NCBI GenBank assembly: GCA_029204225.1
Contig: CM055111.1
Coordinates: 25,488,404-25,552,403 of the forward strand
Origin: Diphasiastrum complanatum
Lineage: Eukaryota; Streptophyta; Lycopodiopsida; Lycopodiales; Lycopodiaceae
DNA: 64,000 bases
Direction: 5' to 3'
The position numbers and the translations under genes were made by a program. Shown in pieces: positions 1-64,000 of the stretch (within the stretch, counting starts at the first letter, position 1; the number at the start of each line of letters is the position of its first letter). Below the pieces are notes generated by a model, which had not been told where the DNA came from, ran no database searches, and was given only the letters and a program-made list of their open reading frames with translations.

Positions 1-611
1 TGAATCTATCAAAACCAAAAAATAAAGAGCTAATTTGGTCTTCTTAACAGTTTTCTATCATGAAATAATCTAATAATTGTTTGAATAACTATTGTGTATT
101 TTTAGAACTAGAAATCAATAGACTAAGATACCTTTTGGAAAAGATATGATTAACTTTAGTGGGCCACAACCTATGATTTTAAGGACAACAATTTATCTTA
201 CTATCTGAATGTGTGGTATGCCTAGTGACGTGATGTCCTATGCCCTTTCCCTCGATAACGTGCAAGTATTATTGTTTAGTCAAGTCAACTAGTTTTGACA
301 AAATGGCATGTAAATGAAATCTAACAAAATGGGTAGTTGAAACATAAACTACAAATGGACGTGACATCACAAGATTAATTTCAAAGCAACTACATGGCAC
401 CACATTAAAATGATGCCTTGGCTTGATGTAGTAGTATACTGGTCACATGTTATTTTGCATAAATGGAGACATGGAAAAGCATTTAAAGAAAGAAGCTTGC
501 ATTTCAACGAGAATTCTACAACCCATGTGCAAAATTGTAGCTAACCTTGAAGCAACACATCCCTTCATGTGGCAACTTCTAACACAACCTTGCCTCCATT
601 CAGAGTGCATG

Positions 612-613
<2 letters not shown>

Positions 614-689
<76 letters not shown>
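614..689. repeat. (GA)38 microsatellite
   Basis: An uninterrupted GA dinucleotide array of about 76 bp flanked by unique sequence. It creates spurious Arg-Glu and Ser-Leu open frames on the two strands. Confidence 0.97.
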
Positions 690-691
<2 letters not shown>

Positions 692-1282
692 TGGCCACAT
701 GCACCCATTTTTTGATGCTAATCCTAAGAGTTGTTTATTTTTGGATGTGTAGCATTTTAGGAGCTCCTAAGGCAATGGCGTATAACTCAGATTTCAATAG
801 CTCATAAGGTAACTCAATGTGTCAGTAGCACGGACTTTGAGTGTCTGTTAGGTTTATATCCAAGGTGCAAAAAATTGTTCATGGATCATGCCTAGTTTTA
901 AATTGTACAAGTCAAACCAGTTCAAACATATTTGATGAGCCTACAAAATTTTGTGAACTTCAATATTGATGGGCAAACTCTCATAAAAAATGCCATTTTA
1001 ATAAACACCTTCAAAACAAAACTTGAACTATTTTTAGAGCACAATCTAATATAAGCATGCTATGGAATATAGTAAGTAGATACACTTCAAATTGAAAAAA
1101 ATAATGATTCAAATTGGTTCAATACTTCAACAACTCTAGATACCAAAATTAAGATCTTGAAAAAGAAAATTCTCTGAGTCCAAATATAGATGGGCATGTG
1201 TAAGATTCACAACTAGCATGTGCTCTTCACCTTCACAACTAAAGTGGATGGGCATCATTAATGTGCCTTATGCAAGTGGCTA

Positions 1283-1430
<148 letters not shown>

Positions 1431-1739
1431 ATTGCCACACGAATGTTCCAAATGTGCACTGATATAGGATGTCCACCTTCTAAATTGTGGCACTGATCTG
1501 AGAGGTGGGTAATATGAGTTATTACATGTCATTTGCATCCAAGAACTACTTTAACTACAATAGTTATTCCCCAACCCAAGTGTTGATCTTGGTGCAATTA
1601 TGAGGCCTTCAACTTCAAGCCTTCTTGGGCTTCAAATGACTTCTCATTTGCCCTGGTAGTTGCTTGTCTTCTCATTTTCCTTTGTGCTGATAGCTACATT
1701 TTTGCTCCTCTCATTTTTCTTTGCTATCCCCATTGCATT

Positions 1740-2325
1740 TTTGTATAGCTAGCAAATGTGATGGCATGAGACAAGCTCAAGGTTTGAAAAGTCCAACATC
1801 CTTATGTAGCCTACTTGTGATCATAGCATATAGACTCCATTGGGTGAAGGAGGACACATCTTGCCAAGAAAAAATAGCTCTATCTTGGGTGAAGCAAAGA
1901 TCTTACACTTCCAAGATTTTCAAATTAAAAGAAAAAAATTAAATGAGTGGATGGAAGTAATCAACCTCAACCTCCACATCCACAAATTTTTTTTATATGA
2001 ATGATAGTTAACTTAGTTGACTTCATTTCAATAGACTTGTACATCACAAAGCAAGTCAAGCGATGGAGTACAATGCTCCAATTGTGCTCTTTCATATTCT
2101 AGTTAACAAATGTGGTGCCTCAAGAGAGGCTCAAGGTTTGAAAAGTCCAACATCCTTGTGTAGTAGCCTATCTAAAATAGACTACATTGGGTGAAGGAAA
2201 GACCTTGCCAAGAAAAAACAACTCTATCTTGGGTGAAGCAAAGATCTTGCCAAGAGATTGCGCGCTTTTATGAACTATAAGAGAACAATCTAATGAGTGG
2301 ATGGAAGTAAGCAACCTCCACATTC
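1740..2325 (+). repeat. Direct duplication of about 230 bp, two diverged copies
   Basis: The stretch 1740-1980 recurs at about 2097-2325 in the same orientation. Shared blocks include the run around AGGTTTGAAAAGTCCAACAT, the block reading TCTTGGGTGAAGCAAAGATC, and the block reading AATGAGTGGATGGAAGTAA. The copies differ by substitutions and small indels, so the duplication is old. No coding potential is shared. Confidence 0.8.
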
Positions 2326-2523
2326 CACTTTTTTTGTGTCAAGCATCCGACATGAACATATTTCTAACTCAACTACTATGTAGCACACAACTCGACTACT
2401 ATGGAGTGAATACATTCCATTATTAATGCTCTATGGAATTAAACTTAAAATAAGAATTTACTAGATTATTAACCCACTTTAGTGAGGCCATCCTACTATC
2501 ATCCAAAAGGGTTATGTCCCTTG

Positions 2524-2647
<124 letters not shown>

Positions 2648-3793
2648 TACTACAACAAAAGGGTATCATAACAACAATCTTGATGAAAAAAGTTCTTGAT
2701 TACCTTTGCACTAGGACCAATGAACCTAGTGGAAAGGTCAAAAAATCCTATCAGAAGACTAGAGAATGGCTAGGCATACCACATTTCAAGGCCGCTAAAA
2801 TTTTAGTGCACACTTTATGACACTAATGGGTTGCAACCTCCTTGTAAAACTTCTATGTGGACTTTCTTTGGGCAATGACATGATTGCTAGAAATATGTAT
2901 CATTATAATATGCTTGCAAAAAGTTCCTATCCCTCTCAATTATCATAAATTATGATTTGGTTTTTTATGGACTATATATGAAACTTTTGAAGAAAAATAG
3001 GCCACTACAATCCATTTTGTGTAACCCATGCATGAAAAGTGCCTATGAGTGGTTTGCAAATTGAGTGATTTAATTTTCCTTTATATACCATTCTTAGCTT
3101 AATTTAAACATCTACAAGAACATGAAGTAGTTTATTTATTATTCAAATAGGTATTAGCTCAAGCGTGAAACATGGGAACCAATAATGTGCTCCAAACTTG
3201 GATATTCCTAAAAGAATGTCACTTTGCATTAGCTCTAGTAGTGTACCATCAAGTAGGCTAGAGATTCTTAGGCACTGTTGATGTTTGTCTTTCATCCCAA
3301 ACCTTTTTGTATGATGCTTGCCCCGTGTTTATTGGTCAATGCATAGTGTAAAATAAAGTTATTTTGAAGTTTCAAATTGAAATATGATTAAGACTTTGCT
3401 TTGCACTAGCATAGTTATTTGAAAATAATGTGTTGTCGGCCAAGCATTTTTTTAGCTTGAGGGCTCCCAGATCCTAGATGTCCCTTTTGCAGATGTAGTG
3501 GGTATATGACCTTGGGCCTCTATTGCAATATTTAACTATTGTACCAAGCTCACCTACAATAGGGGATCCAATGTTGTTTGCAAATTTGTCATTTTCGTTT
3601 GAGGTAAGTAATATACAAAATATTCACATAGTAGTTTAAGACAAGATTCACCTTTCAAAGTGCTTTCTCAAAATATAAAAGCTACTCGTTAACACTTAAA
3701 ATTCATTCTACTAGCCAAACTTACCAAATCTCACCAAAGGACACGTACAAGCGGGTGAAGTGGACACCACTATCTCCCAACATAGTATGTATC

Positions 3794-3798
<5 letters not shown>

Positions 3799-3831
<33 letters not shown>
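3799..3831. repeat. (GA)16 microsatellite
   Basis: A pure GA array of about 33 bp in the distal upstream region of the receptor kinase gene. Confidence 0.95.
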
Positions 3832-3833
<2 letters not shown>

Positions 3834-4059
3834 AAAATTGGCCTGCATCAATCTAGAGAGATCAAGAGAGAGACTAAGCTATATTCAAAGAATAGGGTAA
3901 ATTGTGATACATTCCACATGGAGAGAGAAAGCTCCACAAGATGGGTAGCAAATAGATGCATGAGGACAAAGCAAAGAAAAAACAAAACAAAGCATTGAAG
4001 TTGGCTCTTGAGAAATTAGGAAGAAGATTTGTTGCACTCTTAGGTCAACCATTCCCTAG

Positions 4060-4061
<2 letters not shown>

Positions 4062-4138
<77 letters not shown>
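4062..4138. repeat. (CT)n-(TA)n tract upstream of the receptor kinase
   Basis: About 46 bp of CT repeats, a short interruption, then about 27 bp of TA repeats. It lies about 600 bp before the kinase start codon. It is the only long array here with CT on the plus strand. Polypyrimidine and TATA-like tracts are common in plant promoters and leaders, but whether this one functions is not shown. Confidence 0.9.
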
Positions 4139-4142
<4 letters not shown>

Positions 4143-4289
4143 ATTTCTCCTCCACAAAACCCAGATCTTAAAGAAACCCCAACTTGTCACGCTTTTCATC
4201 TTAAAGATCACACTTTGCGTAGCTTTGGAAGGCTCATGGTATATATTGTTTCAATCAAAAAAACATTCTTGTTATGGGATTAATCTAAA

Positions 4290-4357
4290 GACACGTGTCC
4301 ATCAAACACACCTCGATAGCCTGAGTTGATCAAAACCCTAATCACACGTGGACCAAT
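4290..4357 (+). promoter_or_regulatory. Two G-box motifs and a CCAAT motif, proximal promoter candidate
   Basis: GACACGTGTC at 4290-4299 is a perfect palindromic G-box. A second ACACGTGG motif lies at 4344-4351 and is followed directly by ACCAAT. CACGTG cores are known binding sites of plant bZIP and bHLH factors. They lie about 400-450 bp upstream of the kinase ATG. Regulation by stress or hormones would be inference only. Confidence 0.5.
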
Positions 4358-4725
4358 CAAAATGCACAAAACCCTTTTTTCCATTGACATTCTCTCTCTC
4401 TCGCACGAGTGAACATGGGATGGGTTTTGGCCTGTTCTCATTCCTCTTTCATGATGGCCTTGCTCATTCTCTTTTGCTGTTTTCCCAGCTCACCATCCAT
4501 CGCTTCGGAGCTTGCGATGTGATCATCAACCCACCAGAACTGAGGATCAGCAGTATGTACAACAACATCAACAGCAGAAGATTCAGGAGGAACTGGGCTA
4601 TCAAAATCAAACATGATGTTCCACTTGGGTCAGAGCTACGTAGGATTGAGCTGATGATACATCATGAGAGTCATATGAATGAGCTGGACTATGAATTCCT
4701 TATCTGCATGCAGCTCCTCGCATAA
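4348..4725 (+). CDS. Upstream ORF candidate (125 aa), doubtful
   Basis: An open frame of 125 codons ending 18 bp before the receptor kinase ATG. The deduced peptide has a hydrophobic patch near residues 25-45 and no family I recognise. It may be untranslated leader, an upstream ORF, or chance. It overlaps the putative promoter motifs at its 5' end, which argues against its full length being real. Confidence 0.15.
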   Translation: MDQSKCTKPFFPLTFSLSRTSEHGMGFGLFSFLFHDGLAHSLLLFSQLTIHRFGACDVIINPPELRISSMYNNINSRRFRRNWAIKIKHDVPLGSELRRIELMIHHESHMNELDYEFLICMQLLA

Positions 4726-4742
4726 GTCGAGCATGCTGAGAG

Positions 4743-7700
4743 ATGCCACGAGGTTATCATGAGGTCTTGAAGCTGGCCACCATCCTCTTATTCCGATGCA
4801 GCGTAAGGCTGTTGTTGGTGATTTGCATGGTAGCATACAGAAGCAGCGGCCATATTACAGCAACAGCAGCGTCTCCTGAAGTCAGTATTTTGCTAGATCT
4901 GCAAAACAGCCTTGTCGATCCTCATGATCTTCTTGACAACTGGAACTCATCCGATTTGCTGCCATGTGAGTGGACAGGAGTTAGCTGCAACAATGCCACA
5001 GGCTTGGTCACTGCATTGGATCTTTCGGACATGGACTTGGAAGGACCTGTGCCGCAGGGAGTCTGTCAGTTACAAAACCTCACTTTTCTCAACCTAGGAA
5101 ACAATTATCTCAGTGGGCAGTTTCCTCAAAAATTGCTTGAATGCACCAGGTTGATCTACCTTAATGTGAGCCAGAATTTGATTGTAGATATCCTTCCAGA
5201 AAACATCTCCCAACTTAATCTGTTAAGAGATCTCGATTTAAGTGGCAATAACTTCTCGGGTTCAATACCTCCGGGCTTTGGAGAGCTTCCTGAGCTACAA
5301 AGCTTGAATTTAACGAACAACCTACTGAATGAAACTATTCCTGGGTATCTGGGGAAGCTGAGCCAGCTGAAATGGCTTGATCTTGCATACAATCCTTACC
5401 AGTTGGGAAGGATTCCAGAAGAACTCGGAAACCTGACCCAGCTGCTCAATCTCCACATGACTATGGCCAATTTGATTGGCCCTATCCCAGCCTCCTTTGG
5501 GAATCTCACAGAGCTCACATACTTCTTTGATTTGTCACATAATTTTCTGGAGGGAAGCATTCCTCCAGGAATCATGCGCCTTCCAAAGCTTACCAAAATG
5601 GAGCTGTATGACAACTTGCTCTCAGGGGAGATTCCTTGGAATCTTAAAGGCTTGTTGGCAATCACAGATATTGATCTATCAAGTAACAGGCTTAATGGAA
5701 GCATCCCTTCTGAAATTGGGCAGCTAAAGACCTTGGAGCTACTGCACTTGTGGTCTAATCAGCTAACAGGGGAGATACCAAATGGGCTTTCAAATCTACC
5801 AAACCTTGGAAGATTGAGACTTTTCAACAACAAATTGTCTGGTAATCTTCCACAAAGCTTTGGAATTGCATATCCTTATGTTTATTTTGATATCTCTATA
5901 AATCAGCTGCAAGGATCTATCCCTCCCTACCTATGCAATGGTGGTAAGCTACTCGAATTCATAGTTTTCAATAATAATTTCTCGGGAAATCTTCCAGAGA
6001 CTTATGGTAATTGCTCCAGCTTGTTTAGGGTTTTTGTCAACAATAACAGACTGTCTGGGATGATCCCTACTGGCTTCTGGAATTCCTCCCACCTCTACAT
6101 AGCTGATTTCTCCTACAATAAATTTGAGGGCATTATTCCTCCAGAAATTGGCCTGGCTAGCAACCTCACAAGCCTCAAATTATCAGCGAATGATTTCAAT
6201 GGCAGCATTCCGCTTGAAATAGGCAAGGCGACAAATCTCAACAAGTTCATGGCGAGCTATAATCGATTCTCTAGCAGTATTCCAGTAGAAGTAGGCAATC
6301 TAGTTAGCTTGAATCAGCTCTATCTAGATCACAATCAGTTCACAGGAAGCATACCCTCAACACTTGGCAACTGCTACAAATTGTCCATTCTTATGCTGTC
6401 CAACAACAGGCTAATGGGTTCCATTCCATTCGGGCTTGGTAACCTTTCAGTGCTCACTCAACTTGATCTTTCACATAATCAACTAAATGAAACTATTCCT
6501 TCGGAGCTAGGAAATCTTAGATTCTCAGATTTTAATGTCTCTTTCAACAATCTAGTGGGATCAGTGCCCAAAGGATTGATAATTGGTGCTTTCAACACTA
6601 GCTTCATAGGCAATCCGGGGCTCTGTGGGGAGCATTTGGATGGCTTAAGCTCTTGCGTTCAAATGGGAAGCCGCCACAATGATGGACATACAGCTTTGAT
6701 ATGGATATCTGCAGTAGGCACATGCCTGGTTGGAATAGTCTTCCTTGTGGGAGGATTAAGCTTCTTATTCAGAAAATCATGCAACCCATTCCAGGAAAAG
6801 CAATCTAGCACATTGTGGAGCCTGACATCTTTTCACAGGTTAGCATTCAATGAGTATGATGTGCCAGGAAGCTTGGATGAGGACAACGTGATAGGAAGTG
6901 GCGGATCTGGTACAGTTTACAAGAGCACACTAAACAATGGCCAGACAGTAGCAGTAAAGAAGCTTTGGACAAACAGCAAGGGAAACATTTTGCAGGACCA
7001 TGGATTCAAGGCAGAGATAGAGACATTGGGTAAGGTTCGCCACAAGAACATAGTAAAGCTCTTGTGCAGCTACTCTAGTGCGGATGGCAATTTGCTGGTG
7101 TATGAGTACATGCCAAATGGTAGTCTGGGAGATTTGCTTCATGGACCAAAGGCTGGTACGTTGGATTGGGCAACCCGCTATAAAATTGCTCTAGGTGCAG
7201 CTGAGGGCCTAGCATATCTCCACCATGACTACACCCCTCCAATCTTGCATTGCGATGTGAAATCGAACAATATTCTGCTAGATGAAGATTATGAAGCTCA
7301 TGTTGCCGACTTTGGGGTTGCCAAGATTCTTGAGAGCTGCTCGGAAGATGTCTCCATGTCGAGAATTACTGGCACATATGGCTACATTGCTCCAGGTAAC
7401 AGGCCACTTACCTCATTCACCAACAAAGCTTTTTTTTCTTAATTCTCTCTTCATTTTCCCTACAATACAACAACCTTTATGTTCTGCTTGCATCTCTTTG
7501 ATTAGCTTCTGCTATTCTATTCTAGTACCTCGCGAAATCTTTTTCACAAATATATCAGGCGTAGTTTACTAGTTGACAGTAATTTCTCTTTTACAATAAG
7601 AGACTGACATCTTTAGATTTTCCCTTGTGTTTGCAGAATATGCCTACACGTTGAAGGTGAATGAGAAGAGTGATATTTATAGCTTTGGTGTTGTGCTACT

Positions 7701-8097
7701 GGAGCTCGTGACTGGAAGACAACCAGTTTCTGCAGAGTTCGGGGATGGCATAGACATTGTGAAGTGGGTTTGCAACAAGATCCAATACGATGATGGGGTG
7801 CAAGAGGCACTGGATTTGAGACTTGGGCTAGAAGCACAAGATAGCATACTGGCAGTGTTGAGAGTGGGGCTGCTGTGCACAAACTTAGTGCCTGGCAAAC
7901 GTCCCTCCATGCTTGAGGTTGTTCAAATGCTCAATAATGCCAACCCCACGAACTCAGCTCAGCATTCCAGCAAAGATAAAAGTATAGCCTCAAAGCTCTC
8001 CCATCCCCATAATGAATATAAATATAGTGATGATGATGATGATGATGATGAAGATTATGTTGACGACATACTCCATGATGTCATTGTAAAGTTGTAG
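4743..8097 (+). CDS. LRR receptor-like kinase, HAESA/HSL type (subfamily XI)
   Basis: Two exons, 4743-7395 and 7637-8097, with a 241-bp GT-AG intron splitting the glutamate codon of the GYIAPE kinase motif (phase 1). The product is about 1037 residues. It has a signal-anchor-like N terminus (residues 10-35), an LRRNT cap with a PCEWTGVSC motif, and about 22 leucine-rich repeats. A juxtamembrane NPGLCG motif precedes a membrane segment near 650-675 and a kinase domain from about 715. Kinase landmarks are GSGGSG near 717, VAVKK with Lys near 739, HCD near 836 and DFG near 856. The LRR6 irregularity (YNPYQLGRIP), LDEDNVIGSG and VTGRQP resemble HAESA-LIKE/CEPR receptors, which bind small secreted peptides at the plasma membrane. 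The catalytic-loop HRD is HCD, a non-RD form. The C terminus ends in an Asp-rich tail. The ATG was chosen because it gives the only hydrophobic leader. The family call is firm; the exact orthologue is not. Confidence 0.93.
8028..8052 (+). repeat. Coding GAT trinucleotide run (poly-Asp tail)
   Basis: A short GAT/GAC-type repeat at the 3' end of the kinase coding sequence encodes a run of about seven aspartates followed by Glu-Asp. It is an in-frame simple repeat and probably varies in length between alleles. Confidence 0.8.
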
Positions 8098-9477
8098 CCA
8101 CATGTAATAATATTTCGGCCATTGTATGGTTTGGACTCGAGCTTCTGCAGTCTGTCTTCCTGCTATTGGTGTCACCTTAATCATTGGCCCACTCATTAGA
8201 ATATTGTCAGCTAGCAGCTGAAGCTACCATGACTATGAACATTACACCAAAAGACAATCTTACAAACCAAGCCTTGTTTTTGTAACCTAACAACAACAAG
8301 CTGTTCATTCGATCAAATTGAATACACTTTTGCTTTTGAAAACCAACCCCTTGTGCTTTTATATTCTCTTGTGAATTGGATCATACCCCATCATGTGGGC
8401 ATTGTGGTTAGAGCTATGATGATTTGAAGCAAAAAAATTAGGGATTTAGAAGAAGAAAACTCGCTTTGCTTTATAACATGAGAATCTAAAGATAGATGGA
8501 GATTCTATGCAAGAAAAGGTTCAACTACTAAATCTGCTAGAAATCATTAGACCAATTGGGACCCTTTCTCTAGTTAATAAACTTGGACACAATCTGATTA
8601 GGCAGAAGGTACAAAGTCTCACTCTCAAATTCACTACAAATATATATGTGAGTGTAGTAACAAGATGGAATGTTGAAGATGCTCAATAGTGATAGATGGA
8701 AAAACTTATGATAGGGATTATCTTAATCAAGTTTTAAGAAAAGATCACACAAGTTTAAATACACATATTAATCAAGAGATACTTGACCACAAAAAAGAGA
8801 GGGGGATGAGCTACATTAGCCTCATGTGTGCATGTCAAATTTTGGATAAGTTGAAGGCAAGCTTCCAATGGGATATGGTATAATCAAGATCAAAATTATA
8901 ATATAGATCAATGTAAGTAGCTAAAGTTGGTGTACTAGGCATTATCCATCACCAAACATAGTGCCCCATAAGCATTGTCATCACTTGGAGACAATTAATA
9001 AAATTATTCTATTATCATGTAATATGGCCAAGTTCTATCCAATTGGAAATGTGTGATTTCTCAAGTAAGACAAATCCCAACTAAGCCCAAAACTTTCATA
9101 AGCATAATAAATCTATTTCAAAACTAGCAAGTGAAAACTTGGTATGTTATACCTAAATTAAATGTGAATATAAAAGTCAACCTACTTAGCACAAGAAACA
9201 CAAATCTATTAGTCAAGACATTTTTGAAAAGCAAGTAAATAAAGCGCTATCTACAATGTATTGAGCATAAACATAATAGTGCTCATAAGGTTGTCTGAAA
9301 GCATGGAAGTAAAAGTTTACTTCTCCATAATGAAGGTGGCTTGAACTTGTTGTAGACCACTCTTCCAAAGTCCAGACTTTAAACCCCTCATTCTAAGTTA
9401 AAATTAATTCAATTTCTTCTCATTCTTTAAACGTCCATAACTTTTTTATTTGAGCTCGGATTTATAAAAAACGAAAA
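8098..9477. other. Downstream spacer of the kinase gene, no supported gene
   Basis: AT-rich. Two short open frames at 8507-8689 and 8689-8883 are adjacent and overlap by one base. Their peptides match no family I know and could be retroelement remnants. The kinase 3' UTR presumably lies in the first few hundred bases, but I found no convincing single polyadenylation signal. Confidence 0.5.
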
Positions 9478-9559
9478 TTGATTAGACCGACAAGACGAAC
9501 ATCAAGCATTTATCCAAATTTTGATTTGTCAACTGTAAATTGTTTTGTATTGTACCATC

Positions 9560-10290
9560 TTAAAAAATGGGCATCCGTGGTAAACAAGCACTTGATAAAA
9601 ACAATCCACCTCAAGACAATTGGTTGTCCTGTTGAGATTGTTAGTGATCGGGGAACACATTTTGTTAATGAAACGATCAAGTGTCTATTGGAGGAATTTT
9701 TTGTTATCATTGGTTTAGTACTCCGTATTATCCGAGGGGTAATGGACAAGCAGAATCTTCCAATAAGATTTTTTGTAATATTATGACAAAGACAATGGAA
9801 GCAAGTCGTTTTGATTGGAAACATAAACTACATGCAACATTATGGCCACATACAAGTTGAAATGGCGTCTGATTTGTACTCACGCCGATAGAATTTTTAG
9901 TTCCATCACTACACATAGTAGCAACGGAACGCTTGGATGATGCTAAATCATTACAACTATGTCATAAAGCTTTGCATAAGTTATGTGAAACCAGATTGAT
10001 GGCAATTCATGCATTAGCAGCTGAAAAAGCTCGTCGCAAGGCATGGCATGATCGTCGATTATATAAGAAGGATTTGAAGGAAGGAGATCTTGCCTTATTG
10101 TATAAAACAAAATTGATCAAGGAAAAGTTGAAATTTACAAGTGAAGGACCATACAGAGTTAAAAAGATATTATCTTATGGAGAAGTGGTCTTGGAACACC
10201 TCAATATCAAAGATTTGACACTCCTGTGAATGGTAGCCGATTACGCAAGTTTTGGCAGCCAGATCTACCAAAGTAGCAGGCTAGATCATC
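9560..10290 (+). pseudogene. Ty3/gypsy integrase remnant
   Basis: Translation shows integrase-core pieces such as GCPVEIVSDRGTHF, then a frameshift, then TPYYPRGNGQAES. A 98-codon frame at 9933-10229 follows, with the integrase C-terminal landmarks AWHDRRLY and EGPYRVKKI. Frames change at about 9710-9730 and stops occur near 9850-9880. No RT or RNase H precedes it, so only the 3' third of a pol gene survives. Confidence 0.8.
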
Positions 10291-10510
10291 CATAACCCGG
10301 GATGGAGGCTGTCTAGGTCGATTTGTCAGACATGAACTCATCCGAAAATTGTGTGAAGTAAGAATGAACTGGGCGGCTGAGGTATTTATACCAAAAATAT
10401 TTTAGGTCTGGCGTCAGATGCAAATTTCATCGGATGCAAATGGGCTCGTCAGACGCAAATGAGACTGGGGGTTGGCGGATGTAATCTTGTCGGATGCAAT
10501 CTTAGAATGT
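10290..10510 (+). repeat. Probable gypsy 3' non-coding end with short repeated motif
   Basis: Just after the integrase remnant, variants of GTCGGATGCAAAT occur about five times between 10410 and 10505 (forms with CAGATGCAAAT, CGGATGCAAAT, CAGACGCAAAT, CGGATGTAAT and CGGATGCAAT). Position suggests LTR or 3' untranslated sequence of the same dead element. No LTR boundary is clear. Confidence 0.45.
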
Positions 10511-10516
10511 ATTGTC

Positions 10517-10578
10517 AAGTGAATTTTTTTTTTTTTTTGATTTTTTGAATAAGTGTAAAACCAATGGGTTTACACCAA
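10517..10578. repeat. Poly-T tract followed by imperfect hairpin
   Basis: A T14-rich run is followed by GTGTAAAACC and GGGTTTACAC arms around a 3-nt loop (about 10554-10576, one mismatch). It sits exactly between two oppositely oriented gypsy fragments, so it may mark an insertion or rearrangement junction. Confidence 0.5.
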
Positions 10579-10669
10579 TTGTGGAGAAGAAAAAATATAC
10601 ATAGAAGGAAAAAACAGAAAAGTATGAGGTAAAATATCATAGAAAGATATTGCTACACAGGACTTACCG

Positions 10670-11340
10670 AATCCGTAGTCGGCTACCATTGACTAATGTG
10701 TCAAGGAGTATGCCTTCTAGGGTTTCTAATTGGACTGCACCATTGGTGAAAATTTTCTTGACAACATAGGGGCCTTGGCTACAGAATTTTCATTTTTCGG
10801 GATGGACCTTGGAAGATGTATAAAGTAAAACTTTATCACCATCATGAATATCCTTAGTCCTGACATGACGACCATGCCAAGCCTTTTGTCGTCGTTTATG
10901 AACTAATTGTGCATGATAAGAGATAAGACGTGTTTCACACAATTTCGTCAATGTAACGAGTGGATTCTGAATTTGGTGTTGATAAGCACTATCTTCACTG
11001 ACAAGTTAGTGGCATATGCTAAAGTGATGCGTAGAGAAAAAATTAAAGATTGTACTGGCATAACAGCCTCTTGGCCATATACCAGCTCAAGTGGTATTTT
11101 CCAACTCGTGGCTCGCTTTGGTGTTGTTCGATATGCCCAGATAGCAAAAAATAATTTCGTTTTCCAATCAGATCGACTTGTTTCTATTATCTTGGTCAAG
11201 ACTTTACGAATCATTTTATTCATAGACTCAACTAGTCCATTTCATCTAGGATAGTATGGGGTGCTCTTTCGGTGTATAACAAAGTAATGAGTCAGTAAAC
11301 TGTTGATTAGTTCATTAAGGAAGTGAGAACCGTGATCACT
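10670..11340 (-). pseudogene. Ty3/gypsy integrase remnant, minus strand
   Basis: Minus-strand reading gives, in order, SDHGSHFLNELINS, STPYYPR, NGLVESMNK, then WKTKLFFAIWAYRTTPKRAT and KIPLELVYGQEAVMP, then AWHGRHVRTKDI and QGPYVVKKIF. These are the second half of a gypsy integrase core and its C-terminal domain. An in-frame stop follows YYPR and further frameshifts follow near 10900-10950. It meets a copia fragment at 11341. Confidence 0.8.
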
Positions 11341-11620
11341 TAGTGTGTGTGCTATCGTCGCCAAGATGAACATATTTCTTTGTACTGTAAGGCATATAGG
11401 AGTGAAAATGCTCACGATGATTGATCATATGTTGAACTTAGCTCCAAAATCCAGAAACCAAGAATTATCGAATAGTGTCTTTTGGTCTTTGACCATAAAC
11501 GCTAAGAGATTTATCAGTTATTTGTAACTATAGCGAAGCATGCATACATTCTGATATAATATTGAACGCAATAAGAAGATGGATTGATTCGGTAAGTAGC
11601 ATGTACAAAGTCAGATGATG
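11341..11620 (-). pseudogene. Ty1/copia Gag-protease fragment, minus strand
   Basis: Minus-strand translation contains WFLDFGAKFN, a degraded copia protease motif (normally LDSGA). It matches the homologous part of the copia relic at 30480-30620, including the conserved GTACTGTAAGGC block. It is truncated at 11341 by gypsy sequence. Confidence 0.6.
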
Positions 11621-12070
11621 ATGAGCACAAAACAATAGCGGATGAAATTGCGTACTCTAAACTATCTCTGTGGTAGTTGATGGAGATGGTGGATTCAATG
11701 AAGAGAAAATAAAAAATAGTGCAAGAATTACAAATAGAGGTGTTGGAGTTAATCTTCACTCTTACTCACTTGAATTCATTTCTTGAGTACTACCATACTA
11801 TGTAAATATTCTCTTTGTACAACATCATGCAACCTTACTCACATAAGTCTGTATACACATTGACTTCGACTTGTCGACTTTGACTTACCCTACTTTGACT
11901 TCATTGATTGACTCAAGGGCAAATGGTCAACTCAACTCCCTCGACGTCCCCGTCGACTATCACCACTCAATAGGAAGCTCTTGCTATGCTTTGTTCAACA
12001 TAAACTACATCCCTATTCACTTTGCAGTAACTGCACCACTTCACGACTGTTACTCTTACAGTTGTACCAC
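11620..12070. other. Unassigned retroelement-derived spacer
   Basis: No coding match. A weak copy of the hairpin motif seen at 31496-31529 (ACTGTTACTC then ACAGTTGTA) occurs near 12038-12062, suggesting non-coding parts of the same copia family. Confidence 0.3.
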
Positions 12071-13550
12071 AACTGATGTATTTATATAGATCCATTTGTT
12101 GTCGATAACTCTCTTGTGAGTGGGGAAGTCGAGCAGTGTCCAGGTCTGGTTCGTCAAAAGTGAGTTGTACTCATTTCCATAGCTTCTTGCCACTTCATAG
12201 AATCCTTAGAGTTAATTGCTTCAGCTAGGGTCTCTGGTTCTTCTAATGAAGTCCAAAATGAAGGAGGTGTATACCTCTCAAGAACTAGGTCTGAACTCGC
12301 TCGGCTTCTATAGTTGTAGCTGCAAGTTCTGTAGAAGGAACATCAACGTTGGAAGAATCCATGCTACGTAAAATAGGATAAAATGATATAGCATCGTTTA
12401 TCGATGGTTGTTTGAAATCATAGTATGTATGTTCTTGAGATATTGCATCCCTAGAGACAAATACTACATTGGTAGATGGATCATAAAATTTGTAAGCTTT
12501 ATGTTCATCGGGATAGCCAATGAAAATACATTTATTTGTCCTATGATCAAGCTTTTTCCTAAGCTATTTAGAAATGTGAATAAAACATATACAACCAAAG
12601 ATTTTTAAATGACTGACACTAGGCTTGTGTCCATTCCAAACTTCATAAGGAGTTTTGTTGTTGACGGCTTTGGTGCTGGATCTATTTTGTAAGTGACAAG
12701 CTGTGGCAGTAGCTTCTGCCCAAAACTTCGCAGGTAGGTGCGCTTGATGTAGCATGGATCTGGCTGAGTTGAGAAGAGTTTGATTCTTTCTTTCTGCAAT
12801 CCTGTTCTGTTGAGGTGAATAACAAGTGGTGAATTGTCTTCTAATACCATGCCATGTAGTCGGACATCTCATTAGAGAAGTATTCGCCGCCACCATCAGT
12901 TCGGAGTGCTTTCACTTTTGTAGACGTTTGTGTCCCAGCCATGGCCTTGAATCTCTTGAAGCATTCAAAGGCTTCTGATATGTGCTTAATGAACATGGAT
13001 GTAGACCATATAGAATAATCATGTATGAAAGTGATAAAATAGATTGCATCTCCTAAGGACGGAGTTGGCATTGGACCACAAAGATCGCTATGTACAAGAT
13101 CCAATACATGCTTTGTTTTGATGGAATGTGATTTGGGAAACTTGCTTCTAGAGTGCTTCTCATATATGCATGATTCACATGAGAAAGATTTCCTTTCCAA
13201 TGAAGAAGGAAAATGTAATCCATCAACTAAATTATTACAACACATATAGGAAAGTGAGCTTGTATTCACGTGTCCAAATTGACTATGCCACATAAGAGCA
13301 TTATCGTTCACATTTTCATGAGAGATGCTAGCTAATCCAATTGAATTAGAGAGTACGTAAAGATTTCCTACTCTAGTGCATGTAGTCAGAGTAGTATTTT
13401 CATTGAAGATTGTACACTGCTCAGATGAGAAAGTAACAGTGTAGCTCTCATCAGTTATTTTAGAAACTGACAACAGGTTCTTTGACAGCTGAGGTACGTG
13501 AAGAACATTTTTAGTTATGGATTTTCACAAGCAAACATCAATTGAAAGAG
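12070..13550 (-). pseudogene. Ty1/copia pol fragment (protease end to RT start), minus strand
   Basis: Reading down the minus strand: NVLHVPQLSKNLLSVSK, the GAG-pre-integrase motif MWHSQFGHVN, zinc-binding CESCIYEKHSR, and integrase core LVHSDLCGPMPTPS with ALRTDGGGEYFSNE. A frameshift lies near 12845-12895, followed by QQNRIAERKNQTLLNSARSM and HLKIFGCICFIH. A further degraded stretch ends with NQTWTLLDFP and NKWIY, the start of RT. The RT core and RNase H are absent. It is a truncated dead element. Confidence 0.88.
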
Positions 13551-14949
13551 GCGGACAAAATTTGGTGCTTTTAAAAAAACACTCTTTAAAAATTGATGAG
13601 GGAAAAAATAATATAACTATAGTAACAATATGACCCAAAGAAGGATCACAAATCCTATAATAGATTGAATTACCACAAGAACATGGCTATTAAGGATAGA
13701 CAACTCCTTTTTTCTCTTGAAATTTTTGACTGGTATCAACATAATTTAAAATTTTCTTGTCTTCTAGATTTAACATATTTCCAAGCAATTCCACTTCTTC
13801 ACACAAGGACAAAGAGCATTCATAACTTTAAGCTTTCTAAGACTAGGGCTCAAACTAATGTTGTCAAGATCAAACATAGAGAAACTGTGATGAGTAGATG
13901 TTTACTAGAGGTAAAAATTTAACATTAAAAGTGGCTTAAAACAACACACCAAGATTTTGAAAAGACATTTATTTTACAATGTAGAGCAATCAAAAGGGTT
14001 CTTGGGATTGTATCTATTAAACATGTCAAAGAAGAACTTACCCAAAGACATAATCCAAATCAAGCAACCTCCCTATGTAATCTTAATAAGCAAATGTTTT
14101 CGAGACAAAAGGTTAGAATGATTAAAAGTAGGATGAGGAAGAGGGGGAGGAGAAGTTGTGATCATAAGTTGTGAAAGCAAATTGGAGGGGGTGATTAATG
14201 CAATAGAGGTTTTCAGACTTTCAAAGCATTACAAATGTTTGGTGTAAAATTTTTAGGGGTTGGACAAATTATCTGTGAGTTTAGCGAGTTTTAGATATTT
14301 TTATTTTCAAATAGCCAATGGTTAGAATTTTGATTAAGAAAAATGTGAACCCCTTGCAACAACAATGAATTTGAAATTGCAATGTCCAACAATGAAAACA
14401 ATTAAATGAGCTTTTAGGCCAAATTGAATCAAGAAGTTTAAATTTTCAATATACAACAATGAAGATAGACGAAATGAGATATTAAGCCACATAAAAAAAG
14501 TCTTCTTATTTTCGAACCAAGATTAACATAATTGCAATATCCAGGGGAAGTGCCAAGTGTGTGGTATAAAGGTAAGGTATGAAGGTAATACATCATTGGT
14601 GTTTGATTGAATATCATGTGTTTCTATCTAGACTTGTTTATTGACATTGACATTTTTTTGTTACTACAAATAGATACAATTTTTATTTGGTAAAGGAAAG
14701 AAAACTAGACAAGATGCCCTCTTATTTTAAGTTATAAACTCAAAGCTCCAATGTAGAGAGCTGTATGTATAGTGAAAAATACCATGTTGGCTTGAGTGGT
14801 TGGGAGTTGGCAAATAACCCTTGATGGATAAACTTTGATGTTATTTCATGCCCTGACGATGAGAAAGAAAGCTTCAACATGCATGTTGGTGGCAGTTTAT
14901 CTGGTGCTTTTGTAGAGAACGAAGTTCTTTGTATGAAATTGGAAATGGG
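13551..14949. other. AT-rich spacer, nothing recognised
   Basis: No retroelement domain, RNA gene or convincing exon was seen on either strand. Confidence 0.5.
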
Positions 14950-16185
14950 TGTGAAAAATTGTCAAAATCTATCTTGGTTACTTTATGATTTTATGTTTGT
15001 GAGAACATTTCACACGTGGGGAGCATGTTCCCACGTGTGTACAAATAGTTAGAATTATTTTATAATGTTGACTTTAGGGGTGTCATAAATATTGCTAGTC
15101 AAGCATCTTGATGTCACTAGGTGATAGGTCCAATTTTGGCTTTAGAGGTCAAATAGTCAAGTACACATGTTTTGCCATGATTAGGCCAAAAGTCAATTGT
15201 GATGTACCTCGAGCTAGTTAGGTTGCTTACAAGTGTCCAAGTTATATTTGATGAGTGATCAGGTCAAAGTGTTGGCAAAAGTCAAAGGGTCCAATCATAA
15301 GTGAGATTTGAGGGTCCAATCAAAAGTTAGGGATACTGCATCACTCATCCAATAGGATTAGAGAGGCTATGTTTAAGGGGTCCAATAGGAATCAAGCATG
15401 GATCTCCATGAGTTCTATATGTGCTTTGATTTTCTATCATAGTCTAAGGTGAGTTTTTAAGTCAATTGTGAGATCAATCAATTTTGTGTGTAATCTACTT
15501 TCTCTCTCAACCTGAGACCAACTACTCTATTCTCTCTCTACCTGAGGAGAGGAGCTTGTTGGGACTTAGTTTTTTTCAGTAAGCACTTTTCCCATGTGTG
15601 AAACTACTTGGCTATGAATGTATGCTTCTAGATTTGCCTCTTTGCCTTAAATTTTGTCATTGATCTTGGATTTCAATCAATAGAAGATCTATATTGCATA
15701 AGCTTTTGATGCATCTATCATCCATAGTTTCAAAATTTTCATGAAAATCTAGATTTAGAGAGTGTTGATTGATCTTTCTAACTATCTTGTTGATTGTTGG
15801 ATCAAAAGAGATCAATATTACATTGATTGGGTCTGAACAGGTACTGTACGGAATTTGCTACTCGGAAACGTGTGAGGAATATTAAATTTCAGTCCTTTGG
15901 CTCTCTCTCGTATTTGGTCCAAAATCCTCGCATAATAGGTTGTTTGAAAACTAGAATTATCTAATTTTTGTAGCAATTTTTTTCATACCATTTGGTTGAG
16001 CCAATAGAAAGTTATAAGCTTTTGAAGAGGGTTAGATAGGACACCTAGACCTGTGTGGACACTTTTGGTTTGATCCATATCTTGCTAGTTTGACCAAAAA
16101 ATTCAAGAAGAGGCTTGCCAATCCCATCTATTTGAGATCTAGTTATCATTTTGAGGTCATAGCCACATTGTTTCTTACAATTTCA
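14950..16185 (+). repeat. Probable copia 5' LTR
   Basis: Begins TGTGAAAAATTG, like other copia LTRs in this window (TGTGAAA...), and ends in CA at 16184-16185. A PBS-like sequence, TTGTATTAGAGC, follows immediately and is 10/12 identical to TGGTATCAGAGC. It contains the G-box inverted repeat at 15011-15039. No matching 3' LTR was found, so the boundaries are inferred from the termini and the PBS. Confidence 0.5.
15011..15039. promoter_or_regulatory. 10-bp perfect inverted repeat with a G-box in each arm
   Basis: CACACGTGGG and CCCACGTGTG flank a 9-nt spacer, so each arm holds a CACGTG core. It lies within the probable LTR about 60 bp from its start, a plausible place for an LTR enhancer. Confidence 0.6.
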
Positions 16186-17270
16186 TTGTATTAGAGCAAT
16201 TTGTGGATTCATTCTCAATGACTTGAAGGATGAATATGAGAATCTTGTCCAATCCTATGCTATCAAGGAGGATCTACCAACCTTGGGGGCTTTGCAAAGA
16301 GTGCTAATAGTTGAAGAATCAAGGCATGAGAACAAGCTATTAAGGATGGACAAATTGTCACTCAATCATAATGGTGATGACAAAGTTCTACTTGCCAAGC
16401 ACAAAGAGAGGAGTAAAAAGCAACACCAACACTTCTCTAAGGACAAAGAAAAAGACCATGATGAAGAGGAGGAGGATTTCTCTCAAAAAGAAGAAGAATC
16501 GATTCAAGCAAGCCAACAGATCTCATGAGAAAGAAGACTTTATTGCAAATGATGGAGAATGCTCACTTATGGCATCAGGCTTCTCATCTTCCACCTTCAA
16601 GAAGTATGACTCTTGGTATATTGATAGTGGAACATCTTGGTATATTGATAGTGGAGCATCATCTCATATGTGTAGCTCCAAGGATTCCTTTTCATCTAGT
16701 ATGCCTTATGAAGGAATTAAGAAGTCCATATACATTGCAAGTGATCAAGAGTGCAAAATTGAAGGATTAGGGACTATTCCCTTGAAGCTTGCATCTTCTA
16801 AAATTCTATCTCTTCAAGAGGTTCTCTTTGTTCCCAAGCTTGCAAAGAATCTTATAAGTGTTGGCGAATTATTTGATGGTGGCCTTGATGTCAATTTCCA
16901 TATTGACAATTGTGTGATCAAGAAGGATGGTGAGATCCTTGCACATGGATCTAGATATGAAGGTATTTACAAATTGGATCCAAGAGAGAGTGCAAAATCT
17001 GTTGATGTTGCTTATGTATCCAAGATTTCAAAGGAGGAGGATGACACAAGATGCACATGGTTATATCTTTTTCTTCAAGATTTATGGTGCATGATTATTT
17101 CCTATCATTCAAAGCATATGTTGAGATGAAATTCTCATTGAGAGCTTTGAGGAGTGATGGAGCTCTTGGAGGAAATACACCACATGAAGTATTATTCAAA
17201 AATAAGCCTAAGGTTACACCTTAGAGTCCTTGGAAGTTCTTGCTTTGCACATATTTCCATCTTCTGCCCT
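16186..17270 (+). pseudogene. Ty1/copia Gag-protease-integrase relic with large deletion
   Basis: Gag residues LNDLKDEYENLVQSY begin almost directly after the PBS-like site, so most of gag and the leader are missing. A frameshift near 16500 leads to a protease with a duplicated active site (16611-16658), then LFVPKLAKNLISVGEL. Near 17150 the frame passes from the integrase segment FKAYVEMKFSLRALRSDG straight to GGNTPHEVLFKNKPKVTP, which normally lies roughly 100 residues further on. Stops follow and the relic ends near 17270. Confidence 0.82.
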
Positions 17271-17949
17271 TTCACAATTTCTGACTCATCTAACTCAAGT
17301 ACTATGATTATTTTGCCATTCACCTTTTCATAGGTTATATCATAGAATGTGGCGATGTATCTCAGCAAGTAATTTAGATCAACAAATAAATTGTTTGATG
17401 AATTATAGGAAGCATATGCAACAATATTTAAACTAATTAGAAAATTTGAAAATCAAACATCATAGTCCCCTAATATCCCAAGTTGTAGAGAGTTTAACTA
17501 GCTTTATAGGAGCATATATGGCAACTTTTATCCTTGAGTGGATTGAGAGAAAATGAATATGGAGAGTAGTGAAAATATGTCAAAAACTTCAAAGCTTTGT
17601 AGTCACCATCCATGCAACTGAATAAAACATGCTGAGGAAGAAGACGTGAGAGAATCTTGGCAACAAGTTTGGATCAATACTACTTGAAATATTCAAATAG
17701 CATGAAACATCTTTTTAGCTCAAGCAAAGACAAGGTTGCATATACATGATGAAATTGAAAATAAACAAATTAACTAGAACCATCTATATGCAAGCAAATA
17801 AAATAACCAAGTATGAAAAAACTTGAACAAAAAAGATCAAACTCAAGAAAAAAGAAAAAGAAAAAAAACTAAAAGAAATTGAAGTGACAAATGTCAAAAA
17901 ATTTCTACACACTACAATATTTCTTGATAACTCTCAATATATTGTCATT
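17271..17949. other. Spacer, nothing recognised
   Basis: AT-rich with A-runs (about 17840-17880). No domain or exon was seen. Confidence 0.5.
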
Positions 17950-18340
17950 AACATCAATTTCTACGGATTCGCCATGAATAGTGTTCACACACTACATGAA
18001 GAATATATCTTGTGAATCGCGTAAGGATCTTGACCAACAAATTTTAGCTTGCCCAACATTTCCTTTGATTGGTATGATAGCACTTTATCACCAACACAAA
18101 AGAGTTTGAGTTTAATGTATTGATCATGCCATGTTTTATTCCTTCTTTTATGTACTTGTTGTGCATGAGCACTGATTACTCTCATTTCACAAAATTGTTC
18201 CCAATGGTTAAAACACGTACATCAATAGCTTTCTTTCATCCAATTCATTAGACATTGCAACTCTTAAATATGAAATACAAAAGTTGGCAAGTATAACTGC
18301 TTACTAGCCCTTAGAATATCACTAGGAGGTCACCAATTTT
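17950..18340 (-). pseudogene. Ty3/gypsy integrase C-terminal fragment, minus strand
   Basis: The minus-strand frame 18185-17985 reads RVISAHAQQVHKRRNKTWHD, then GDKVLSYQSKEMLGKLKFVG and QDPYAIHKIY. This is the integrase C-terminal fold seen in the other gypsy remnants (AWHD...GDL...GPY.V). Degraded upstream frames extend it to about 18340. Confidence 0.7.
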
Positions 18341-19180
18341 TTTTTTTGATCACATACACATGTAAAAAGTTTCCAAAATACCGAAATATTTCTTGAGATG
18401 TCATCCATTTTCATGTGTAGTAACCGGTCATCCACCTTCTAAGTTTTACAAAGCTTAACTATTGTGAAATAAAAACATAAATGAAAAGGGAGCACCAAGG
18501 CTTCCCAATTGGTGCTCTGAATGGAAACTAATTAAGGTGTGGCTAAGGCGGTACCCAATTCAAAGCAAGTATGCACGGACTCTATTGTATAAGTTCTATA
18601 TGCAGGATTGCAAGTCACAAGTGTCTATATATGTGTTCAGATTCGGCCAATGACTACAACATTTATTTCGCGCCAAGGAATTAGACTTTTTGTAGTATTC
18701 CTAATTTTTTCTGCTCTCACAAATACAAAAAAAAACTATTCATCACAACATCACACTTCACCATCATTGTTACACACTATTCACACTCACTCCTCACCAA
18801 TTTGCCAGTCTTCATTTTCTCCATACATGTTCAAAAATACTAGTTCAAAATGCCTATAAGACCTATCACTCTATGTGGGTATCCTTGCCATTCTGGTATA
18901 TGATGGACTAATACTATGTATTTGAGTAAAGATGTCCTTCCTCAATGTAAAATGCCTATGATAGGGGAATATTTGTCATCCTTGGGTACCGACATTGACG
19001 TGAAGTTGCTTAATTGCTTCTTGAAAACAACAATAGACACGTATGAAATCAAAGATGGCATACTTATGAAGACATTAGGGTAGAAACTCGCATGCTTATA
19101 ATGATGATCCAAGTGAGCCAAACTTGAATGATCGGAATTCCATTAGTTGATATGTGGTCTTTATGTGTTGAAAAGGAGGA
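18341..19180. other. Spacer upstream of a copia relic
   Basis: A T11 run lies at about 18338-18350. No domain is recognisable up to the protease at 19205. The last few hundred bases may be degraded copia gag and leader. Confidence 0.4.
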
Positions 19181-21789
19181 AAAAGTCCTCCAATTCAGCT
19201 TGGTGTGCTTGCTAATGATGGAGATCTAGATCCATGGTGGATTGATAGTGGAGCAAGTTCACACATGACTTTTCACAAAGAGTACTTCACTTCTTTGTTG
19301 GCATATGGAGATGACAAGAGGGTGTTTTACATAGCCAATGATGGGATTGGCACAATTCCTATTTCTCTCTCTACAAATAGGAGTTCATTCTATCTATTAC
19401 CAAGAATTTTACTTATTGTGAGTCAATTGCCAAGTAAAGGCCTCGAAGTTGAGTTTGATGGAGATGCTTATGATCAAAAGGAAGGATATCTTGATTGCAA
19501 AAGGTAAAAGACAAGAGAAGTTGTTCAAACTAGATGCTTGTGTTATTGCTAACCAAGTTGGATGTGTTGCAAGAGAGCAAATACCTATTCAAGAGGTTTG
19601 GCATAAAAGGATCAACTTCAAGTCATTTGAGGTAATGCCTAGAAAGCAAGTTGTGATAGGTCTTCCAAATTCTTTAAAAAGTAGCAATCATGTTTGCGAG
19701 TCTTGTGCTTTGTCAAAGTCACATAGACTACCTTATACTAGATCTACATCTAATCTACAAAGCCTTTTCAAGTTGTACATTCGGATGCTCATGGAATTAC
19801 TACAATTAGCAATAGTGGAGCTAAGATGTATGTAGCTTTCATTGATAATTTTAGTAGATTTTGTTGGATCTCTCTACTAAAGAGCAAGAATGAAGTGTAT
19901 GCTCTCTTTGTTAAGTTCAAGAATGCAAGGGAGAACCAATTTTCCACAAGGATCAAGTGCTTAGGGAGTGACAATGGTGGAGAGTACATATCTACCAAGT
20001 TCAAGGCTTTTTGTGATAAGCATGGGATCAAGATCCGTGAGTATACAACACCAAGGATCCCACAACAAAATGGAGTGGCTGAAAGGAAGAATAGGACTTT
20101 ATGTGAAAGTGCTGAAGCCATGAGTTCAAGTGCTAACCTTGGTAAGCCATTTTGAGATCAAGCTTTGTTGTGTGCTGATTTCTTGTGCTATAGGTGGCCA
20201 AGTGCTATTTTGGATGGAAGGACACCTTTTGAGAGAGGAGGTCGAGTGTCGACTTTCTTAGAACTTTTGTATGCACATGCTATGTCAACATTACACTTGA
20301 TGATAGGACCAAGGAGGATCCCTCTTCAAGGAAAGGTATACGTTTTGGATATAGTGAGGTGAGTAAAGCCTATAAGGTTTACATTCCTTCTACTAACAAG
20401 GTGATTGTTGGTAGAAATGTCATTTTTTATGAGGGAAACATTCCAAAAGTAACTTCAAGCATTATTGATGGTGATGTGGATGGATCTAACATTCTTGATG
20501 TTGATGTAAAGGATCCTACTTTAGATGGTGAGATAAAGGACCATCATCAAGTCAAAAGCCAAGGAGAACATCAAGGGAAAGACAAATGCCTTCAAGGCTC
20601 ACATATGATGAAAAGGATAAGCAAGTAGTTTTTGGAAATTATATTGCTTTCCTAACCTCTTTTGATGAACCTTCAAGCGTAGATGAAGCAAGGAACAAAG
20701 AGGAGTGGATCCAAGCAATGGATCTTGAGTATCAAGCTCTTATGAAGAATGGAACATGGAGATTGGTGGAGTTATCTAAGGACAAGAAAGTTATTGGATG
20801 CAAATGGATCTTCAAGGTGAAGTAAACAAAGATGGATCTATCAATAAGTACAAGGCAAGGTTGGTGGCAAAAGGTTATGCTCAAGAACATGGGATTGACT
20901 ATGATGGAACCTTTGCACCCGTGGCAAAGATGGTGAGTATTCGGATCATCATTTCCCTTGCTACTCTTTATGGATGGGATCTATGGAAATTGGACATTAC
21001 AAATATTTTTTTGAATGGTGATCTTGTGGAGGAAGTGTACATGAAGCAACCCGAGAGCTACATTTCTTCTACCAAGCCAAAGCATGTGTGTTTACTACAA
21101 AAGAGTTTGTATGGCCTTAAGCAAGCACCAAGGAGTTGGTATGCTAAGATTAACACTTTTTTACTCTCTCAAGGCTTTGTTATGAGTGAGTATGATCATT
21201 CACTTTATTATAGGTTTGCTAGAAATGATGTTACCATCTTGCTAATCTATGTGGATGATATCATCTTGAGTGGTGGAGACAATCAAGATGTGGAATGCAA
21301 GATCCTAGTGAGGAGCATTGGAAGCTAGGGAAACGAGTTTTGAGGTACATCATTGGAAGTCGAGATTTTCATAGGTGATGGAGCTATATCATCGATGTCG
21401 AAGAAACAAGCCACTATCTCATTGTCATCTAGTGAGGCCGAGTACAAAGCTCTTACACATTGCACGAAGGAGATGATATGGATCAAGAGGATGATCAAGG
21501 ATCTTCACTTACTGGATTTTTCAGACAGCCCAATCATCTTTGTGACAATCTATCAGCCCAAAGGTTTCTAACTAGTCCTATCTTTCATGCTAGGAGCAAG
21601 CATATTGAGGTGGCGTATCACTTTGTGAGGGAGCAGGCCATGGCAAAGGAGATGGAGCTTCAACATGTGTCCTCAGGGAATGTGTAGCTGATATCTTCAC
21701 CAAAGCATTGGGAAAGGACTTGTTCATGAATCATAGGACTTCACTTGGAGTGTTTTCAAAGTCTATACTTAAACTAATTTAAGAGAGAG
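19180..21789 (+). mobile_element. Degraded Ty1/copia retrotransposon, protease to RNase H
   Basis: The plus strand holds protease DPWWIDSGASSHMT, GAG-pre-integrase VWHKR, zinc motif CESCALSKSH, integrase VAFIDNFSRFCW with LGSDNGGEYIST, and PQQNGVAERKNRTL. RT follows with KYKARLVAKGYAQEHGIDYD and the catalytic YVDD, then RNase H SLSSSEAEYKALT and HARSKHIEVAYHFVREQ. At least six frameshifts or stops break it. After YVDDIILSGGDNQ the frame jumps to QDPSEEHWKLGKRVLRYI, removing roughly a hundred residues of RT and connection. It is closely related to the young element at 23373-29894 and may represent its autonomous partner type, though it is itself dead. No 5' LTR was found. Confidence 0.9.
21780..21789 (+). 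promoter_or_regulatory. Polypurine tract of the copia relic
   Basis: AAGAGAGAG immediately precedes the TGTGAAAG that starts the 3' LTR. This is the usual position of the plus-strand primer. Confidence 0.65.
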
Positions 21790-22360
21790 TGTGAAAGATT
21801 TCAACTAGTTTTGCTATTTTTGCCATATTTGTATATTTGGCGATTGAGGCCAATTTTCATATTAGACTTAGAGTTTGACTTTTAAAAGTTATATTACTCT
21901 AAAGTCATTTGAATAAACACTTTTGGAAAGTGTGAGAAACTATAGAACACGAGATCTGGAGGGATTCAATTTGAGTAGTAGATACATTGAATCTAGTCAC
22001 AAAAATAGTAGGGTTTTCATTATGGAGGGAGAAACAAAGTTTGAATTTAGGTTTGGACCTGTTATAAAAGGATGTAAGTCATGGGAAGAGAAGACATTCT
22101 CTCTCTCTTACCTCATTCATGCTTATACATGGTTCTCTTGGGTTCTACTATCCAATGGTGCACTATACTTGTGATATCTTGCAATTCTATGTGTACAATG
22201 TTTATTAATTGTTATTTTCATATCCACACGTGTGGAATATAGTAGCTTACTATTTTTGTATGAACAGCAGCATTATTTTATGTTTTGATTGATGTTTGAT
22301 CAAGATCTATTAGAGTTTGCATCTCATTCATAGTGTAGATGTTGATTTTTCTACATTGGC
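21790..22360 (+). repeat. 3' LTR of the copia relic (right end approximate)
   Basis: Starts TGTGAAAGATTTC directly after the polypurine tract. A TATAAAAG box lies near 22063 and a perfect 14-bp palindrome, TCCACACGTGTGGA, at 22223-22236. The end is placed near a terminal CTACA because minus-strand copia RNase H sequence starts by about 22440. Confidence 0.6.
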
Positions 22361-22439
22361 AAGATTGGTGATATGCTTGTCTATCTAACCAAAGATCAAA
22401 GAGACATTTTGGATCTTAATGATCTGAAATTCTTCAAAA

Positions 22440-23372
22440 AATCTAGGGTTGGCCGATAATACAATGGCACTCTGATTATTACATAATGTAATTGTCAAGG
22501 TAAACTGATTCAAACTAATGTTTGACAATAAATTTCTCAACCAAAATGCTTATTTAATAGATTGAGAAACAACAATATACTCTGTTTCTGTCAAGGAAAG
22601 AGCAATAGAGATTTGTTATGGCTATTCCAAGAGATAGGACTGTCATTGAGGAAGAATGTAATCCAAATGTGGATTTACAAATATCTGCATCTCCTCCCCA
22701 ACTTCCATTGAAATATCCACCGAGCCGATGAAGATTGTCGTTGTCGACTTCTCCATAGCAGATGGACTAGTCCGTAGTAGCTCGAATGTATCTCATGACT
22801 CTTACAAGAGCCTTACAATGATCCAAGTATCGATTGATAAAGATACTCTCTCATATGCTCCTCTTTCTGCTTGGTCTGAGGACATTGGTCCTTCGACAAT
22901 CGCTGGCCTGGATTCAGCGGTGAGTGATCTAATTTACAATTGATCAGATTATATATGATAAGAGTATTGTGAAGATAATGTTGTTGAGTGATATAGATCA
23001 GCCGTCTCGCTGTCCCTGTGAATTTGAATGCCCAAACAGTAGTGAGCTTCACCAGATCGGTCATGTCAAATTTGGAAGACATCATCCGTTTAGATTCCTT
23101 CACCATATTGGTACTGTTGCTGAAAAGCAACGTGTAGTCGATGTACAAGGTGATGATAATGAAGGAATGATGCATTGACTTGAATTAAATATTGCAGTAG
23201 GCAATGCTTGGTTGAATATTGTGTTGGATGAGGAATGTGTTGATCCTCTGAAAACAAGCTCTTGCTTATTGCTTCAGGCCATTCCATCAGAGTTACCAGA
23301 GGATCAAGAATTTGAGTCTGGAGATACACATCATGCTCAAGGGTGGTTTATGGAGTTTACAGACATGATGTC
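22440..23372 (-). pseudogene. Old copia element, RT-RNase H half (split by nested insertion)
   Basis: Minus-strand frame 23175-22813 reads FIIITLYIDYTLLFSNSTNM, an RT catalytic box with YVDD changed to YIDY, then SSKFDMTDL and EYLYQSILGSL. Further down, degraded RNase H motifs such as SLTEAEY-like sequence extend to about 22440. The reading frame upstream of 23372 continues at 29895 once the young copia element and one copy of its 5-bp duplication are set aside. Confidence 0.85.
23368..23372. other. Target-site duplication, left copy (ATGTC)
   Basis: ATGTC directly abuts the left LTR and is repeated at 29895-29899. Five bases is the usual copia duplication length. Confidence 0.95.
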
Positions 23373-24026
23373 TGTGAAAAATACAGATCCTAAGTGGATC
23401 TAAACTCCAAGATCATTGGCTTGAATGCTTGCACTCCAAACTACATAAGCTAGGAATTGGCAACACATTCTATGCTACCTAGAATGCAAAGAACTTGATC
23501 AAAAAGCATTTATCACAAATGGAAACTTCCATAAACATCAAGTGCGGCCCAAAATAGCATTATACAGTCCATAATACATCAGCCTACCACTTTTGGAAAG
23601 CACCTAAGATCATACACAATAGCTTGAAGACAATACACACAACAATGCTCTCAATGGAGGAAGAAACAATGACAATGATCTATTGATCTCAATGAAGCAT
23701 ACAAAAGGTTTCTCCAACCTGTTCTCCACGAATTTCAGCCTAATATAGGTGAGAGAGATGACTCTCTCTCCTCTCTCTAGAACTTAGGACCCAATTTTAG
23801 GACACCAGTAACCTAAAATAGCCAATTTTGGCCTATATGTCCAAATAACATGATTTTAGTGTCATTTAGAAGGTCCCGAAGTTTGAGACTTCTTCAACAT
23901 GAAATATATACTAGAATAAAAGTATCTAGGTCTCTTTCACACGTGTGAAAGGTTAGATCCAAAACTATGTACAAAAATTGCCAATTTAGGCCTCAAACTA
24001 GCTAGGAAATGTTGACAATTTTCACA
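23373..24026 (-). repeat. LTR (3' LTR relative to element)
   Basis: Reads TGTGAAAAATACAG...ATTTTCACA on the plus strand, with 4-bp TGTG/CACA inverted ends. It contains the 18-bp palindrome CTTTCACACGTGTGAAAG at 23934-23951. It matches the copy at 29241-29894 over all 654 positions as far as I can read. Confidence 0.96.
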
Positions 24027-24036
24027 CTCCCTCTTC
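24027..24036 (-). promoter_or_regulatory. Polypurine tract
   Basis: On the minus strand GAAGAGGGAG directly precedes the TGTGAAAATT of the 3' LTR. The same purine run precedes the 3' LTR of the related element at 62843. Confidence 0.85.
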
Positions 24037-24039
24037 AAC

Positions 24040-25303
24040 TTAACTTGCTAGTTTTACAACACTACTTTGCTCCAACCTAAGAATGATCTCCATCATGATG
24101 ATAGATCTCTTTTCAAGTGTTCTAATATGTACAATATGAAGTACAACATAATTGATATAGATAATAGTGCCCATATAGGATGCTTCACTATTTCTTACAT
24201 CAATTTTACATAGAATGGTGAACAAGATACATGTAAAAGAACATAGAATAACAATGAAAGGATTCCTCCATGTATCCACCTTTGAGTTCTCTATAAAACA
24301 GCAGCAAACAAGTTGTAAGTGAAAGTAACCAACAGGTGTTTGCATGCCTCGTCCACATTCCACTATGCCCATAGTGAATGCACCATGTATCTCCATGAAT
24401 GAACCTCCATCACCACCTTGCCTTTGTAGATCTCCAATCCACGAAAGCCCTTGAGTGAATGAATGCCAAAATGATGTGTTCTCTGTTCCATTTGAATGAG
24501 CAAAACCTGAACTTGAAATACTTGAAGTATCTCCACAAGATTTGCATATAACGCTTGATCCTACATTGTCAACAATTTGCCAATTTGCCAACACTAGGAT
24601 GCTAGATCTTGAACTTTGCTCAAAAGTAAACATATTGACCACTTCCATATCTTTTGAGATTTGAATGAATGCATGTACTTGATCATAAAAACCAGCAATG
24701 ATAACTATTCCATCTCCAAGATCCAAAAGATGCAAAACTGTGCAACTAGTTTCATTGAATTTTGACAATTCCAACACATTGACATGACAATGTTCATACA
24801 TGAGATTAAACAAGTAAGGTAGAGTAAAAGGACACTTCCTTGCTGCTCCAAGAACCTTACTTGAACCTTCAAGGACCTGCAAAAACAGATCCAAGATGCT
24901 TTGCCCATGTGGCTCCCCTTTCATGCTTTTGACTAGCTTCCAATTGCTACTTGCCTCTTGGTGTTGATGAAGCAATTCAAGATCAACATCTTGATCTTCC
25001 AATAAAACATCAAGGACTTTGCATTTATAAACATCTTCAGATCTGAACCTCTGAAGAAACTCCCTCTCAAACACATGATTAACATCCCACAAGATCTCAT
25101 CATTGCTTGATTTCAACCTTTCACTATAGTTAGTGAAAACAATGTCACCATCATAAACCAAAAGATAGATTTCTACACTTCTATCCAACATGAAGTAGAG
25201 TAGATGAAGTTGAGTATCAAACCTAATAAAACCAGCCCATTTGAGCTCAAACCAAACCTCAACGAGATCTTCCTTGCCTTGAAGAAATTGCCACTTGAGT
25301 TGC
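24040..25303 (-). other. Unknown 3' coding module (about 420 aa)
   Basis: This is the part of the polyprotein after the RT breakpoint. A second copy lies at about 61565-62829 on the plus strand, about 5-6% diverged over the roughly 450 bp I compared. The comparison shows length differences of 3, 6 and 12 nt, plus one 1-nt deletion in the second copy. The module is acidic in its middle third and Ser/Gly-rich near the CKSCGD motif, and ends in hydrophobic segments. It could be a captured host gene, a highly diverged env-like ORF, or a private ORF of a TR-GAG-like lineage. Confidence 0.8.
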
Positions 25304-28068
25304 TCCATGTAAATATCTTCTTCAAGATCACCATTCAAGAAGGCATTAGTAACATCCATTTGCCACATATCCCAATCATAAAGAGTTGCAAGAGAGATTA
25401 GGATTCGAATAGTTACCATCTTTGCCACGGGTGCAAAGGTCTCATCATAGTCAATACCATATTCTTGAGCATACCCCTTTGCCACCAACCTTGCCTTGTA
25501 CTTGTTGATTGATCCATCTTGATTTGTCTTGATCTTGAAGATCCACTTACAACCAATTGCCTTCTTGTCCTTTGGAAGCTTTACCAACCTCCATGTGTTG
25601 CTTTTGATGAGTGCTTGATGCTCATGATCCATGGCTTGGATCCATTCCTTCTTTTGAATTGCTTCACCTACACAAGTTGGTTCATCAAAAGAGGTAAGAA
25701 AAGCAAAGTTAGAGTTGTCCACCACTTGCTTTCCTTTTTCATCATAGGTTAGCCTTGATGGCTTAGCCCTTTGCCTTTGAGTCTTCCTTGAAGTTTGCTT
25801 TGGAGTGGCTTCTCCATCTTCATCCAAGACATCTTGCACATCATGATGATTAGTAGGCACATCAACATCAACATCAACAACATTGGAAACATTCTCTTCA
25901 TGAAAGATGACATCCCTACTTATGACAACTTTCTTTGTAGAAGGAATGTACACTTTGTAAGCCTTGCTTACTTCACTATAGCCAACAAACACACCCTTCT
26001 TTGATGAAGGATCTTCTTTAGTTCTATCATCAAGTGTGATATTGACAAAACATGTACATCCAAAGATCCTACAATGCTTGACACTCGGCCTTCTACCATA
26101 AAGAACCTCATGAGGAGTTTTACCATCCAAGGAAGCACTTGTCCATCTATTACATAGATAGTTAGCACATGCTAAAGCTTCCCCCCAAAAAGACTTAGCA
26201 AGATTAGCATGTAGTCTCATTGCCTTGGCACATTCACAAAGGGTTCTATTCTTCCTCTCGGCCACTCCATTCTGTTGTGGAGTCCTAGGACTAGACATCT
26301 CCCTCTTAATCCCATGTGCTATACAAAAGTCTTTGAACCTATTTGAGGTGTATTCCCCTCCATTATCAGATCTTAAGCATTTGATCTTTGTATTGAATTG
26401 GTTTTCCATTTCATTCTTGAACTTGACAAATGCAGCAAACACTTCATCCTTACTTTTAAGAAGATAGATCCAAGTATACCTACTAAAGTCATCAATGAAA
26501 GTTGCATACATCTTTGCCCCACCATTGCTAGTTGTACTAGAAGAATGAATATCAGAATGCACAAGTTGAAAAGCTTCTTTAGATCTAGAAGTAGATCTAG
26601 AATAAGCAAGTCTATGAGATTTGGACAAGGCACAATGTTCACAAACACTATTGTTTGCAACAAGACTTTTAGGGAGACCAAGAACAAGCTCTTTCTTTGC
26701 CATTACCTCCAAAGATTTGAAGTTGGGATGGCCCAACCTCTTGTGCCAAACTTCTTGGTTTGTCAATTGCTCCCTAGCCATACATCCTTCATGATTAGAG
26801 ATCACACATGCATCAAGCTTGAAAAGTTTACCATGCCTCCTACCTTGAGCAATCAAGGATCCACATTTACTTATCAAACATGCATCTCCAATGAACTCCA
26901 CATCAAGTCCTTTGTCAATCATTTGACTTACACTAAGCAAATTCTTAGTGATTGAAGGAATGTACAAAACATTTTCAAGATTTGCTTTCCTATTTGTTGA
27001 AAGGGAAATAGGAATAGTGCCTATGCCTTTGATGTCACATTGACCATCATTTGCAGTGTAGATGATGTTACCTTCTCCCTCATAAGACAATAAGGATGTA
27101 AAGTATTCCTTATGTCTTGTCATGTGAGATGAGGCTCCACTATCAATCCACCAAGGATCATTATCATCTATGTTGGCTAACAAACTTGAAGTCATAACAA
27201 GTGATTCACATGTGTTATGTTCTTCCTCATCTATTGTAAGATTTCCTTGCCTCTCTCCTTGCTCTCTTTTCTTCTTATAACATTCATTTGCAAAATGACC
27301 TTTTATCCCACAATAAAAGCACTTGAACTTTGACTTATTGTTCTTAGTAGAAGAGGAAGAGGAAGAGTGATCATCATGATCAAAGTTACCACCTTTGGAC
27401 CATTTCCCTTTGCCTTTACCTTTGCCCTTGAATTTGCCTTTTGTGAAGAAAGCCTCTTCACCTCCACCTTGCAAGGATGCACCATCAAGCTTTGATTGCA
27501 ACCTATGTTCTTCAGCCAATAAGATTTCTTGCAAGTCAACCACACTTGGCAAGACTCTTTGAATGGCAAAACTTTGCACAAGGTTAGCATGTTCATTTAG
27601 CAAACCATTCAACATAACTTGGACTATTTCACCATCTTTTATGTTCTCATCAATGCATGCTAAATCATCACTTAGGGACTTAACTCTCAAGATAAATGCA
27701 TGAGCACTTTCACCCTCTCTTTGCCTACTAGAAAATATTTGTCTCCTTAGGGTCAATACCCTAGATGTGGACTTTGATTCAAAGAGCTTCTTTAAGGCAT
27801 TCCATGCCTCACTTGCACTTTGACACTTTCCAACTTCCTTGAGAAGTTCATTTGTAGCATTCATTTTAATGATATGAAGAGCCCTTTTGGCCTTCTTATC
27901 AAACCTTTGTTGCTCTTGAAGTGTGAGAGGTCTCTCTTCAATTTCTGCAACTATGTCCATGAGTTCATTCAACTCAAGTAAGGACTCCATCCTCACTTTC
28001 CAAGTAGAGTAGTTTGATGAACTCAACCTTTCACTAGACTCTAGCATGATCCCACCATTGGAAGCCAT
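24040..28068 (-). CDS. Copia Gag-protease-integrase-partial RT polyprotein fused to unknown 3' module
   Basis: A single intact 1342-residue frame. Residues 1-240 are copia Gag (UBN2-like, starting MASNGGIMLE and including ESSERLSSSNYSTWKV). A CCHC knuckle, CFYCGIKGHFANEC, lies near 249, and protease WWIDSGASSHMT near 307-320. GAG-pre-integrase WHKRLGHPNF lies near 440, and integrase landmarks are FIDDFSRYTW near 530, RSDNGGEY near 566 and PQQNGVAERKNRTL near 595. The RT N-terminal part runs from TWRLVKLP to TNAFLNGDLEEDIYMEQ near 921. There the copia sequence stops, before the YVDD box. Residues 922-1342 (LKWQFLQGKE to the end) match no copia domain or family I know. They include a CKSCGD motif, a CCCF patch and a likely membrane segment near 1258-1275. 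The start is the conserved Gag methionine shared with the second element. Confidence 0.93.
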   Translation of the reverse strand: MASNGGIMLESSERLSSSNYSTWKVRMESLLELNELMDIVAEIEERPLTLQEQQRFDKKAKRALHIIKMNATNELLKEVGKCQSASEAWNALKKLFESKSTSRVLTLRRQIFSSRQREGESAHAFILRVKSLSDDLACIDENIKDGEIVQVMLNGLLNEHANLVQSFAIQRVLPSVVDLQEILLAEEHRLQSKLDGASLQGGGEEAFFTKGKFKGKGKGKGKWSKGGNFDHDDHSSSSSSTKNNKSKFKCFYCGIKGHFANECYKKKREQGERQGNLTIDEEEHNTCESLVMTSSLLANIDDNDPWWIDSGASSHMTRHKEYFTSLLSYEGEGNIIYTANDGQCDIKGIGTIPISLSTNRKANLENVLYIPSITKNLLSVSQMIDKGLDVEFIGDACLISKCGSLIAQGRRHGKLFKLDACVISNHEGCMAREQLTNQEVWHKRLGHPNFKSLEVMAKKELVLGLPKSLVANNSVCEHCALSKSHRLAYSRSTSRSKEAFQLVHSDIHSSSTTSNGGAKMYATFIDDFSRYTWIYLLKSKDEVFAAFVKFKNEMENQFNTKIKCLRSDNGGEYTSNRFKDFCIAHGIKREMSSPRTPQQNGVAERKNRTLCECAKAMRLHANLAKSFWGEALACANYLCNRWTSASLDGKTPHEVLYGRRPSVKHCRIFGCTCFVNITLDDRTKEDPSSKKGVFVGYSEVSKAYKVYIPSTKKVVISRDVIFHEENVSNVVDVDVDVPTNHHDVQDVLDEDGEATPKQTSRKTQRQRAKPSRLTYDEKGKQVVDNSNFAFLTSFDEPTCVGEAIQKKEWIQAMDHEHQALIKSNTWRLVKLPKDKKAIGCKWIFKIKTNQDGSINKYKARLVAKGYAQEYGIDYDETFAPVAKMVTIRILISLATLYDWDMWQMDVTNAFLNGDLEEDIYMEQLKWQFLQGKEDLVEVWFELKWAGFIRFDTQLHLLYFMLDRSVEIYLLVYDGDIVFTNYSERLKSSNDEILWDVNHVFEREFLQRFRSEDVYKCKVLDVLLEDQDVDLELLHQHQEASSNWKLVKSMKGEPHGQSILDLFLQVLEGSSKVLGAARKCPFTLPYLFNLMYEHCHVNVLELSKFNETSCTVLHLLDLGDGIVIIAGFYDQVHAFIQISKDMEVVNMFTFEQSSRSSILVLANWQIVDNVGSSVICKSCGDTSSISSSGFAHSNGTENTSFWHSFTQGLSWIGDLQRQGGDGGSFMEIHGAFTMGIVECGRGMQTPVGYFHLQLVCCCFIENSKVDTWRNPFIVILCSFTCILFTILCKIDVRNSEASYMGTIIYINYVVLHIVHIRTLEKRSIIMMEIILRLEQSSVVKLAS

Positions 28069-29228
28069 GATTCTAATGTTTCTTCAACTTTTAGGTTCTG
28101 TCCTAAAGCACTTAGCACTCACTTTTCTCTCAACAAATGATAGATAAAGAGATCTATGAAGATTTAGGACCCTAAAACACTTCTATCTTGAACCTAGATG
28201 GTTTCCAAGCATAGAAAGGAAGATTGAAACACATGCAACACTTTGCACACACTAAGAATGGATTACAAAATCAAACCAACCTGAACACACTCTTGCTTAA
28301 GCTCTCAAACTTTCCAGCAAGTGACCAAATCAAGTTATGGTGTGAAGAGTTACTTGCATTCTTAGAAAATACCCAAAACTAGGATGCCAAGATTACCTAG
28401 TAATGAACAAACTTGATCAACATATGATCAACACACTAAGATATTGATTCAACCTGTAAAACCACATGTAAACCACACTTCTAAAAGTTTATAAACTCCA
28501 GCAAGTGATAAATACAAGATTTAGAGGTGAATGAATGAGCACACTTAGTGAATCACAAGACTAGCTTCACTATCTTGTCAAATCTTGGTGTTTAGATGTA
28601 GATCTAAGATCACTTCACATGAGAATGTTCCTCAACCTGTTAAGAACCTGAAAACACACTTGCATAATGGTTAACACCTTCCAGCAAATGCTCCAATCAA
28701 ATTACATAAGGAGAGTTACTTACATGCTCAACAAAGTACACCAAAATTTATGCCAAAATTGATGACAATCTTTACAATATGCTCTTCACAATGGAGCTTA
28801 CAATATGTTCACCCAAAAAAGGGGATCTTTCATCCAAATGGGAGCTTTGCTCAGCCTTTAGGAGAATTACAACTCACTCAAAAGAGCATTTGTCATCCAC
28901 TTAAGGAGAAGTTTCATCCACTTAAGGAGAGTGTTCATCCAAGAATGGAGATTGTCAACAATAGGATTGAAAAGAACATTGTTAGTATTGAATATGCACA
29001 AGCCTCACAATCACAAATGATTAGGTGTTATGATCTGAACCAAAATAGTTTCTTTTCAGCCTCTGATCTTCAATAGACTTGAAATATGCTTTTGATCCAC
29101 AAGTTCAACTCACAAAACAAAGGTTAGTAAGATTTGATCAACAAAGCAATGCAAAATCATGCTAGAACTTGATCAAACATCCAAATATCACCAAAAATGG
29201 AATACTTACTGTAAATAGAAGCCAACCA
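28069..29228 (-). other. Long untranslated leader of the young copia element
   Basis: About 1.16 kb between the PBS and the Gag start, with no long minus-strand frame. It contains a short tandem repeat built on a 20-bp unit with CACTTAAGGAGA at about 28895-28965. It is collinear with 58265-59262 of the related element. Confidence 0.8.
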
Positions 29229-29240
29229 GCTCTGATACCA
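29229..29240 (-). promoter_or_regulatory. Primer binding site (tRNA-iMet type)
   Basis: On the minus strand TGGTATCAGAGC immediately follows the 5' LTR. This is the standard plant copia PBS, complementary to the 3' end of initiator methionine tRNA. Confidence 0.93.
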
Positions 29241-29894
29241 TGTGAAAAATACAGATCCTAAGTGGATCTAAACTCCAAGATCATTGGCTTGAATGCTTGC
29301 ACTCCAAACTACATAAGCTAGGAATTGGCAACACATTCTATGCTACCTAGAATGCAAAGAACTTGATCAAAAAGCATTTATCACAAATGGAAACTTCCAT
29401 AAACATCAAGTGCGGCCCAAAATAGCATTATACAGTCCATAATACATCAGCCTACCACTTTTGGAAAGCACCTAAGATCATACACAATAGCTTGAAGACA
29501 ATACACACAACAATGCTCTCAATGGAGGAAGAAACAATGACAATGATCTATTGATCTCAATGAAGCATACAAAAGGTTTCTCCAACCTGTTCTCCACGAA
29601 TTTCAGCCTAATATAGGTGAGAGAGATGACTCTCTCTCCTCTCTCTAGAACTTAGGACCCAATTTTAGGACACCAGTAACCTAAAATAGCCAATTTTGGC
29701 CTATATGTCCAAATAACATGATTTTAGTGTCATTTAGAAGGTCCCGAAGTTTGAGACTTCTTCAACATGAAATATATACTAGAATAAAAGTATCTAGGTC
29801 TCTTTCACACGTGTGAAAGGTTAGATCCAAAACTATGTACAAAAATTGCCAATTTAGGCCTCAAACTAGCTAGGAAATGTTGACAATTTTCACA
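29241..29894 (-). repeat. LTR (5' LTR relative to element)
   Basis: A 654-bp LTR matching 23373-24026. The 18-bp CACACGTGTG-centred palindrome lies at 29802-29819. Confidence 0.96.
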
Positions 29895-29899
29895 ATGTC
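29895..29899. other. Target-site duplication, right copy (ATGTC)
   Basis: A perfect match to 23368-23372. Confidence 0.95.
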
Positions 29900-31330
29900 T
29901 CATACCTTCAAGAACATATCCTTCATGTTGTAGCATGTAGATGTCTTTTTCGATGACTCTGTTAAGATAAGTTGTATGTATATCGAGTTGAATCCAAAAA
30001 CTCGGAGGTTCTTCAATGAAGGCTTAGATCCTGTCCAAACCTCATGTGGTGTTTTGCTTGAGAGGCCTTGGTCGAACATCTATTCTAGATGTAAGCTACA
30101 GTGGAGGTAGTTTCAGCCCATAAGCTCTTTGGCAAAGATGTGTGCGCTAGCATGCATTTGGCTAACTCGACCAGAGTACGAGTACTCCTCTTGGCTAAGC
30201 CGTTTGATTGAGGTGAATAGGGAGTGATAAACTGTTGTTCAATGCCTTGGCTCTGGCAGCACTCGTTGAATTCGGTAGAGATATACTCTCCACCATTGTC
30301 GGACCTCATGGCTTTGATTGTTTTGCCAATTTCTTTCTCTGCATGCTCCTTGAAGTTTTTGAAGCAATCAAAAGCTTATGATTTCTTCTTACTAAAGTAC
30401 ACCAATGTGCATTGGATATACAGTAGCCTTGGAATAAAGTATTCCTTAGTTAAGGAAGGGACTCAGCTCAACTGCATACAAGCCATCATCTTGTGTGTTA
30501 TTGTCGCCCAGGTGAACATATCTCTTGGTACTGTAAGGCGTATAGGACTTGAAACAACTGATATAGTTGATCATGTGTTGTGTGGCTCCAGAATCTAAAA
30601 ATCATGGGCTGTCGTTTGATGATTCTTGATGGCTAGTCATGAATGCATCATGATCCACTTCTTGATTGGGTTGTGGTACTTCTACAACTGCATTTGCCAC
30701 TTGATTTGATTGTGCTTTGTTGTTGTTCTTGGCTTGTAGTATGCGGCAATCTCGTGGTTGGTTTGCTTGTAGTATCTACAGAATAACTTATTCCTTGTCG
30801 GCGGGTTTGACTGCTCTTGACATTGTGTCAGCTTCTAGCTTTGTTTTGGTTGCTTCAGGCCTTTCTTCTTCTGCTTAGTCTAGCCTTTGTTGGTGTATAA
30901 GGTGTGAGAGTCAGCAGTCGAGAAATTGGAGGGTTCATTCCTTCTAGTGTCTTCCCACAGCAACATTGTGATGACTCTTGAAAGAGTCAGCTCTGGGTGC
31001 GTCATGTTGATTATCACCCAGCTGTCGTATGAGGTTGACAAGCTTGAAAGTATTAGCGCAAGCATCTTCTGCCTCTACTTCTCTATTAGCGCCTATTCTT
31101 CCTCTATTAGCAGCTAATCAGCCCTTGTGTGCTGCGATTCTACTTGACAGAGATTCTGCCAAACAACGGGTCTGCTTGGTAACAGGTCTGCTATGGCTTC
31201 TAGCGACTGTCTGGTTGTAGTACAATGTTAGTGTGTCTCGCTTGTTAGTGGCACACCTACAACCTGATTTGAATCCTTGATTGACAATGGTAGCTCATCT
31301 TGGATATAGGATCTGTCAGGAACTTGATTT
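29895..31330 (-). pseudogene. Old copia element, Gag to RT-start half (split by nested insertion)
   Basis: Minus-strand order: Gag-like SSLSTSYDSWVIINMTHPE (about 31065-30880), a degraded zinc knuckle, a protease relic near 30600, integrase VYFSKKKS, then MRSDNGGEYISTEFNECC and SLPKSLWAETTSTVAYI. The sequence then jumps from the integrase tail SLKNLRVFGF (about 30010) to an RT segment with EKDIYMLQ and GYVLEG near the breakpoint. The middle of integrase-RT is missing, and so is the GAG-pre-integrase region near 30430. It continues in the 22440-23372 half. Confidence 0.85.
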
Positions 31331-31489
31331 CCTACTTTCTATAGACTGTTTCAGTTCTTTCATTGTTCTTACAAACTACAAATTATTACTAACTATTCTA
31401 CTCAAGAAATAGAGAATTAAACTAAATCTACTCCTACTGAAATCACAGAATCAACACAACAATCTCAAAACTGGAATCAAATAACCTAC

Positions 31490-31765
31490 AAAGTGCTTCT
31501 TACAACTGTCACTCCACAGTTGTAAGAAGAACTCCTTAGGGAGCCAGAAACCGGGAAACATCAGAATTCAGTGGAATGGTGGATCAATCTCCAAGTCCTG
31601 CACATCTACTTGATGCTAGCACAAATGAGAATCCTACAAAAGTGCTTATTACAACTGTCACTCAACAGTTGTAACAAGAACTCTTCAGAGAGCCAAAACT
31701 AGGAAACATCATAAATCAATGGAATAGTAGATCAATTTCCAAGTCTTGCACGTCTATCTAATGCT
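31490..31765. repeat. Two tandem units (about 130 bp, 148-bp period), each with a hairpin
   Basis: 31491-31618 and 31639-31765 are about 85% similar. The first holds a perfect 14-bp inverted repeat (arms 31496-31509 and 31516-31529, 6-nt loop). The second holds the same hairpin with one mismatched pair (31644-31657 and 31664-31677). Placement beside the copia Gag end suggests LTR or leader sequence of that family. Confidence 0.8.
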
Positions 31766-32317
31766 AATTTCAAACCAATCCTTAAGAGATGAAAACAATA
31801 ACAAGCACATTCATACAAGATTTCGTTCTAGATTTGGTCATTATGAATTTCTAGTATTGCCATTTGGATTAACGAATGCTCCAGCAACATTCCAGCAAAT
31901 GATGAATGATTTATTTCGTTATTATTTGGGAAAGTTTGTGGTTGTATTCTTAGACGACATTCTCGTTTACAATTAATCCTTGGTGGAACATGTAGAACAC
32001 TTAAAAATGGTCTTGATGAAGCTTTGTCGGGAGTTACTCTACGCTAAAGAGTCCAATTGTGAATTCTTTAAGCAAGAGTTGCTTTATCTCGGTCATAAGA
32101 TCACAGTAAAGGGGATCAAGATTGACGAGGATAAAATCAAGATTGTCATTGAGTGGCCAATTCCGGGAACTGTGAGGCAAGTAAAGTCTTTTTTAGGTTT
32201 TACACTTTTCTTCAAGAGATATATTGAGGATTATGCTAAATTAGTAGCACCACTTAATAATCTGACAAAAGGAATTGTTAATAAAAAGAAAAGAGGGAAT
32301 CAACCTAGTCCGTGTTA
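31766..32317 (+). pseudogene. Ty3/gypsy reverse transcriptase remnant
   Basis: Frame 31746-31976 contains [20 protein letters not shown] and the catalytic [10 protein letters not shown]. After a stop, 31980-32318 continues with HVEHLKMVLMKL, YLGHKITVKGIKID and VKSFLGFTLFFKRYI. The RT N-terminal part and everything upstream (Gag, protease) are absent. Confidence 0.88.
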
Positions 32318-32905
32318 GAATTTAACAATTTATACATGGTTTTTGATGTATATTAGACATCTATGTGGATCCACACGTGTGAAATGGCACTTGTAATATT
32401 CAGATCCATTTTGATTAGCTTTCATTTGAGTCTAATATGACATCTCCTAAATTATAGGAGTTAGGTCCTAGATTATAGGAATCTAGAAGGTCAACACAAA
32501 CCACCAATGGATGATGTGGCAAACGTGATAGATCTTATCCAAAGTGGATATGGATGAGTACAATGAGCTATCCCACATGTGCTGGATGCAGCTTAGAGAG
32601 AGATTATGATGATTTTGTACTTGATCCATGATGGATCCATTATTGAGCTAATTATGAGAAGCAATCTTGGAGTTTACACTCTCTTAAACACTTTCTTTGT
32701 GGATGAATGCTAAGTAAATGTTTAGTAAACAATTTCTCTGTTATCCAGCCATACAATAGTTGTACTTCACATGTGTGAAGCCGTGGGTCATCATTTTTTT
32801 ATTGTTCTTGCTTGGAAACACAAAGATTGTCAAGTAGAAGCTAGATTTGGAAGCTAGTCTTGATATAGATCAAGATCCCAAGCTACCAATCACTCTTTGT
32901 GATCA
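32318..32905. repeat. Non-coding insert in place of gypsy RNase H, LTR-like
   Basis: Starts near TGTTAGAATTTAAC and carries CACACGTGTG at 32372-32381. A block with CTTCACATGTGTGAAGCC followed by a TTGTTCTTGCTTG block resembles the 53490-53560 region. The flanking gypsy frame resumes at RDSSNQVADALSR, so about 110 residues of RNase H are missing. It may be a solo LTR of another family plus a deletion. Confidence 0.55.
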
Positions 32906-34070
32906 TTTGTAGAGATCCGTTACATAAGAGATAGCTCTAATCAAGTTGCAGATGCTCTTAGTCGGATCGGTGAACTGAACGAGTTGTCATTCACCCAGAT
33001 TTTTACGGATCTATATCTTTCGCTGAGAGGAAAATATGAATCAGATTCCCATTTTGGTCACATTTGGAACATTGTTCAGACCGAAAAAAATGTGGACAGT
33101 GTTGAGTCAGAAACACAGGGGACTCAACTAACTAAGAAAGATAAAAAGATTGTGGAACTATTCACCATTTGAGATGGATTACTATTTCGGAATGAGAAAG
33201 TTTGCGTACATGGTGATGATGAGCTCAAATGGAAGATTTTGTTTGAATGTCATGACATACCCTGTGCAGGACATCCCGGTATACACATGACTCTGGACTT
33301 AGTTAAGAGGAAATTTTATTGGCCAAAGCTCAAGTCATATGTCGAGTCATATGTTGTTAAATGCAAGCCCTGTCAACTAGCAAAGGATGAACGCCATAAG
33401 GCTGGTGGTTTGTTGCATCTGTTAGATATCCCATATAAGAAATGGGAAAGCATATCTATGGATTTTGTAGTTGGACTTCCAAAGACCCAACGACAAAATG
33501 ATTCTATTTGGGTTGTAGTGGATCGGTTAACTAAGTTAGCTGCATTCATACCAATCAAGTCAACTATAAAGGCTTATGATTTAACCAAGATCTTTGTTGA
33601 AAGATTATTTCGGTTGTATGGTCGGCCAAGTGACATTGTTAGTGATAGAGATCCTAAGTTCACAGGTCACTTTTGGTCAGCAGTATTCCATAAACTGGAA
33701 ACTTCTCTGAGTTTAAGTTCTTCTGATCATCCTGAATTAGATGGACAGACAGAAAGGACTAATCAAACTATGGAAGATATTTTGAGGAGGTATGTTTTTC
33801 ACAGGCAATCTCATTGGGAAGATTATGTCCCACTAGTTGAGTTTGCATGTAATAGTAGAAAACATTCAGCTATAGGTTACAGTCCTTTTATGCTTATGTA
33901 CAGTTTTCAACCTAGATCTCCAATAAATGTTGAGACGAAGTCTATTAAGATCAAGAAGGTTGCTGATTTTTTGCATGATATGCAAGAAATATTGCAAATG
34001 GCTAAGGATAGTATCCGAAGTGCCAAGGATAGAGCTAAACACTATACCGATCTTAAGAGATACTTGTAAA
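32906..34070 (+). pseudogene. Ty3/gypsy RNase H tail and integrase
   Basis: Starts with the RNase H end VADALSRIG. A 276-codon frame at 33239-34069 then gives the HHCC zinc domain (GHPGIHMTLDLVKRKFYWPK, then CKPCQ) and the integrase core. Core motifs are MDFVVGLPKTQ, VVVDRLTKLAAFIP, DIVSDRDPKFTG and DGQTERTNQTMEDILRRY. One stop lies at 33172. The core is nearly intact. Confidence 0.9.
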
Positions 34071-34072
34071 CC

Positions 34073-34085
34073 TGGCTCTGATACC
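34073..34085 (-). other. PBS-like fragment inside gypsy coding sequence
   Basis: TGGCTCTGATACC is the reverse complement of the initiator-Met-type PBS core GGTATCAGAGCC. It lies exactly where the integrase frame breaks between the segment ending DLKRYL and the segment starting VAYELDLQEKL, where the usual linking segment is missing. Confidence 0.6.
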
Positions 34086-34396
34086 CCCTTATAGTGGCGT
34101 ATGAACTCGATCTTCAAGAAAAATTGACTACACACCCAGTATTTCATGTAAGTCGTTTGAAACTAAGTTTACATGATGGTGATACAGTTGGATCGGATGA
34201 GGATTTATCCCATTTTGAAGATTTGTCGCTTAATGTACCTTTGGAACCTGAGAAAGTGCTCAGAACCAGAGATAAACAACTGAGAAATTGTTCTATCTCT
34301 TGATGCTTAATTCGGTGGAAGGGTCGTACTGAGGATGATGATTCATGGGAAAGAGTTGATAGCATAAAGAAGAATTTTCCAAATTTTAGTTTCTAA
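34086..34396 (+). pseudogene. Gypsy integrase C terminus with chromodomain
   Basis: Frame 34094-34303 contains LTTHPVFHVSRLKLSLHDGD, the usual run-up to a chromovirus chromodomain. After a stop the chromodomain core CLIRWKGRTEDDDSWERVD follows. It marks the element as a chromovirus. Confidence 0.85.
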
Positions 34397-34409
34397 GGAT
34401 AGAAACAGT

Positions 34410-34950
34410 TTAAGGAGGGAAGAATGTTATGTCCATGACCAGTACATAGGATACAATATACTCCTAGTCTTGGATACATGGTACTCCAGTGAAACAAGCT
34501 GTTAGTTATGCCACGTCATACTGGACGTGACCCGAAAGTAACTAATATCCTTGTGAGGCCAAGAACACACTAAATGGAGTTTAGACAAGGTATGAGACAG
34601 TGTATGCATGTGTAGAGTTATCATTAGCAATTCTATGAATGGTTGGTCCATGCATAGGACTCTATTCTAGGTGAATCTATGTATAGGGAACATAGGGCTA
34701 TGCATGGCTATGTGCCCAGGATGCTTTTGGCTCTATTTAAGAGGTCCAAACTCGCTCTACTCCTCATCATGGTTCTTGATTCATTGCCAGACTCTCACTC
34801 TACATTCATGCTTCTTGTTCCTTGGCTTAGGGGTGAGGTTTCTAGAGATTGATTGGATGCTTCTACTTGGTTGGGTGGTTTCTCCATAGTGTGTTATCCT
34901 TTTGTGTTTAGGATTTGTAGGCAGGATCTAAGGAGCTTCCCTTATACACC
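34410..34950 (+). repeat. Gypsy polypurine tract and 3' LTR
   Basis: AAGGAGGGAAGA at about 34412-34423 is the polypurine tract, and the LTR begins TGTTATGTCC at 34425. A TATTTAAG box lies near 34734. The right end is not clear because copia Gag sequence of another element starts near 34955. Confidence 0.75.
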
Positions 34951-34954
34951 CAGA

Positions 34955-37250
34955 GCCGACTCTTTCAAAAGTCATCACAATGTTGTTGCGGGAAGACACT
35001 AGAATGAATGAACCCTCCATTTTTTGACCTGTCGACTTTCACGTCTTATACACCAACAGAGGCTTGACTAAGACAAAGAAGAAAGGCCCGAAGCAACCAA
35101 AGCAAAGCCAGAAGCCGACACAACATCAAGAGCAGTCGAACCCGCCGACAATGAATATGTTGTTCTGCAAATACTGCAAGTGAACCAACCACGATATCCA
35201 AGACTGTCGCATACTACAAGCCAATAACAACAACAAAGGGCAATCAAAGCAAGTGGAAAATGTAGTTGCAGAAGCACCACCTTCCAACCAAGGAGTGGAT
35301 CATAATGCATTCATGACTAGCCATCAAGAAGCATCAAATGACAGCTCATAGTTTCTAGATTCCAGAGCCACACAACACATGACCAGCCATATCAGTTGTT
35401 TCGAGTCCTATATGTCATACAATACCAAGAGATATGTTCACCTGGACGACAATAACACACAAGCTATTAAAGGTGACGGTACAATAAGATTGAGCTTTGC
35501 AAATGATCAGTCTAAACTACTTTTCAATGTCCTATATATACCAAATCTTTCTACAAATCTGCTCTCTGTAAGCAAAATTACAGATCTAGGACATAAAGTA
35601 GAATTTGAATTTGATTAGTGTAAAGTAGTCGATAGGATAGGCAAGATCCTAGCACTTGAAAATATGCATGGATACTTGTACATATTAAGTCATTGCTTTT
35701 ATGCCTCTAGTCAGGCTCTTAACACTTATGTATAGATCAATAAAAATCTACTTTGGCATTATAGACTTGGTTATTTGAATCATGCTTATGTATTACAAAT
35801 GTCTAAGCAATTTATTATTCTTGATCTAGAATATCCAGATAGGAAAGTCGAATTACTTGTCTGTCAAGACTGTTTAGTCGGTAAGCAGACTAGTTTAGAT
35901 CAAGCCATCAACATGTTGCTAGAATTTTATTAGATATTGTACATACAAACATTTGTGGCCCAATGCAGAATCCTTTACTAAAGGATGCAAAATATTTTAT
36001 TACTTTTATTGATGAATTTTTTAGAAGGACTATGGTGTACTTTATGAAGAAGAAATTAGAAGCTTTCAATTGCTTCAAAATCTTTAAGAAATTGACAAAA
36101 CAATCAAAGCCCTGAGGTCCGACAATGGTGGAGAGTATATCTCTATCGAATTCAAGGAGTACTGCCAAAGCCAAGGCATTGAACAACTATTTATCACTCC
36201 CTATTCGCCTCAGTCGAATGACTTAGCTGAGAGGAAGAATCGTACCCTGGTCGAGTCAGCCAAATGCATGCTGGCACACGCATCTTTGCCCAAGAGCTTT
36301 TGGGCTGAAGCTGTCTCCGTTACAGCTTACATCCAAAACAGATCTTCAAGGCCCTCTCAAGCAAAACACCACATGAGGTTTGGATAGGATCTAAGCCTTC
36401 ATTGAAGAACCTTCAAGTTTTCGGATTCAACTCGATGTACAGACATCTTATCTTAACAGAGTCATCGAAGAAGACATCTACATGCTACAACCTAAAGGAT
36501 ATGTTCTTGAAGGTATGAAAGATCATGTATGTAAACTCCATAAAGCACTTTATGGCTTGAAGCAATCAGAAAGAACTTGGTTTTAGAGGATCAACACATT
36601 CCTCATCCAACACGATTTTCAACCAAGCATTGCCTATTGCAATGTTTATTTCATGTTAGTGCAACATTCCTTCATTGTCATCACCTTGTACGTCGACGAC
36701 ACGTTGCTTTTCAGCAATAGTACCAATCTGGTGAAGGATGCTAAACAAATGATGTCCTCCGACTTCGACATGACCGATCTGGCGAAGCTCACTACTGTCT
36801 GGGCATTCAAATCCACAGAGATAGAGTGAGACGACTGATCTATATCACTCAACAAAGGTATCTTCACAATACTCTTATCAAATATAATTTGATCAATTGT
36901 AAATTAGATCACTCACCGATGGATCCAGGCTTGCGATTGTCAAAGGACCAATGTCCTCAGACCAAGCAGAAAGAGGAGCATATGAGAGAGTATCTTTATC
37001 AATCGATACTTAGATCTCTCATGTATGCAATGGTCTGCACAAGACCTGATAGCGCTTTTGTAGTCGGCTCACTCAACCAATTCATGGCTAATCTTTGCAT
37101 CACATGGCATGGATATCAATTGATCCAATTTCAGATCCTATTGGAGATGAACTCATTCATGTCAGCCACGCATTATCTTATGACGAAAATGCATAACTTA
37201 TTGATGAGCAGATTCTAAATCATATGAATCCTACAAAATTTGGAGTTCGC
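34955..37250 (+). pseudogene. Degraded copia element, inverted relative of the split copy
   Basis: Plus-strand order: Gag end (SRVITMLLREDT), zinc knuckle FCKYCK with NHDIQDC near 35155-35215, and a protease relic near 35355. Then come MTSHISCFESYMSYNTKRYV and LLFNVLYIPNLSTNLLSVSK (35379-35618), GAG-pre-integrase pieces, and integrase DNGGEYISIEF. The integrase tail SLKNLQVFGF is followed by an RT segment with EEDIYMLQ, and a YVDD box lies near 36700. Frame 36826-37218 ends with a copia tail. There are many stops. It shares the integrase-to-RT deletion joint with the 29895-31330 copy. Confidence 0.85.
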
Positions 37251-38315
37251 GATATTCTTGATGAACCGATTGTTTAGTGTTCTATAACATGCCAAATAAT
37301 CTTCTCAATGTTTGTTGCAATGCTCTCATCTTTTGTAGTCTCGAATGGAAGAGTCTATTGGAAGGAACCTTCATACATCACTCTTTGTCACCATTAGAGG
37401 TTTCTTTACTTTCTTTCTCTTAGAAGGAATGAATGGGTTGATCATAGAATAGAACTTAGCTCCAAAAAGGTGTTCTTGGGTCCTGCTGTGGATTGAGGAC
37501 ACACCATAAATTGTCCCCATCGACACCTAAGTTGAGAGCTACATGATGATCAACAATAGCAATGTTGGCATGGATGTCAAGGAAGAGCAATGATGGCAAT
37601 GATGGTGAGCATGAAAATGATGACAATGACATAAAGTAGGGCAACTTCGGCGGTTGTTAGCATCAATTACAGTTGAGAAGTGAGTTGCTATAGGTTTTAG
37701 AAGATAAACGACAATGACATTGGAAAATTATTGGCTTGTTATAGCCCGCACTTTCACGTGTACGGTCACCTAAATTGTGGTCCAAAAAACTCGACTTGGT
37801 ATCATCTAAATTATAGCCCACTTTCTTGAGGATTTCATTCTCAACTTTGTTCAATGGGGGATGGCCCTTGAATAAAGCCAGCCCAACTCAATAAAAGCCG
37901 CCCTTAGATAAAAGTAGGGCCCATTCACTGTTCAGGCCCAAGTAACTAGTGCCACGAAGGATTTTAAACCCGCCACCATTGGATCTGTTTAGACATTCAT
38001 ATACGGCCACGTATCATCACTGACAACATGCCACATGGCAGTTATGACGGGTGGCGAGCATCCAACGGGCGTTCTGCCATTCCCTTTGCCCCCGAAATGG
38101 CCGGTTCCAATAGAAATAAAATAGTTGCTCTGTCTTTCCTGCTTTCTTCGTCGCGATCCTCTCTTTTTTGCTATGGCGCCATTTTATTCAGCAGCGGCAC
38201 TAGCCTAGGGTTTATGGAACGTATCAGCTCGTCTCTCAGCTTCTTCATCATCTGCGGACTTTTTTGTGTGTAGCCATCGGCTGAGGACGAGGGATCCCTC
38301 TATCATCCAGCAGCC
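37251..38315 (+). promoter_or_regulatory. Upstream region and putative promoter of the splicing gene
   Basis: 37251-37860 holds no domain I recognise. In 37900-37960 two GGCCCA motifs (about 37919 and 37946) resemble the site II/TCP elements common in plant housekeeping promoters. ACGTG cores occur near 37756 and 38005. The transcription start is not visible. Confidence 0.4.
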
Positions 38316-41300
38316 ATGTCAGGCGGCTTCTTTAGGGTACGTGGCTATTATCTTTCATGGGTTTATTTTAGTTCTATTGTTGATCTTTAAGGCTGATCCC
38401 TTGGGACCTTGTGACGTGGCTGAGTTGGATCTACATACTCAAGGTTCTGACCGACTCGCTTTTACATGTGTTAGTTTCATGAGATTTGATGCAAAATACA
38501 GAAAAATATCTTGAGATTGGCTATGTAACGTTTGTTGCATGGCAGGGCACATCTTCGGAGCAGGACACAAGGTTTTCGAATAAGATGGCAAAACTGCTGA
38601 AAACGCAGAAATTCGCTCCAGAGCTGGAGCAAGTGGTAGGTTTTTTAGCCTCTTCATGTAGGTCCTAGTTATTAGTATCTGTCAAGAATCCGCAAATTAC
38701 TTACTGCTCCTAATGTTTGCCGTTTCCTTGCAAAGTCTGGTGACATCAACGGTTTTTGAGGCACAACTTGGTCAATGTTTCTTAGCTATGGCACAGCTTA
38801 CATAGGTTTTCTATTATGGTGCAGCTTACATAGGTTTCTTCTGGCACAGCGTGCATATGTTTGTTATTTATGGCACAGCTTACATAGGGTTCTGTGGCAT
38901 AACTTGTGCTGTATGCAGCTTACATAGGATCTGTTATGGTAGAGCTTAGATAGGGTTTGATATTGCACAGCTCTGCAGCTTACATAGGGTTTGTTATCGT
39001 ACACGCTTCATAACGTCTGGTATGGAACAGCTTATATAGGGTTTGATATGGCACAGCTTACATAGGGTTTGCCATGGCACAGCATACATAGGGTGTTTTG
39101 TGGCGCAGCACAGCTTACATAAGATTTGTTGCGACACAGGTTGATATGTCAAAGGTGCAAATGGACGTGATGCGGCCATGGATTGCAGCTAGAGTAACGG
39201 AGTTGCTAGGGTTTGAAGACGAGGTTCTCATCAATTTCATCTACGGCCTGCTTGATGTGAAGGTGGATACACAGCTCAATTTTCCTTTTTGATGGCATAT
39301 TTTGGATTCCTTTGTCTTGTCTAATTTCGCACTTATTGTTCTAGGAGGTGGATGGAAAGCATATTCAGATCCAACTTACAGGTTTTATGGAGAAAAATAC
39401 TGGGCGTTTCATGAAAGAGCTGTGGAGCCTTCTTACCAGTGCGCAGAATAATATAAGTGGGATCCCTCAGCAGTTTTTAGACGCAAAGGCTGAGGAAACG
39501 AAGAAAAAGAAGGTGAATCTTTGCAGCATTTGTTAGGAGAATGGTTTTCTAGTGATTGTAAGGGTCATTTGAGAAGTTACGGTGAGCCCCTGTTAGGGCG
39601 AGAGGTAATTTTGAAAATTACCCGAACTACTAGTAATGTGACTTTGAAAATAATTGAACCAACTAGTTAATGACCTGGCTTACTGTATTTCTTAAGATGA
39701 CCCTTACAACCAATTAAGGTGCACTAGAAAGAACATTCCCTTACGTAAAGGTTGAGTGAAAATTTCCTCTGACCCAAAATGATTGGAACATGTGCTGTAA
39801 ACAATCTTCAGGCATGAATTTTTGTGAGAATTTAATCAGTAGAGGAAAAGACATTCAATGAGCATGTAAATCATCTTACAATGATTTTTTTTGTTGACTG
39901 GGCAAGTTTATGTTGTGGACCATGTAATGCATTTTCATTTTACTCCTAAAATTTTGAGGCAAACTTTCAGAAAAGGATACTGTCGTGCAATGTTCTTTTT
40001 AAAGCAACTTATGGCATCTTTGGGTGTTATACAGGCTGTATGAACGACTGTCTAATGAAGCTCAGGTTTCGTACATCTGTCTTCCCATGCAGGCTGAAGA
40101 ACAACGAATTTTCAGTGAAATCCAGCGAAAGAAAGATCAAGAAAGGACAGCTGAGCAAGAGCAACAAAGAAAGCTTGTGAGAAATTGTTGTTTTCTTGTA
40201 TCATGGTGCTAAGTGCACCTAACACGTGTTTTAACAATGTGTAGTCTCTTATGCAGGATGTTGAAGCCGAGTTGTTGAAGAATGTGGCAGCAGTAGCAGC
40301 CTCTAACCGTCAGCCAAACTCAGGAAAGTTTTCTCCTCAAGGAAACAGAGAGAAGTCATCTGATAGAGCACCATTGGAGGCCAAGGCAGCTGTTAAGAAT
40401 GGGTATCTACTTGTTGCTTTCTCATTGCTGCGTCTGTAAAGTGCAGCACAATTGCTTGTTTGCTTTCATGACTAGTGAGAGACATGAAATTCTGAAACGC
40501 TAGGTAACAAGTTCATTATCCTACGATTTGTACATTTTGTATATTAGAGTTTGCTTCTATTTCAGAAGTTATAGAGATTCTTGGGCAAAAAAAGCTAGGA
40601 TAAATTGGAATTTCATATAGAATTGCTCTTCAGAAGTTCTAGGTCTTCATATATCATGGGCGGTATTGTAAGTGAAGTGATCCTAAGTATGCTGGCTTCA
40701 ATATTCTTATAACTAGCCTTTTCTGAATTTCAGTCCTCTATTTTTGTAGCTGCCCCCACAAGATAGAAAGTGCTAGTGACAATCAGAAACTCGGAAGAAG
40801 AACTTTCAAGGTAAAAAATAACTGAAAGTTGCTCTGCTGAAAGTATGGATTTCCCCCATAAAAAATAAGTGAACTTGTTTTGCTTATTTATGAGTTTTGA
40901 AGTTTTGATATCAAGCTATTGTTCGATCAGCTGTGTGAATACAAAACTGGCATACTGTAAATGCGCGACTATGACTACTCAATTTTTTCCAGTGGCCAGC
41001 CATTGTACTCATTTCAAATTCAATGACTACCATAAAATATGGGGCTTCTACTACTAATTATTTAGGGGATTGAACTTTACGTGCTTGCTTTCCATGGATC
41101 GAGGGTTTTGCATTGGTTAAATTATTGAAATGAAAGCTTGGAGCGCATTTTTCATGCACATCAAATTGATGATGAGACATATTCTATGAAATTTTCTGGA
41201 GTATTTTATCAAAATTCCACTCTAGATGTTTAGAACCTGGAAAATTTCGTACAGAATTTCGCATACAAAGTTACGAACTAATTTTTTTTATATGTCGAGG

Positions 41301-44300
41301 TGTAATTAGAAATCATGAACAAGTCTAAAAAGAAAACGATCAAAAACTTTGAGATTATAAATGTTGGGGTTTTTTTTCCTAGCAATTTGAGCATTCAAGA
41401 TATTGAGATCTTCTTCCTAGTTATGTCCAGCTGGTTTGTGTTAATCGTGTCTATCTTTAGTGGTGCATTTTTCCCACCAGCTGTGCTTTTTAGTTAGGTT
41501 TGAGCAAGTTGAAGTGAAAAAATGTAAACTTTCCTTATTTGTTTAGTTAGGTTTTGAGCAAGTTGAAGTGATAAACTGTAAATTGTCCTTATTTTTTCTT
41601 TGAGGAAGTAGTGACTTTATTTGATTGGCTTTGCTCTTTAGTCCTAGCCTTCATCATGACACAGTTTGTCCTTCAGCTCCAAAGATGATAGAAATTCAGT
41701 ACATTGGTCATTGTACAAATATTTGACAGCTAATGTGGACACATGCTTGTGCATGTGACCTGTACCTACCTATGGCACTGAGGATGTGAGTACGGGATGT
41801 TGTAACATTGGGTCCACACTATGGGTGATGGAATTGATGGTCTACGACTTTATGAGTTGACTCCATAGGGTACATTGCCAATCATATTTGTTAATATCTC
41901 CATTTTGATGATTGATTGAATCACAAGAACTTTGTAGCAAGTCAATTTCAATTCTTGTGTTCTGTTTTGCTCTCCATTTTGAGTTTTTCCCTATACTTGT
42001 AACAATTCGATAACAACATAAATGTAACGAATTTATGCTGTTGGTTATCAACAGTCATGTTTCTAGAGTTATTTCCAAGTTCATTACAGACTAAGAGTAA
42101 TTCCTGATGGGTAATATTTGGTATCTCACCTTGTTTGTTTGATATAAGTCATTTTGCTTTTGGCTACATGTAGATTTTGGTGTAAAGGTAAGAGTGTATT
42201 TATATAGCCTTGGAAGTGGAAAAAATGTCTAACGACTCACGAGTTTAGTATAAGTATTTTGATATTATCATGTACAGAAGTGGAAACATTTTGGCATTTA
42301 AATTTCCCCCTTTGGTATACTGGAAATTTTTTCCAGCTGTTTGGATGGAATGTTTTTTTCCAAAATTTGCAAATTGTAATATATTTATAAGTTTTTCGCT
42401 TGACAAAAGGTTAAGAAATTTGACCATACTAATGTTTGAAAGTCATAATTGAAATTGTAAAAGACTACATGTATGCTCTTTGGTGCTAGCGTTCATTATG
42501 AGTTGAGTTTGCCATTCAGCTCCAGAGAAGTGATAACAATTCAGTACACTGTTCGCTGTACAAATGTGAGTGTGAACGTGAACATATGTTTGTATTTGTG
42601 ATGTGCACCCTACTCGAGCGTGCTGATGCGGGAGTATGGATGTTGTAGTATCTGGTCCATGCTGTGCATGATGAAGTCGATGGTTTAAGACTTTGTGGTT
42701 GGACGCCACAGGGTTGCAGATTGCACGTCCTTTGTTATTTTGGGTATCATTTTAGACATAACATGGCTTATTGATACAGAACAAAGTGATATAATGTAAA
42801 TGAATAATATACAAAAGTTCTGTGCTATATATTTCTGAGTAAGAATAATATAGTTCATTGTTGCTATTTATATTTTAGTGACTGACTGCTTAATTTGTTG
42901 CTATTTAAATTGCAAGTGCCTGTACAGATGATATATACTTATGTTTAACTCTTGTCTACTATTATGTAGTTCAACTCTGCATAGTATCATGTCTTCTCTT
43001 GTACACTTTTATTCACTGTAGTTTTTACTATATAATATATTTTTCTCACGTGCATGTATGATTCCTTTTTGTGTGTGTCTCATGTATCATAAGTCATAAC
43101 AAATATCTTTTTATTGTCACAAACTTTTTTGTAATTCAGAGTGTAAATGTTTGCATTTTGACATTATTCTGTATATTTAATTTTTTTTCTCTTTCTAGGA
43201 TTTTTGTAGTATTCTGAAAGGAAGTTTGTAGCTCAAATGCTGTTTCCCATAGCTCTTTGCAATACTTGTGAAAAAAAGAGCAAATATACATATTATATAG
43301 AAGTGTGATCTATTATCTTTTATTGAGACATTTGTGCCCTTGGACACGTCATGTGGAACATGTACATACATAGTGGACGTCCACATCACGTCCAAGTGGG
43401 GCAGTACATATTTGAAAATGGAGCCATGATGAGACAGGAGTTGAGATGATGGATGTTCTGATTCAGATTATACATGCCACTATGGCTCTATACATCTACA
43501 TGACACTAGAATCATATTTAGATCGAGCTAGCGCCTAATATGATTTGAATTGATGATTGTTAGTCTAGTATTTTCTTTTTGTGGAGGCACATGGTGCTCC
43601 TGTATGATAAAAACTACTTGATATGTGCTCTTTCTGCTTTATAGTAATGATTTTAGAAGTTTCGAGTTTTTATGGGAATATATTATCAACGAGACTCTCT
43701 GATTCATTTATTTGCCAAGGACAAGGTTTTTTTGTTTATTTCTCCTCCATTTGTGGTGTTAGCCTTTATTCAAACTTTTCGTTTTAGCAAATTGAATGTC
43801 GCCATCTATTTGAGATTGTGTAAGATCAGATGTACATGGTTTGTCACCTTCAAGGTTTGGTTAGAATAGGATCTAAAACAAGCATCGAAGTCTGAAGAAA
43901 CACCAAGATTGCATTGCAGTATCATCTCCAAACACTAACAGACTGCATAGTTGGTCATGATTGAATTTCCTTAACCCCCCCCTAACCCCCCCCCCCACCC
44001 CCCCCCACCTCTTTTAATAGATTACCTGTTACAAGTTCAGGGCTTGACATTTCTACTCTGTTTTCAGGGCCCGAGATTGAGTAGTGAACTTACCTCCTCT
44101 TCAAGATAGGAGGAGAATGGGTTTTGATTAGTAGTAGCTTCTGAAACCTTATTTTGCTCTTACAAGCAATTGCTTTCTTGTGGAATTTTTATGTGAGTGT
44201 TTCGTTTTTTCAGGAAAAGATCTCATGGAGATTCCCAATCATCTTCAGGCATAAAATCATCATCGGCATCTCCAAGTTCTTCAAGGTCTGGAGTTCTTGA

Positions 44301-46856
44301 AACTTTTGTATGACTTTTCTTTTGCATGTAGTATACTGAATTTGCAGGTGTACTGAGCAAGTAATAATTATCCCCATCCCCAAGCACTTTCTGATTTTCT
44401 ACAATTTCCACTTTTCCTGGAACAACCTGCAAGCGTTTGTAATCAGGATCTGTTTCATTATGCAGGGAACCCTCACCTCATGTACGTGGACACCGACATA
44501 TTTCTCGTAGTCTTTCAATATCGCCTCCACGCTATCGTACATCAAGGTCTCCTGTTTTACGAAGACACAGTCCTCCAAATAGACGTTCTCCTCGAAGGCA
44601 TTTGCGATCACCCCCTCAGTATCGATCTCCAGCACGACGCAGACGCTCACCTTCGCGTTCTCCTTCACTTCCAAGGCGTAGACATGCTCCCTTGCATTCA
44701 CCATCACCTCCATCAAGACGTAGGTATCCACACTCACCATCACCTCCAAGGCGTAGACGCTTACCACATTCTCGTTCACCCCCAAGGAGAAGGCACTCAC
44801 CTCGACGCTTACATTCACCTTCCAACCGAAGGTTTTCACCGTTGCATTCTCGCTCGCCTCCAATTCGACATCGCTCACCTGTCAGGCGACTCCGCTCACC
44901 ACTGCAGTCTCGTTCTCCTCCAAGGCGTTCTCCACCCTTGTCCCGATCTCCTGTAAGAAATCTACGCTCTCAACCACTTTCTCGGTCACCTGCACGGCGA
45001 TTGCACTCACCCCTACCACCTCGTTCGCCTGCAAGGCGTTTGCGATCGGCATTACCCTCTCGGTCCCCTGCAAGGCGTCTGCGTTCGCCGGTACAGTCTC
45101 GGTCTCCTGGAAGGCGTCTGCGTTCTCCTATGCAGTCTCATTCTCCGGCTAGGCGTCTGCGCTCACCAATGTATTCCCGTTCCCCTCCAAGGCAGCCGTG
45201 CTCTCCATTGCAGTCTCGCTCCCCGGCCAGGCGTATATGCTCACCTGTTTACTCTCCAAGAAGGAGTCTGCCTTCGCCAGTACTTGCTCACAGTTCTCCA
45301 TGGCATGCAAAATCTCCTTTGCAAGTTCGTTCACCTGTGAGGCGCATATCGTCACCTCCGCAGACGCATTCTCCTCCTAGGCGTACACGCACGCCCATGC
45401 ACTCTCCTTATGCGAAGCCAATTCATTCTCCTCTGCATTCCAATTCTCCTGACAAGTTTTCTGATTCGTCTTTGCACTCTCACTCACCCCAGCAGCCTGT
45501 GCAGAAAGAACCACACTCTCCATTGCATTTGCGTTCTTCTCCAAAACGAAAACGTTCTTTGCAAAATTCCCAATCACCTCCAAGGAAGAAGCAGTTGTCC
45601 CGACATCGGTCTCCTTTGGAAGCGCCTTCTCTTGCACATTCTCTTTCACCTAAGAGGCAACCAAAATCCCCTGTGCATTCTTGCTCTCCGAGGCAAAGGT
45701 TGAAACCTCCTACATCACATCCTTCTCAACGATCTCCTAGGTATGCTCCTTATCATTCTGGTCGTCCAGATTGTCTTTTGCTAAAGCAGCCTGCTGTCCT
45801 TTGGTGTCATGATATGAATACTTCACATTTGCTTTCCTAAGCTGCAAGGGGCAAGGGGCTTTGTTCAGATTCAGAACATTGACATTTTCTCCTTGTACAG
45901 TTCCGCAAATCCTGTGCCAAGTGGTAAACTATCGAGCAGAAGAGTTGAAGCTTTTAATGGACCATTCGTGCAATCTGCCAGTCCTCCAAGTACTGCCAAC
46001 AGTCATCGCAGGTAGGTCCTTGACTTATGCAAAAGTGATTCAGCTCTCTGTGTGTACTGTGCACCTTTTTCCCCCTTTGCAAGTCCTTTGTGGGGCTAGA
46101 GAAATTGAACTCCAGACCTTAACCAACACACTGCAGTTAGAACATCCGTAACTGATTATACCTGTGAAATGTTGCAGTCAAAGTCCTGTTCAAACTCAAA
46201 GAACTCTTAGCAGACAGCATGTAGTTCCTTACGGAGGAAGGGAACCAAGAGCAGCGGCAGGATCATTTCTACAAGATAGGTGAATAATCTTTTGTAATAC
46301 AAGTTGTAACAGGTAGATTGATTGGGTCTAAAGTACTTGTTAGCTTATGAATTTTGTTCATTGGATATTGTGTCTCATATTGAAAGCGAAACACTTAACA
46401 TGATCTGTTTAGGGTTGATGTAGTGTGGCACTGAGAGTGGTTATTAACTCCGCTCTGCTGTTGTCACGTCTTGTATTATGTTCATTCTCTGGTTATTGCT
46501 CCAGATCTCCTGGAACAAGTGAAGAAAGGCTTGAAGCAAAGAGACGTAAAAAAGAAGAGAGACGTGTACGGAGAGAACAGAAGCGAAAGAGACGGGAAGA
46601 AAGAAGGAAAAGGAGGGAGGAGAGGCGGACTGCAAAGGCTGCAGCTAAGTCAAACATATCTGTTGGTTGGGTATCTGCAAGAGTTAATATAAATAATGAC
46701 TCGGGAACATCTGATGGTGATGATGACAACGTCCCAGAAACAAGGCCTCGGACTGAGGATGAAGAAATGGAGAGTGAGCAAAAGAGGATTGAAAATGAGT
46801 TAAGGAAGAAAGCTCTCGAGTCACTGAGAGCTAGGAAGGGTATTTTGTCATCCTAA
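38316..46856 (+). CDS. SRRM1/SRm160-like PWI-domain splicing coactivator
   Basis: I recognise exons at 38316-38336, 38546-38635, 39140-39262, 39345-39512, 40093-40176, 40257-40402, 40750-40810, 44214-44285, 44466-45740, 45901-46011, 46178-46279 and 46505-46856, all GT-AG. The start MSGGFFRGT and the PWI domain (MDVMRPWIAARVTELLGFED, then IQLTGFMEKNT) are highly typical of plant SRRM1-like proteins, which act in nuclear pre-mRNA splicing. PWI folds bind nucleic acid. Exon 5 encodes a charged helix. Exons 8-10 encode a long RS/SP-rich region with 13-residue tandem repeats. The last exon has a KRKRREERRKRREERR helix and an acidic C terminus. The joint of exon 7 (phase 0) to exon 8 (needs phase 2) does not fit, so a small exon or alternative site in the 3.4-kb intron is missing from my model. 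The other joints keep frame. Confidence 0.9.
38775..39139 (+). repeat. Intronic minisatellite (about 28-bp unit, about 11 copies)
   Basis: Degenerate copies of GGCACAGCTTACATAGGGTT fill intron 2 of the splicing gene, with spacing of about 25-33 bp. The last unit merges into the 3' splice site: its GACACAG is used as the acceptor before exon 3. Most other units contain a matching CACAG, so the intron presents a ladder of acceptor-like sites. Confidence 0.88.
41440..41890 (+). repeat. Dispersed repeat family, copy 1
   Basis: Shares ordered blocks with 50580-50990, including CACCAGC/CACCAAC, TTAGGTTTTGAGCAAGTTGA, TATTTGATTGGCTTTGCTC, TTCATCATG and GTGCATGTGACCT. It has no coding capacity and no recognisable LTR or terminal repeat. 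It also contains an internal partial duplication of GAGCAAGTTGAAGTGA. Confidence 0.75.
42480..42760 (+). repeat. Dispersed repeat family, copy 2
   Basis: Collinear with the second half of copy 1: TTCAGCTCCAGAGAAGTGAT, ATTCAGTACACTGTTCGCTG, TACAAATGTG, GGGAGTATGGATGTTGTAG, and a block ending GCCACAGGGT that matches CTCCATAGGGT. Confidence 0.7.
43974..44011. repeat. C-rich tract (C8-12 blocks)
   Basis: Three C runs of about 8-12 bases separated by TAA, A and A. The opposite strand has G runs able to form a quadruplex. It lies about 200 bp before exon 8 of the splicing gene. Long homopolymers are also error-prone in sequencing. Confidence 0.85.
44941..45252 (+). repeat. Coding 39-bp tandem repeat in the RS domain
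   Basis: Eight units of 13 residues, consensus SRSPARRLRSPLQ, phased at 44941 plus multiples of 39. Units differ at a few positions, mostly conserving SP dipeptides and RR pairs. It lies in the large exon 9 of the splicing gene. Confidence 0.9.
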
Positions 46857-48800
46857 TATGAGAATTTCTATTTAGAAGTTATTGAGACACGGTTTTTGCT
46901 GTTACAGCTCATTTTCTATGTTTCATAGCTCTGAAAACTAGCCAACTTATATGCGCTCATTCATTTTGTGGAGCTGTGGTTCGGCCAAATAATTTGAAGT
47001 TTGAACGTTGACTGGATCCTCTACAAAGATACAAGCACTCAGCAAGTGGTGGAACTGGCAGTTTCTGTATAATGGTACTGGCAGAAGGACTTCAAGCCAT
47101 TTGGGATTCTTGGTGTATGAATGCATTGTCTGAAGATAGGTTGCAATCTTCATCTTCTAAGATAATTATCTTCATCTCCTTGCCTTCATCAAATGGTACT
47201 GTCTTGTTTATGCTGTCATTCAGCTTACTCGCTAAACGTAACATTCCTAGCTTGCAGCTTTCCTACTTTGGATTTTTCAGACCTTCTGCAGCGTACTACA
47301 CAGAGCCTGGTTGAATTCGTAGTAGGGAAGCTGCATAACGAATGATTAGTTTCGTTAATGTCCAATTTGAATGTTGTTGATGCAAATTACTTAGGTGTTT
47401 TGGAAGATCAACTGCTTTGTTAATGGTGATTGGTGATGAGCTTGACGAGGCCATCAACAGATAAGTGTTTGACATGCTGCAACTTGTTGGGCATAATTTT
47501 TGAATGGAAGTTTGTCTTGGTCCCCTTGGATGCTCTGGAAGAACTGTTGGTCTGGTCACTTATGTTTGGTGGATTTGTTATCAGGCAAGTCAAGCACTGA
47601 GATATGAGCACTTTGATTTGAGGTTAGCGGTGGACATCCAGGGACCCATCTGCGCAATGGGGAGTAGGTCAGTGTTAATGAGTTCAATTTTTTACATTGA
47701 GGTTTGCCCGTTTTGCGGACTCAAGGACCAAGTTCTTGCCGCAGAGTTTCTCTTCTACCCCAATATGCAATTGCTGTGATTCTGGAAAATACAGTAATGG
47801 TATTCTCAGCGTATCTGCACTCTCTACACACGCTCGTTTCACGGTTGATATACGTGCATATATATTCTTTGATAACATTGCCTGTGTATGTATGAGTCAC
47901 GGGTGTCTCCTTCAAAATTTTCTCTGCTACATGTAATTTTTGCACTTTTAAAGAGTCATGGTTGCATCTGGTTATTCACTTTTTGACATACACGATCATA
48001 GAAATATTGCATGCTTGAAAGGTTAGTTGTGTTGCAATGGAAGCTACATCATAATTTGTTGCAATTGATGTTCAGCTCTGATGAGTTCCATGCGGGTTGA
48101 CAGATTATGTGCATAAACTAAAGTTTATGTTTCAAGTTTAATTATTCACTGAACCTACCTTGCAACTAACTACCCATAACATTTCTTGTCTGCTGGCCTT
48201 ACTCGATGAGGGGTCTATTCCTTTTTTGGCCACCAAATAAAAGAAAATGTCGACTCTCAGATCTGCAGGCTTACGGGTTTTCTACAACTTTTTCAGTACA
48301 CATTTATGTGTACAAATTAGACAAGTCATTATAATATGTTCTTTTCAATCACAATTGACATGAATGAAAGTGAATCTCCTTGGGCATCTTTTCTGGGCTA
48401 ATTTCACTACTTTTGCGTTTTGTCAAAGCTATGTATTGGAGCCTTGTAGACTCGTGTTCATGTTATGTACACTATTATTCCACACAATACAGGTTAGTGC
48501 TTCTTCAGTCAACTGTAGCTTGAAGTTTTAGACATGTTTGCACAATCTTGCATGAAATTATCAGTGATTGTTTTTGATCAAGATTTGTAGTTGTGGTGCG
48601 GCATTGTTTTCTGTAGGTATTGCGTTCTATATGATACAGCCAAGTAAGAGCATCCTGCTTGTTTTAATAAAAATCAATAACGATTCAAGAAATTGTACAT
48701 TTTGTGAAAATCCTTTCTTTAAGAGTAAACATGAATGGGTGTGAATTTGGTGCCTATTAATCCCAATCTTCGACATGGCATTTCAATTTTTGCAGACCTG
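46857..48800. other. 3' flank of the splicing gene, no supported gene
   Basis: Low-complexity T-rich intergenic sequence. The short frames look random. Part of the first 500 bp is presumably 3' UTR. Confidence 0.5.
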
Positions 48801-48810
48801 ACATTGCAGT

Positions 48811-49065
48811 TTATGCAGGTCTCCTAGAGGACATATAACTATGGTACTCCAGGCATTGTTGCATAAAGTTCTGGTGTTTAATTTTGTCACGTTCTTCCTG
48901 TGTCATATAGGTCGTAGTTCTTATTAAAGAGATGCAGCCTCCATTCTTGACTCGGGCAGCAACGGGCTGATTTTTTGTCAATTGATTACATATAGTAGAT
49001 ACGCCGGGGGCATCCATGCACATTAACCCCAGCCTACTGCTAAACATGGCGATTAGTTCTTTCAA
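48811..49065 (-). CDS. Unidentified 84-codon ORF, possible gene fragment
   Basis: A minus-strand frame closed by a stop just upstream. It has no ATG at its start; the first ATG is six codons in. The composition looks like a real soluble protein (motifs MCMDAPGVSTICNQ, RVKNGGCISLIRTTTYMTQE and HQNFMQQCLEYH). I recognise no family, and no flanking exon was found. It may be an exon scrap of a decayed gene or chance. Confidence 0.3.
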   Translation of the reverse strand: MKELIAMFSSRLGLMCMDAPGVSTICNQLTKNQPVAARVKNGGCISLIRTTTYMTQEERDKIKHQNFMQQCLEYHSYMSSRRPA

Positions 49066-50269
49066 AAGTTATTGCCCATGTTGCCAGTAGCTCTAAGTCA
49101 AAGTTCCTAAAACCTGTTAACAAGGTGCAGGCTGTAATTTTGTTGCCAGGTTCTTCAGAATTCTTTGTTGAGTGCATGCAAGATTATTGTTAGTTTCCCA
49201 TTGGAATGATTTCTGGCTGGCAAAAGAAGTGATTCAGAGCATTGAGACACCAAAAGTGAATCCTAGATGTGGAGGTCGTGTTGCTACATGTATCAAGTAT
49301 TCAGATTCATTGACATAGGGAGAGATTGCTTTCTATCCCACATATGTGTGGCACGGACTCTCAGATGTCTTAACTTGAGAATCGAGAGGCTGTTTATGTT
49401 GCACAGGTTAAGAGGGGTGAACTTTGTGTTGGCCTCTGGAGGGCTTGCAGCATTTGGCTGCCATTGTTGGTTGTTTTATGCTTTATGAATTCACATACAG
49501 AATTTACCATGGTGGGATGTATTTTTGTTACGTTTTCTTGAAAGTATGCTCTGTCCTTGCCAAGTTTGAGCATTCCCTTTATTGAATTTAGATTGTTCCC
49601 TCTCCTTTTAAAGATAGTTTGAAAAGTGTCATTGGCTAATTGATAGTATGGGTACTTAAAATCAACATTGTAACTGATATATGGCTAATTGATAATTGAT
49701 TCTGTCAACTTTCTTAGATGATGGAAAGCTGCTATCCACTTTACTCAACTTTATAGTAATATGTTTACCTAGTATTAAGTACGGAACGAAAGACAAAGTG
49801 GAGGTGCCCTACCAAACCCCCTCCCATTTAAATGTCTTCTTTGCTTTTTGGCACTTGCTAAAATATAAGTGGTTGTGAAAATTGGAAATTTAAGTATGCA
49901 TGCCTTCACAGGGGAAGCTTCAATATCAATAATTAGTATGAGGTGCATTTTGTGTTGTCATACTTTTATGGAAAAATGATGTTTGCTATGAAGCCTACAG
50001 GACAAGCTTTTATAACAAAAGCTGGTCTGAAGCTATCTAAAATCTTTGCATGCGATCTCTATTATTAGGCCTATATAGCTGTACTTGTCGTTATAAAAAA
50101 CTCATATAAAACTTCTAGGGAAACATCTTGTGGATCTTCTCTATAGTTCCTCATCTGGGGCTTTTTTTTTGTGAGTTTATCCTGCGGGCTCCACCCCCAT
50201 TGCTGAGAGATTTATGTTGCTGAACTGAATATGCCACATCACTCTGTAAAAGCAGTGAATTCTTTGATC
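49066..50269. other. Spacer, nothing recognised
   Basis: No domain, exon or repeat boundary was seen. Confidence 0.5.
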
Positions 50270-50480
50270 TAGATGATGTGAGAAACCTCAATTGGTCTTT
50301 GTACGAGTGTGCATGGAAGATAGTCTCCACACATGTTTGACCTAACCTACTCTTGGGCACTGACAAAATGAGTAGGGATGTTTTAGCACTTGTCCAACCT
50401 ACACGTGATGATGATGTTCATGATCTCAAACTTTGCAGCTAGACTTTGTAACACTGAAATATTGCACGCCTCCTTTGTCA
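50270..50480 (+). repeat. Dispersed repeat family, partial copy 3
   Basis: Contains the CATGTTTGACCTAACCTACTC block, then a GAGTAGGGATGTTTTAGCAC block and a GATGATG block. These match the distal half of copies 1 and 4. Confidence 0.6.
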
Positions 50481-50579
50481 AGTCGGCTACCATATTAGAC
50501 ATAACAGTGTAGATTTATTGTGGCCATAGAGGACACGTAGTAGTCATTTGAGATTTTGTCTAATGTGGTGAACTTGTTT

Positions 50580-50990
50580 ATGCTATTTCTTTGTATTTAA
50601 ATGGTGCAATTTACCCACCAACTTTGAATTTGAGTTAGGTTTTTAGCTAGTTGAAGTGATGAATTGTAATCTTTTCATTTTCTTGTATGAAGTTGGGACT
50701 GTATTTGATTGGCTTTACTCGCAAGTGATAGTCTTCATCATGGCTGACACTACCCCTCACCTTCAGAGAAATGATAGACACTTAGTTTTCGGTTTTTGTA
50801 CAAGTCGACGAAAGTTTTTGTTATGTATGTCTGTGCATGTGACCTAACTTACTCTTTGACTTTATCCAAGTGAGTAGGGATCGTGTAGCACTATATTTGC
50901 ACTTTGCATGATGAAATTAAAGTTATGAGGCTTTTTGGCTCTACTCTCTAAGGTTGACAATTGCATCTCTATTCCTGGCAATAACATTGA
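50580..50990 (+). repeat. Dispersed repeat family, copy 4
   Basis: Collinear with 41440-41890. Landmarks are TTACCCACCAAC, TTTTTAGCTAGTTGAAGTGA, TGTATTTGATTGGCTTTACT, GTCTTCATCATGG, CTGTGCATGTGACCT, GTGAGTAGGGATCG and TGACAATTGCA. Confidence 0.75.
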
Positions 50991-52399
50991 TATCAATAGT
51001 TATGGAAATATACAAGAAGTCCTAAAAAATGAACTTATTTCAATGTCAACTAGTATAAGTTGTGAATTGATTCTGGATAGGCTAGCTCATTTTAATTAAA
51101 CCCAAGATTTGTGGGCCTTAGGTCTTGGGCACTTACCTCCATTATTTTTGTTGATAAACCTTTGGATTAGACCCAGCTGAGCCTTGTTAGTGTTGAGTCT
51201 AGTTGACCAAGCAATTTTTATGGAATTGGAGGGAAATCTGAACAATGCTTATTTAAATCTGACCAACTACAATGATGCATTATTTTTTCCATCACCCAAG
51301 ACATATGAGCCCATTCTTGGAATGATGCTGCAAATTTTATGACATCATATGACAAAAATGAGTCATAAAAAGGTATTCTTCTTGCCTTTTCTAATTGTGA
51401 AAATGCAAAATTTGTTGAAATTGACAATGAACTTGACACAACTATCTTGTCATAGTTTTGAATGTCAAGATAGCTTAAAAATCCACAAATCAGTTTTGTA
51501 CAACCTTCATGTGAAAGAGAATTCATTATTCCCAAGTTTCAGATGGTCAAATTGACAATATGTTGAAATATAGCTGTTTAATAATTATGTTTGATCATGC
51601 TCATTGTTAGCTACACATTTTTTCCACATACTATAATAATAAGTTATAAATATAGAAGTGATTCAGCCTATTTTTTAAGGAGGATATCATTGAATTGGGC
51701 TCTTAATTCATATGGAATAATCCCAAGCTTGTTATATGATCTCCTTTAGCTCATTGTACTTGATCAGAGGTCTCATTGTAATGATTACCTTATGTGCTAA
51801 CTATGCCAATTGAGTATGTAATCTATAACAGTCACCTTTGTGCAATGGGATTACACCAAGCATCATCTATTGTAAATTGTTAGCTATGTTGTTTTATACT
51901 ACCCTGTTCCATCTTGCAATGCAAGCCTACGACATGTAGACACAAGATACCATCGACTTGGCATGAATTAGAGATTAAAGAATGAATGTAGTACTAGTGT
52001 GTCCTCCAGGCTATTTATACTAGCAAGAAAAGTATGCTAAATCTATATTAATAGAGATTCGAAATGGATGATCGTAAAATCTAGGTCTAGATGCATGGAG
52101 ACAAATTATTTTTTATTAGAGTCATCATTTGATTAAATTACTATCTATAAGAAGCTAATCGAAAGTCTCATATGGTTGTGACTATCACTAGACTCGAGCG
52201 TAGTCAAGTTATGCAAAATCCTTTTAGCCCCAAACCAAAGAGTGCTTGTAGGCACAATCCTGAGATAGAATTGCAATGATTTCATGAGTACATAAATTGT
52301 GGATGGTGATATTGATGATTGACTTGTTGAATATTGGACTATTAGATTTAGATGATGACATGTGGATCTTAGTACAATATTCCTATTGAATAAACAAAT
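50991..52399. other. AT-rich spacer, nothing recognised
   Basis: No gene or element signature was seen. Confidence 0.5.
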
Positions 52400-53600
52400 T
52401 GTTGAGTCTTGGGTCTCTGTCATAGTGCATGTTTCATGGACTCAGATTTATGTGATTTCACACACATTGGATCAATCATCTTTCATGCACGCTTAAAAGT
52501 GTGGACCCTTAATGATTTGATGAAGATTGTTTGAGATGTGTTTTAGATGCTTGGCTTTGCTCCAATTGATTCACAAACCTAGGTATAAATTTGATTGTTT
52601 GATAACTCACTCTTTGAATTGTGGATGATGGGATTGAGTAGCTAAATGTTGGTTAGAATCATTTGTATAGGTGCAAACCTTTATCCCTCTAGCAAAGACA
52701 CTCTTAGATTTGATCACAAAGATCTTGCATAATGTGCACCTGCTGCCTATTATCCAATCTTGGGCCCACCATGTCATATATTTGCATGCTCCATTAGAGT
52801 CTTAGACACGTTTGATTTTGGAACAAATGGGCTCTGCTTCTCTCACACGTGTGTACAATTATGCACCCATACTTGCATGTGCACATTTGAGATGAGATTG
52901 TCGCACAAGCCTAGTGATAGTGCACACATAAGTGTTGACTCTTGGGTCTATGTCATAGTGCGATATGTGCTACAAGGCCTTGGAATTATATTTTCTCATA
53001 CATAATGGATACATCATTTCTCATCAAGGCCCTAAACCCTAAAGCATCTAAGTGAGAATTATGCAAGAAATAGCTTGATGTGGGCCAAAATTATGTACAT
53101 ATGGCCATCCCACATGCGTGGAGGACGTTCTCATGTGTGAACACATGCAAAAGTTTTGGTGACATGCATGTAGAAAATCATGTAATATAGTCAAAAATTG
53201 ACATTTGGCAATTTCTAGGTGTCTAGGTGGTGCGAAATCAATGAATGATGATGAGGCACTAAGAGTGGCATGCATACAAGTACATGCAACATCCCCACAC
53301 ATGTGAAAGATGCCATATCAGGTCGTGCTCCCTCCATCATGGAGTCTATTTTGTATAGAGAATCAAGGAGAAAATAGAGCTAGATTTGCACAAAACAAAG
53401 ATTTCTCTCATTGTCTTGCGTTTTTTGTAATCTAATGTGGTAATTATTGTTAGAACTTTATGCTCAGGCTTATGTTTGTACAACAGGCTTCCATTCACAT
53501 ATGTGAAGCCAAATTTGATCATAAACACTTGTATAATCATTGTTCTTGCTTGTTTTTTTGGTGGTAGATCAATTCTAGCTCTTGTAATTGATAGAACCAT
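52400..53600 (+). repeat. LTR-like old repeat with direct repeats and G-box palindrome
   Basis: A block starting CTTGGGTCTCTGTCATAGTG (near 52410) recurs near 52938 as CTTGGGTCTATGTCATAGTG, followed by similar downstream sequence. CACACGTGTG occurs at 52844-52853. The block with TTCACATATGTGAAGCC and ATTGTTCTTGCTTG near 53490-53555 resembles the 32318-32905 insert. Confidence 0.45.
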
Positions 53601-53984
53601 TGAAAGCTATGCATCCAATCACTCATTAGAGGAGTTACAAACATCAAAAGGGCCGTCTAAGAAATGCCATGTAGGACAAAAAAAACGCCGGATTTTGGAA
53701 ATTCGACAAACTTTCAGGTCCAGTTTAGCTTAACCTTACTAGTAACGTGTAGTTAACATGACACGTTAATGACGTATGCAACTGAGACTTCAAGAACCGA
53801 TTGACGCTCATTAACTAACTTTTTCAAATTTGAAAATGAGATTGTGTCTCTCGTTTTAACTAGCGAGAGAATAAACATAGAATCTCAAGTACGCCATGTA
53901 TAAAGAAGAGTGTCTATTTTCTTTTTGGTCTGTCAGCTGATGTTTGCGGAGATGTCTTAGTTTCATCTACACATTGTTCTCCCT

Positions 53985-56440
53985 ACCGAGAATGCTTTGA
54001 TAGCTAAAAGAGGAGTAGTGAAAGAATCCATAGTTTCTCCACTTGATATGATGGCTCACACAAGTTTGTATCCATCGGATCCGAGCTCGATGCAAGCTTC
54101 ACAATTCCAATCCATCATCCAATTAATAAAGTTTTTGTGTGACGAAGAAAACGGTTTACTGGGTTATTGTGAAAGATTGACGACTTATGGTGTTGCAAAC
54201 TCGGTTCAGAAAATACAGAGTTTAGAATGTATGTTAAATGGTTTGCTTGCTGACTATAGAAAAAGAGAGACCGCATTATTACAAACAAAAGAAGATAATG
54301 CACGTACACATAATATTATGTTAAATTTGAATGCAAGTAATGATCAATTCCAACAAGTTGTTTAGACATCACGTATATCAAATGACCAGTTAAAAGAAGA
54401 AACTCACATACTAGATAAGAATTAAAAAGAAACAAGCGAAAAAGAATTTTGAAGGTTATTGATGAGCTTTTGCTAAATGGAGGCCAACGGAGAAAAATGA
54501 TTAAAGCATTCAAGTAAGGATTTGATTTGAATCATTTTATTTTTGTTTTGTGAAGTAGCATGACATTTATTATGTGGCCTATTTGGGTTTTTTGATTTTC
54601 ACAATCATTTGCAGATCAGCATTGGTTGCTAATGAGCATCTGAGGGACAATGACATGATCGAAAAATCATTGAGTTCGGTATTGACAACCAAGTCCACAA
54701 AGTCTTTATTGGACAATAATCGATATTCTCGAATCAAGTCCAAGGTCACTAAGGCTTTGATGAACGAGGTCGATAAGGTAATTGACCGAACGTTAATTCA
54801 GAGAGCATGTGATTTCTCAGGTATTAGTTGGGAGGCATATGCCAGTATATTTAAAATTATTAAAGAGGCTTTTGGACAAGTGCATGTAAGAAAATTTTCC
54901 ATTCCTCACCCTTTTCAGATAAGATTGGAGAGAAATGTATGAATAAGGGTATGCAAAACGTCATTGGAATCCCTTTTCACATCAATGAGATTTACAATTC
55001 AAAGTTTGGCAATTTGTCATATGATTCTCCCAACAACTTATTTGTGGATTTGAATCATTTATTGAGATTTATAGTGAAATTCTATAATATTACAAGTGTT
55101 AGTATGAGCAAACTTATTCTGGTGGTCAAGCTAGATGAATCGGAAGTTATAAAAGGACAAAAGTTAGAAAGAGTAAGTATTACTCTCATGAATGGAGCAT
55201 TGAACAATGCAACAAACTCAAGGGATATCAACTTCAGTGTGCAATCAGAAAACAACATATGGTGGCTAGCATGTTTTCAGGTAAAAAATGGCTGTTATTC
55301 ATGTGCAATTTCTTTTGGTAATTGTTTTGAATATATAAAAACTTGTGATTCCATATGTTGGACAGATTATCAAAGAGGATTACGATGTTCTTTCCTGGAT
55401 TTTTAGCTGAACAAGTTATCTAGATATCATAAAGGATCATATGAATGACAAAGTATTTAGCGTTCCTGAAAGAGGTGAATTTTTTGTGGAATGGCATTTA
55501 GCTGGAGACTTGAAGTCATTGAAATGTATGTTCAATGTATCTCATGGAGCAAATTCGAAACACATGTCTATATTGTATGAAATCATCAAATGACATCTCA
55601 AGGAGCACAAGAGTTTCAAGAGATATTGAAGATCCCAACTGGAAACCAGTGTACCAATTCCTTTACAGAATGTTCATATTTGCACACTTCATGGAGAGGT
55701 GAGGATCATAGAGAAATTAATATACTTTCATGTTTGTTTGCATGGAATACTAAGCCAGAGTGAGCATCAAAACAAGCAATAGCTCGATTAGAGGAAGTGT
55801 TGTCAAAAGCGGGCCTTCATAAAGGACATTTTAAAATACAAAAAGCTGAAAAGCTTTCGGGAAAAACAGGAAACGTACCCAGTAAACCTAGCATAGGAGG
55901 AGTCAAAGCTCGTCGATTTTTATCAAATCATTCTAAAGAGTCGTCTAAGATCCAATACTCGCTTTGGAAAGATGTTATTTCTGCAACACAAGACTTTGAA
56001 GATAAAGGAACAACAAAGGCAAAGAAGGTTGAAAAGCTCGATAATATGGTTGAAGTGCTTAGAAAAGACACAATTTCATATGCAGATGCACTCTTGTTGG
56101 AGAAAACAACAATAGAGTTTGTAGATGCAGTTAGGGTGGCTCAAGGCTCAGATCACGTCACCCACTACATGCTAGGATACATTTGAACAATGTCTTACAA
56201 TTTTATAGTTTGTATAACTTGCTTGATAGATTTTAAATGCATATTTTTCTAACCAATGCATAGATCTTTGATATTACAGCACATATTAAGGCATCATGCA
56301 TCATTTTTTGCAAAAAAGTATGGCAGTTTGAGTATATGGTCCTCACAAGGAATGGAGAAATCACATTGACAGGCGAGAGCAGCATTTCATTGAAATACAC
56401 AACATGGTGGAACATAATCAAAAAATAGTTACATCATTCA
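53985..56440 (+). pseudogene. Decayed transposase-like gene, exons in several frames
   Basis: Open blocks in one orientation follow each other. 53997-54365 is helical and Gln/Leu-rich. 54611-54890 contains YSRIKSKVTKALMNEVDKVI. 54939-55280 contains NNLFVDLNHLLRF and SVSMSKLILVVKLDESEVIK, then FSVQSENNIWWLACFQ ending at a good GT donor at 55281. 55371-55600 contains EDYDVLSWIF, then FFVEWHLAGDLKSLKCMF and a frameshifted NSKHM-C-x-x-C zinc-like motif. 55797-56186 contains QYSLWKDVISATQDFED. The GDLK...NSK...CxxC pattern resembles a large, poorly named family of transposase-related proteins in non-flowering plants and animals. That assignment is from memory of the pattern and is tentative. Stops near 54362, 54425, 55430 and 55590 and frameshifts show it is dead. 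Confidence 0.5.
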
Positions 56441-56715
56441 GCTATTCCAATGGTTTTATAGACGGGCTCAAGTTCGATACAGAACAAGATCAACTGAATA
56501 TCAAAGATTCAAAAAAGCATGTAAATTTATAAGCCAAAACTACATTGATGGCATTCAATAAAGATCAAACGCGTGTGATCAAAAACTCTCAAATTTCACA
56601 TACATTAAATGGAAAAGAGTACAATCATTTTTTTTTTACATTGTCTCTAAGGACAATTTTTGCTGGTCATGAAGGAATTTTTTTCTATCCTTGCTAATCG
56701 GCGCCTCATATTGAT

Positions 56716-58024
<1,309 letters not shown>

Positions 58025-58036
58025 AATAATTTGTAA

Positions 58037-58249
58037 ATAACAAAATTTGTATTCTTCATGAAAGGTTTTTTGTGAATGCGGGAACCTTAATCATGGCCAT
58101 CAAGGCCCTATCTTATTTTGCCCAGGGGCATAAATATCCAAAAAATACATATAGAATCATTTTTGTCAAAAGAGATGTTGCTCTTAAAGTGTTCAATTAC
58201 GTGCCGAAAAATGTTCCTACGAGATCATCTGCTCTGGCAATTCTATAAG
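58037..58249 (+). pseudogene. Unknown coding remnant cut by copia insertion
   Basis: An open stretch of 71 codons, including [20 protein letters not shown] and YRIIFVKRDVALKVFNYVPK, with a normal protein composition and a stop at about 58247. Copia homology begins within about 20 bp. I do not recognise the family. It may be the next exon of the 56716 gene or of the same mobile element. Confidence 0.4.
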
Positions 58250-58399
58250 GATATATAGATTGTTTCAGGTCTATTGAAGATTAGAGGATGAGAAGAAGCT
58301 ATTTTGGATCAGATCATAACACCTAGTCATTTGTTGATTGTGAGGCTTGTGCATATTCAATACTAACAATGTTCTGTTCAATGTATTATTGACAATCTC

Positions 58400-58490
58400 C
58401 ACTTCTGTGGATGAACACTCTCCTTTGTGGATGAACACTCTCCTTAAGTGGATGAACCTTCTCCTTAAGTGGATGACAAATACTCTTTGA
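58400..58490 (+). repeat. Leader minisatellite (20-21-bp unit)
   Basis: About four units built on GTGGATGAACACTCTCCTTA. The young element has about three units on the other strand at 28895-28965, so copy number differs between the two elements. Confidence 0.8.
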
Positions 58491-59262
58491 GTGTTTTTGT
58501 ATTCCTCCAAAAGGCTAAGCAAAGCTCCCACTTGGATGAAAGATCCCCTTTTGGGTGAACAGATTGTCAACAATCTTTTGCATAAATTTTGGTGTACTTT
58601 GTTGAGCATGTAAGTAAATCTCCTTATGTAATTTGATTGGAGCATTTGCTGGAAGGTTTTAACCATTATGCGAATGTGTTTTCAGGTTCTTAACAGGTCG
58701 AGGAACATTCTCATGTGAAGTGATCTTAGATCTACATCTAAACACCAAGATTTGACAAGCTAGTGAAGCTAGTCTTGTGATTCACTAAGTGTGCTCTTTC
58801 TTTCACCTATAAAGCTTGTACTTATCACTTGCTAGAGTTTATAAACTTTTAGAAGTGTGGTTTACATGTGGTTTTACAGGTTGAATCAATATCTTAGTGT
58901 GTTAATCATATGATGATCAAGTTTGTTCAATTCTAGGTATTCTTGGCAGCCTAGTCATTTGTATTTTCTAAGAATGTAAGTAACTCTTCACACCATGGCT
59001 TGATTTGGTCACTTGCTGGAAAGTTTGAGAGCTTAAAAAGAGTGTTCAGGTTGGTTTGAGTTTGTAATCCATTCTTAGTGTGTGCAAAGTGTTGCATGTG
59101 TTTCAATCTTCCTTTCTATGCTTGGAAACCAACCAGTTTCAAGATAGAAGTGTTTTAGGGTTCTAGATCTTCTGAGATCTCCTTTTTTTATCATTTGTTG
59201 AGAGAAAAGTGAGTGCTAGGTGCATTAGGACAGAGCCTAAAAGTTGAAGAATCATTATATTC

Positions 59263-60211
59263 ATGGCTTCCAATGGTGGGATCATGCTAGAAACTAATGA
59301 TAGGTTGAGTTCATCAAACTACTCTACCTGGAAAGTGAGGATAGAATCCTTACTTGAGTTGAATGAACTCATGGACATAGTTGCAAGAACTGAAGAGAGA
59401 CCACCCACAGCTCAAGAGCAACAAAGGTTTGATAAGAAGTCTAAAAGGGCTCTTCATATCATTAAAATAAATGTTACCAATGAACGTCTCAAGGAAGTTG
59501 GTAAAAGTCAAAGTGCAAGTGAGGCATGGAATGCCTTGAAGAAGCTCTTTGAATCAAAGTCCACATCTAGGGTATTTACCCCAAGGAGGCAAATATTTTC
59601 TAGTAGACAAAGAGAGGGAGAAAGTGCTCATGCATTTGTCTTGAGGGTTAAGTCCTTAAGTGATGATCTAGCATGCATTAATGAAAGCATAAAAGATGGT
59701 GAAATAGTCCAGGTTATGTTGAACGATTTGCTAGATGAACATGCTAACCTTGTGCAAAGTTTTGCAATTCAAAGAGTCTTGCCAAGTGTGGTTGACTTGC
59801 AGGAAATCTTATTGGCTAAAGAACATAGGTTGCAATCAAAGCTTGATGGTGCATCCTTGCAAGGTGGAGGTGAAGAGGCTTTCTTCACAAAAGGCAAAGT
59901 CAAAGGAAAAGGTAAAGGCAAAGGGAAATGGTCCAAAGGTGGTGACTCGGATCATGATGATCACTCTTCCTCCTCTTCTACTTCTTTTAGAAAGAAAGAT
60001 AAGTCAAAGTTCAAGTGCTTTTATTGTGGGATAAAACGTCATTTTGCAAATGAATGTCATAAGGTGCAAAGTAATGAAGGTAGCAAGCAAAACAACTTTT
60101 GTACTTCTAATGAGGATCTAGATTCTTGTGATTATCTCATGATGTGTTTTTCAAGTCTAATGTCAAGTGGAAGTGACAAGGATTCATGGTGGATAGATAG
60201 TGGATCTAGTT
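59263..60211 (+). CDS. Copia Gag plus protease start, stop in the protease motif
   Basis: Same N terminus as the young element (MASNGGIMLE), with the same Gag fold landmarks (SEAWNALKKLFESKSTSRVF, SLSDDLACI). The knuckle is CFYCGIKRHFANEC, with Gly changed to Arg. The frame ends in the protease signature WWIDSGSS followed directly by a stop at about 60212-60214. A second stop follows near 60262. A free Gag of about 316 residues could still be made. Confidence 0.85.
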
Positions 60212-60273
60212 GACACATGACTAGTCACAAGGAGTTCTTTACTTCTTTGATCTCTTATGTTTAAACCAAAAAA

Positions 60274-60642
60274 GTGGTTCACATGCCAAATGGTGGTGAG
60301 TGTATGATCAAAGGTATTGGCTCAATTCATATTTGGCTTTCTACTAATAGTAATGCAAGGCTTGATGGTGTTCTTTACATTCCTTCACTTTCAAAGAATT
60401 TGCTAAGTGTTGGTCAAATGTTAAAGAAAGGATACAAGACAAAGTTTGTTAGAGATGTTTGTTTCATTACTAAAAGAGATGTCTTGATTTCTAGGGGCAA
60501 TAGACAAGGTAGACTTTACAAGCTTGATGCATTTGTTATGTCCAACAAGAGGAATGAAATGGATGTTGGTGGTTCTCTCAACTTTCAAAAGTCAATTCCT
60601 AGCATCAATAAGTTTGGTAGATCTTATGCAAAGTCTAAATAG
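60274..60642 (+). pseudogene. Protease/GAG-pre-integrase remnant
   Basis: Continues the copia order with LYIPSLSKNLLSVGQMLKKG and GRLYKLDAFVMSN, then loses similarity before any integrase core. It belongs to a copia relative distinct from the young element in this segment. Confidence 0.75.
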
Positions 60643-60790
60643 ATTTCTTATGCTAGATCTAGGTTGAGATCTAATGAGCTTCTTGGAGATAGTTATTGTT
60701 GTACTAACTTGGCAACTTTTGGTGAATCTATGATCAATGTTTTGGAACCATCCGAGATCTTGAAGATGGAGTAGTGCTACCTATTAGTCA

Positions 60791-61705
60791 ATGGAGCCAT
60801 GTGGTGCTAAATTAGTATCGTGTCTAAACTCTTCTACTCATAGATTTCCAAGTCTTGGTGGCTCTTCAATGGAAGTACATGGCAAGTGCAAAAATGGAAA
60901 AGATAAGAAGAGATCTAACTTCATCAATGGAGGTGATGAAAACTCTTCTTTGGAAATGGTTGTTGCTAATGACTCATTTACTCATTTTGAAAAAGATGGT
61001 GCTTTGAGCATGTTTGAAGAAAAAGTTTCTTTTGCATCTTTATGTGATGAGTCCAAGAAAGTCATTTGTGCAACAAGTGGTGTCACATGTATTCATAAAG
61101 AAAATAGATCAAAAGGTTCTATCATGAGACTTGGTGAGGAAGATCTCAAGTCAAAAGGGAGAGATGAGTGTGAAGTGTTCAAAGTAGGATGTACTTTGAA
61201 TGATGATTTTGTGAGTGATAGTGAGGGTTCATTATCATTATATATATCATTGATTAGAAGTCCAGGTTTGACAGGAAAAAGTACTTCAATCATTCTTATG
61301 TTGAAGGTACTATGTATTCTTTTCATGGATTATAATGTTCGAGATTCTTCCATTTCTTATGATGCACCTATCAAGAGGGAGATTGCTAACTTTTGTGGTG
61401 TGATCATTAAGATGGAGTCTTGTGAAGGAAAGGGCAAAAAAAGAGTGACTCTTAGGAAGATCCAAGGCATGGATCTTTCATCTGTTCATCAACTCAAAGG
61501 ATGCTATAATTGTGGTGGAGTGTTCATGCATGATCAAGATGGCAAAAGGTTGGATGAAGAAGAGCAACTCAAGTGGCAATTTCTTCAAGGCAAGGAAGTT
61601 CTCATTGGTGAGCTCATTGAGGTATGGTTTGAACTCAAATGGGCTAGTTTGATTAGTTTTGATACTAACTTCATCTACTCTACTTCATGTTGGATAGAAT
61701 TGTAG
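60791..61705 (+). CDS. Unknown 304-codon ORF leading into the shared module
   Basis: No copia domain is seen. The sequence is Ser/Lys/Glu-rich with several cysteine pairs (for example CYNCGGVF near its end, reminiscent of but not a CCHC knuckle). Its last 48 codons (EEEQLKWQFLQGKE onward) match the start of the shared module. A single-base deletion near 61665 relative to the young element then shifts it out of frame with the next ORF. Before that deletion the two would have been one frame of about 680 codons. Confidence 0.6.
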   Translation: MEPCGAKLVSCLNSSTHRFPSLGGSSMEVHGKCKNGKDKKRSNFINGGDENSSLEMVVANDSFTHFEKDGALSMFEEKVSFASLCDESKKVICATSGVTCIHKENRSKGSIMRLGEEDLKSKGRDECEVFKVGCTLNDDFVSDSEGSLSLYISLIRSPGLTGKSTSIILMLKVLCILFMDYNVRDSSISYDAPIKREIANFCGVIIKMESCEGKGKKRVTLRKIQGMDLSSVHQLKGCYNCGGVFMHDQDGKRLDEEEQLKWQFLQGKEVLIGELIEVWFELKWASLISFDTNFIYSTSCWIEL

Positions 61706-62829
61706 AAATCTATCTTTTGGTTTATGATGGTGACATTGTTTTCACTAACTATAGTGAAAGGTTGAAATCAAGCAATAATGAGATCTTGTGGGATGTTAAT
61801 CATGTCAGGGAGTATCTTCAGAGGTTCAGATCTAAAGATGTTCATAAATTCAAAGCCCTTGATGTTTTATTGGAAGATCAAGATGTTGATCTTGAATTGC
61901 TTCATCAACACCAAGAGGCAAGTAGCAATTGGAAGCTAGTCAAAAGCATCAAAGGGGAGCCACATGGGCAAAGCATTTTGGATCTGTTGTTACAGGTTCT
62001 TGAAGGTTCAAGTAATCTTGGAGCAAAAAGAAAGTGTCCTTTTACTCTACCTTACTTGTTTAATCTCATGTATGAACATTGTCATGTCAATGTCTTGGAA
62101 TTGTCAAAATTCAATGAAACTAGTTCCATAGTTTTGCATCCTTTGGATCTTGGAGATGGAATAGTTATCATTGCTGGTTTTTATGATAAAGTACATGCAT
62201 TCATTCAAATCTTGAAAGATATTGAAGTGGTCAATATGTTTACTTTTGAGCAAAGTTCAAGATCTAGGATCCTAATGTTGGCAAATTGGCAAATTGTTGA
62301 CAATGTAGGATCAAGGGTTGTATGCAAATCTTGTGGAGATACTTCAAGTATTTCAAGTTCAAGTTTTGCTCATTCAAATGGAGCAGAGAACACATCATTT
62401 TGGCATTCATTCACTCAAGGGTTTTCATGGATTGGAGATCTACAAAGGCAAGGTGGTGAAGGAGGTTCATTCATGGAGATACATGGTGCATTCCCTATGG
62501 GCATAGTGGAATGTGGAGGAGGCATGCAAACACTTGTTGGTTACTTTTACTTACAACTTATTTGTTGCTGTTTTATAGAGAATTTAAAGGTGGATACATG
62601 GAGGAATCCTTTCATTATGATTCTATGTTCTTTTACATGTATCTTGTTCACCATTCTATGTAAAATTGATGTAAGAAATAGTGAAGCATCCTTTATGGAT
62701 ACTATTATCTATATCAATTATGTTGTACTTTATATTGTACATATGAGAATATTTGAGAAGACATCTATTATCATGATGGAGATCATTCTTAGGTTGGAGC
62801 AGAGTAGTGTTGTAAAACTAGCAAGTTAA
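61687..62829 (+). CDS. Shared unknown 3' module, second copy
   Basis: 380 codons, about 90% identical in amino acids to residues 965-1342 of the young polyprotein. Length differences of 6 nt near 61809 and 3 nt near 62016 keep frame. It ends at the same VVKLAS terminus, 13 bp before the 3' LTR. The membrane-like segment NPFIMILCSFTCILFTILC is kept. Function unknown. Confidence 0.8.
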   Translation: MLDRIVEIYLLVYDGDIVFTNYSERLKSSNNEILWDVNHVREYLQRFRSKDVHKFKALDVLLEDQDVDLELLHQHQEASSNWKLVKSIKGEPHGQSILDLLLQVLEGSSNLGAKRKCPFTLPYLFNLMYEHCHVNVLELSKFNETSSIVLHPLDLGDGIVIIAGFYDKVHAFIQILKDIEVVNMFTFEQSSRSRILMLANWQIVDNVGSRVVCKSCGDTSSISSSSFAHSNGAENTSFWHSFTQGFSWIGDLQRQGGEGGSFMEIHGAFPMGIVECGGGMQTLVGYFYLQLICCCFIENLKVDTWRNPFIMILCSFTCILFTILCKIDVRNSEASFMDTIIYINYVVLYIVHMRIFEKTSIIMMEIILRLEQSSVVKLAS

Positions 62830-62831
62830 GT

Positions 62832-62842
62832 TGAAGAGGGAG
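62832..62842 (+). promoter_or_regulatory. Polypurine tract of the truncated element
   Basis: GAAGAGGGAG directly precedes the TGTGAAAATT of the 3' LTR, as in the young element. Confidence 0.85.
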
Positions 62843-63282
62843 TGTGAAAATTGTCGACATTTCCTAGCTAGTTTGAGGCCTAAATTGGCAATTTTTGTAC
62901 ATAGTTTTGGATCTAAGCTTTCACACATGTGAAAGAGGCCTAGATACTTTTAGTTTAGTATATATTTTATATTGAAGAAGTCTCAAACTTTAGGACCTTC
63001 GAAATGACATCAAAATCATGTTATTTGGACATATAGGCCAAAATTGGCTATTTTAGGCTATTGGTGTCCTGAAATTGGGTCCTAAGTTCTAGAGAGAGGA
63101 GAGAGAGTCATCTCTCTCACCTATATTAGGCTGAAATTCGTGGATAACAGGTTGGAGAAACTTATTGTGTTGTTGAGAGAGATCAATAGATCATTGTCAC
63201 AGTTTCTTCTTCCATTGAGAGCATTACGTTGTGTATTGTCTTCAAGCTCTTGAGTATGATCTTAGGTGCTATCCAAAAGTGG
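62843..63282 (+). repeat. 3' LTR, truncated copy of the 654-bp LTR
   Basis: Matches the first 440 bp of the young LTR (read in element orientation) with scattered substitutions, then stops at CCAAAAGTGG where a gypsy LTR begins. The G-box palindrome has decayed to CACACATGTGA at 62922-62932. Confidence 0.9.
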
Positions 63283-63662
63283 TGAGGTGCTGTTCCACGA
63301 CTTGTTTCCTACTATTTTTGGCTGCCATCAATATCTTTCGTGAGCTTCTTTTGTCTCTTGAATGCTTTGTCAAGTTCATCTGTATCAAAGGTAGCATTAG
63401 ACCTTAGCTTGTTGTAGCTTGTTGTGCAAAGATCTTAGCCAAAACATCCACCAACTCCTGATTAGACTGAGTGAATGGAAAGAGGAAAACCCCACCACTA
63501 TATAGACATAGCCCAGTGGGTCCCATAAAGCATAATCCTGTCGGCGACATGTGACCACCTAGGATGGTGACGCGTGGCACCTAAACATGTCGATAACTCT
63601 AGTCCTGCGTCATGCCCCTTGCGAGGCCATCACTGAAGGGCGTACCGTTATGGTACATAACA
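63283..63662 (-). repeat. Gypsy LTR, apparently complete (380 bp)
   Basis: On the minus strand it runs TGTTATGTACC...CCTCA, so it has TG/CA ends. It abuts the copia LTR break at 63282 and a polypurine tract on the coding side. A TATATAG motif lies near 63505. The TGTTATGT start is shared with the gypsy LTR at 34425. Confidence 0.7.
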
Positions 63663-63676
63663 TTTCCCGCCCCCCA
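63663..63676 (-). promoter_or_regulatory. Gypsy polypurine tract
   Basis: GGGGGGCGGGAAA on the minus strand lies immediately before the LTR start. Confidence 0.7.
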
Positions 63677-64000
63677 ATAAAAACTTCCTTCTATGGGAAA
63701 AAAAAACCATGGAATCTAAGTCTTAAGTCATCCTCCTTCTCCCAAGTGTCCTCATCATCTGACTTACCTTTCCAACGAATCAAATGTTCAGAAATCAAAC
63801 GATTTCTCAGCTGATGTCGACGAGTATGCATGATTCTTTCCGGTTCATGGGGTACAAAAGCAGTCAAATCCTCCAATAGAACTAGATCAGGAACTAGGTC
63901 ATCTTTTTCACCAAGTCGTTCTTTTAAATGACTAACATGGAATACAGGATGAACCTTAGTTCCAACAAGGGGTTCTAATCTATAAGCAATCCTACCAATC
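63677..64000 (-). pseudogene. Gypsy integrase tail with chromodomain (runs off window)
   Basis: Minus-strand reading gives LEPLVGTKVHPVFHVSHLKE, then LEDLTAFVPHEPERIMHTRR, then the chromodomain core HLIRWKGKSDDEDTWEKED. The frame looks open to the end of the window, so the rest of a chromovirus lies beyond 64000. It may still be intact; the pseudogene label only reflects that it is partial here. Confidence 0.8.

Follow-up and report, generated by a model that had tools for sequence, protein, structure and literature searches.

A recently inserted, probably recombinant copia retrotransposon of Diphasiastrum complanatum with a coding-like module of no recognised family beside its 3′ LTR

How can a retrotransposon without a detectable reverse transcriptase (RT) core or RNase H have inserted recently, and what is the coding-like sequence that stands in their place? 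Both questions are raised by a Ty1/copia element (element A) of the lycopod Diphasiastrum complanatum, located in a 64,000-nucleotide stretch of contig CM055111.1 (the window, numbered from its first letter). The initial annotation of this locus described ordinary copia order up to the RT motif EEDIYMEQ, followed in the same open frame by 420 codons (the module) with neither RT nor RNase H, and proposed that the module had replaced the RT core, that the element had moved recently and in trans, and that the module might have a selected, perhaps env-like, role. Here, we assess these proposals and suggest a different origin for the arrangement.

Results

Element A has the hallmarks of a copia element, including TG/CA ends of the long terminal repeats (LTRs), a primer binding site (which we take, from its tRNA match, to be of the initiator-tRNA-Met type), a polypurine tract and a 5-bp target duplication (Table 1). 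A single open reading frame (ORF) of 1,342 codons (28068–24040, minus strand) ends, as initially described, 13 nt ahead of the 3′ LTR, and its Pfam domains follow the order gag, zinc knuckle (below the Pfam cut-off), Pol_BBD, pre-integrase, integrase core, SH3-like and RVT_2. RVT_2 covers residues 824–924 only (positions 2–101 of the 244-position profile), bearing out the description of copia order up to EEDIYMEQ: gag, integrase and the start of RT are in place, and the remaining RT and RNase H were undetectable with Pfam and a dedicated profile.

Table 1. Positions of the parts of elements A and B and of the insertion target of element A in the window
Feature	Positions	Strand	Remarks
Element A, whole	23373–29894	minus	Ty1/copia LTR retrotransposon
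Element A 5′ LTR	29241–29894	minus	TG...CA ends; LTR pair identity 654/654
Element A primer binding site	29226–29240	minus	TGGTATCAGAGCTGG; adjoins 5′ LTR; read directly
Element A gag to just past zinc knuckle	27274–28068	minus	Retrotran_gag_2; B-like
Element A protease, integrase, N-terminal RT	25303–27273	minus	Copia ancestry other than that of gag
Element A module	24040–25302	minus	420 codons and stop; in frame with pol
Element A polypurine tract	24027–24039	minus	GTTGAAGAGGGAG; 13 nt; adjoins 3′ LTR
Element A 3′ LTR	23373–24026	minus	Identical to 5′ LTR
Older copia element, remains	22403–23280 and 29895–30426	minus	Split in RT region by insertion of A
Element B, whole	58263–63283	plus	Older copy; 5′-truncated, 3′ LTR cut
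Element B leader	58263–59262	plus	5′ end truncated; 910/974 identical to A leader, 11 indels
Element B gag and degenerate protease/BBD	59263–60545	plus	Two stops in aligned protease part
Element B upstream part of unassigned region	60546–61564	plus	About 1.02 kb; missing from A
Element B module copy	61565–62829	plus	1192/1253 identical to A; 1-nt indel relative to A
Element B polypurine tract	62830–62842	plus	13 nt; same as that of A
Element B 3′ LTR	62843–63283	plus	Truncated at 441 of 654; 406/441 identical to A

Although RT palm motifs and RNase H were not detected, the two LTRs of element A are identical and a perfect duplication (ATGTC, at 23368–23372 and 29895–29899) bounds it. When the flanks were joined, RT similarity to P0086 grew from residues 1004–1159 to 962–1159, and this extension of copia similarity over the insertion site places element A inside an older copia element. 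Given the identical LTRs, the duplication and the restored RT of the target, element A is a non-autonomous copia element that moved recently, and, without RT palm motifs and RNase H of its own, it was likely mobilised in trans, as would be expected from copia biology; on both points, we agree with the initial annotation.

Restriction of the module to this one element, with an ordinary RT–RNase H in its place in many other genomic copies, would have told against the initial reading, but a second copy of the module, missed initially, lies in element B (Table 1); within the 64-kb window, the LTR of this family occurs only in A and B. In element B, the module forms the 3′ half of an approximately 2.3-kb region of no recognised family that directly follows gag–protease. 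An ORF at 60791–61705 enters the module from upstream in the frame used by A, adding 258 codons, so the initial description of a 420-residue unit holds for the codon count in A but not for the module as such. A 1-nt indel approximately 110 bp inside the B module parts the two frames of B, and further upstream (60546–60790) the gag–protease frame looks coding, yet contains two stops. Judged from these frames, the original unassigned region of a B-type element may have spanned approximately 680 to 760 codons. Neither integrase nor RT was detected in element B (Pfam, tblastn and profile searches), nor was copia similarity found upstream of its module (Pfam for 60791–61705; tblastn; profile). A faint resemblance between 60546–60790 and the zinc-finger tail of integrase (score 39, a value reached in 23 of 1,000 shuffles) was not relied on; if real, it would shift the start of the unassigned region by approximately 150 bp. 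The truncated 5′ end of B is preceded by a long GA/AG simple repeat (57855–57977, approximately 290 bp away) and by a 348-codon ORF (56716–57762, approximately 500 bp away) with no Pfam match at 0.001; this ORF may represent a gene or belong to another element.

The module looks protein-coding. The 420 codons of its copy in A are free of internal stops, an openness beyond chance given that Markov-simulated sequences of the same composition (2,000 runs) averaged 24.6 stops per frame and that even the best of their three frames always contained at least 9. Codon-position bias exceeded that of 1,999 of the 2,000 simulated stop-free sequences for the A module and of all but 8 of 2,000 for the B ORF (60791–61702). 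Codon scores from a model trained on gag-pol separated the module frame weakly (open frame, 0.146 for A and 0.123 for B; third frame with stops omitted, 0.115 and 0.121, respectively; leader, up to 0.095; gag-pol itself, the training set, 0.292), so the coding status rests on the open frame and its periodicity.

Searches for relatives of the module were uniformly negative. Residues 923–1342 of A matched no Pfam family above its curated cut-off, the best candidate being TMEM18 (E = 0.081), and the module had no match at E ≤ 10 among 5.8 billion proteins, a search that uses shared 5-residue words and annotated proteins and whose silence on a transposon protein is thus weak evidence (candidates by the 0.55–1.75 rule spanned 738–2,348 residues in one search and 231–735 in the other). 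In the same collection, the gag-to-RT part of A matched 2,564 copia proteins; among the 120 matches listed, many came from named plants, with best local alignments 29–43% identical, showing that plant copia proteins are indeed represented. A scan of IMG/VR with the module gave 74 pattern matches, none of which was confirmed. Four candidates were set aside as chance: TMEM18, phrog_11551 (E = 0.072), mL74 (E = 0.24 and 0.43) and 4eog_A, whose E value rose from 0.0057 to 2.4 with a two-sequence profile. An AlphaFold model from the two-sequence input was uninformative (mean pLDDT 31).

That the module is itself a highly diverged or frame-shifted RT–RNase H, the other outcome that would have undone the initial reading, is highly improbable: by eye, a YLLVYDGDIV stretch at about the right place recalls the RT box, but a profile of 97 copia RT–RNase H tails (87 of them with a YVDD-like box) gave at most −1.8 bits (E = 0.92) for the A module and 140 bits for another copia element of the window (copia C), used as a positive control, and none of the 120 retrieved copia proteins matched either module copy (tblastn, 1e-3). 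With a working control for the profile and a concordant tblastn result, we reject this possibility.

Comparison of A with B revealed two ancestries along element A. The LTR (92.1% identical), leader (93.4%), gag to the zinc knuckle (92.8%; 738/795) and module (95.1%) are closely similar in the two elements, in contrast to 65.2% (309/474) in the protease–BBD part, and the remainder of the A gag-pol has no counterpart in B (blastn). Both the identity profile and the alignment place this abrupt break at the zinc knuckle (A 27274, B 60063), where dS climbs from 0.17 (gag) to 0.90 (protease–BBD), indicating that the change in relatedness is not just a matter of altered protein constraint. Across the junction on the right (A 25302/25303; B 61564/61565), A and B have GAGCAACTCAAG in common; its GAGCAA falls on the copia side and constitutes a microhomology of 6–7 nt (the seventh base, in GAGCAA(C), is deduced from copia C). 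When positions of B were paired at random with positions of copia C, the stand-in for the pol donor, shared runs of at least 6 nt had a frequency of 0.0033. The module frame is continuous both across the junction in A and from the upstream ORF in B, and, because the RT fold of A is cut midway while the B region runs on in frame, A has the derived arrangement.

Two further comparisons bear on the parents of element A. In the two copies compared, both in the window, silent divergence between A and B differs by segment: dS is 0.169 for gag but 0.065 for the module, a 2.6-fold difference (Fisher P = 0.004). One shared parent does not account for this, and it counts against a simple two-parent account of A; different B-type parents may have contributed its 5′ and 3′ parts, or further exchange may have occurred. 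Over protease, integrase and RT (19229–21046), copia C is approximately 70% identical to A at the DNA level, with a dN/dS of 0.12, implying that those pol lineages were long functional. Copia C itself (19229–22174) contains a YVDD box, with RNase H pieces in several frames.

Elsewhere in the window, an ORF at 4743–7442 encodes a leucine-rich repeat (LRR) receptor-kinase and ends within the kinase domain (profile positions 4–166 of 263), making it truncated, intron-split or a pseudogene. Another ORF (44602–45840, 412 codons) is rich in Arg-Ser-Pro repeats, with a splicing-factor-like low complexity by eye and no Pfam match at 0.001.

Discussion

Element A probably arose as a recombinant, in which a B-type non-autonomous element acquired an approximately 2-kb protease–integrase–RT segment from another copia lineage. 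This fits A better than the initially proposed replacement of the RT core within the element, as B carries the module with neither integrase nor RT. A B-type sister family, extending beyond the one degraded copy in the window and still mobile when it recombined, would have consisted of LTRs, leader and gag–protease, followed by the approximately 2.3-kb region coding for a protein of no recognised family where other copia elements have integrase, RT and RNase H, and would have relied on the enzymes of related autonomous copia elements. On the simplest account, RNAs of this family and of another copia lineage would have shared one particle, and reverse transcription would have switched templates twice, one switch falling close to the gag zinc knuckle, where the sequences are homologous, and the other at the GAGCAA(C) microhomology right after EEDIYMEQ. 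The product would have retained the B-type ends, gag and 3′ 420 codons, with protease, integrase and an RT stub as new acquisitions. It would then have been integrated with RT and RNase H supplied in trans by its partner, possibly in the same cycle. Selection need not be invoked for the in-frame fusion, because a homologous left switch keeps the frame and chance alone gives an in-frame right junction one time in three. Recombination between copies during bursts of a plant copia element is documented in the excerpted text of PMC5668417.

It is unlikely that the exchange took place in chromosomal DNA, by ectopic recombination or gene conversion of integrated copies, instead of during reverse transcription. 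Counting against our account, a comparable mosaic would result if integrated copies underwent gene conversion at the DNA level, and the window is dense in copia sequences (A, B, C and the nested target); however, just 6–7 nt are shared on the copia side of the right junction, which is little for gene conversion to act on, and copy A is recent. An artefactual join of two elements, conceivable amid dense repeats in the single assembly seen, is very hard to reconcile with two separate module copies that adjoin the same polypurine tract and LTR and with the perfect duplication that bounds A.

The recombinant origin of A is compatible with more than one origin and role of the module itself. Quite possibly, the module is a passenger, coding sequence that originated in the host or in a different element, was captured via RNA by a B-type ancestor, as in maize Bs1, and serves the element in no way. 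Since their divergence, the A and B copies of the module have accumulated 43.5 nonsynonymous and 15.5 synonymous changes (dN/dS 0.70), a ratio from two copies that does not differ from 1 (P = 0.20) and thus provides no significant sign of purifying selection or of the selected role initially proposed, whereas gag of the same copies is constrained (32.5 nonsynonymous and 24.5 synonymous changes; dN/dS 0.316, P = 5 × 10−5); one of the two module copies also has a frame-breaking 1-nt indel. Against a passenger, the gag and module ratios do not differ significantly from one another (Fisher P = 0.08), no relative was found in a protein collection that includes plant proteins, and the gag-pol-trained codon model scores the module higher than a model from the LRR-kinase gene of the window does (0.146 versus 0.003), a weak comparison given that the LRR-kinase model scores gag-pol itself at −0.002.

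A more tentative reading is that the module encodes an accessory protein under selection in the non-autonomous family (for example, a membrane-associated, env-like protein or a packaging aid). Beyond the 1-nt indel, both copies are open over the approximately 380 codons that they share, codon periodicity is evident, and 3 of the 4 indels in the module are multiples of three, compared with 2 of the 11 in the leader (Fisher P = 0.08). The module has one clear membrane-like stretch near residues 345–370, in keeping with the env-like resemblance initially suggested, and a second, marginal window from residue 187; the resemblance goes no further. Windows starting at 160–165 in the upstream ORF of B are likewise marginal. 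However, dN/dS is not significantly below 1, the hydrophobic stretch lies near the end and could be former untranslated sequence that is open by chance, and the structure model says nothing on the matter. We therefore regard a passenger role as somewhat more likely than a selected one. Further still, and improbably, a copia family may have become a modular combination of gag and a new protein, approximately 680–760 codons long and with its own function in the life cycle, which stably took over from integrase, RT and RNase H; such a family would borrow enzymes from other copia lineages and regain pieces of pol through recombination.

Maize Bs1, an LTR element without RT, was mobile. It carries transduced sequence, as the elements described here may, but, in the excerpts of PMC7264820, the Bs1 inserts are host genes, whereas the module is common to elements of two architectures and had no match in the protein collection searched. 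The same excerpts describe plant LTR elements with additional, env-like sense ORFs, which have in common with A a sense ORF ahead of the 3′ LTR with a membrane-like stretch; in A, this ORF forms one continuous frame with a pol lacking RT–RNase H, instead of following a complete pol. Env-like copia elements of the SIRE type likewise have a complete pol and then an env-like ORF, and element A has no complete pol.

A close parallel in the texts considered is the wheat Gypsy family RLG_Sabrina, whose semi- and non-autonomous variants, in the excerpted text of PMC9744471, encode GAG-Pro without RT and integrase, some with a unique segment for short proteins (four without homology), and for which RLG_Wilma is the proposed autonomous partner. 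With B, they share GAG-Pro in the absence of RT and integrase and, in some variants, such a segment. They differ in being Gypsy rather than copia elements and, in the short variants, in that the segment replaces GAG-Pro, whereas here it follows gag–protease and, in A, is also preceded within a single frame by integrase and the RT stub. For Onsen of Arabidopsis, the excerpts of PMC5668417 report pairwise recombination of family members in bursts, with junctions also in coding sequence. Those recombinants formed within one family, whereas A joins lineages that are about 65% alike at the protease, and one of its junctions lies in nearly unrelated sequence.

In the open-licence literature searched, we found no description of a copia element built in this way. 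Elements that are non-autonomous or recombinant, or that carry captured genes or additional ORFs, are all known (PMC9744471, PMC5668417, PMC7264820, PMC1950507). To what is known of non-autonomous LTR elements and of how they recombine with partners, the window adds a donor-like element (B) and a fresh in-frame recombinant (A), together with a coding-like module, without a relative found, that has been retained beside the 3′ LTR in two differently built elements. Elements A and B may thus be useful for testing how elements without their own enzymes are mobilised and how new combinations of pol arise.
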